Part shown: piece after piece, positions 1-30,965 of the stretch
Layout of the letters: each line of letters starts with the position of its first letter
Numbering within the stretch: position 1 is the first letter of the stretch
Virus record (IMG/VR): IMGVR_UViG_3300021425_000113
Coordinates: 1-30,965 of that record
Origin: a virus
DNA: 30,965 nt
Direction: 5' to 3' (one strand)
Notes under the pieces: generated by a model
What the model saw: the letters and a program-made list of their open reading frames with translations, nothing else
Database searches by the model: none
Told to the model about the DNA's origin: nothing
Position numbers and translations under genes: made by a program

Positions 1-2
1 AT

Positions 3-32
3 GCAAACAGCGCGATCATTAGAATTGGATAG
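3..32 (+). CDS. Possible 3' end of an upstream gene (partial)
   Basis: The frame starting at base 3 reads ANSAIIRIG and stops at TAG 30-32, 11 bases before the next start codon. Such close packing is normal in this cluster, so it may be the tail end of an upstream virion gene. A second frame (from base 1) stays open to a TAG at 49-51 and is an equally possible alternative. Too little sequence is present to name a product. Confidence 0.25.
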   Translation, partial: ANSAIIRIG

Positions 33-43
33 GGACTTACAAG

Positions 44-1390
44 ATGGCTAGTACGTATACCACTAACTTAGGCATTGAAAAGATTGGTAATGGCGAGCAG
101 TCGGGTACATGGGGTACTACGACCAACACCAACTTTGATATTATCGACCAGTCGGTAAACGGGGTTCAAGTTATTACCCTGACTGGGACGGGAAGCACGG
201 GTACGCCTAACGACCTCCCAATTAACAGCGGTTCTATCAGCACCGGTCATAACAAGTTTATTGAGTATTCTGATGGCGGCGATCTGGGTGGGACTGCTTA
301 TGTGCGGCTAACGCCTGAGACTGCGGAAAAAATTGTCCACATCCGAAACAGTCTTTCTGGCAATCGAAGCATTATTGCGTTTCAGGGCACGTATAACTCG
401 GCTCGGGATTTTGAGATACCTAACGGAGCTGATGTTGTTCTTAAGTTTGATGGTGGTGGTAACAGCGCAGCGACGGTAACGGATGTTTTTGCGGATCTGA
501 CGGTAACCAAAGTCACGGCCACCACGGTTGACATTAACGGGGGCGCTATTGATGGAACGACCATCGGCGCTAACTCGGCAGCGGCAGGTACTTTTTCGAC
601 GGTCAATATTGACGGCGGGACTATCGACGGGACCACTATTGGTGGCGCGACACCTGCGGCAGGTAACTTTACTACTGTAGACATCGACGGTGGGTCTATT
701 GATGGTGCTACCATTGGCGCTAACTCGGCAGCCGCTGGTAACTTTACTACAGTAGATATTGACGGGGGCTCTATCGACGGAGCCATTATTGGTGCCAACT
801 CGGCGGCAGCCGGTACTTTTACAACAACGACTTTTTCTAGCCTGAAAGGCACGGGCGCTACTACTGTCACGAACATCCTTGACGAGGACAACATGGCTAG
901 TGACAGCGCTACAGCGTTGGTAACGCAACAGTCTGTTAAGGCGTATGTGGATGCTCAATCTGGGGGCGGTAACGTTTCAAACACAGGCACTCCGGTCAAC
1001 AACCAGCTTGCTGTGTGGACTAACGCCACGACAGTTGAAGGTGATGCGGGACTAACTTGGGACGGGACCACTCTGTCGGCAACAGTTATTCAAGCACGAG
1101 CCACCACGCAGGCCAGCGGCGCACAGACGTTAGCTGCTGCTGACATGAACAACAGTGTTGTTTCGACAGGTAACGTGACAGTGGATGGTAGCGTGGGTTC
1201 CGCAGGGGACGTTGTAATTGTTTACAACAACACTTCTGGAAACATCTCCATTGTTGCCGGTACGATTGGGACTATGCGGTTAGACGGAACAACCACAACC
1301 GGTACGCGCACCGTAGCCGCTCGGGGCATGGCGTTTATCTTCTTTGTTTCAGCTACGGAGGTAGTCGTTGGAGGAAAGGCTGTTACATGA
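44..1390 (+). CDS. Tail-fibre-like protein with four 25-residue repeats
   Basis: A 448-residue protein, probably a virion fibre or tail appendage. The N-terminus (about 1-45, with GIEKIGNGEQSGTWG and NTNFDIIDQ) resembles the virion-attachment end seen in many marine phage fibres. Residues 163-262 are four tandem 25-residue units of the form D-I-D-G-G-x-I-D-G-x-x-I-G-A-N-S-A-A-A-G-x-F-x-T, suggesting a repetitive beta-solenoid shaft. Residues about 307-340 are a G/N/T-rich module nearly identical to one in the large fibre at 3737-6856. The C-terminal hundred residues are a T/V/G-rich beta domain. The start has a weak AGGGA site upstream. The stop overlaps the next start (ATGA). No enzymatic motif is seen. 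Fibre-type structure is well supported; receptor role is inference. Confidence 0.75.
   Translation: MASTYTTNLGIEKIGNGEQSGTWGTTTNTNFDIIDQSVNGVQVITLTGTGSTGTPNDLPINSGSISTGHNKFIEYSDGGDLGGTAYVRLTPETAEKIVHIRNSLSGNRSIIAFQGTYNSARDFEIPNGADVVLKFDGGGNSAATVTDVFADLTVTKVTATTVDINGGAIDGTTIGANSAAAGTFSTVNIDGGTIDGTTIGGATPAAGNFTTVDIDGGSIDGATIGANSAAAGNFTTVDIDGGSIDGAIIGANSAAAGTFTTTTFSSLKGTGATTVTNILDEDNMASDSATALVTQQSVKAYVDAQSGGGNVSNTGTPVNNQLAVWTNATTVEGDAGLTWDGTTLSATVIQARATTQASGAQTLAAADMNNSVVSTGNVTVDGSVGSAGDVVIVYNNTSGNISIVAGTIGTMRLDGTTTTGTRTVAARGMAFIFFVSATEVVVGGKAVT
530..829 (+). repeat. Four in-frame 75-bp repeats in the fibre gene
   Basis: Four contiguous units of exactly 75 bases (25 codons) start at 530, 605, 680 and 755. 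The encoded units are closely similar, while many third codon positions differ, for example GACGGCGGG versus GACGGTGGG versus GACGGGGGC. The repeat is therefore maintained at protein level and is not a recent DNA duplication. Confidence 0.85.
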
Positions 1391-1815
1391 GTATTATACT
1401 ACAAGCCTTGATGGCTACGTTGGCATCGACGGCTGAAGAACCGGGTGCAACAGTTACCATAAACAACGGTACTGTTTCAAACTTTCAGGTAGGGGGTAGC
1501 TCCACGGCGTCCATTACTTTTAATAGTAACGGGACGGTTTCTTCTGTGGGTAACGCGGGTACATACACCACCGACTGGATTGATCCAACCTCGGCAGCGC
1601 CAGATGATTATGAAATCAGAGCTACGATTTCTAGTGGAACAATGACGTCCGGTACTTTTGGGTCTTGGTTGGCGCTAACATCAAACCGCACATGGAGCAA
1701 AACCCAGTTCACCGTGGGAAGCAGCTCGGCACAGGTTTTGTTTGAGATAAGAAAAGGCTCTGGATCGGTTCTTGATTCGGGAACGATCACCTTTAACGTT
1801 GAAAGAATTTCGTAA
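1387..1815 (+). CDS. Small virion-associated protein, function unknown
   Basis: A 142-residue protein whose start overlaps the stop of the preceding fibre gene (ATGA), implying translational coupling. It is rich in T, S, G and V, with predicted beta-strand patterns (ATVTINNGTVSNFQVGG, then DYEIRATISSGTMTSGTFG and SWLALTSNRTWSK). This suits a small beta-sandwich virion component or fibre accessory. Similar short proteins accompany fibre genes in many phages, but I do not know an assigned function. No signal peptide is convincing: residues 1-14 are mildly hydrophobic only. Position between two structural genes is the main evidence for a virion role. Confidence 0.6.
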   Translation: MSIILQALMATLASTAEEPGATVTINNGTVSNFQVGGSSTASITFNSNGTVSSVGNAGTYTTDWIDPTSAAPDDYEIRATISSGTMTSGTFGSWLALTSNRTWSKTQFTVGSSSAQVLFEIRKGSGSVLDSGTITFNVERIS

Positions 1816-1817
1816 CC

Positions 1818-3740
1818 ATGCCTCTAACGAAGCTTAATTTTAAACCGGGTGTAAACCGAGAAATCACTTCGTACTCCAACGAAGGTGGCTGGTTTGACGG
1901 TGACAAAATTAGGTTTCGATTTGGGACAGTAGAGAAGCTGGGTGGCTGGGCTAAGTACGCCGCTTCCAGCTTCTTAGGCATCTGTCGGGGCATCTTACCG
2001 TTTGTTGCCTTGGATAAGACACAATATCTTGGCATAGGAACGAACCTTAAGTACTATCTCGTCGAGGGTGGTCTGTTTGAAGACATTACACCACTAAGAA
2101 GCACAACAGCTGCGGGAGATGTTACCTTTGCCGCAACGAACGGGTCTTCCACCCTAACCGTCACGGATGCCAACCACGCGGCAAACATCAACGATTTCGT
2201 AACTTTTTCTGGCGCGGTGTCCTTGGGCGGTAACATTACCGCTGCGGTCCTAAATCAAGAATACCAAGTTATTTCGGTTCCTACGCCTAACACCTACACT
2301 ATCCAAGCCCGTACGGTGTCCACTATTGCAAGCATCACGGTGAACGGTCAGATTGTTCCTACGCCGGTTGTTGCCAACGGAAGTGACACCGGCAATGGCG
2401 GAAGTTCGACCGTGGGTGCGTATCAGTTGACCACGGGCCTCGACACAACAGTTTTAGGCACTGGTTGGGGCGCTGGAACTTGGGGTCGTGGAGGCTGGGG
2501 ATCGGCGGCCACCTCACCAACAACGGGTGAAGTTTTGCGGCTCTGGAGCCATGACAGCTTTGGCGAAGATCTGATCTTTAATGTACGTGACTCAAACATC
2601 TACTACTGGGATAAAAGCACTAGCTCTGCCCCGTTAGCACGAGCCGTCACATTAGACTCGTTAAGCGGTGACGCTACCTGTCCCACGGTAGCCAAGCAGG
2701 TTATGGTCTCCGATATTGATCGGCACGTAATTGTTTTTGGCACTGGTACAGAAGCCGCTCCGGGAACACTAGACCCGTTGTTGATACGTTTCTCTGATCA
2801 GGCCAATCCTTTGATCTGGCAATCTCTTGCCACAAACACTGCGGGTGACTTGCGTCTTGGTTCAGGCACCGAGATTGTTACGGCTGTAAAGACACGTCAG
2901 CAGATCCTGATTTTCACAGATGTATCGCTGCAAGCTATGCAGTTTGTTGGTCCCCCGTTCACGTTTGGTCTGCAAACAATTGCAGAAAATACGACTATCA
3001 TGGGACCAATGTCGGCTGCGGCGGTGGACGATTCGGTATTCTGGATGGGTAAGCAAGATTTCTATGTTTACACCGGGCAGGTTCAAAAGCTTCCATGTAG
3101 TGTTAGATCCTATGTCTTTAATGACTTCAACGAGGGTCAGTCACAGAAGGTAGTTGCCTCTGTAAACTCAACCTTCTCTGAGATCTGGTGGTTCTACCCG
3201 TCGGCATCTTCGGAAGAGTTAGATAAGTACGTGGTGTTTAACTATCTGGAACAGGTTTGGTTTTACGGAAGTTTGCCTAGAACTTTCTGGATAGATAGAG
3301 GCACGGAAGAATATCCGATTGCTGCAAGCACCGACGGCTACTTGTACAACCACGACTTTGGTCTGGACGATGGCAGCACAAACCCAGCTTCACCGATTAG
3401 TTCGTTTATTGAAAGCAGCTCGGCAGGTATCGGGGACGGGGACCAGTTTTTGTTTATCCGACGGATGATACCGGACATCACGTTTGACGGATCCTCAGAG
3501 CCGAACCCTTCCGTTGATTTCACACTGGCGGTTAAACGGTTCCCGGGGTCTTCCAACAGTAAGACTACCGATAGCCCCATCCAGCAATCTGCAACAGTTC
3601 CAGTAGAACAGTTCACGGAGCAAGCTTTTGTTAGGTTACGGGGCCGCTCTTTCTCTTTGAAAATATCCTCAGATGAAACAGGAACAGCTTGGCGTCTTGG
3701 TACGCCCCGGGTTGACGTAAGGCAGGATGGAAAAAGATGA
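1818..3740 (+). CDS. Virion structural protein, possibly a P22 gp10-like tail/DNA-stabilisation protein
   Basis: A 640-residue protein beginning MPLTKLNFKPGVNREITSY and followed by GGWFDGDKIRFRFG and EKLGGWAKY, an N-terminal style I associate with phage tail/stabilisation proteins related to P22 gp10. The body (about 200-480) contains repeated WG/W-aromatic beta segments (GWGAGTWGRGGWGSA, DLIFNVRDSNIYYWD, VFWMGKQDFYVYTG), compatible with a beta-propeller-like fold. Residues about 95-180 are T/V-rich and could be an inserted Ig-like domain. It starts 2 bases after the preceding stop and overlaps the next gene by ATGA. The structural assignment is firm from context; the gp10-like role is inference from N-terminal resemblance only. 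Confidence 0.55.
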   Translation: MPLTKLNFKPGVNREITSYSNEGGWFDGDKIRFRFGTVEKLGGWAKYAASSFLGICRGILPFVALDKTQYLGIGTNLKYYLVEGGLFEDITPLRSTTAAGDVTFAATNGSSTLTVTDANHAANINDFVTFSGAVSLGGNITAAVLNQEYQVISVPTPNTYTIQARTVSTIASITVNGQIVPTPVVANGSDTGNGGSSTVGAYQLTTGLDTTVLGTGWGAGTWGRGGWGSAATSPTTGEVLRLWSHDSFGEDLIFNVRDSNIYYWDKSTSSAPLARAVTLDSLSGDATCPTVAKQVMVSDIDRHVIVFGTGTEAAPGTLDPLLIRFSDQANPLIWQSLATNTAGDLRLGSGTEIVTAVKTRQQILIFTDVSLQAMQFVGPPFTFGLQTIAENTTIMGPMSAAAVDDSVFWMGKQDFYVYTGQVQKLPCSVRSYVFNDFNEGQSQKVVASVNSTFSEIWWFYPSASSEELDKYVVFNYLEQVWFYGSLPRTFWIDRGTEEYPIAASTDGYLYNHDFGLDDGSTNPASPISSFIESSSAGIGDGDQFLFIRRMIPDITFDGSSEPNPSVDFTLAVKRFPGSSNSKTTDSPIQQSATVPVEQFTEQAFVRLRGRSFSLKISSDETGTAWRLGTPRVDVRQDGKR

Positions 3741-6700
3741 GCCGAAAGACAGCGATACCGTTTTTCGGTAATCCGCCGGTTGAGTACAACCAAAGGTTCT
3801 TTGCGGATCTTGTTCGAAACTTCTCTGTTTTTGTTCAGCAGGAACGAGCTTCCAACGTCGATCACGATGGCACTGGCAGCGTAGACGAAGTTGCGTTTTT
3901 CACAGAGACAAACGTTATCGGTGGGTCAGCCAGCTTTACGTGGAACGGTACTCAGCTCACCGTTGGTGGAATAATTGAAAGCACTTCGGGCGGCATTAGG
4001 TTCCCCGACGGAACGACACAGACAACAGCCTCTGCTGGGGGTGGTGGGAACGTTTCAAACACAGGAACACCTTTAGATAATCAACTTGCTGTCTGGACAA
4101 ATGCGACAACCATTGAAGGTGACTCCAACCTTACGTGGGACGGTCAAGAACTTGTTGTAACGGGCAATGTGGAAGCCGAAGAATTTATCGGTGATCTTCG
4201 AGGCGCTACTTTATTTAAGGCTCAAGCAGGCGAGGCGCTGGCGAAAGGCGACGTTGTTTATATTAGCGGTATTTCCGGCAACACAACAGTGGTTTCGAAG
4301 GCGGATGCTGACGTGCCCGCCGAAATGCCTGCTTTTGGTGTTGTCGCGGCGGCGGCGGCAATAAACAACCCGGTTGATGTTTACACCAGTGGAATACTGG
4401 CCGGTTTGAACACTTCGGCCTACTCGGAAGGCGACGAGCTTTTTGTCTCTAACACGCCGGGTGTGCTATCAGATACACCGCCGACAGGGGAATCTTCTCA
4501 GCTCCAAAAGCTGGCTAAGGTTACAAGATCTCACGCATCTTCTGGCAGCATTTTTATTATGGGTGCGGGCCGTACAAACGCTGTGCCTAATCTTAACACT
4601 GGCCGGTTGTTTGTCGGGAACAGCTCCAATCAGGCGGTGGCAGATGGCACTTTATACGTAGACATCGCTAACAGTCGTGTAGGGATCGGCACAACTTCGC
4701 CGGCCTCACCGCTAACTGTCGCAGGGGTGGTTGAATCTACCTCGGGTGGCTTCAAGTTTCCCGATGGCACCACGCAGACGACGGCCTCTTCTGGAAGCGG
4801 GAGCGTTGCGTTCGACGACCTGACGGGTAAGACTAGCGGAACGGGGGATTATTCAACTTCATCGGCTTTGACTGCAGGTAGAGGTAGTGGTGGTGTATCA
4901 CTTACCGTGAACGACGGCGGTGGCAATGCGAACGTAACGTTCAACCACAAGAGTCAAACGCCCGAGCAGACGGGAAACGCGGGCCGTATACGCGTCAACA
5001 CTGATGCTACTACTGGCGCGGCTATGCGGTTTCAGGTCGGGTCGGGCCTGACAGGTGGCGTTGCGTCCGCGTTGACCACCTATTTCACAATAGAAGAGAA
5101 CCTACTTACATCAAACGCTGCCTTTAAAATATTAGATTCCAAGGAACTTCGTTTCGGAACCGGAAGTGACTGGGCTTTCCAATACAACGGCACGGATGCT
5201 TATATGGATTTGGACTCTGGCACTTGGCGCTGGAGAGATGGAGCAAACGGCAACGCCATAAGAATCCAATGGACACCAAGCGCGGGTCTTGAGTTTCAGG
5301 ATGGACACCAACTTCAACTTGGAACCAGTAATGACCTGCGGATGTACCATTCAAGTAACATCAACTACTTCGATCTGGTTAACGGTGATCTGAAGATCCG
5401 TGACGTCAGCGGGACAGCTACCGACCGTTTCATATTGGGTCAGGGTGGCGACCTCTACGTTCAAAGTAATATTGGTATTGGCACAACAGCGCCGGATGTT
5501 AACCTTCACATCGCATCAGTCAATCCTACCATTCGGCTTGAGGACACAAACGCGGCCGCTAATGCGAAGCAGTGGAATATCTCAGCAGCGCCGACAAATC
5601 TACTCAGATTTCAGGCTCTCACTGACGCGGATGTCGGCGGGGGCCACTTGTTTGAGTTCGAGAGATCATCAAGCAATATAACGCAATTCGCTGGAATGAA
5701 GAGCGGTGTCCGTTGGTTCACGGTTCACAACACAGATAAAAGAGTGGGTATCGGTACGGCGGCACCGGATACCAATTTGCACGTCACATCCGGTGACTCG
5801 GGTGACTGCATCGTAATCATTGAGGCTGATGAGGATAATAATGCCGAGGGGGATGTTCCTCAGCTCTGGTTCAAGGCTGATGGTGGCATTACCGAAGGCG
5901 CGGTTCGACTAAATAACAATTACCTAGAGTTGATAAACAACGTCAGCAGCACGGGTGGTATGCTGTTTAAGACGGGGTTTACCGATAACACAGGCACCAC
6001 GGACCCGGGAACAGGCGCATCGGAACGTATGCGAATCACAAGCAGTGGTAACGTCGGTATCGGTGTTAGTTCTCCCTCTGAAGCGCTTGATGTTTCCGGA
6101 ACGGTAAAAGCCACAGAGATGGTTGGACGAATAGTTTCGGGCAGCACCACCACAGGAACGGTTGTGCTTTCTGATGCTAACAAAAAAATTACTATGACGG
6201 GCAACATGACTGTTCCGTCCGGAACTTTCGCGCAAGATGATACAATACTTTTTGACGGTAACGGTACCGCTAGAACTCTGACGCCTGCTTCAGGACTAAC
6301 CATCTATGTAAACGGAACTGCTGTTACTAACCCAGCTACGGTAGCAATCCCCGCAAACGGCATTGTGGGTCTGACGTTTCGATCCGGGACGGTTGCGATA
6401 GCAACGGGCGTAGATCCGGAAGCAAATAAATACTATTACTCAGCGACCTCTACGGATACCACCACAAATCACAACGCTAGCTTTACACCGACAGTGGTAG
6501 ACTTCAACTCGCAGCTTCTCAATCAAGGTTCTTTCACGGAAAGCGGTGGACGGATCACGGTTCCCGTAGCCGGAGTTTACCGCATATACGGTCAAGTTAC
6601 GTTCACCAGAGGCGGAACGGAACAAAGAATGAGTTTGCAGCTTCAAATCTTTAAGAACGCAACAGCCGAATCCGGCAGAGGCCGAGGCAGTTATATACGT

Positions 6701-6856
6701 GGAGCCGGTGGTATAGACGACTCAACCGCATATATTGAAGATTTCGTTAATTGTGCTGCGAGTGATATCTTAGATATCCGAGCTTTTAGAGATGGAGTTG
6801 CCGGAACATCAATTCTAAACGCAAACCAGTCTCGTTTATTAATCGAGAAGTTATAG
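3737..6856 (+). CDS. Large tail fibre with VGIGTTSP-type repeats and a C-terminal C1q-like domain
   Basis: A 1039-residue fibre or spike. Residues about 100-135 share a module with the protein at 44-1390 (NVSNTGTP, NQLAVWTNATT, LTWDG). Two near-identical segments, FPDGTTQTTAS, lie at about 92-102 and 342-352. Four VGIGTTSP-like motifs, at roughly 315, 580, 671 and 771, mark repeat boundaries common in phage fibres. The last 140 residues (from about 897, with VPVAGVYRIYGQVTF and MSLQLQIFKNA) resemble a C1q/TNF-like jelly roll, a likely trimeric receptor-binding tip. No S74 chaperone signature is seen at the C-terminus. Its start overlaps the preceding stop (ATGA). Host recognition is inferred. 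Confidence 0.8.
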   Translation: MSRKTAIPFFGNPPVEYNQRFFADLVRNFSVFVQQERASNVDHDGTGSVDEVAFFTETNVIGGSASFTWNGTQLTVGGIIESTSGGIRFPDGTTQTTASAGGGGNVSNTGTPLDNQLAVWTNATTIEGDSNLTWDGQELVVTGNVEAEEFIGDLRGATLFKAQAGEALAKGDVVYISGISGNTTVVSKADADVPAEMPAFGVVAAAAAINNPVDVYTSGILAGLNTSAYSEGDELFVSNTPGVLSDTPPTGESSQLQKLAKVTRSHASSGSIFIMGAGRTNAVPNLNTGRLFVGNSSNQAVADGTLYVDIANSRVGIGTTSPASPLTVAGVVESTSGGFKFPDGTTQTTASSGSGSVAFDDLTGKTSGTGDYSTSSALTAGRGSGGVSLTVNDGGGNANVTFNHKSQTPEQTGNAGRIRVNTDATTGAAMRFQVGSGLTGGVASALTTYFTIEENLLTSNAAFKILDSKELRFGTGSDWAFQYNGTDAYMDLDSGTWRWRDGANGNAIRIQWTPSAGLEFQDGHQLQLGTSNDLRMYHSSNINYFDLVNGDLKIRDVSGTATDRFILGQGGDLYVQSNIGIGTTAPDVNLHIASVNPTIRLEDTNAAANAKQWNISAAPTNLLRFQALTDADVGGGHLFEFERSSSNITQFAGMKSGVRWFTVHNTDKRVGIGTAAPDTNLHVTSGDSGDCIVIIEADEDNNAEGDVPQLWFKADGGITEGAVRLNNNYLELINNVSSTGGMLFKTGFTDNTGTTDPGTGASERMRITSSGNVGIGVSSPSEALDVSGTVKATEMVGRIVSGSTTTGTVVLSDANKKITMTGNMTVPSGTFAQDDTILFDGNGTARTLTPASGLTIYVNGTAVTNPATVAIPANGIVGLTFRSGTVAIATGVDPEANKYYYSATSTDTTTNHNASFTPTVVDFNSQLLNQGSFTESGGRITVPVAGVYRIYGQVTFTRGGTEQRMSLQLQIFKNATAESGRGRGSYIRGAGGIDDSTAYIEDFVNCAASDILDIRAFRDGVAGTSILNANQSRLLIEKL

Positions 6857-6865
6857 GGGTAAACA

Positions 6866-7081
6866 ATGGCTTTTACAGCAGTTATCAGGGTTGGCGAAAA
6901 CGGAGCCACCTATTTTACAGACGAAGATCGCGCTCTTGCAATAGACGGGTGCATAGACATGGCGACGGCAGACTGGGCTCCAACGGACGATTTAGCCGCC
7001 TTGAGGGCCTCCGGTCAGCTTGAGTTAGACATTTATGAAGACGGCGAGTTCGTCGAGAAAATTACCGCGTCCCAGCCTTAA
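6866..7081 (+). CDS. Hypothetical 71-residue protein
   Basis: A small acidic protein with ATG 9 bases after the fibre stop and an AGGGG ribosome site. The first 12 residues (AVIRVGENGATYF) look like a beta-hairpin, followed by a D/A-rich helix and a short acidic strand (ELDIYEDGEFVEKI). It is not a recognised family. Its place directly after the large fibre suggests a fibre-assembly chaperone or a minor virion protein, but that is only positional inference. Confidence 0.6.
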   Translation: MAFTAVIRVGENGATYFTDEDRALAIDGCIDMATADWAPTDDLAALRASGQLELDIYEDGEFVEKITASQP

Positions 7082-7156
7082 ACAGGGGTTATGGACTACT
7101 TAGTAAAACACGCTTATAGTTAGGATAAAGCCGTGTCCCAAAAGTTGGAGCTTTAG

Positions 7157-8752
7157 ATGGCAGAAGCCGCCCAAAAATTTGAAGAGCTTATCGTCCCCGA
7201 GGGCGGTATCGCGGATTTCGTCGGTACGGAAGAAGAAGTCGAGGCTATGGAAGCCGAAGACGCCAAGAAAGAGTTTGGCGAAGCCGGTATCGCGGAGTTC
7301 TCCGATGTTGCCAAACGGATGGCTGGTTATGGGCGTTTTGGTGACGACACACTAGCGCACGTTGAAACTGGCGAGCTGATTATTCCGAGGGCTTTGATCG
7401 AAGGTAACGAAAAGCTTCGTGAAGACATCTTCAATAACTTGCGGGAACAGGGTGTAGAAGATCCGGAACGGTATGTCGTTGGTTCCGAGGCAAACAGCCT
7501 GAACCCTGACACCGGCTTACCGGAGTTCTTTTTTAAGAAGCTTTTCAAAGGCATCTCAAAAGCCTTCAAAGGCGTTGTAAAAGTATTTAAGAAGATAGCT
7601 CCTATCGTTCTGCCCATGGTCCTCGGACCACTCGTCGGTCCTATTGCCGCAGGTGCTTTGGGTTCTGGTATCGCTACTTTGATGAACGGTGGAGACCTTG
7701 GGGACGCTCTTAAAGCGGGTTTGACCGGTGGTCTTATGGGAGCAGCAAGCAGCTTCGGTGGCGGGTTCCTAAAAGGTTTCCAAAAAGGTGGTTTCCAAGG
7801 TGGTCTAAGCGGCGGTATTGGTTCTCTCAAAGCGTCAGTAGGTTCAATGTTTGGCGGAGCAAGGACCCCGGCCCCTGTTGAGTTCAAGCAGGCTGCTGCA
7901 CGGCCGACGGAGTCTAATTTAGGGGCCTCAGCTAATTTAGGGGCCACGACTGACGTTGCAAATGCAGCCACCGCCGGCGTTGATTCGGCAAACATAACAC
8001 CACTTACTCCGTCGATAAAACCTGAAAATCTCACCTCTCCCACCTCTACCGCCGATGTTGCCGCTGCCGCGACAAGGGTCCCGCCTAAGCCCACAACACC
8101 CGACTTTAACACCTTTGCGTCGAAGCCACCTGTTACTTCAACGGTACCGGTTACCTCGGGTGACGGTTTCTTTTCAAAAGCACAAAACCTTTTCTTCCCG
8201 GATCCCAAGACTGATCCAAGCTTTTTACGCCAGTACGGACCCCTCGCCGTGGCAGGTCTGGGCGTAGCTGGTGCAGCGGGCGGTTTTGAGAGACCAAAAT
8301 TTGAACCAGAACTGCCAGAAGGGTTTGAACTAACCGGTGCTCAGTTATATGAGCAAAACCCACAGCAATACACGCCACGAATTAATTACGGTCCTGCCCC
8401 GACTGTTTCAGACGTTAGAACGGAAAGTCGCTTTGGGGACGTGGTTTCTACAGCGCCTCAATCTTTTTATCAGCCCTACCCGTTTACTCGCCCAGAGGGT
8501 GAAGGCTCCGTATTTGATAGACCGATGATTACGATGGCCGAGGGTGGTGAAGTGTTTCCGCGCCGCAACGGCGGCATCATGCCTAACGAGGGTACGCCGG
8601 GGGAAGACAGTGTGAGAGCCATGCTTATGCCCGGAGAGTTTGTTATGACTACGGACGCGGTCCGTGGCGCGGGGAACGGGAACCTTAACAAAGGTATAAA
8701 CAACATGTACTCTGTTATGCGAAACCTAGAAAGCCGGGGAAGAGCGTCCTAA
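7157..8752 (+). CDS. Internal virion / tape-measure-like protein with a glycine-rich hydrophobic segment
   Basis: A 531-residue protein. Near residues 62-75 it has DDTLAHVETGELIIPRAL and near the C-terminus GEDSVRAMLMPGEFVMTTDAV. Both are variants of the DD-x-x-A-x-L-x-P-G-E-F-V-(I/V) motif usually found in tape measure or internal proteins. Residues 125-150 are lysine- and phenylalanine-rich (FFKKLFKGISKAFKGVVK), then 147-175 form a G/A/P-rich hydrophobic stretch able to contact membrane, followed by a G/F-rich segment. The middle (about 240-330) is disordered T/P/A-rich sequence. The start has GGAG about 9 bases upstream. The stop overlaps the next start (TAATG). A role in genome ejection is inferred from composition and from its large internal-protein neighbours. 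Confidence 0.55.
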   Translation: MAEAAQKFEELIVPEGGIADFVGTEEEVEAMEAEDAKKEFGEAGIAEFSDVAKRMAGYGRFGDDTLAHVETGELIIPRALIEGNEKLREDIFNNLREQGVEDPERYVVGSEANSLNPDTGLPEFFFKKLFKGISKAFKGVVKVFKKIAPIVLPMVLGPLVGPIAAGALGSGIATLMNGGDLGDALKAGLTGGLMGAASSFGGGFLKGFQKGGFQGGLSGGIGSLKASVGSMFGGARTPAPVEFKQAAARPTESNLGASANLGATTDVANAATAGVDSANITPLTPSIKPENLTSPTSTADVAAAATRVPPKPTTPDFNTFASKPPVTSTVPVTSGDGFFSKAQNLFFPDPKTDPSFLRQYGPLAVAGLGVAGAAGGFERPKFEPELPEGFELTGAQLYEQNPQQYTPRINYGPAPTVSDVRTESRFGDVVSTAPQSFYQPYPFTRPEGEGSVFDRPMITMAEGGEVFPRRNGGIMPNEGTPGEDSVRAMLMPGEFVMTTDAVRGAGNGNLNKGINNMYSVMRNLESRGRAS

Positions 8753-9930
8753 TGACTCAAAACACAACCCAGACGGTAATCCAAAGACCGGCTCCCGAGA
8801 TAGAAGCCGCCGGACTAGGTATATTTAACGCAGCGCAAGACCTTATTAACCAGCCTACCCCCGTTCCAACCCAGCAGATCGCTGGTTTTTCTGGTTTACA
8901 GTCCGCTGCCACAGGGTTAGCCGGATCTGGGATTGGCAACTATGTTCCGTATTTAGAGCAAGCGGGATACACTACCGGTGATGCTCAAGGCGCTATTGCA
9001 GGCGTACTACCGGGAGCCCAGCCGTATCAGCAAGCGGCAACGCAGTATATGACACAAGCTGGGCAGCAGATACCGGGTCAAGTTGCGGCAGCGCAACAAG
9101 GCCTCATGCAAGCTGGGCTGTTTGGTCAAGGGGCCGCGGCCCTCGGCATGGCAGGTCTTGCTCCTTCTAGGGCTCAAGCATTTTTTAACCCGTATGAAGA
9201 CGCTGCCGTTCAGCAGGCAATGCAGGACATTCGTCGTGAAGGCGACATTGCACAGCAGGGACAACGGGCACAGGCTGTAGGCGCTGGTGCTTTTGGCGGA
9301 TCTCGGTCAGCAATCGCAGAGGCGGAACTTGGTCGCAATGTCTTGCAGCAACAAGCACGGACCGCGGCTCAGATGCGTCAAGCCGGTTTCGAAAGCGCCG
9401 CTCAGAGAGCGCAGCAGGCTGCCCAGCTGTATGGTCAACTTGGTCAAGCCGGCGCTGGAACCGCGCTAAGTGCTGCGGAAGCTGCGGGACGTTTTGGATT
9501 GCAAGGCACTGAGCTAGGAAGCCGTGTTGGTGAGGGGCTGGGAAGTCTTGGTCTACAATATGGCAGCCTTGGTTTACAGGCTGGCGATGCACTAAGCACG
9601 TTGGGTCTTCGTCAGGCGGCCCTTGGTGAGACGGCACAGCAAATGGGTCAGCAACAAGCAGGCTTCTTGTTTGATATGGGCGCACGTCAGCAGGCTCAAC
9701 AGCAGGGTGAACTGGATGCGCTTTACCGCAACCAGATGGCGGCTTATCAGCAACCTTATCAGAATCTTGGGTTTGTTAGTGACATTCTTCGTGGTACACC
9801 ATCGTCTCAGATGACGAGCACCGCGGGTTACGTGGCACAAGCCTCGCCGGTACAGCAGTTCCTTGGAACGGGCATTGCAGGATTAACTGCCGCGGCAAAC
9901 GCTCAAAGAGTGTTTGGCAACAGCGGGTAG
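8752..9930 (+). CDS. Ala/Gln-rich internal virion protein (T7 gp14-like position)
   Basis: A 392-residue protein very rich in A, Q and G. It contains a marine-phage hallmark stretch around residues 145-200: FNPYEDAAVQQAMQDIRREG and GAFGGSRSAIAEAE, where NPY and GAFGGSR recur in many phage internal or ejection proteins. Long amphipathic helices (QQQARTAAQMRQAGFESAAQ) alternate with glycine-rich LGLQ repeats at about 255-290. It overlaps the preceding gene by one base (TAATG). Together with the two larger downstream genes it matches the order and size increase of T7 gp14-gp15-gp16, so I infer a DNA-ejection protein. There is no catalytic motif. Confidence 0.6.
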   Translation: MTQNTTQTVIQRPAPEIEAAGLGIFNAAQDLINQPTPVPTQQIAGFSGLQSAATGLAGSGIGNYVPYLEQAGYTTGDAQGAIAGVLPGAQPYQQAATQYMTQAGQQIPGQVAAAQQGLMQAGLFGQGAAALGMAGLAPSRAQAFFNPYEDAAVQQAMQDIRREGDIAQQGQRAQAVGAGAFGGSRSAIAEAELGRNVLQQQARTAAQMRQAGFESAAQRAQQAAQLYGQLGQAGAGTALSAAEAAGRFGLQGTELGSRVGEGLGSLGLQYGSLGLQAGDALSTLGLRQAALGETAQQMGQQQAGFLFDMGARQQAQQQGELDALYRNQMAAYQQPYQNLGFVSDILRGTPSSQMTSTAGYVAQASPVQQFLGTGIAGLTAAANAQRVFGNSG

Positions 9931-9941
9931 GAGTGAACAAA

Positions 9942-12674
9942 ATGAACAGATCTGTTATGAACCGTCAAATGTTTGCCAAGGGCGGACCGGTTAGATACAT
10001 GCAGCAGGGCGGTGTTGCGGCTCCTATGCCGATGGCGGCTCCTGCCCCGGCCCCTATGCCGATGGCACCTCCTCCTATGGCGGCACCTCCTCCTATGGAC
10101 CCGATGGCCGCGGCCCAAGAAGCAATTAATCCTGCGGAACTTGAGGGGATGTTAGCTCAAGCTTCTCAAACCATCGGTGATTTGGATCAGGCGGGAAGTT
10201 ACGAAGAAGTAATGAACATGATGCGCGGTGACGAGGCATCTGTTCAGGAGCGTCGTTCTGAGTTGGCTGGTCTGGTTGGGCCTGAAGACGCACAGCAAAC
10301 GCCTGAGTCTGTTTTGACTTTGGTTCAGCCTGTTATTCAAATGGCGTCGGTGGATCAAGGCATTGGCGGTCTGGCTCAAGAGCAGATGTCGGCTCCTGTT
10401 GAAGGAGACATGGCTGGCGGGATTATGTCTACAGTAGGAATGGGTGCTCCGGAGGGGCCGCCCCCTGTAAATTTTAATCAAGGCGGCGTAGTTCGCCGCC
10501 CGGGTCGATTTCCAGAAGTAATGCTACCGGATTTCACTTCGGTTATGGAGGCTCGACCATCGGGGTACCTCCCTCAAACGCCAATGTATCTTCTGCCTCC
10601 TCGGAGAATCCGCTTAGAAGACTTGGATCAACCTATTCCAGAGGCTATACGAGGCATGCCTCGGGACTACCGTGAAGAGGCTTCTTCGTACGAGCAGGAA
10701 ACGCTTGACGAGGGCGGAGCGCAGCTTCCGGACACGCAAGCGGCAATGGAGGGCACGGACCCTTCTTCAGAGTCTGCCGAACTGGCTACGGATACCGTTG
10801 ATCCGTTGGATAGCCTAATGTCTGAACTTGGCTACGGGGACGAAAGGTCTCTGGACGAGTACTTTCAGGAAAGCCGAGACTTATACAGAGGGTTAATCTC
10901 TGAAGCAGATCGGGAAGCCTCTAGATCCGACGTTAGAGAAGCTGCGAAAACTCAATTCCTTAGCGACTTAGGTAAGGCGGGTCTTCTTCTAGCTTCTCCC
11001 ACAGCTTCTCCAATGAGCTTCTTCGAGAAGCTTTCTGGAGCGGTTAGCGGAAGCGAAATGTTTGATAATTTGGCGAAGCAAGCCGCAGCAATTTCAGAGG
11101 CAGAGCGTGGGTTCCGCGATCAAGACCTTAAGCTGGACCTCGCCGCACTAACGGATGCTCAAAAACGATCCCTTGCGGACCAAGACGCTCGACGCGCATT
11201 GCAATTAAAGATGTTGGACGAAGGCGAAACGGATGCAAGCTTGTATTCTATATTTGGGCCGGATGGAAACCTTATTCAAACACGGGCTTACACGGATTCT
11301 GAGCTAAGAAATGTGACATCAAACCTAGGACCCGGATATACTATAAGGGAAACCGCAGAAGAAGATATTTCTGCGACGGGTGGTGGTTCTCAAGAACAAT
11401 ACTTTGTCGTAAATCCCGACACAAATAAGGTTGAACCCTTTGATTTTGGAGCCGGCCCGCAATCTAATATTTCTTTACAAGACGGTGCAGCTTACAACAA
11501 AGCGGCGGGCTTATTAGCTGGTTCCGGGCTTGTACTTGTAAGAGGCACTGACCTTAATCAATTTGGTCAGAGCGGTTCAGGTCGTAATCCAATCAACGTT
11601 CGAGACACTACAGGAGCTTACAATGACGGTGCTACTTTTTTAGTTGGCCCTTCTGAACTTAGTGAAATACAAACACAAAACCCCGGCTCTAATTTTGTTG
11701 TAACAGGATCTCAAGCTGGCGCTGTGACCGCCAACCTTCTTATCGAAGACAGTAGCGGGGCGCGGAGTATAGCGGCACAGGCAAACAATGGGTTGATTCT
11801 AAACGACGGCCTTATTCCGGGCGCTGGTGACTATGTTACAGTAAATCAATTGCAAGACGCCGGTTTTAGTAACATAACCTCGATTCCAGACACTGAAGTT
11901 ACAAAAATGCGTGAGGCGGTAGCGTATGGTAGGTACTTCCGTAGTCAGGCCGAAGGAAGGTACGACGAACCGACGTCAGAAATGCAAGATTATAGTAAGT
12001 CCCAAATTTCTGAGTTAAACGAAGACCCAATAAGCAACAGAGAGTATAATGCTCTCAGAAACCGAATAAATTTTGATATGAATCTGTGGTCGAGTGAGCA
12101 GAGCGAAGATCTTGTGGCAGCTACCCGAGACGTAACCGGTTTGGGTTCTGTGGTGGCAAGGGCTGTGGATAGCGCCTTGGGTATCGTTGGTTTCGGTTTT
12201 ACATCAAAATCCGTACAAGCAAAACAAACAGCTAAACTATTTAATAAAATGGTACTTCCGGGTCTTGTCACAAACACCTCTCGTGTAAGTAACTTTGACA
12301 TGGAACAAGTACAGCCGATACTGCTTGACGTTGGTGTATTTGGTTCCGACTCCACTCAGCTGGCAAAAATGGTTAGGTTGTACGATCTTCTTAAATACAA
12401 AGAAGCGGCTATTATTAATACGGGAATGCAAGAGTCTCGTTACGGCGGTCTTATGACTGCTCAACGGTTTAGAGACTTGCAGACTGACCTTTCTGCTGTT
12501 CGAAGTTCTTTAGCCTTCTTCGGCAACAACTTCCAACAAGAGGTTCTTCAACAGTTCCCTAATCTAAGCGACGAAATGCAAAGAAGTATTGTCAACAATG
12601 ACCCTGAGCGTCAGGGACTGTACAACGCTATCCGGCAGCAAGACGCGGCATTTCGTTCGGGGTCAAGCAACTAA
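9942..12674 (+). CDS. Large internal virion protein (gp15-like position), Pro/Met/Ala-rich N-terminus
   Basis: About 910 residues. I choose ATG 9942 over the in-frame GTG 9933, because AGGAG lies about 8 bases before the ATG and overlaps the GTG. Residues 20-55 are low-complexity P/M/A repeats from short DNA repeats (cctatgccgatggc). A conserved-looking patch follows, with ELAGLVGPEDAQQTPESV and IQMASVDQGIGGLAQEQM, a block I recognise from uncharacterised proteins of pelagic phages. The rest is largely helical and acidic, with no known enzyme motif. Size and order suggest the T7 gp15 counterpart, but no sequence signature proves it. Confidence 0.6.
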   Translation: MNRSVMNRQMFAKGGPVRYMQQGGVAAPMPMAAPAPAPMPMAPPPMAAPPPMDPMAAAQEAINPAELEGMLAQASQTIGDLDQAGSYEEVMNMMRGDEASVQERRSELAGLVGPEDAQQTPESVLTLVQPVIQMASVDQGIGGLAQEQMSAPVEGDMAGGIMSTVGMGAPEGPPPVNFNQGGVVRRPGRFPEVMLPDFTSVMEARPSGYLPQTPMYLLPPRRIRLEDLDQPIPEAIRGMPRDYREEASSYEQETLDEGGAQLPDTQAAMEGTDPSSESAELATDTVDPLDSLMSELGYGDERSLDEYFQESRDLYRGLISEADREASRSDVREAAKTQFLSDLGKAGLLLASPTASPMSFFEKLSGAVSGSEMFDNLAKQAAAISEAERGFRDQDLKLDLAALTDAQKRSLADQDARRALQLKMLDEGETDASLYSIFGPDGNLIQTRAYTDSELRNVTSNLGPGYTIRETAEEDISATGGGSQEQYFVVNPDTNKVEPFDFGAGPQSNISLQDGAAYNKAAGLLAGSGLVLVRGTDLNQFGQSGSGRNPINVRDTTGAYNDGATFLVGPSELSEIQTQNPGSNFVVTGSQAGAVTANLLIEDSSGARSIAAQANNGLILNDGLIPGAGDYVTVNQLQDAGFSNITSIPDTEVTKMREAVAYGRYFRSQAEGRYDEPTSEMQDYSKSQISELNEDPISNREYNALRNRINFDMNLWSSEQSEDLVAATRDVTGLGSVVARAVDSALGIVGFGFTSKSVQAKQTAKLFNKMVLPGLVTNTSRVSNFDMEQVQPILLDVGVFGSDSTQLAKMVRLYDLLKYKEAAIINTGMQESRYGGLMTAQRFRDLQTDLSAVRSSLAFFGNNFQQEVLQQFPNLSDEMQRSIVNNDPERQGLYNAIRQQDAAFRSGSSN

Positions 12675-12689
12675 ACTAAGGCTTAAAAA

Positions 12690-15600
12690 ATGGCAGTAAC
12701 TTCTGGAATGAAAGTAGGCGGCGGTTCGGCGGGCATAACTTTAGGTGTAGCTGGATTGGGATCAAAACAGCCGGATCCTGTTTCCGCATCCCAAGAGGCG
12801 GAGCGGGACAGAGAGGCGGCGGAACGGATCCAAGAGGAGGCAGCCGTAGCCGTAGACGAACTAGGCTTTACTTTTAACCCGCTTGTTTTTGAAAGTTCTG
12901 ACGAGTTCGAAGCTACTCTTCGATCCTTAAATGCTGAAACACCGAGCCGGGAAAGTCGAGATAAGCTAGCTCGATATGTCGCCAGTTTTATAGCCGAGCA
13001 AAACGCGGATATTTTCGAAGACTTGGGTTATGACACCGAAGACTTTTACGATTCTTTAATGCGCGGAGACAGCTTGTTACGCGGTAGAATACCCGGTTTT
13101 GATCAGCCTACTGGGGCTGATCAAATAGTCAGAAACCTAATTACCGACAGTGAGGGTAATCCTCTGCCGGAGGCAACTATTGCGGGAACAGCTTTTAGGT
13201 ATGCACCTCAAGCAATTGCCGCCCGTCAAGCAATGGTTTCTACCTTCCCCCGAATATACGGTTCGCTACAGGGAGCGGGACCTGTTAAAAGAACAGTAGC
13301 TGCCGGTTTGGGTTCTTTGGCTGCGGGAACTGGTGCAGCTCTTTTAACTGACGCGGCTGTATCACAAGCTTTTGGGCCAGAGGCACCTGTATTGCCTACC
13401 ATGACATCTGCCGTGAAGAGAAATATCGGTCAGACTGCGGTAGATGCGATTATGGGTCTTTCTTTGTTAAGAGAATTACCCACAGAGAAAACATCTGTCA
13501 TGGCATCAGCGATACCACGACTTTTGTTTCCAGACCGACCGCAAGATTTTGTAGGACCTGACCAACCTACAGGCGCAAAACCTTTTATGCAACGGGGTCT
13601 TTCCGGTTTGGAAGGAATGGCTATAGGGGTTGGTCAAAGATACGCTGCCGCACCGGTAAGAACCATGCTTAGCGAGGTTCCTTCAGAGGCTGGTGTGATA
13701 GCCGGGGCGGCCGTTGTACCTTTTTTTGCAAACCCTAATGACGGGTTAGCTAGGTTAGGGTTTGAGGTTTTAGGTGGTGTGGCGGGAGAAGCCACCACAA
13801 GCAGTACCCGTGGCGCTTATAACCTCGGTAACGCGATGGTTAATCAGATTAAACGGCAGGTTAGTAAAATGGGAGGTGGTGCTAGTTTAAAAGCGGAAGA
13901 CGCTTTTTTACGAGACTTGTTCACTTCTCTTCGCTTTAATGATGACCTAACAGATGAGCAGGTTCGTTTTGCCATAGAAGCTCTAGAAAACCCTCCCCGA
14001 GATGCAGCAGGCAACGTCATAGCGTTATCGCCCGCGCAGCTAACACAATTACCTACCTTTAGAGATCTTGACAGAACTTTAAGCCAGATTGACGAGACGC
14101 GGTTCTTAGAAGAGAAAAATGCGGCGACTTTGCGCTTTCAAGAGTTCCTAACAAATGAAATACGGGCAACATATCAAAGAAATAATCCAGCACAGCTGGT
14201 ATACCTGTCTGATCTCCTGTCTATTAAATTCGATGATTCTATTCGAGATGAATTGGACGCAGGATTAACCCGTGTTCAAGAGGCGGCGGCAACGGTTCGT
14301 CGAACTGATACAGAAGACTTAGTTCAGGGCACAACACAACCGGGAACAGTTAGGTCTGCGGACCAACTGGGTCAGGCTGTCCTTAACGTTTGGAGCCAGA
14401 CTTTGGCGGCTAGCCGACGTAGGGAAAGAGCTTTTTACGAAAAAATTCCAAGCAACACGCTTATAGATCGTTACTTTAATGCCGACGGAGAGCCTGTAGA
14501 ATTACCAAACTACATACGGGTTTATGATCGACTTATGGAAGAAGCGGCTCCTTCCGGATCGCCAACTCAGAGTGAAAGGATGGCTGGTGCACGGTCTGAG
14601 TTTGTGGCTCGAATGGGCCGCCCTCTTTCTAATTTTGTGGAACAGAGCCGGGCTCAGATAACCGGTACGGAGCCAAGTAAGGTGGTTGAAAGTCTTGGCC
14701 GACTTAGAGAGGCCAATACAAGGGCTAGACGAGCTCTTGTTGGCACCGCTTCTGAAGGAATTGTAGAGGACTTTTTAGATCAGAAAAATGCGCAGGGCGT
14801 TGCATATAGAGATCTTCCGTTACAGGAGCGGGTAGACTTGTTAAACGCCGAGGCTGATAGATTGAGGCAAATCCTTGGTCCGGGAAATAGACAGATGCGG
14901 ATTTTATCGGCACAAGCCTATGAGGCTATGGCAAATTTATTAACCGCTCAAAACCGAGCGGCTTTAATTCCAACAACTCGGACGGGTGAACCACCCTCTT
15001 TTCCCACAGTAGGGGAATTGGTGAGTATGCGTTCTGCCGCTTTAAATAAAGCAGTTGCGTTAATGGACGGGGCTAACCCGGATAGAGCTCAAGCTCGTCT
15101 CTTTTTTAAGATGGTCAGTGCGTTTGACGACGACATTGATAACATGACTGAGTTTGCGGAAGACCTTCCTTTAGATGTCAGAACCCCACTGGCCACCGCC
15201 AGAGCTTACAGTCGGTCCCTCAACGAGATCTTTACACGCAGCACTTTGGGTTTACAGATAAACCCAACGAGACATGGCGTACCCACTATTTTCCCCGAAG
15301 AAATACCCTACGTTTTTAATCGTGGTGCAAACGAGTTTTTAAATGCTCGTACTGCGGAAGAGTTTGCAACGCTAAAAAGATACATAGACGAAAATGAGTT
15401 ACTGGATCCCCGGTTTAGGGGTTCAATAGAAAATCTAGAAAACCCAGAAAGTCTTTCTGAAGAATTAATTAGATTTGCCGCAGACCAAAATCTTTATAGA
15501 ATAAATCCAAACACAAATGAGCTTGAGTTTGACACTGCGTCATACACTCGGTTTTTAGAAGAAAATAGCGTGGTTATTGACTTTCTAGAGGGTATAGGAA

Positions 15601-17036
15601 GAAACGTACGGGAGGACTTGGAAAACCCGTATCGTTTTGAGGTCCTAAGACTTACGTATGAAAGGCAAGCGGAACTAGACCGGAAAAACGCTTATTCAAA
15701 AAACAGTCTGTTAAGCTTTATTACACCGGAACGGGCTGATCTCGTTTCAGACGGTCCTACCCCGGGCGTAGTACCTAGAGAAGGTACACAAGATCCAACA
15801 TCTATCATCACCGAATGGATAGACAACCCACAGACAACTTTTGCCAATTTAAACAGAACACTGAGCGATATAAACAGCGCCCCGCTTCTTAATGAAATAA
15901 CAGACGAGGATCGTGTTGTAGATTCTCCCGAAGAGATCATATCGAGAATTAAAAGCTCGATAGAGGGTCCTACACGAACCGCAAGAGGCCCTGTTTTTGG
16001 AAGTGCAAGCTCACGGGAAGACAATTTAATTCCTAGCACACCCGAGGGTGATCCCGCGCCAGAAGGAACTTATCTATCTAGGTCGGATGCTATTGCTCGC
16101 AGAAGGGCCTCAGCCGTTGGAGGTCTTAAAACAGCCATTATTGAAGATGCACTGCGTTTTGGGAACATTGAGGGTTCAAACCCAAGCTTTCTAAAAATGC
16201 ATCAAAGGCTTTTTCAACCTCGTCCGGGGATGAGCGGTCTTAGTATGGCAGACTGGATGCTAGAAAACGACCTCTGGACGGCGGACATAAAATCAAGCTT
16301 TGAGCAAAGTCTCTCAGAAGCGGTTAGACTTGAGCGAAATGTTAGAGACGGAATACCTTTTAACCTTGATGAAGCAGACGCTACTTATTTTGCTTCGGTT
16401 ATAGCTTCCTTAGCTGGCTCTTCTGCTGCGGGTAAGATTTACGAAACTTTGGGCGGATCAGCCTCAAGCATTATTGCTCAAAGCCAAGGTGCCCGAGCTG
16501 GTAGAGAAGCGCTTGCTCGTCTTCTAGATACTCTTCCAAATGTTACTAAAGCTCAGATAGCTATAGAACTCATGAACGATCCTCAGAAACTCGCAGCAGC
16601 TATGAGAAGGTTCCAAGAGTTAGGGGAGCCGGGAGTAACAGGCGTTCCAAAGACTAGATTTTCAGACGATGTAAGAACAACCTTTAACTATATTTTGAAT
16701 GGGACGGGTGACTATTTAATTTATCGGGGTCTCCAGATGTTAGACGCCGCCACACCAAGTTCTCCGTCTGTGGTAAGAGAAAGTGCCCGAGAGATTCAAG
16801 AACTAACTCGTGAGGATGACGAAGCCGTTGCAGAAAGAGTGCGTAGTCGAAATCTACCAGCACCAGCACCTGCCCCGCCAGCCGCAGTCCCCGCGCCAAC
16901 TCCCACGGCCCCCGCGCCACTAGCATCCGTCGATCCGGGGCGTTACCAAATGTTGTTTGGGCCAAACGATCCTAATATGGACATCGTTCAACAGCGCTCG
17001 GGTCAGCAGGGTGGTATTGGGAGCTTGTTCGGCTAA
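12690..17036 (+). CDS. Very large internal virion protein (gp16-like position)
   Basis: A 1448-residue protein, the largest in the window. The N-terminal 25 residues are glycine-rich with a mild hydrophobic stretch (AGITLGVAGLG). An E/A/R-rich helix follows at 32-56, then GAGPVKRTVAAGLGSLAAGTG (about 195-215) and other hydrophobic/glycine segments to about 370 that could insert in membranes. Residues 380-1370 are long charged helices. The C-terminus (about 1390-1425) is an extended A/P linker ending in a QQGGIGSLFG tail like those of other phage internal proteins. I see no lytic transglycosylase signature of the T7 gp16 N-terminus. It overlaps the next gene by one base (TAATG). An ejection-conduit role is inferred from size and order. 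Confidence 0.6.
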   Translation: MAVTSGMKVGGGSAGITLGVAGLGSKQPDPVSASQEAERDREAAERIQEEAAVAVDELGFTFNPLVFESSDEFEATLRSLNAETPSRESRDKLARYVASFIAEQNADIFEDLGYDTEDFYDSLMRGDSLLRGRIPGFDQPTGADQIVRNLITDSEGNPLPEATIAGTAFRYAPQAIAARQAMVSTFPRIYGSLQGAGPVKRTVAAGLGSLAAGTGAALLTDAAVSQAFGPEAPVLPTMTSAVKRNIGQTAVDAIMGLSLLRELPTEKTSVMASAIPRLLFPDRPQDFVGPDQPTGAKPFMQRGLSGLEGMAIGVGQRYAAAPVRTMLSEVPSEAGVIAGAAVVPFFANPNDGLARLGFEVLGGVAGEATTSSTRGAYNLGNAMVNQIKRQVSKMGGGASLKAEDAFLRDLFTSLRFNDDLTDEQVRFAIEALENPPRDAAGNVIALSPAQLTQLPTFRDLDRTLSQIDETRFLEEKNAATLRFQEFLTNEIRATYQRNNPAQLVYLSDLLSIKFDDSIRDELDAGLTRVQEAAATVRRTDTEDLVQGTTQPGTVRSADQLGQAVLNVWSQTLAASRRRERAFYEKIPSNTLIDRYFNADGEPVELPNYIRVYDRLMEEAAPSGSPTQSERMAGARSEFVARMGRPLSNFVEQSRAQITGTEPSKVVESLGRLREANTRARRALVGTASEGIVEDFLDQKNAQGVAYRDLPLQERVDLLNAEADRLRQILGPGNRQMRILSAQAYEAMANLLTAQNRAALIPTTRTGEPPSFPTVGELVSMRSAALNKAVALMDGANPDRAQARLFFKMVSAFDDDIDNMTEFAEDLPLDVRTPLATARAYSRSLNEIFTRSTLGLQINPTRHGVPTIFPEEIPYVFNRGANEFLNARTAEEFATLKRYIDENELLDPRFRGSIENLENPESLSEELIRFAADQNLYRINPNTNELEFDTASYTRFLEENSVVIDFLEGIGRNVREDLENPYRFEVLRLTYERQAELDRKNAYSKNSLLSFITPERADLVSDGPTPGVVPREGTQDPTSIITEWIDNPQTTFANLNRTLSDINSAPLLNEITDEDRVVDSPEEIISRIKSSIEGPTRTARGPVFGSASSREDNLIPSTPEGDPAPEGTYLSRSDAIARRRASAVGGLKTAIIEDALRFGNIEGSNPSFLKMHQRLFQPRPGMSGLSMADWMLENDLWTADIKSSFEQSLSEAVRLERNVRDGIPFNLDEADATYFASVIASLAGSSAAGKIYETLGGSASSIIAQSQGARAGREALARLLDTLPNVTKAQIAIELMNDPQKLAAAMRRFQELGEPGVTGVPKTRFSDDVRTTFNYILNGTGDYLIYRGLQMLDAATPSSPSVVRESAREIQELTREDDEAVAERVRSRNLPAPAPAPPAAVPAPTPTAPAPLASVDPGRYQMLFGPNDPNMDIVQQRSGQQGGIGSLFG

Positions 17037-18199
17037 TGGAAGGTTTCTTAGACATGCTAAATCTTTCGGAAGGTGTTAAACACGCCTTGCGAAGAGGAGA
17101 CGTGAAGGAGGCTTTTAGTCAGCAGTTTGATGAAACTGTATCCCCGGACCATCCCCAATACAATTTAGCGGACGCTAGAAGAGATTTCGTAGTTGGTCAA
17201 ATGCGAAGACCAAACTTGTACAAAGACGAACGGTATGCGGGTTTGCTTGACCAAGTCGCACAAGACGTGGCCCGCAACTCTATCTTTGTACAACCTGATG
17301 AGGAATTTGATTCAAGAGGCGTTGCAGGTTTTTTTGACCCATCAACCATGCAACTTATTTTCCCTAGAAGTGATGCGGAAGATTTTGCAACAAGAACTCA
17401 GTTCGACAGCCCTTATGACCAAGCAGTGGCCTCGGCTTCCAATATTTATGAGGAAGATGCCGATCCGGAAGCGCGTTATAGATACTACAATATGCTACGC
17501 GGCGTTTACATGAAACCAAACGAAACAGCCCTTCAGCTGCGAGACAAGTTGGACAGGGATATTATTAGGAATGATATCCTTGAACAGCTTCTTAAAATTG
17601 CTCCCGAGATGTCTCAAAACGTATTTTATCCGGAAGAGCAGCCGGGCGACACGATTGTGATCGCGGGTTACGAGCTATCGGATGACGGTCAATTACAACC
17701 GATGATCAATGACGACAAGACGGTTGCATCTCATGAAGCAATACACAGAGCGTTTACCGTAACGGACTACCCACGAAACACTAACTTGCGTAGGGCTTGG
17801 GATCAGTCCGGAAACAGCACAGAGGGCTGGACCAGCGCTGCAACGGCCTATGACAGGCTTCACGGTTTTGAAGAGCTGACAACAAGGCTTTTAACCGCCG
17901 CGGGCGCGAACGACAGGGCGTTTTTTGGTGCGGCAGCAGACGCATATCCTAGAGCACCTCAATTTGGTTTTAACTATGACACCAAAGAAAAAGTTCGGGA
18001 AAAGTTCTGGAAGGACATGTTGGACTTTACCGACCGGTCTCAAGGTCCTTCCGTTTTAGATACCGCAACGGATTCGTTTATCTTTGACAAAAGCGCTTTG
18101 GACAGCTGGGTAACGCCTGCTACAGAGCTTTATTACGAAGGTAAAATACCGGAGCCATACGCTACAATATTTGCGCAACGCTATTTAAACCAAGACTAA
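17036..18199 (+). CDS. Putative HExxH zinc metallopeptidase in the virion gene cluster
   Basis: A 387-residue protein whose start overlaps the preceding giant internal protein (TAATG), so it is probably co-translated with the virion block. Residues 233-237 read HEAIH, an HExxH zinc site with catalytic Glu234, in the context VASHEAIHRAF. About 42 residues downstream, HGFEELTTRLL supplies Glu279/Glu280 as a possible third ligand, the gluzincin arrangement. The N-terminal 200 residues are acidic and helical with a short beta region (NVFYPEEQPGDTIVIAGYEL) just before the motif. No signal peptide is visible. Possible roles are cell-wall or capsid proteolysis, or anti-host activity on ejection. The motif is seen directly; peptidase activity and virion location are inference. 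Confidence 0.6.
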   Translation: MEGFLDMLNLSEGVKHALRRGDVKEAFSQQFDETVSPDHPQYNLADARRDFVVGQMRRPNLYKDERYAGLLDQVAQDVARNSIFVQPDEEFDSRGVAGFFDPSTMQLIFPRSDAEDFATRTQFDSPYDQAVASASNIYEEDADPEARYRYYNMLRGVYMKPNETALQLRDKLDRDIIRNDILEQLLKIAPEMSQNVFYPEEQPGDTIVIAGYELSDDGQLQPMINDDKTVASHEAIHRAFTVTDYPRNTNLRRAWDQSGNSTEGWTSAATAYDRLHGFEELTTRLLTAAGANDRAFFGAAADAYPRAPQFGFNYDTKEKVREKFWKDMLDFTDRSQGPSVLDTATDSFIFDKSALDSWVTPATELYYEGKIPEPYATIFAQRYLNQD

Positions 18200-19644
18200 G
18201 ACAGCCACTCCCTCGCCTCTTCCCCTAAAACTTTGCCGGCTATGTCGCTCTTCTCTCGAAGCGCTTTCAAAATCTTCTCGTCAATGGTGTTAGGGCAAAC
18301 TAGGTCTACATACGTTACGTTGTTCTTCTGCCCGATCCGGTGAGCGCGGTCCTCGGACTGTAGCCTGATTTCAAGATCGTAGCTGTTGCTGTAGTAGATA
18401 ACGGTGTTTGCTTGCGTCAGGGTGATGCCGTATCCGCCGGTACGAGCCTGACCCACGAAGAAACGAAGTGGGTCTTCTGGGTCTTGGATCCTGTTCACGA
18501 TTTCTTGACGCTCGTCTTGCGGTGTAGCACCATAATAGGTTGCGACAGTTTCCTCGCCGTATAGCTTAGACAAGTTAGCTGCAATGTTTTTAATGTCGTA
18601 GGTATATGTTGCCCAAATGATACACTTACCTTGAGTTTCTTCTACCGCTTCAAGAAGGTGTGACATGCGGTTGTTGTGTATCGGTTGGATCTCGCCTTCG
18701 TCCGGCTGAATAAAACCACAACAAATCTGCTGCATACGCATGATCTGAGTCAAAACGCTGGCTGTTGTAGACAGCTCACCATTGTCCAGCTTGGCGAGCG
18801 CTAACTTTTTCATCTGTAAATACAAGCGCTTCTGCTCTTCGGTGAGAGACACTTCCCTGCGCAGGTAAACTTTCTCGGGCAGGTCCAAGCAATCCTCTTT
18901 CAAAATGCGGTTGCTGAACTTGTCTAGCTTCTTCGTTAATTCATCAAGCCTTCGGTACCCCGTTATCTTATTAAAGGATCGATGCCCCATGCGCTGAACA
19001 TGCATTACTGCATACCTGCCCTGAAAAGCGAAATAGCTGCGCAAGCCCAAAGCTTTTTGATCTAAAAAAGAGCACTGACTAAACAAGTCCATCGGAGACT
19101 TCGTTACAGGGGAACCAGTAAGTATGCGCCGGTACTTACTGAGATCCTTTAGCTTCACAATATTCTTTGTGCGTTTCGCCGTGCGGTTCTTGATCGTCGT
19201 GCTTTCGTCCACGATAACCATATTGTCTGGGTTGAAGTTTAAGAAGTTCATCGCGGCCTGTGCCCCGCGTGGCGTGGAGAAGGCTTCTACATTCATTACA
19301 AATATTTTAAGACCATCGAACGGTTGATCTGTAATCTCCTCCAGATCCGCCTTGTTCTTGTTTGTTTGCGCGGGTATCCAGCGATAAATCTTGCGCGGGA
19401 TCCTGTCTGGTAAATGTGTGGGGATTTCTCCGCGCACCCAGTTGTCGTATACGCCCTTTGGTGCAATAACTAATACCGTGTCTATCTTACCCTGCTCATA
19501 CAAGATACCTATTGTATCAATGGCAACCTTGGTTTTACCGGTGCCCATCTCCATAAATAGCGCGTAGTAGGTCGCGGCCCACGAATCTTTGAGCGCTTTC
19601 ATCTGGTGCTCGTATGGCTGCGTCTTGAAAACAAAGTCTTTCAT
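18196..19644 (-). CDS. SNF2-type (superfamily 2) DNA helicase/ATPase
   Basis: A 482-residue SNF2-like ATPase. ATG 19644 is chosen because GGAG sits 7 bases upstream and homology begins at once (YEHQMKAL, a Q-like motif). Motif I is MEMGTGKTK (about 31-39), motif II VIVDEST (DEST box) and motif III LTGSPVTKSPMDLF. The C-terminal half has the IIWATY and QARTGGYGITLTQA strands and the motif VI region RLQSEDRAHRIGQ with TIDEKI beyond, typical of the SNF2 C-lobe. Such phage enzymes are thought to remodel protein-DNA complexes or assist replication and recombination. It is the only - strand gene among the virion and replication blocks. Its stop overlaps the convergent metallopeptidase stop by 4 bases with no terminator, and its promoter region is shared with the divergent replication genes. 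Confidence 0.9.
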   Translation of the reverse strand: MKDFVFKTQPYEHQMKALKDSWAATYYALFMEMGTGKTKVAIDTIGILYEQGKIDTVLVIAPKGVYDNWVRGEIPTHLPDRIPRKIYRWIPAQTNKNKADLEEITDQPFDGLKIFVMNVEAFSTPRGAQAAMNFLNFNPDNMVIVDESTTIKNRTAKRTKNIVKLKDLSKYRRILTGSPVTKSPMDLFSQCSFLDQKALGLRSYFAFQGRYAVMHVQRMGHRSFNKITGYRRLDELTKKLDKFSNRILKEDCLDLPEKVYLRREVSLTEEQKRLYLQMKKLALAKLDNGELSTTASVLTQIMRMQQICCGFIQPDEGEIQPIHNNRMSHLLEAVEETQGKCIIWATYTYDIKNIAANLSKLYGEETVATYYGATPQDERQEIVNRIQDPEDPLRFFVGQARTGGYGITLTQANTVIYYSNSYDLEIRLQSEDRAHRIGQKNNVTYVDLVCPNTIDEKILKALREKSDIAGKVLGEEAREWLS

Positions 19645-19663
19645 TTTTTTCTCCAGAAAGTGA

Positions 19664-19704
19664 TTGACGTGTCTGTTGTATGCGATTATATCTACCTTTG
19701 TCAA
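19664..19704. promoter_or_regulatory. Divergent sigma70-like promoter region between helicase and replication operon
   Basis: On the + strand TTGACG (19664-19669) is followed, after 17 bases, by TATATC (19687-19692), pointing into the replication operon. On the - strand TTGACA (19704-19699) faces the SNF2 helicase with an imperfect -10 (CATACA or ATACAA) 16-17 bases on. The two -35 boxes form the ends of the region, so the promoters overlap almost completely and RNA polymerase could occupy only one at a time. Confidence 0.55.
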
Positions 19705-19741
19705 GGCCGTACCAGTGCCTTTAACAACGAAAGAGGTAATA

Positions 19742-20323
19742 ATGATCGATAACTTAATATCAGAAATGGAAGAGGACTTTGAGGAGACCAGTGCGTCCTC
19801 TCTTGAGAAGCTAGACCAATCCGGTCTGTCCTCCATCGCAGCTCTCGCTCGACAAATCAGACAGAAAGAAGAAAGCATTCAACGCCTTGAGCAGGAGCTT
19901 AAGGAAGAGAAGAAAGCTTTGGTAAAGCTAACCGACGAAGACATGCCCGGCATGTTGGCAGAGGTTGGTGTATCTTCCTTTGTTCTGGAAGACGGATCTA
20001 CCGTCGATGTCAAACAGACTTACGGCGCTTCCATCTTGGTCAAAAACCGCGAAACCGCATTTCAGTGGCTTCGGGACAATGGTTACGACGACATCATAAA
20101 GAACAGCGTCTCGACGCAGTTTGGTCGTGGTGAAGATGACGAGGCTCGCAAGTTCCGTGAAATGGCGGCGAGCAATGGGTTTGAAACTCAGCAGAAAACT
20201 GAGGTTCATCCCATGACACTTCGTGCGTTTGTGAAAGAGCGTGTGGAACTCGGGGAGGACTTCCCGATGGAACTGTTCGGCGCATGGGTCGGACAAAAAG
20301 CTGTAATCAAGAAAGGTAAATAA
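19742..20323 (+). CDS. Coiled-coil replication-module protein, function unknown
   Basis: A 193-residue protein starting at ATG 19742 (AGAGG upstream; the same frame is open further upstream, but that covers the promoter). Residues 24-65 form a heptad-rich coiled coil (ARQIRQKEESIQRLEQELK). The C-terminal two thirds are mixed alpha/beta, with SSFVLEDGSTVDVKQ, a FQWLRDNGYDDIIKN helix and EVHPMTLRAFVKERVELG. It lies 2 bases before the SSB-like gene. I recognise the layout from phage replication modules but not a named family. A helper of the SSB-like protein or a nuclease-inhibitor-like (Gam-type) role is possible, based only on the coiled coil and position. Confidence 0.65.
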   Translation: MIDNLISEMEEDFEETSASSLEKLDQSGLSSIAALARQIRQKEESIQRLEQELKEEKKALVKLTDEDMPGMLAEVGVSSFVLEDGSTVDVKQTYGASILVKNRETAFQWLRDNGYDDIIKNSVSTQFGRGEDDEARKFREMAASNGFETQQKTEVHPMTLRAFVKERVELGEDFPMELFGAWVGQKAVIKKGK

Positions 20324-20325
20324 TT

Positions 20326-21105
20326 ATGGCACAAGAATTGGCTAAAACTAAAAAGGCTGAGGTAGCCGCATTTGATCCAAGCATGTTCGAGGAAGACGCT
20401 GGGGTTGGTATGGAGAACCTAGATCAAGATGATCTGGCGCTACCCTTCCTGAAAGTCCTGTCGGGTAACGATCCGGTGCTGGACACAAACGAAGTTGCTC
20501 GCAAGGGCGACATCTATAACACCGTGACCGGTGAAGTGTACAAAGGCAAAGACGGTGTCCGTGTTGTACCTTGTGCGTACCAACGTCGGTTCATTCAGTG
20601 GGCACCTCGTGGTGTTGGATCCGGTGCTCCGGTTCAAATCTACGATGCCGGCGAGGCTCGCCCAAAGACTGAACGGTCGCCTGACGATAACAAAGATTAT
20701 CTGATGGATGGTAGCGGTGACTATATCGAAGAGACGCACCAGCACTACGTTCTCCTGCTGAAGGACGACGGTACTTTTGAAACAGCCTTGATTGCTTTGA
20801 AGTCAACGCAGTTGAAGAAGTCACGTAAGTGGAACTCGATCATCGCATCGCGGACCATGCAGGGTAAGAACGGACCCTTCACACCACCCCGTTTCTCTCA
20901 CGTTTACCATCTGAAGACGGTCAGCGAAGAGAACTCGAAGGGCAGCTGGCACGGTTGGGAAATGTCGTGCGATGGCCCCGTGTCCGAGGCGTTTATGTAC
21001 AAACGCGCTAAGGAGTTTGCGACCAGCATCTCAGCAGGAGATGTCGTTGTTAAACACGCCAACGAGGATAACTCCGCCTCCGACAGCTCGGACATCCCGT
21101 TTTAA
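20326..21105 (+). CDS. Probable single-stranded DNA-binding protein (SSB-like)
   Basis: A 259-residue protein. The C-terminus is a flexible acidic tail ending SDSSDIPF; the final DIPF matches the tip of bacterial SSB proteins, which docks replication partners. The core (about 35-235) is beta-rich with aromatic/basic strands (VRVVPCAYQRRFIQWAPRG, HQHYVLLLKDDGTFETALI, LKKSRKWNSIIASR), as expected for an OB-fold-type binder. It sits between the coiled-coil gene and the primase and is followed at once by an intrinsic terminator, so it is likely made in larger amounts than the downstream enzymes. Homologues in phages are often labelled hypothetical. The DIPF tail is observed; ssDNA binding is inference. 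Confidence 0.6.
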   Translation: MAQELAKTKKAEVAAFDPSMFEEDAGVGMENLDQDDLALPFLKVLSGNDPVLDTNEVARKGDIYNTVTGEVYKGKDGVRVVPCAYQRRFIQWAPRGVGSGAPVQIYDAGEARPKTERSPDDNKDYLMDGSGDYIEETHQHYVLLLKDDGTFETALIALKSTQLKKSRKWNSIIASRTMQGKNGPFTPPRFSHVYHLKTVSEENSKGSWHGWEMSCDGPVSEAFMYKRAKEFATSISAGDVVVKHANEDNSASDSSDIPF

Positions 21106-21115
21106 GTTAACTTTT

Positions 21116-21143
21116 GGTGGGGGGAAACCCCCACCATTTTTTT
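21116..21143 (+). terminator. Intrinsic terminator between SSB-like gene and primase
   Basis: GGTGGGGG (21116-21123), a GAAA tetraloop (21124-21127) and CCCCCACC (21128-21135) form a perfect 8-bp stem, followed by A and seven T (21137-21143). The primase ribosome site GGAGG begins on the next base (21144), so the terminator sits inside the operon and presumably acts as a partial terminator. Confidence 0.85.
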
Positions 21144-21153
21144 GGAGGATCAA

Positions 21154-22686
21154 ATGTCAGTAAAAAAGTTTATGTCTATCTTCGATGGCCTGCAGCAGGC
21201 TTACGGATACTTCCGGATAGACAAAGAAAGCTCGTCCGGCAAAAGCGTTGGTAAGGCGGGCATACTGCGCGAACCACGGACCAAGGACCTGTGGGAACGG
21301 CACCTGTCCGGCACCGGCAACGGGTTAGGTATCATCCCCATCAACGAGGACAACTCTTGTAAGTGGGGTTGTATTGATATCGACCAGTACCCCTTGGACC
21401 ACACAGCGCTGATAGATAAGATACGGAAGCTCAAGCTTCCTTTAGTTGTCTGTAGGTCGAAGTCCGGTGGCGCTCACTGCTTCCTGTTTTCCAAGGATTG
21501 GGTAGACGCAAAAGATTTCCAGAAGGCGCTCAAGTGCATGGCGTCAGCTCTGGGTTATGGGGAAAGTGAGATCTTTCCTAAACAGGTTGTCCTGCACCTT
21601 GAACGGGGTGACGTGGGTAACTTCCTGAACCTGCCTTACTACAACGCAGAAGAAGGGCTTCGTTATGCTTTTCTGGACGACGGAACATCCGCGACACTGG
21701 AGGAGTTTTTCGATCTTCACAAAAAGTATACTCAGACAAAAGAGCAGATAACCAAGCTTCAGGTTGTAGATACCGGCGAAACAAAGGTCTTGGCCGACGG
21801 ACCACCGTGCTTACAGGTCTTGTGTAAGAACAAGGTTAGCGAAGGTGGTCGCAACAACGGACTGTTCAACATCGGGGTGTATCTGCGTAAGGCTTTTCCA
21901 GACAGCTGGGAGGCCGAGATACTGAACTACAACATGCAGTACATTGACCCTCCCCTGCCCCTCGCAGAAGTCAATGCGGTGGCAAAGCAGGTCGAGCGTA
22001 AGGATTACGCATACAAGTGTAACGACGCGCCCATAAACTCTCATTGTAACAAGGAGTTATGCTTTACCCGTAAGTTCGGGGTAGGGACGGGCACACAAGG
22101 CGCATCCATTGCGAACTTGCGTAAGTACAACTCGACACCACCCGTCTGGTTTATGGACGTCAACGGTGAGCCGCTGGAGCTGGACACAGATGCCCTGCTT
22201 CACCAGCCTACCTTCCAGAAAGCCTGTATGGAGCAGCTAAACCACATGCCACGGTCAGTGGCAAAGGTGCAGTGGGAAGGTCGGATATCTACTCTCATGA
22301 ATGAGATGAAGCAAAACGAAAGCAGCATCATCGAGGTGGCTCAGGACGCTAGTGTCAGCGGTCAGTTTTATGATTATCTGGAAGAGTTTTGCCGTCACCT
22401 ACAGCAAGCTCAGGATAAGGAAGAGATCCTCCTGCGTAAGCCTTGGACTGACGAAGAGGCGGGTAAGACATATTTCCGTCTGAAAGACTTTGAGGGTTTC
22501 TTACGCAAGAACAAGTTCAGCGAGTACAAGACCCATAAAATAGCGCAGCGTTTACGTGATATTAATGGAGAAAGCACTGTTATAAGAATTAAATCACGGA
22601 GCGTTCGTGTCTGGGAAATACCCGCGTTCGACAGCTCTGACGTGTCCATCCGGACGCCACGGTTCGGGACGGAGGCCCCGTTCTAA
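21154..22686 (+). CDS. Archaeo-eukaryotic-type primase (PrimPol-like, TOTE/phage class)
   Basis: A 510-residue primase. ATG 21154 has GGAGG 5 bases upstream; an in-frame TTG at 21142 overlaps the terminator and is rejected. The AEP catalytic core lies at about 1-190: the metal-binding DhD motif is CIDIDQY (Asp75, Asp77), followed by CRSKSGGAHCFLF with the sxH-type His108. Residues about 225-305 form a helical primase C-terminal region (GGRNNGLFNIGVYLRKAF), then a Cys/His cluster (YKCNDAPINSHCNKELC) that could bind zinc. The final 150 residues are helical, ending in a winged-helix-like segment (YFRLKDFEGFLRKNK). No helicase motor is fused, unlike many AEP-helicase proteins; a UvrD-type helicase is encoded next. 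It overlaps the following gene by one base. Confidence 0.85.
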   Translation: MSVKKFMSIFDGLQQAYGYFRIDKESSSGKSVGKAGILREPRTKDLWERHLSGTGNGLGIIPINEDNSCKWGCIDIDQYPLDHTALIDKIRKLKLPLVVCRSKSGGAHCFLFSKDWVDAKDFQKALKCMASALGYGESEIFPKQVVLHLERGDVGNFLNLPYYNAEEGLRYAFLDDGTSATLEEFFDLHKKYTQTKEQITKLQVVDTGETKVLADGPPCLQVLCKNKVSEGGRNNGLFNIGVYLRKAFPDSWEAEILNYNMQYIDPPLPLAEVNAVAKQVERKDYAYKCNDAPINSHCNKELCFTRKFGVGTGTQGASIANLRKYNSTPPVWFMDVNGEPLELDTDALLHQPTFQKACMEQLNHMPRSVAKVQWEGRISTLMNEMKQNESSIIEVAQDASVSGQFYDYLEEFCRHLQQAQDKEEILLRKPWTDEEAGKTYFRLKDFEGFLRKNKFSEYKTHKIAQRLRDINGESTVIRIKSRSVRVWEIPAFDSSDVSIRTPRFGTEAPF

Positions 22687-22832
22687 TGACCCCCGCGGAC
22701 TACTTTCGTCGAAACAAAAAGATCTACGAAATGTATCTGAACCGCATGACTATGACAGCTATCGGGGCTCGCTTTCACATTAGTAGAGAGCGGGTCCGAC
22801 AAATCATCCGGAGGTTGGAGAAAGATGTTTAG
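22686..22832 (+). CDS. 48-residue HTH protein resembling sigma factor region 4
   Basis: A short gene filling the space between primase and helicase. ATG 22686 shares its A with the primase stop (TAATG), and its stop TAG 22830-22832 lies inside the helicase start (8-base overlap). The protein begins MTPADYFRRNKKIYEMYLN and continues MTAIGARFHISRERVRQIIR, the latter being the helix-turn-helix pattern of sigma70 region 4 (A-x-x-F-x-I-S-x-E-R-V-R-Q-I). Lacking other sigma domains, it could be a DNA-binding adaptor, an anti-sigma-like competitor or an autoregulator of this operon. The HTH resemblance is strong by eye; the function is unknown. Confidence 0.7.
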   Translation: MTPADYFRRNKKIYEMYLNRMTMTAIGARFHISRERVRQIIRRLEKDV

Positions 22833-24342
22833 AATATTTGGGCCGCCCGGAACGGGTAAGACAACAACACTATTGAACATGGTGGATGACGCACTGGCAT
22901 CGGGCATCGCCCCGAACCGGATTGCGTTTTTTGCTTTCACAAAGAAGGCTGCAAACGAAGCTAAAGAACGTGCGGCAGCGCGTTTTAATCTCGACCCCAA
23001 GAAAGATCTTGTATACTTCCGGACCCTGCACAGCATGGCTCTGGCCATGACGGACATTCAACCTACTCAGGTAATTCAGGACGCACACTATAAGGAACTA
23101 GGAGAGGCCATCGGCGTGAGGTTCGGCAACACCTCTTCGTACAATGCGGACAATGAAGTGGCTTCCGCAATAAGCTCCAGCGATCCAGTGCTAGGCCTGA
23201 TTAACCTAGCCAAGCTAAGAAAGGTCGGGCTTCGAGAGCAGTACAATTCGAGCAGCCTGAACGTGGACTGGAACGTGGTTAGCTACATCGATGAGTGTCT
23301 TACTAAGTACAAGCAAAGCATGGGTCTCTACGATTTCACAGACATGCTACAAGTGTTTATAGACCAGTCCGACCAGTGCTGTCCGTCTTTCGAGCTGACC
23401 TTTCTGGATGAAGCTCAAGACCTTTGCCCCATGCAGTGGGATATCGCACACATTCTAGATAAGAACAGCAACCGCATGTATGCCGCGGGTGACGATGACC
23501 AAGCTATTTATCGATGGGCTGGTGCAGACGTGGACCACTTCATTAACCTAGAGGGCGGTTCGGAAACACTCAGTCAGTCCTATCGTGTTCCTAGTCGTGT
23601 TCACGAAGTGGCAGAGAACGTCGTAAAAAGAATTACAAAAAGATTTCCTAAACGATATGAACCGCGGGCAGAGACGGGGCAGGTGTCGCGCATAAACATG
23701 GTGTCCTCACTAGACATGTCCGACGGCTCGTGGCTTATATTATCGCAGGCTGCGTACCATCTCCAAGGCATCGCAAACGACCTTAAATCTTCCGGATACC
23801 TGTTCAGCCACCGAGGTAATAGATCAATTAGCGAAAAGATTAGCGACGCGGTAAACGGCTGGGAGCAGTTACGTAAAGGCATGACGATCTCGGGCGAGAA
23901 CGCCAGAAAAGTCTATGCTTACATGTCGCTTAAGAACCGAGTTAAAAAAGGTTTTAAGAAGCTGCCGGCCTTAGCTGACGAAGATCAGGTAAGCTTGGAA
24001 GCGTTGCAAAAGGATCATGGTCTGGTCGCCACCATAGATATGATCTGGAGCGAAGCTCTGGATAAAATACCGGAGAGTGAACGGGCCTATATCACAGCTA
24101 TGCTGCGACGAGGCGAAAAGTTCAACGGATTGCCCCGTATCTCAACATCCACGATCCACGGATCAAAGGGCGGCGAGGCCGACAACGTCGTACTGATCAC
24201 GGACCTCAGCCCAGCGGCAGATGACGACATGCGTATCAATCCCGATGACATACACCGTGTGTTCTACGTCGGTGTTACCAGAACCAGAGACAAACTCTAC
24301 ATTGTCGAACCCGAAGATGTTACAAGGAGCTACTACATATGA
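22825..24342 (+). CDS. UvrD/Rep-type superfamily 1 DNA helicase
   Basis: A 505-residue SF1A helicase. Motif I is GPPGTGKTTT (residues 6-15), motif Ia FFAFTKKAANEAKER, motif II FLDEAQDLCPMQ (Asp195 region), motif III AAGDDDQAIYRWAGAD, motif IV QSYRVPSRVHE, motif V STIHGSKGGEADNVVLITD and motif VI VFYVGVTRTRDKLYIV. At about 505 residues it is shorter than cellular UvrD (about 700), so the 1B/2B subdomains are reduced. It probably unwinds duplex DNA with 3'-5' polarity at the fork or in recombination. It starts within the HTH gene and overlaps the DUF6378-like gene by ATGA, showing tight coupling. Confidence 0.9.
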   Translation: MFRIFGPPGTGKTTTLLNMVDDALASGIAPNRIAFFAFTKKAANEAKERAAARFNLDPKKDLVYFRTLHSMALAMTDIQPTQVIQDAHYKELGEAIGVRFGNTSSYNADNEVASAISSSDPVLGLINLAKLRKVGLREQYNSSSLNVDWNVVSYIDECLTKYKQSMGLYDFTDMLQVFIDQSDQCCPSFELTFLDEAQDLCPMQWDIAHILDKNSNRMYAAGDDDQAIYRWAGADVDHFINLEGGSETLSQSYRVPSRVHEVAENVVKRITKRFPKRYEPRAETGQVSRINMVSSLDMSDGSWLILSQAAYHLQGIANDLKSSGYLFSHRGNRSISEKISDAVNGWEQLRKGMTISGENARKVYAYMSLKNRVKKGFKKLPALADEDQVSLEALQKDHGLVATIDMIWSEALDKIPESERAYITAMLRRGEKFNGLPRISTSTIHGSKGGEADNVVLITDLSPAADDDMRINPDDIHRVFYVGVTRTRDKLYIVEPEDVTRSYYI

Positions 24343-24623
24343 CGCGGGAAGAGATCCTAGATCAAGCATTGAACCTAATTACCGGTGACAGGGCGAAGCA
24401 ATACGGCGACGCCAAGGATAATCATCTCGCAATTGCTACTGGCTGGAACCACATTATTCAAAAGGCTTATAAAACACACGGGACGCTGACGCCGGAACAC
24501 GTAGCTTTAATGATGGACTGGTTGAAAACATGCCGCCTTCTGACAGACATTCAACACGTTGATTCATGGGTGGACAAGGCGGGTTATACCGCGCTCGGTG
24601 GCGAGATAGCTACAAAGGATTAA
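24339..24623 (+). CDS. DUF6378-like protein
   Basis: A 94-residue helical protein with ILDQALNLITGDRAKQYGDA near the N-terminus and ALMMDWLKTCRLL followed by DSWVDKAGYTALGGE. This GDR...YGD / K..R / D...D.AGY pattern is typical of the small phage family DUF6378, whose biochemical role is not established. It is reminiscent of all-alpha nucleotide-pyrophosphatase-like folds, but no diagnostic metal-binding ExxE is clear. The ATGA overlap with the helicase and a 2-base gap to the DNA polymerase place it in the replication operon, so a nucleotide-pool role is conceivable. Confidence 0.7.
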   Translation: MTREEILDQALNLITGDRAKQYGDAKDNHLAIATGWNHIIQKAYKTHGTLTPEHVALMMDWLKTCRLLTDIQHVDSWVDKAGYTALGGEIATKD

Positions 24624-24625
24624 TC

Positions 24626-26521
24626 ATGGCAAAACTTCAGATGGCTATGTTCGCGCCAAAAAGCGAATGGGTTCCTCCCCTAGAACTACCGGACATTACA
24701 TCCGCCGGTAAAATAGCTATAGATGTCGAGACCCGAGACCCAAATCTCAAGGCCCACGGGCCGGGCTGGCCTACTGGTGACGGAGAAGTCGTGGGCTATG
24801 CAATAGCTGTTGACGGGTGGTCTGGTTATATCCCTGTAGGACACCTTGGGGGTGGCAATCTCGATAAGCGGATCGTCAACCGATGGCTTAAAAAAGTGTT
24901 TGAGTGCCCTGCGGATAAGATCATGCACAACGCACAATATGATCTCGGCTGGATACGTCAGATGGGGTTTCAGGTTAACGGCAGGATCATCGACACGATG
25001 GTTGTGGCGTCTCTGCTGGATGAGAACAGGTTTTCTTTCAGCCTCAACGCACTAGCCTATGAGCACCTAAACAAGGTTAAATCAGAAAAAGGCCTGAACG
25101 AAGCCGCACGGGAGTTTGGCGTAGATCCAAAGGCCGAGATGTGGAAGATGCCGGCGATGTACGTCGGACCGTACGCTGAGGGTGACGCAGAGCTAACGCT
25201 GGAGCTGTGGAACTATCTCAGCGGACAGCTGCACAAACAAGATCTGTGGCCAATCGCCAACCTAGAGCTGGACCTGCTACCCTGCCTTGTGGATATGACC
25301 ATGCGTGGCGTTCGAGTAGACACAGACCGCGTCGAACGGACCAAGGACTATCTACTCAAGAAAGAGAAAGAGGTCCTGAAGCAGATCAAGCACATTACCG
25401 GATCAAATGTCGAGATCTGGGCAGCACAGTCACTAGCCAAGGCTTTTGATAAGCAAGGCATCTATTATCCCAAAACAGATAAGGGATCGCCAAGCTTTAC
25501 CAAATCCTTTCTGTCCGACAGCGAGGAGCCGCTAGCTAAACTGGTGGTGCAGGCTCGCAACCTGAACAAGACCAGCGGCACGTTCATCAATACAATCATG
25601 AAGCACTGCCACTCGGACGGGCGCATCCATAGCCATATCAATCAGATTAGATCTGATGACGGCGGAACAGTGTCGGGCCGCATCTCGATGAACAACCCTA
25701 ACCTGCAACAGATCCCTGCCCGAGATCCAGAAATCGGGCCGATGATACGAAGCTTGTTTCTGCCAGAAGAGGGGGACCAGTGGGCGGCCATTGACTTCTC
25801 GCAGCAGGAACCACGGATCTTGGTCCACTATGCTTCAGTGTACGGTAAGTCTCGGGGCATACCTTTGAAAGGGGCTGATGAGTTTGTTGATGGGTATACC
25901 AACAATCCAGACATGGACTTCCACACAATGGTTGCGGAAATGGCCGGCATTGGTCGTAAGCAGGCTAAGACTATTAATCTTGGCATGATGTATGGCATGG
26001 GCGTAAACAAGCTTGCCGGTGAGCTGGGTATCGAGACCGACGAGGCGAAAGCGCTTATCAAACAGTACCATGAGCGCGTTCCGTTTGTGAAAGGTCTGAT
26101 GACCGGCGTACAGAACAGGTTGAATGAAAGATCCAGCGAGGGCTCTCTGCGGTCCATATTGGGCCGTAAGTGCCGTTTTGATCTCTGGGAACCCGATACG
26201 TTCGCAATGAACAAAGCGCTGCCCTACAAGGAAGCTGTGGACGCCTACGGGCCAACTACGCGGCTAAAACGTGCTTACACATACAAAGCGCTGAACAGAC
26301 TGATCCAAGCATCGGCTGCGGACATGACAAAGCAAGCTATGGTTAACTTGTACAAAGCAGGGCACCTGCCCTTGGTTCAGATACATGACGAAATTGCAAT
26401 GTCAGTTAAAGGGCTTGACGAAGCAAAAAGTATCGCATACGTTATGGAAACTGCAGTTCCCCTCGAAGTCCCTAGTAAATGTGACATTGAAATCGGACCG
26501 AGCTGGGGTGAGGCGGTTTAG
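24626..26521 (+). CDS. polA: Family A DNA polymerase with 3'-5' exonuclease (Leu762 type)
   Basis: A 631-residue replicative polymerase starting at ATG 24626. The 3'-5' exonuclease domain has Exo I IAIDVETRD (Asp33, Glu35), Exo II IMHNAQYDLGW and Exo III YAEGDAELTLELW. In the polymerase domain, motif A is AAIDFSQQEPRIL (Asp390), with QEPR where E. coli Pol I has IELR; motif B is RKQAKTINLGMMYG; and motif C is QIHDE (His587-Asp588-Glu589). The motif B residue equivalent to E. coli Phe762 is Leu452. There is no 5'-3' exonuclease domain, as in T7-type phage polymerases. In virioplankton work, Leu at this site has been proposed to mark slower or temperate-like phages. It ends just before a strong terminator. 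Confidence 0.95.
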   Translation: MAKLQMAMFAPKSEWVPPLELPDITSAGKIAIDVETRDPNLKAHGPGWPTGDGEVVGYAIAVDGWSGYIPVGHLGGGNLDKRIVNRWLKKVFECPADKIMHNAQYDLGWIRQMGFQVNGRIIDTMVVASLLDENRFSFSLNALAYEHLNKVKSEKGLNEAAREFGVDPKAEMWKMPAMYVGPYAEGDAELTLELWNYLSGQLHKQDLWPIANLELDLLPCLVDMTMRGVRVDTDRVERTKDYLLKKEKEVLKQIKHITGSNVEIWAAQSLAKAFDKQGIYYPKTDKGSPSFTKSFLSDSEEPLAKLVVQARNLNKTSGTFINTIMKHCHSDGRIHSHINQIRSDDGGTVSGRISMNNPNLQQIPARDPEIGPMIRSLFLPEEGDQWAAIDFSQQEPRILVHYASVYGKSRGIPLKGADEFVDGYTNNPDMDFHTMVAEMAGIGRKQAKTINLGMMYGMGVNKLAGELGIETDEAKALIKQYHERVPFVKGLMTGVQNRLNERSSEGSLRSILGRKCRFDLWEPDTFAMNKALPYKEAVDAYGPTTRLKRAYTYKALNRLIQASAADMTKQAMVNLYKAGHLPLVQIHDEIAMSVKGLDEAKSIAYVMETAVPLEVPSKCDIEIGPSWGEAV

Positions 26522-26560
26522 TTGTTTTTTCTCCAAGAGGGTTCCTCCCCCCTCGCACTT

Positions 26561-26589
26561 GGCCTCCGCTTCGGCGGAGGCCTTTTTTT
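26561..26589 (+). terminator. Intrinsic terminator after DNA polymerase
   Basis: GGCCTCCGC (26561-26569), a TTCG tetraloop and GCGGAGGCC (26574-26582) form a perfect 9-bp stem with a cUUCGg loop, followed by seven T. It closes the replication operon 40 bases after the polymerase stop. Confidence 0.93.
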
Positions 26590-26601
26590 ATATAAAAAAG
26601 C

Positions 26602-26629
26602 TTGTGTTTGATATAAACTCTTATATAAT
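26602..26629 (+). promoter_or_regulatory. Sigma70-like promoter for the 26.6-28.1 kb operon
   Basis: A perfect TATAAT -10 box (26624-26629) is preceded, 16 bases upstream, by TTGTGT (26602-26607). It lies between the polymerase terminator and the RHH gene, whose AAGGAG ribosome site begins about 13 bases downstream of the box. The AT-rich surroundings support an active promoter. Confidence 0.65.
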
Positions 26630-26653
26630 CCCACATGCGGTAAGGAGATGTTT

Positions 26654-26809
26654 ATGGATACCAACAAGTGGAAAAGCATCCTAGTTCCACGGGATGTTTA
26701 TGAAGAGATACGAGAACTATCTCGTAAAGAGGGGAGGACCATAAGCGGTCAGCTCCGACTGGTTTTTGAGCAGTGGCAGGAACGTAAACGGAGCAATCCC
26801 CATGACTAA
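26654..26809 (+). CDS. Ribbon-helix-helix DNA-binding protein
   Basis: A 51-residue protein starting at ATG 26654, 7 bases after AAGGAG. It has the Arc/MetJ-type RHH pattern: a strand (KSILVPRDVYEEI) followed by two helices (RELSRKEG, then SGQLRLVFEQW). Such proteins dimerise and bind operator DNA through the strand. It is the first gene after a clear promoter, so autoregulation of this small operon is likely. Its stop lies within the next gene's first codons (8-base ATGACTAA overlap). Confidence 0.75.
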   Translation: MDTNKWKSILVPRDVYEEIRELSRKEGRTISGQLRLVFEQWQERKRSNPHD

Positions 26810-27083
26810 AAAGCCGAAGAAGCGCGGGCTAGACTACCTTATGTCTGACATGGGGGATCAGCAAGACGACTTCCTTCACGCAGCCGATTGTACGGAACAA
26901 CTCATAAAAGAATTTGACCGACAAGGCATCGACAGGGGTAGCGCTTTGGGCGGCATTCTGACCGAAACAATATCACACATTATCTCAGGCAGTCCAAATC
27001 CGTCCGTGGCTCTAGGACTTATCGCGTCGTGCATAACAAGCGCTGCGGTGGCAACTGAATTAGACGATTTTAAAGTTCATTAA
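26802..27083 (+). CDS. Hypothetical 93-residue protein
   Basis: I take ATG 26802, which overlaps the RHH stop by 8 bases; an in-frame codon at 26766 lies inside the RHH gene and has no ribosome site. The N-terminus is basic (MTKKPKKRGLDYL), followed by acidic and helical stretches. The C-terminal half is hydrophobic and small-residue rich (SVALGLIASCITSAAVATE), possibly a packed helix rather than a membrane span. Single cysteines occur at about 30 and 80. No family is recognised. Confidence 0.65.
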   Translation: MTKKPKKRGLDYLMSDMGDQQDDFLHAADCTEQLIKEFDRQGIDRGSALGGILTETISHIISGSPNPSVALGLIASCITSAAVATELDDFKVH

Positions 27084-27095
27084 AAGGAGAAACCA

Positions 27096-27389
27096 ATGTT
27101 GTTCTACATTCCAACCTTAATAATTATTTTCTACATAATTTTACCAAAAGAAATCAGAAGATGGTTCTATGCACCGCTTCTGTCACTGGCCATTCTCGCA
27201 CCCATTGACTTGATAAGCTTTGTGTTTTTTGAGGAAAATGCTTTAGAAAGAGGCGTCACTTGGGGAGTTTGGCTGTTTTCTTCTGTCTTCCTACCCTTAT
27301 CGTGGATGATCTTCCTTGCCGCTGCGGAATGGTTCGCGGACCGCGCAATAAAAGTTATCGAACCAAAGGGCTTGAAAGAGGAAAAATAA
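27096..27389 (+). CDS. Small membrane protein with three predicted transmembrane helices
   Basis: A 97-residue protein with AAGGAG 8 bases before ATG. Hydrophobic segments lie at about 2-16 (LFYIPTLIIIFYIIL), 27-46 (PLLSLAILAPIDLISFVFF) and 55-77 (TWGVWLFSSVFLPLSWMIFL). The first loop is basic (KEIRRW) and the C-terminal tail charged (EPKGLKEEK), giving a likely N-out/C-in arrangement by the positive-inside rule. Phage proteins of this size can be holins, superinfection-exclusion or early membrane-modifying factors. No endolysin is nearby, so a holin label is not supported. Confidence 0.7.
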   Translation: MLFYIPTLIIIFYIILPKEIRRWFYAPLLSLAILAPIDLISFVFFEENALERGVTWGVWLFSSVFLPLSWMIFLAAAEWFADRAIKVIEPKGLKEEK

Positions 27390-27392
27390 TCG

Positions 27393-27408
27393 TGCATCGT
27401 TCGATGCA
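27393..27408 (+). repeat. Inverted repeat overlapping the next start codon
   Basis: TGCATCG (27393-27399), a TT spacer and CGATGCA (27402-27408) form a perfect 7-bp dyad whose last base is the A of the following ATG. In RNA it would fold over the translation start; in DNA it could be a dimeric-regulator operator. The following gene has no good ribosome site, which makes start-site control more plausible. Confidence 0.5.
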
Positions 27409-27611
27409 TGGTCGAGATCTGTCAAACATGTGGCGGTACCGGAGAACTTTCGTGGGAGACGTACGATGCGCCTTCCTTGAAAAAAGACTTCGGTACCGTT
27501 TCTTTTTCCTCTGTAGATTGTCCCACCTGTAAAGGTACCGGCGAAGTCCTCGATGACATCGATCAGCTCATCGAAAAATATATCGACACGGATTACGATC
27601 CAGACGAATGA
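27408..27611 (+). CDS. DnaJ-type zinc-finger small protein (two CxxCxGxG motifs)
   Basis: A 67-residue protein carrying CQTCGGTG (residues 5-12) and CPTCKGTG (about 38-45), the two CxxCxGxG knuckles that together bind one zinc in the DnaJ central domain. No J-domain is present. The acidic C-terminal tail (DDIDQLIEKYIDTDYD) may be a protein-interaction peptide. In some marine podoviruses related motifs are embedded in the DNA polymerase; here they are separate. It overlaps the HNH gene by ATGA. The function is unknown; a zinc-stabilised adaptor is plausible. Confidence 0.7.
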   Translation: MVEICQTCGGTGELSWETYDAPSLKKDFGTVSFSSVDCPTCKGTGEVLDDIDQLIEKYIDTDYDPDE

Positions 27612-28102
27612 AGAGTGAAACCAACAAAAAACGCTTCTGCATCGGCTGCGAAACCTACCAGCCAATAAATTCCTTCCTCAAACGAAACTCACCACCAAAA
27701 CGCAAAGGCCAGTATTACGGTCGATGCAAGCCCTGCCGACACGAACAATACAAAGTGAGATACGGCAGCCTAGAAACCTATTTTGGTAATAAGCTCGCCC
27801 GCATCAAACGACTTAACAAGATCGAAGTCAGCATCACCGTGGAAGACGTTCTCAGCTTGTGGCAGGTTCAGGGCGGTAAATGTGCCCTGACCGGCCGTAT
27901 AATGACCATAGGGGCCGGATCAGGGTCCACGGGACACGAACCTAGCATCGACAGAATAGACAGCTCTGGTGGCTACTGTATGGGCAATGTCTGGCTGGTC
28001 ACATCGGCCGTGAACTACGCCAAGCACAAGCTTTCAATGCAAGACTTTGTTAACTTGTGCGTAGATGTTCTGAATCACGGCAAAAAGAAAGCCCCGACAT
28101 GA
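27608..28102 (+). CDS. HNH endonuclease with N-terminal zinc knuckle
   Basis: A 164-residue protein, translationally coupled to the preceding gene (ATGA). The N-terminus has a CxxC...CxxC finger (RFCIGCETYQ, later YGRCKPCRHEQ). The HNH-like core begins at GGKCALTGR and continues with PSIDRIDSSGGYCMGNVWLV and NYAKHKLS, which supply the conserved D-R-I-D and N/H positions. Free-standing phage HNH enzymes act as homing endonucleases or in packaging. With no terminase gene beside it, a mobile or homing-type nuclease is the more likely reading. It ends at a hairpin shared with the convergent DnaA-like gene. Confidence 0.8.
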   Translation: MKSETNKKRFCIGCETYQPINSFLKRNSPPKRKGQYYGRCKPCRHEQYKVRYGSLETYFGNKLARIKRLNKIEVSITVEDVLSLWQVQGGKCALTGRIMTIGAGSGSTGHEPSIDRIDSSGGYCMGNVWLVTSAVNYAKHKLSMQDFVNLCVDVLNHGKKKAPT

Positions 28103-28114
28103 CATCAGGGCTTT
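28082..28114 (-). terminator. Terminator between convergent HNH and DnaA-like genes
   Basis: AAAGCCC (28088-28094) and GGGCTTT (28108-28114) form a 7-bp stem around a 13-base loop. Read on the - strand, the stem is followed by CTTTTTG, giving a usable T-tract directly after the DnaA-like stop. On the + strand the stem ends in TTT only and overlaps the HNH stop codon, so it may act weakly in both directions. Confidence 0.6.
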
Positions 28115-28116
28115 GC

Positions 28117-28392
28117 TCATTTGGATAATATCTCGTTCAGTTCCTCGGACCAGTCTCGGTCTGGGTACTTTTCTAGAAATTTACGCACACCATGAATAAC
28201 CGTTGAATGATCCATGCCAAAAATCATGGCAATCTTTTTGTATGAATAGCCTCGCTCTCGAAGTAGGCACCAAACATGCCAGCGGGCTTCTACAAAGTTG
28301 CGTGTCCGACCGCCATTTAAAACATCTCGCTCGGACACAAGTCGCTTTTGGCATGTTTCCCTGACGATTTTACGTGCTAAGGAAGGCACCAT
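28117..28392 (-). CDS. Free-standing DnaA domain IV-like DNA-binding protein
   Basis: A 91-residue protein matching the C-terminal DnaA-box-binding domain. It has a helical N-terminus (LARKIVRETCQKRLVSERDV), then GGRTRNFVEARWHVWCLLRE, KKIAMIFG and MDHSTVIHGVRKF. The last is the DnaA signature (E. coli: RDHTTVLHACRKI). The AAA+ ATPase and domain I are absent. It could mark the phage origin, compete with host DnaA for DnaA boxes, or act as a repressor. It is coupled to the XRE gene by TAATG (stop and start share one base). Confidence 0.85.
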   Translation of the reverse strand: MVPSLARKIVRETCQKRLVSERDVLNGGRTRNFVEARWHVWCLLRERGYSYKKIAMIFGMDHSTVIHGVRKFLEKYPDRDWSEELNEILSK

Positions 28393-28586
28393 TAAGCACT
28401 AACTCCGGAAACAAGCTCCTTCAGATTAAGATCTGGTAACAATTCAGTCAGCCGGACAGCTGTATTAAGTGAGGGTTTGTGCTGGCCGTTTTCAATGCCG
28501 CAAATGTGCGCCGGAGTACAGCCCAGAAGCTTTGCCAGCTGGACTTGTGTGTAATTAGAGGCCTTACGTGCTTCTCTTAAGTTCAT
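28392..28586 (-). CDS. XRE-family helix-turn-helix regulator
   Basis: A 64-residue protein with the full lambda-repressor-like HTH: NLREARKASNYTQVQLAKLL, CTPAHICGIENGQHKPS, then AVRLTELLP. ATG 28586 is preferred because AAGGA lies 8 bases upstream; the in-frame ATG at 28610 lacks a ribosome site. No dimerisation or cleavage domain follows, so it is a Cro-like minimal repressor. It is coupled to the DnaA-like gene. The nearby dyads at 30811-30829 and 30857-30872 are possible operators, not proven. Confidence 0.88.
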   Translation of the reverse strand: MNLREARKASNYTQVQLAKLLGCTPAHICGIENGQHKPSLNTAVRLTELLPDLNLKELVSGVSA

Positions 28587-28710
28587 TTTGATGTTCCTTA
28601 CATTTTCCATTTTTAAAAACAGGGTTACCACAGGCAACCGATCTATCCCCTACCAAGAGGGTAGCGTGACAACGGCGAAACACTAATCGCCGCTGCCGTC
28701 GGTGTTTCAT
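28564..28710 (-). CDS. 48-residue putative zinc-knuckle protein
   Basis: Starts at ATG 28710, 8 bases after the preceding gene's stop, and ends inside the XRE gene (23-base overlap in another frame). The N-terminus is highly basic (MKHRRQRRLVFRR). A Cys/His series follows: C-H at 14-15, then ACGNPVFKNGKCKEHQ, of the form C-G-x-P-V-x6-C-x2-H seen in short zinc fingers of phage nuclease-type proteins. The ribosome site is weak (GAAGA). It fills what would otherwise be a gap in a densely packed operon. A DNA- or RNA-binding role is inferred from charge. Confidence 0.45.
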   Translation of the reverse strand: MKHRRQRRLVFRRCHATLLVGDRSVACGNPVFKNGKCKEHQNELKRST

Positions 28711-28727
28711 ACGGATCTTCATCCGTA
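28710..28727 (-). repeat. Perfect inverted repeat across a stop/start junction
   Basis: TACGGAT (28710-28716), a CTTC loop and ATCCGTA (28721-28727) form a 7-bp hairpin that includes the stop of the 126-residue gene and touches the start of the 48-residue gene. No T-run follows on either strand, so an RNA processing site, translation-coupling hairpin or operator is more likely than a terminator. Confidence 0.55.
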
Positions 28728-29099
28728 CACAATGTCACCAAGCAAGGCGTATTGCATGAAAACATCCGCGTCGTTGGCGTCAAAGTCATGACGCGATGAC
28801 AAACCGTTGCGGTTTATCTTCCATTGCACCCAGCGACCATACGCACGGTAAAAAGGTGTTCGTCCGTAAACCGTCTTCTCCTCACCAGATAAATCACCCT
28901 CCTGCTCCGAATATGTCAGGAAAAAATCAAAATCTCGGTTGAAGAGTTTTGGGTATTGATACGAAACGTCATCGCCCTTTTCATCTCGTATCTCTACAAG
29001 ATCTAGCCAATGATTGGAGCCACCCTCTATCGCAGTGACAAACAAATCACGGATATGATCGACTTCAAGATCAAATGTTATCGTTATTTTATCTTCCAT
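28719..29099 (-). CDS. Conserved-type phage early protein, 126 residues, function unknown
   Basis: GGAG lies 7 bases before the ATG, inside the end of the preceding gene. The N-terminal part (FDLEVDHIRDLFVTAIEGGS, then NHWLDLVEI) matches a pattern I associate with small phage early proteins (I-R-D-L-x-V-x-A-x-E-G-G-S-N-x-W). The rest is acidic and aromatic (FNRDFDFFLTYSEQ), ending NDADVFMQYALLGDIVYG. No catalytic motif is clear. It is likely cytosolic. Position in the overlapping early-type operon supports expression early in infection. Confidence 0.7.
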   Translation of the reverse strand: MEDKITITFDLEVDHIRDLFVTAIEGGSNHWLDLVEIRDEKGDDVSYQYPKLFNRDFDFFLTYSEQEGDLSGEEKTVYGRTPFYRAYGRWVQWKINRNGLSSRHDFDANDADVFMQYALLGDIVYG

Positions 29100-29103
29100 T
29101 TTA

Positions 29104-29223
29104 CTACTCCACTACAATCGTGGGCCACGGCTCTATCGGATCATACATCAGATAGCCAATACCAAAGCCCAGCACAAAACTAACTAGGATCACGACCCAC
29201 GGATCACGGTTTTTGTTTTTCAC
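29104..29223 (-). CDS. 39-residue single-span membrane protein (GTG start)
   Basis: The GTG at 29223 overlaps the upstream stop as GTGA. The protein begins KNKNRDPW, spans the membrane with VVILVSFVLGFGIGYLMY and ends with a short acidic/proline tail (DPIEPWPTIVVE). The basic N-terminus predicts N-in orientation. Its last codons hold the GGAG ribosome site of the next gene, and the gap to that gene is 4 bases. Tiny phage membrane proteins often affect host envelope or superinfection; nothing here identifies which. Confidence 0.6.
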   Translation of the reverse strand: MKNKNRDPWVVILVSFVLGFGIGYLMYDPIEPWPTIVVE

Positions 29224-29456
29224 GAGGCCGGCAAAAAAGATGTGACGTCATAAAAAATAGCGTCCGGATACTTATCACCCAAACCCTTCAAGGTGGTTTG
29301 AACAGCGTCAACACCAAGCCCTTCAAAGTCTTCAAGCAGGTTGACTTCTGAAGTGTCCGGCAAACGCTCGGTCACCAGTATGTCATACGTTTTTAAATAC
29401 GGTTCCCAAGACATCATATATGTCTCAACCTCAATACGTGGTTTCTGATCAATCAA
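29220..29456 (-). CDS. Hypothetical 78-residue acidic protein
   Basis: The start overlaps the upstream stop (ATGA). It is a beta/alpha mixture: KPRIEVETYMMSWEPYLKTY, YDILVTERLP, an acidic helix LLEDFEGLG, then a C-terminal GDKYPDAIFYDVTSFLP strand. No cysteine pairs, membrane span or known motif. No family recognised. Confidence 0.6.
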   Translation of the reverse strand: MIDQKPRIEVETYMMSWEPYLKTYDILVTERLPDTSEVNLLEDFEGLGVDAVQTTLKGLGDKYPDAIFYDVTSFLPAS

Positions 29457-29626
29457 AACGGGGGCTCCTTTTCTTCGGGGTCATTCTCAAATAAATCCTT
29501 CGCACGAGATCGAAGATGCTGGACATCACGCTTGCCGTAACTGTCCCACTCAATGTCGTCCGCGACGCGAAGTAAGTGGACAGCCCGCTCACGGCGGGTC
29601 TGCCAATCTTTAGGATTGTTCGTCAC
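29453..29626 (-). CDS. Hypothetical 57-residue charged protein (GTG start)
   Basis: I choose GTG 29626, 10 bases after GGAGGAG and overlapping the upstream gene's end by 17 bases. The reading frame extends further upstream to an ATG at 29746, but that part runs antiparallel in meaning to a better-supported gene in another frame. The protein is helical and highly charged (NNPKDWQTRRERAVHLLRVA, then RDVQHLRSRAKDLFEND). The acidic end (DPEEKEPPF) resembles a flexible tail and also overlaps the next start by ATGA. Function unknown. Confidence 0.5.
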   Translation of the reverse strand: MTNNPKDWQTRRERAVHLLRVADDIEWDSYGKRDVQHLRSRAKDLFENDPEEKEPPF

Positions 29627-29765
29627 GGTCAATGAACTCCTCCACACGGACCACGGCTCCCGTGCCATGCTCCTTGTTTCTGATGTGATCGACTTCTTCT
29701 TCCGTCCGACGCAGATAGATAGATATCTCTTTATCCTTGTCCACACGCACGTTGTAATGTTTCAT
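29610..29765 (-). CDS. Hypothetical 51-residue protein
   Basis: ATG 29765 overlaps the upstream stop as ATGA and has GGAG 7 bases before it, a strong site. The protein starts MKHYNVRVDKDKEISIYLRR and continues TEEEVDHIRNKEHGTGAVV, ending VEEFIDRDEQS. The strand-helix pattern with the VRVEEF strand suggests a small alpha/beta fold. No known motif. Strong translation signals at both ends make it a real gene although short. Confidence 0.6.
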   Translation of the reverse strand: MKHYNVRVDKDKEISIYLRRTEEEVDHIRNKEHGTGAVVRVEEFIDRDEQS

Positions 29766-29983
29766 TCGTCATCTCCATGTTCCCAACGGATCTCGTCCTC
29801 ACTCAGCGGGATAAAATCCCCATCGCCACAGCTGGGGCAGCAATACTCGTTACCCTTGTAGCCAGCATATGCCGATCTCTGGTCGCCAGAACCCATCCAG
29901 TCACAATCTAGGCACAACATCAGATCACCCTTGGTGTAGTTGATCCGCTGTGCGCGTTCCCATAGGCTTAAATTTTCCACCAT
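29762..29983 (-). CDS. Zinc-ribbon protein, 73 residues
   Basis: ATG 29983 is 7 bases after GGGGAGG. A zinc ribbon is formed by CLDCDW (Cys24, Cys27) and YCCPSCGDGDF (about 48-58). The N-terminal 21 residues (MVENLSLWERAQRINYTKGD) are helical and the C-terminus is acidic (PLSEDEIRWEHGDDE). Such ribbons bind nucleic acid or RNA polymerase in phage early genes. It overlaps neighbours on both sides (16 bases upstream, 4 downstream). Confidence 0.7.
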   Translation of the reverse strand: MVENLSLWERAQRINYTKGDLMLCLDCDWMGSGDQRSAYAGYKGNEYCCPSCGDGDFIPLSEDEIRWEHGDDE

Positions 29984-30111
29984 TCGTCATCCTCCCCGAA
30001 ATCAAAAAGCTTGGTGGTGCGATCTTGGATCACGTCGTATAGGCCTTTGAAGATCAATAGCGTCGCGAAGAAGTGCGGGATCGCAATTATGGTTAACAAA
30101 AAGTTAGTCAT
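29968..30111 (-). CDS. 47-residue single-span membrane protein
   Basis: ATG 30111 has AAAGGAG 7 bases upstream. Residues 3-22 (NFLLTIIAIPHFFATLLIF) form one hydrophobic helix, followed by a basic/polar linker (KGLYDVIQDRTTKLF) and an acidic tryptophan-containing end (FGEDDEWWKI). The topology is probably N-out/C-in. It overlaps the zinc-ribbon gene by 16 bases. Likely an early host-envelope modifier; no family recognised. Confidence 0.65.
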   Translation of the reverse strand: MTNFLLTIIAIPHFFATLLIFKGLYDVIQDRTTKLFDFGEDDEWWKI

Positions 30112-30136
30112 TAAATTACTCCTTTAAACTAGAGGA

Positions 30137-30159
30137 GGGGCGACCGAGGCCGCCCCTGT
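30137..30159 (-). repeat. Intergenic hairpin repeat, copy 1
   Basis: A 23-base sequence with arms GGGGCG (30137-30142) and CGCCCC (30151-30156), identical to the copy at 30418-30440. It lies 8 bases after the stop of the gene at 30168-30353 and upstream of the next ribosome site. The stem extends by two further pairs with one wobble. There is no T-run, so it may be an RNA-stabilising or processing hairpin, or a weak terminator. Confidence 0.75.
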
Positions 30160-30167
30160 GGTGTGAG

Positions 30168-30353
30168 TTAGCAAGCAAGGACGCTTTCAACACAGCCTTT
30201 CAGCCTTGCTTTGGTGCAGTAGTCAGCATCTCCGATTTGGTCGGCTTCATCGTTTGGTGAGGTCACTTGGTAGACAGTCCAGAGCTGGATTGATGGATCG
30301 TAGTAATACCTCGCCCATTGGCCCTGACCGTTATGCTGATAATACGTTGTCAT
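30168..30353 (-). CDS. Hypothetical 61-residue protein, Tyr/Gln-rich
   Basis: I choose ATG 30353, with AGGAG 9 bases upstream in the leader shared by two other genes; an in-frame ATG at 30371 lies in front of that site. The protein begins MTTYYQHNGQGQWARYYYDP with many Tyr/Gln, then a beta pattern (IQLWTVYQVTS), an acidic turn (NDEADQIGDAD) and a C-terminal helix ending ESVLAC. Cys at 46, 54 and 61 could bind metal. No family recognised. The gene has its own promoter-like module and a hairpin after its stop, suggesting a separate mRNA. Confidence 0.6.
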   Translation of the reverse strand: MTTYYQHNGQGQWARYYYDPSIQLWTVYQVTSPNDEADQIGDADYCTKARLKGCVESVLAC

Positions 30354-30407
30354 GTGTTTTTCTCCTTTCAATAAGTGATACTATCATATGAAGTGCTGCT
30401 TGTAAAC
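30354..30407 (-). promoter_or_regulatory. Promoter-leader module A
   Basis: On the - strand GTTTACAAG is followed by CACTTCATATGATAGTATC and ends in AAAGGAGAAAAACAC before ATG 30353. The element matches the + strand module C (GTTTACAAG, CACTTAATATGCTAG). TTTACA and TAGTAT are spaced 17 bases, a workable sigma70 pair. A palindrome TGATA-C-TATCA overlaps the -10 region and could be an operator. Confidence 0.55.
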
Positions 30408-30417
30408 CAGGAGAGGT

Positions 30418-30440
30418 GGGGCGACCGAGGCCGCCCCTGT
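30418..30440 (-). repeat. Intergenic hairpin repeat, copy 2
   Basis: Identical over 23 bases to 30137-30159, with arms GGGGCG and CGCCCC. It lies 4 bases after the stop of the gene at 30445-30756 and just upstream of promoter module A. The repeated gene-hairpin pattern suggests a deliberate mRNA 3' end or boundary element. Confidence 0.75.
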
Positions 30441-30444
30441 AATG

Positions 30445-30756
30445 TTATCTAAGGTGCCACTTTAGCCACTCGTCAGATTGAAGCTCGGCGACGTGCCGAG
30501 CAACCAGATCTTCAACAGGCCGAGTCTGCACATTTGCTCGAAAACCAATAAAGGGCTGGATCTCTTTAATCGTCAACGCCGGCTGCAACCGGGCCGCTGA
30601 CATGATAGTAGAGCGCAAGAAAAATTCCGCCAGAGACTGTTCTGTAATCTCGGCTTGGCCGAGGTGGTAGCACAGGCTGGCCATCTCATTTAACCGAGCT
30701 TCGCCAAGGGCTTCTACTTTACTCGCACACATAGCATCAGTGTTGTATGAAAACAT
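30445..30756 (-). CDS. Hypothetical 103-residue helical protein
   Basis: First gene of the - strand cluster, with AGGAG 8 bases before ATG 30756 in leader module B. It is mostly helical: ASKVEALGEARLNEMASLCY, EQSLAEFFLRSTIMSAARL, PVEDLVARHVAELQSDEWL, ending KWHLR. Two cysteines (about 10 and 29), no membrane span, no known motif. Its place directly at a divergent promoter makes it a candidate immediate-early gene product acting on the host. The function is unknown. Confidence 0.6.
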   Translation of the reverse strand: MFSYNTDAMCASKVEALGEARLNEMASLCYHLGQAEITEQSLAEFFLRSTIMSAARLQPALTIKEIQPFIGFRANVQTRPVEDLVARHVAELQSDEWLKWHLR

Positions 30757-30829
30757 TGTCTTTTCTCCTAATTGTCAAACAACTGTCGATCTCTGCCGAC
30801 TCCTATATATTAGCATATAAGTGATGCTT
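30757..30829 (-). promoter_or_regulatory. Promoter-leader module B with dyad operator
   Basis: On the - strand CACTTATATGCTA is followed by TATAGG, CAGTTGTTTGACAATTAGG and AGAAAAGACA before ATG 30756. Nearly the same series occurs in module C on the opposite strand. The upstream part AGCAT-N7-ATGCT (within 30811-30829) is an inverted repeat that could bind a dimeric regulator such as the XRE protein. Confidence 0.6.
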
Positions 30830-30856
30830 ATACTACCCCTATTTCGTCATAGCTGA

Positions 30857-30872
30857 TATGCAAAAATGCATA
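30857..30872. promoter_or_regulatory. Palindromic site between divergent promoters
   Basis: TATGCA (30857-30862), AAAA and TGCATA (30867-30872) form a perfect 6-bp dyad midway between modules B and C. Its location and symmetry fit an operator controlling both divergent promoters. It is too short and AT-rich for a terminator. Confidence 0.45.
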
Positions 30873-30881
30873 ACTAACCCT

Positions 30882-30962
30882 GTTTACAAGTCCCACTTAA
30901 TATGCTAGCCTGTATAGGTCAGCAAAAAACTGGCAGTTGTTTGAAAATTAGGAGAAAAACAC
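30882..30962 (+). promoter_or_regulatory. Promoter-leader module C
   Basis: GTTTACAAG (30882-30890), CACTTAATATGCTAG, TATAGG, GCAGTTGTTTGAAAATTAGG and AGAAAAACAC lead into ATG 30963. It is a diverged copy of module B (inverted) and shares its first part with module A. TTTACA and TAGCCT are 17 bases apart; a TATGCT box is also possible. Confidence 0.6.
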
Positions 30963-30965
30963 ATG
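30963..30965 (+). CDS. Start codon of a + strand gene cut by the window edge
   Basis: Only the ATG is inside the window. It is supported by AGGAG 9 bases upstream within leader module C, identical in AGGAGAAAAACACATG to the leader of the gene at 30168-30353. The product cannot be known. Confidence 0.6.

Follow-up and report, generated by a model that had tools for sequence, protein, structure and literature searches.

The gene at positions 17036–18199 (+) of the window, by which we mean the whole 30,965-nucleotide stretch analyzed here (a 31-kb linear virus record, possibly partial), is an optional occupant of a variable slot in a phage ejection module. It is encoded within the ejection cluster and coupled to a large ejection-type gene. 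Judged from its sequence, the 387-aa product is plausibly a zincin-like metallopeptidase. The explanation we favor, tentatively and with somewhat less than even confidence, is that this protein is a zincin-like metallopeptidase carried as optional cargo of the ejection module, probably in the virion. This explanation draws on the HExxH motif, its conservation in two lineages, the coupling to the large gene, and the variable slot, which carries enzymatic cargo in relatives. The slot context is the new element over the earlier observation of the motif. Compared with HExxH domains already described in ejected phage proteins, the gene is free-standing and poor in relatives, and its slot is prone to swaps.

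A selected gene with an HExxH motif

The sequence-only reading of this DNA had drawn attention to HEAIH at residues 233–237, a downstream EE pair, and coupling by TAATG, all of which are present. The HEAIH codons (17732–17746, +) supply two candidate zinc ligands, H233 and H237, and a candidate general base, E234. The EE pair comprises residues 279–280 of the 387-aa open reading frame (codons 17870–17875, +) and includes a candidate third zinc ligand; further EE pairs are found at residues 89, 139, and 200. At 17034–17038 (+), TAATG combines the stop codon of the 1448-aa gene (12690–17036, +) with the start of the 387-aa gene, and the same one-base overlap occurs in the three relatives described below. 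The protein has a pI of 4.6, no Cys, and no membrane segment, which fits the cargo explanation. It lacks the GIGSL and EGG-type motifs that other slot proteins commonly have, and this counts against that explanation.

Three relatives of the protein were recovered from IMG/VR, one of them identical (L001) and two at 79% identity (L002 and L003). In keeping with the zinc site that had been proposed, H233, E234, H237, E279, and E280 are invariant in all three. At 79% identity, approximately 31% of five-residue sets would be invariant by chance, which bears on the invariance of E279/E280, and since these homologues provide only two divergent lineages, the retention of the residues argues weakly for a catalytic site. 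Comparison of the window with L003 gave a dN/dS of 0.17 for the whole gene and 0.084 at residues 226–245, with a synonymous change in the codon for H233. The value of 0.17 signifies purifying selection and thus indicates that 17036–18199 is a real, selected protein gene. Searches of phage and plasmid records (tblastn) and of a genome collection of 84,980 species returned no relatives of the protein, and its 67-aa putative catalytic stretch gave only chance-level matches in phage records.

Possible membership in the zincins

The claim of a gluzincin zinc site is supported by the motif and by residue retention but not by profile matching. No match to the 387-aa protein was found among Pfam, PHROG, and NCBIfam profiles, curated peptidase profiles included, and no relative was found among PDB sequences. 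MPTase-PolyVal (PF18818, E up to 10), PF06114 (M78), and the DdrB-ParB profile, each tested directly, also gave no match. An AlphaFold2 model was unusable (pLDDT 37, pTM 0.26), with helices drawn at 234–241 and 268–288. The protein departs from the classical extended zinc-protease signature, which we take to be PS00142, in having Ala after HE and Ala two positions past the second His. The same is true of certain zincins beyond doubt, FtsH (HEAGH) for one. Given the lack of a profile or PDB match and the poor model, the zincin assignment stays that of a candidate.

It is conceivable, although rather unlikely in our view, that HEAIH is incidental and that the 387-aa protein has an accessory role in the virion or a structural one, without being an enzyme. 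Consistent with this idea, HExxH was seen 9 times in the unique frames of more than 250 aa from the fetched relatives, against 9.2 expected from composition, and the longest conserved stretches of the protein are its N-terminal part and residues 337–369 rather than HEAIH. The missing profile match points in the same direction. On the other hand, composition predicts only 0.0043 HExxH motifs in this His-poor protein (5 His), the sole carrier among the 16 main proteins of the window, for which the joint expectation is 0.039. The motif and EE blocks are invariant with synonymous drift, and other HExxH proteins recur at the equivalent place in relatives. Because HExxH occurs at about the chance rate across the relatives' frames, the motif alone is weak, and conservation and context must support it.

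A variable slot behind the large ejection-type gene

The upstream 1448-aa gene was described as ejection-type from the sequence alone, and its product is homologous to the 'DNA transfer protein' of DSL-LC04 (hhalign E 1.9e-34). Its conserved C-terminal tail ends in GGIGSLFG. Preceding it are a 913-aa cluster protein (9933–12674, +), whose C-terminal part differs in L003, and a 392-aa protein (8752–9930, +) matching PHROG 4287, 'DNA ejection protein' (E 1.1e-8). On the other side of the 387-aa gene, the slot is bounded by a convergent SNF2-type helicase (18196–19728, −; PF00176 and PF00271), for which a longer open reading frame reads to 19878. The window phage belongs to a largely marine group. 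Its virion structural protein at 1818–3740 is related to that of phage DSL-LC04 at 43% and also to those of Roseobacter phages CRP-901/902, Pelagibacter phages HTVC023P/027P, and a Planktothrix phage. DSL-LC04 has a similar gene order in which the 'DNA transfer protein' gene faces a convergent nuclease and helicase with no gene between. Elsewhere in the window, a primase with a TOTE-conflict-system AEP domain (21154–22686, +; PF22548, E 5.8e-13) belongs to a replication module that also encodes Pam3 gp33/gp34-like proteins, and a 91-aa protein (28117–28392, −) is made up almost entirely of the C-terminal DNA-binding domain of DnaA (PF08299, E 8.6e-13).

The slot was surveyed in 160 fetched relatives, anchored on the SNF2 helicase, 91 of which have a complete large open reading frame. 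In these 91 loci, the spacing between the large open reading frame and the helicase ranges from none to about 2.7 kb. Two relatives whose helicase is 92% identical to that of the window (L012 and L013) have a homologous cluster and an empty slot. Other slots hold proteins of modular build, and several of these include an SLT transglycosylase domain (PF01464; E 6e-21 in L036 and 4e-21 in L067), which scored above cut-off in 13 of 36 records. On the cluster strand, up to a distance of 6 kb from the helicase, an HExxH motif is present in 6 of the 91 loci, which divide into the window-gene (P0001) type (L010 and L014), the L087 type (L087–L089), and an unrelated small open reading frame (L062). 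The P0001 type is additionally found in the window and L002, and no HExxH was found in the slot of the HTVC027P-type relatives (L090–L169). An unusual phage cargo in the slot is an HlyC-like gene of 144–157 aa directly behind the large ejection-type protein; it matches the HlyC-type acyltransferase profile at L041:4327–4779 (−; PF02794, E 9.6e-10) and has relatives in L049, L057, L082, and L084.

Exchange of the neighboring large gene

Common DNA in the window and L003 extends over 8465–11223 and 16891–26196, and the stretch between has been replaced. The helicases are 97% identical and the HExxH proteins 79% identical, whereas the large proteins share only 26% identity. Despite this divergence, the large proteins have an identical C-terminal tail of ~39 residues. 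The tail type, LFPND...GIGSL (window 16891–17036), is conserved at the C-termini of very divergent large open reading frames at many loci and marks the window/L003 recombination breakpoint. It is possibly a packaging signal or a recombination joint.

These comparisons bear on a second explanation, in which the 387-aa protein would be a maturation peptidase that processes the phage's own ejection or head proteins, either ahead of packaging or in its course. A role of this kind has been proposed for the MPTase domain of P1 DdrB (PMC5512222). Beyond this precedent, the coupling of the gene to a large protein whose tail is identical in the window and L003, with a divergent remainder, would fit such a role. 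However, the tail type is also conserved in relatives without any HExxH protein, and the gene is absent from the homologous cluster of L012 and L013, which indicates that processing by the 387-aa protein is not generally needed. In addition, the main candidate substrate was swapped while the gene stayed. The persistence of the HExxH gene through the swap of its large neighbor fits cargo better than a peptidase specific to this one partner, and we regard a maturation role as improbable.

HExxH modules beside transglycosylase domains

A separate HExxH module (GVAAHEMRHRGLERL) occurs in a 1243-aa slot protein of L087–L089 and L170–L173. In that protein, G(V/I)GSLSETARRMNEGG linkers lie between a ParB-like stretch, the module, and an SLT domain. 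The module is also found in other contexts in L176–L178, with HExxH and SLT in one protein in the L176 type, and it is absent from L174 and L175 (~85% identical in the best segment), which retain the SLT domain. This distribution indicates a module that moves between contexts and can be present together with SLT. More broadly, the slot proteins of L170 (5164–8892), L174, L175, L176, and L178 contain exchangeable modules (ParB-like, HExxH, and SLT), and the linkers are repeated as if they were recombination joints. AlphaFold2 gave an unusable model of the L087 HExxH module. Its sole match in phage records, at 33% over 84 aa, is KZY1 ORF46 (Zobellviridae; L189:7914–8591), a stand-alone HExxH gene annotated as hypothetical that keeps HEFRH, an HFNP stretch, and, as aligned, a downstream Glu. 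ORF46 has on one side a cluster that includes a protein matching PHROG 'internal virion protein' and is directly followed by a lysozyme gene, an arrangement that counts in favor of the cargo explanation. A single family uniting the HExxH proteins of the slot is not supported, as the window protein and the L087 module gave an hhalign probability of 0.4%, though the motif is in register.

The sequence-only reading had suggested that a protease might replace the transglycosylase, so that in the window lineage the 387-aa protein would be a substitute enzyme that opens the cell wall or envelope. The absence on which this idea was built holds for the window record, itself possibly partial: PF01464 was not found there or in L001–L003, L012, and L013, and the slot carries SLT in many relatives. 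As a general pattern, replacement does not stand, since HExxH and SLT occur together in one protein in the L087 and L176 types. Many relatives have neither, including 47–58 kb records without SLT or a slot HExxH. The window may also be a fragment, and to our knowledge the known murein peptidases use other zinc motifs. We therefore consider substitution very unlikely. Least credible of all is that the motif serves a different chemistry, for instance that of an alpha-ketoglutarate-dependent HExxH hydroxylase: HExxH does occur outside zincins (2025 N4 vRNAP preprint, PMC12633501), but no positive evidence suggests this for the window protein.

Proposed function of the cargo

Returning to the metallopeptidase cargo that we favor, we infer its zinc chemistry, packaging, ejection, and target as follows. 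The protein would be a soluble, acidic, stand-alone zincin-like metallopeptidase in which H233, H237, and either E279 or E280 bind zinc and E234 activates water. It would be co-produced with the large ejection protein by termination-reinitiation and packed with or alongside it, and as infection begins it may act on proteins of the host or of the envelope.

A bolder proposal, which we consider doubtful, is that the hypervariable slot ending the ejection operon of this widespread phage group holds interchangeable DNA-delivered enzymes, with the window gene encoding a stand-alone metallopeptidase that is injected as an effector and represents a new peptidase family. If the slot does carry injected enzymes, it would be a systematic place to seek entry effectors in abundant uncultured viruses. 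The window gene would then be a compact, testable metallopeptidase without known relatives, and it would help explain the role of HExxH domains that are ejected, the one in the N4 virion RNA polymerase being an example.

Comparison with known systems

Among the domains of polyvalent proteins, zincin-like MPTases are the most frequent, and the N4 virion RNA polymerase is one of their carriers; they sometimes share a protein with a lysozyme or transglycosylase domain, and self-processing and effector roles have been proposed for them (Iyer et al. 2017, PMC5512222). In the N4 polymerase, which is ejected, an HExxH motif has also been assigned to domain C1 (2025 preprint, PMC12633501). The earlier statement that such a factor is not commonly described for podovirus-like ejection machinery was thus too strong, as N4 is a podovirus with a reported zincin-like domain. 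Like the polyvalent MPTases (N4 vRNAP C1 and P1 DdrB), the window protein has HExxH and a downstream Glu. Those MPTases are encoded with virion-packaged, injected phage proteins (PMC5512222), and the window gene lies in an ejection cluster. In contrast to them, the window protein is a stand-alone 387-aa open reading frame rather than a domain of a giant multidomain protein, and it has no detectable sequence relation to them. It is also missing the His with which strand 2 is described to end in one phage-type MPTase clade, Phe being at the tentatively corresponding place.

A further parallel is the T7 gp16 transglycosylase, an enzyme carried with the ejection proteins. Neither the 387-aa protein nor the window record contains a transglycosylase domain, unlike gp16, but in relatives of the window an SLT protein fills the equivalent slot. 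Another likeness in arrangement is to the L087/L176 module and KZY1 ORF46, in which SLT or lysozyme lies beside HExxH. They differ from the window protein in being shorter and, in the L087 type, fused to SLT, and the profile comparison is not significant. These are likewise HExxH proteins in or at an ejection cluster, and they and the window protein have a similar local sequence, K-x-VA-x-HExxHR.

Follow-up and report, generated by a model that had tools for sequence, protein, structure and literature searches.

The window analyzed here, a linear IMG/VR phage fragment of 30,965 bases whose last letters are the ATG of module C, ends in a set of related promoter regions, two of which diverge. 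The question raised by this locus is what function the repeated sequence between promoter and gene may have. The initial annotation described three copies of a promoter-leader module, A and B on the minus strand and C on the plus strand, and suggested a common regulator or a leader RNA function. The repetition is real. In the repeat search of the window, the B and C leaders form a 25-nt inverted repeat of 96% identity (30761-30785/30934-30958), the A and C promoters form a 27-nt repeat of 81% identity (30381-30407/30882-30908), and the A and C RBS-ATG segments are identical over 16 nt (30351-30366/30950-30965). Best ungapped alignment scores, judged against 1000 shuffles that preserved dinucleotides, exceed chance for B-C (22, shuffled maximum 12) and A-C (16, shuffled maximum 13), but the A-B pair by itself is not significant, its score of 9 being attained in 55 of the 1000 shuffles. 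The modules consist of the following elements.

30351..30366, minus strand: RBS and start of module A, AGGAGAAAAACACATG, the same sequence as in module C (repeat search)
30378..30406, minus strand: module A promoter, with -35 TTTACA (30406-30401), a 17-nt spacer, and TGA-TAGTAT (30386-30378) (promoter scan)
30401-30391, minus strand: module A AAG-N5-CTT, arms kept in the related records L003, L006, and L007
30754..30769, minus strand: module B SD (AGGAG) and ATG of a 103-aa gene
30773..30783, minus strand: module B boxA-like element GTTGTTTGACA
30785..30800, minus strand: module B leader hairpin GTCGGCAGAGATCGAC (scans, composite search)
30807..30829, minus strand: module B promoter, extended -10 TGC-TAATAT (30815-30807) (sequence, alignment with relatives)
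30829-30819, minus strand: module B AAG-N5-CTT (sequence, alignment with relatives)
30857..30872, no strand: TATGCA-N4-TGCATA, inverted repeat between B and C, candidate operator
30883..30911, plus strand: module C promoter, with -35 TTTACA (30883-30888), a 17-nt spacer, and TGC-TAGCCT (30903-30911) (sequence)
30888-30898, plus strand: module C AAG-N5-CTT (sequence)
30918..30934, plus strand: module C leader hairpin GTCAGCAAAAAACTGGC (scans, composite search)
30936..30946, plus strand: module C boxA-like element GTTGTTTGAAA
30950..30965, plus strand: RBS and start of module C, AGGAGAAAAACACATG, at whose ATG the record terminates

After the promoter, B and C contain in the same order a 5-pair hairpin, one A, GTTGTTTGAMA, AGGAG, and ATG, with 3 nt between the boxA-like element and the SD. 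Conservation does extend past the -10 and -35 regions into the 5' leader, as initially noticed, B and C having promoter, leader, and RBS in common. The order of elements is identical in the two modules, but the spacing, described as the same, is not: CACTTA and TATAGG are separated by 16 nt in B and 19 nt in C, and the distance from TATAGG to CAGTTGTTTGA differs by 1. These two hexamers are not invariant either, L006 and L007 having GACTTA in B and TAAAGG in C. The constant features in the alignment of the window lineage are AAG-N5-CTT, the hairpin position, and GTTGTTTGA; in the B hairpin of L006 and L007, which reads GTCGATGGAGATCGAC, the stem is kept. Module A shares the promoter and the RBS but not the leader element, its promoter running directly to AGGAG and ATG. 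A second copy of its RBS/start sequence is present in L006.

All three modules contain TGnTA, with TGn before the predicted -10, as in extended -10 sigma70 promoters; a clear -35 is absent from B. In the window, L003, L006, and L007, the arms of AAG-N5-CTT and TATGCA-N4-TGCATA are invariant and changes are confined to the centres, as in TATGCA-N4-TGCATA of L006 and L007. Because the changes are so few, this pattern is at most suggestive of operators. AAG-N5-CTT, located in the spacers of all three modules, may tentatively be regarded as a common operator, and to this modest extent the proposed common regulator gains in plausibility.

The initial annotation also proposed a genome-wide scan for the composite motif. 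Promoter and leader patterns, with mismatches tolerated, revealed no fourth copy in the 30,965-base window, and the idea of a phage-wide family fails there; copies are found in relatives. The composite of hairpin, boxA-like element, SD, and start matched two places in the window, B and C, and none of 300 shuffles. Over the viral loci searched, it identified 32 distinct sites compared with 0 in the reversed control, this being a looser pattern with features taken mainly from relatives, but chosen after B and C were known. In relatives, the leader-core search revealed the layout hairpin 1, hairpin 2 (loop GGGCAA), GCTCTTTGACAATTTAATCAACTACGGAGG, and ATG upstream of TerS, with the boxA-like consensus G(C/T)TNTTT(G/A)AMA. 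An alignment of 14 such leaders, all from outside the window lineage, has 91.8% of cells paired. Double-sided changes occur in 10 of 14 pairs, a level matched by none of 500 shuffles, and the covariation is lost when the partner is slid. The promoter family likewise holds in relatives: directly upstream of 25 of 31 distinct leaders lies an extended -10, separated by 17 nt from a -35 that resembles TTGACA.

The covariance model R1, built from the 14 leaders, has 38 matches at E <=1e-3 over 158 loci, all 38 on the pol/TerS strand; 14 of the 38 are rows of the model itself, and some loci come from the same contig as another locus. R1, a two-hairpin model, misses B and C (best E 4.8, in L007), because each of them has one hairpin, and a single covariance model covering both leader forms was ruled out by this failure in the window lineage. 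The link is provided by other features. Module C has the same position and direction relative to TerS as the family leader, and the promoter layout also agrees. In L003, module C is followed by a gene with homologues behind a family leader in L109 and behind a partial leader copy in L107 (38-39% identity), and the L003 and L109 first genes both match phrog_15581. Like the window, L116 contains a divergent pair of hairpin and boxA-like leaders. This resemblance to leaders that combine a boxA-like element with covarying hairpins supports the leader RNA function suggested at the outset.

The family is patchily distributed. Among 46 distinct contigs with the whole pol-TerS interval, the leader reaches the threshold in only 17; some 7 more have a weaker hairpin and a boxA-like element on inspection, and the remainder have none. 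It is absent from the examined regions of 4 cultured relatives (0/4), and when one leader was compared by blastn with 50,697 phage records, the matches, found in 8 of them, were all short and weak. L091 was rejected as a carrier: it matches the promoter pattern without a boxA-like element. None of the window, L107, L050, L017, L099, and L041 matches a known Rfam family at gathering scores.

The nearest polymerases are those of DSL-LC04 (57.6%), 023Pt_psg01 (53.8%), HTVC023P (51.0%), and HTVC027P (48.3%), which rules out an HMO-2011-type phage. GANTC and GcrA are tied to CcrM and Alphaproteobacteria. GANTC is strongly avoided in the window (40 sites vs 115 expected). The ratio of observed to expected sites is 0.14-0.45 for the window together with 12 of 13 relatives, 0.83 for the remaining relative, L102, and 0.77-1.06 for the four nearest cultured phages. 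Such avoidance would fit a host in the Alphaproteobacteria, or else a defence that cuts GANTC. Because relatives also contain a GcrA-like gene (Pfam, 3.4e-7), the host is probably an alphaproteobacterium. In L007, this gene (9949-10212, minus strand) is the first of the rightward unit. One GAGTC lies at the start of the module B hairpin (30797-30801).

The resemblance to boxA, which was not part of the initial annotation, is closest in L050, whose element GCTCTTTAACA is identical over 16 bases to the boxA of E. coli rrnH (GCTCTTTAACAATTTA, 143 bases before 16S). The gammaproteobacterial consensus given in PMC5725501 is GYTCTTTAANA, with C4 and A8 fixed. L050 matches it; GTTGTTTGACA and GTTGTTTGAAA of the window, with G rather than C at position 4, depart from it at positions 4 and 8. 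C4 mutants lost function in E. coli. Of the 31 16S leaders examined from Alphaproteobacteria, 7 contain GYTNTTTGACA (reverse strand 0/31), and a looser motif occurs in 12, with 4 reverse-strand matches. Position 4 is not fixed in these leaders, because GCTC-, GCTG-, GTTC-, and GTTA- forms all occur. Since GCTG-, GTTC-, and GTTATTTGACA are used in alphaproteobacterial rRNA leaders, the window form falls within their range, although the exact GTTG combination is absent among the 31. This 16S-anchored test took the place of a genome-contig scan with GCTCTTTGACAATTTAAT, which is weak evidence because only 3 of its 48 matches precede a 16S start. In Bdellovibrio-type genomes, exact GCTCTTTGACAATTTAAT is followed directly by apparent gene starts rather than by 16S (L175, L181, L186, L188, L189, L194, L196, L201, L205, L207, L208, and L212); these sites may be boxA leaders that belong to genes of the host or of a prophage.

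The genes and hairpins behind the leftward modules are as follows.

30445..30756, minus strand: 103-aa gene, first behind module B; a different, 91-aa gene in L006
30418..30437, minus strand: GC hairpin between the 103-aa gene and module A, immediately before the latter (repeat search)
30168..30353, minus strand: 61-aa gene behind module A; homologue behind module C in L006
30136..30157, minus strand: GC hairpin after the 61-aa gene, terminator-like (repeat search)
28392-28637, minus strand: XRE regulator, end of the leftward unit (Pfam)
28117-28392, minus strand: DnaA domain-IV protein, end of the leftward unit (Pfam)

Module B thus starts a leftward unit of small genes, the XRE regulator, and the DnaA domain-IV protein. 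The XRE/DnaA-IV unit is found in the window, L003, L007, and L009; L006 stops short of it. Module C is directed toward terminase and structural genes: in relatives, the rightward unit behind it contains GcrA-like, Zn-ribbon-like, and terminase small-subunit-like genes (the last at 2.7e-5, slightly below the Pfam cut-off) and later the terminase large subunit. Most of the other relatives have pol, the RHH gene, and TerS all on one strand.

In the scenario that we consider moderately probable, B and C are a divergent pair of sigma70-type promoters; their leaders would recruit Nus factors of the host, as in nut/rrn-like antitermination, and act as exchange slots for small genes. Host sigma70-type RNA polymerase would use the two extended -10 promoters, with candidate operators in the promoter spacers and between B and C. 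Each RNA would begin a few bases before the hairpin and boxA-like sequence, the SD and a small first gene coming next. Like rRNA leaders or lambda nut, the leader would put Nus factors (NusB/S10 and partners) on the polymerase, which would then pass the GC hairpins and Rho sites of the long downstream units, to XRE and DnaA-IV from B and to the terminase and structural genes from C. Module A would be a local promoter past the first GC hairpin, without a leader. Antitermination appears the most likely function because the elements have the rrn-like order and position and open long phage units that contain GC hairpins of their own. In rrn leaders, boxB-boxA-boxC stands right behind the promoter and boxA is enough to recruit the complex (PMC10250234); in B, C, and the relatives, a boxB-like hairpin adjoins the putative boxA close to the predicted promoter. 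Several observations speak against this scenario: the G at position 4 of the window element, the failure of R1 to find B or C, the patchy distribution of the leader, the lack of a recognised N-like protein, and the hairpin energies, which are unremarkable in the window (B, z -1.2; C, z -0.07), only that of L006 module B standing out (z -3.0).

Another explanation, which we consider unlikely, is boxA-mediated translational control, in which Nus factors bound next to the SD would repress the first gene and have no read-through role. The 3-nt distance to the SD in B and C is compatible with it: in suhB, BoxA is 6 nt from the SD and represses translation (PMC5725501). In relatives this distance is about 13 nt or more, and the leaders precede long units rather than a Nus-factor gene. 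Control of the suhB type and antitermination could coexist.

The hairpins could also act as a transcription attenuator, terminating some transcripts together with the T-rich stretch. Both hairpins (30800-30785 in B, 30918-30934 in C) are among the 12 sites that a terminator scan flags in the stretch, where 3.2 would be expected. Their stems, however, are limited to 5 pairs and their T run is broken; the hairpin of the relatives precedes ACGCTCTTTGACAA, which makes a poor U tract, and in the alignments the conserved part is the sequence after the hairpin. Attenuation is very improbable and the weakest of the rivals.

The second part of the scenario, gene exchange, was likewise not anticipated by the initial annotation. 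The genes behind like leaders differ. Slot B contains a 103-aa gene in the window, L003, and L007 and a 91-aa gene in L006; slot A, 61 aa in the window and L003 and 128 aa in L006 and L007; slot C, 97 aa in L003, 62 aa in L006 (the homologue of the window A gene), and the GcrA-like gene in L007. An extra gene with its hairpin in L006 is flanked by two copies of AGGAGAAAAACACATGACAAC, present once in L007, the product expected if recombination occurred at the RBS/start joint. L107 and L109 are a second case of this kind of insertion: they differ by a single gene, which is flanked by two copies of the 3' part of the leader. The first gene is readable behind 28 of the 31 distinct leaders, and these genes, all small, fall into 8 mutually unrelated families (BLASTP, 1e-4). 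For 5 of these families, each represented by one member, no Pfam comparison gives an E value below 0.11, and the PHROGs matched have no known function. Thus, small-gene exchange behind the modules is well supported by sequence comparison. In the proposed mechanism, the constant promoter, leader, and RBS, as well as the GC hairpins, would double as short recombination joints, so that small accessory genes would be exchanged behind a constant control region.

Such joints also suggest a simpler origin, duplication of promoter and RBS alone, in which the repeats would be only recombination joints and common promoters (PeSL-like) and the leader would have no RNA function. The RBS/start joint flanking the gene inserted in L006 vs L007 and the GC hairpins after exchanged genes agree with this. 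The covarying hairpins and boxA-like element of the relatives exceed the needs of a joint, and the C leader is almost unchanged over four records (window, L003, L006, and L007), which makes duplication alone improbable.

Compared with known systems, the parts are of known kinds, nut/rrn-type leaders and PeSL-type cassettes. With rRNA-operon antitermination leaders (boxB-boxA-boxC; rrnTAC), the phage leaders share a hairpin followed by a boxA-like element just past the promoter, the 16-base identity of L050 with rrnH, and variants in common with alphaproteobacterial rRNA leaders. They differ in preceding protein genes, with the SD adjoining the element, in having no recognised boxC, and, in the window, in the departure at position 4 from the gammaproteobacterial consensus. 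In lambda nut sites the order is boxA, then boxB; in the window the hairpin precedes the boxA-like element. The likeness to lambda-type nutL/nutR lies in divergent phage promoters, each with a boxA-like element and a hairpin (also mEp021, PMC11893012). As in the suhB 5' UTR, BoxA adjoins the SD of an mRNA, but suhB (PMC5725501) is a single cellular gene without exchange; here there are phage units, hairpins, and a strong promoter family. PeSL cassettes (Arbiol 2010 and Comeau 2014, as cited in PMC4503421) are mobile regulatory elements of T4-type phages, with a promoter and stem-loop flanking exchanged genes. A conserved promoter and stem-loop beside exchanged small genes are found here as well, but the module also includes the boxA-like leader and the phage is not T4-type. 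PMC4503421 describes dense cassettes in a shuffled region of a T4-type phage, compared with three modules in the window and one or two leaders in relatives, and the modules are not classed here as PeSL cassettes.

A broader and rather doubtful extension is that a group of uncultivated marine phages uses an rRNA-type antitermination leader, with one or two hairpins and an alphaproteobacterial-type boxA, as a portable slot, the window having a divergent pair like lambda nutL/nutR and possibly an N-like partner at 28564-28722. Any small gene recombined into such a slot would ride a Nus-modified, Rho-resistant polymerase. No N-like protein was recognised nearby by Pfam or PHROG. The 52-aa ORF at 28564-28722 (minus strand), without a Pfam or PHROG match, has an arginine-rich N-terminus (MKIRMKHRRQRRLVFRRC), overlaps the XRE gene, and is kept in L003, L007, and L009.

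In the open-access literature searched, boxA leaders do not appear to have been described for these phages, nor does the combination of such a leader with a PeSL-type cassette in one exchangeable slot in this phage group, or the divergent pair; in PMC9599517, the words promoter, boxA, terminator, antitermination, leader, and siphovirus do not occur. The proposed function would widen Nus-factor antitermination to a group of uncultivated marine phages with probable alphaproteobacterial hosts and would explain the continual swapping of small genes of unknown function while the control region stays constant. The leaders mark places where accessory genes may be sought, and their naturally varying position 4, which is C, G, A, or T, would allow tests of which boxA forms NusB/S10 accept.

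A homologue of the window A gene also occurs within a small-gene array of an unrelated 53.6-kb record (L172, 5300-6620), where each gene stands behind a repeated unit of terminator, TTGACA, inverted repeat (TTACGA-GTAG-TCGTAA), and RBS; this record contains 0 GANTC sites vs 51 expected.
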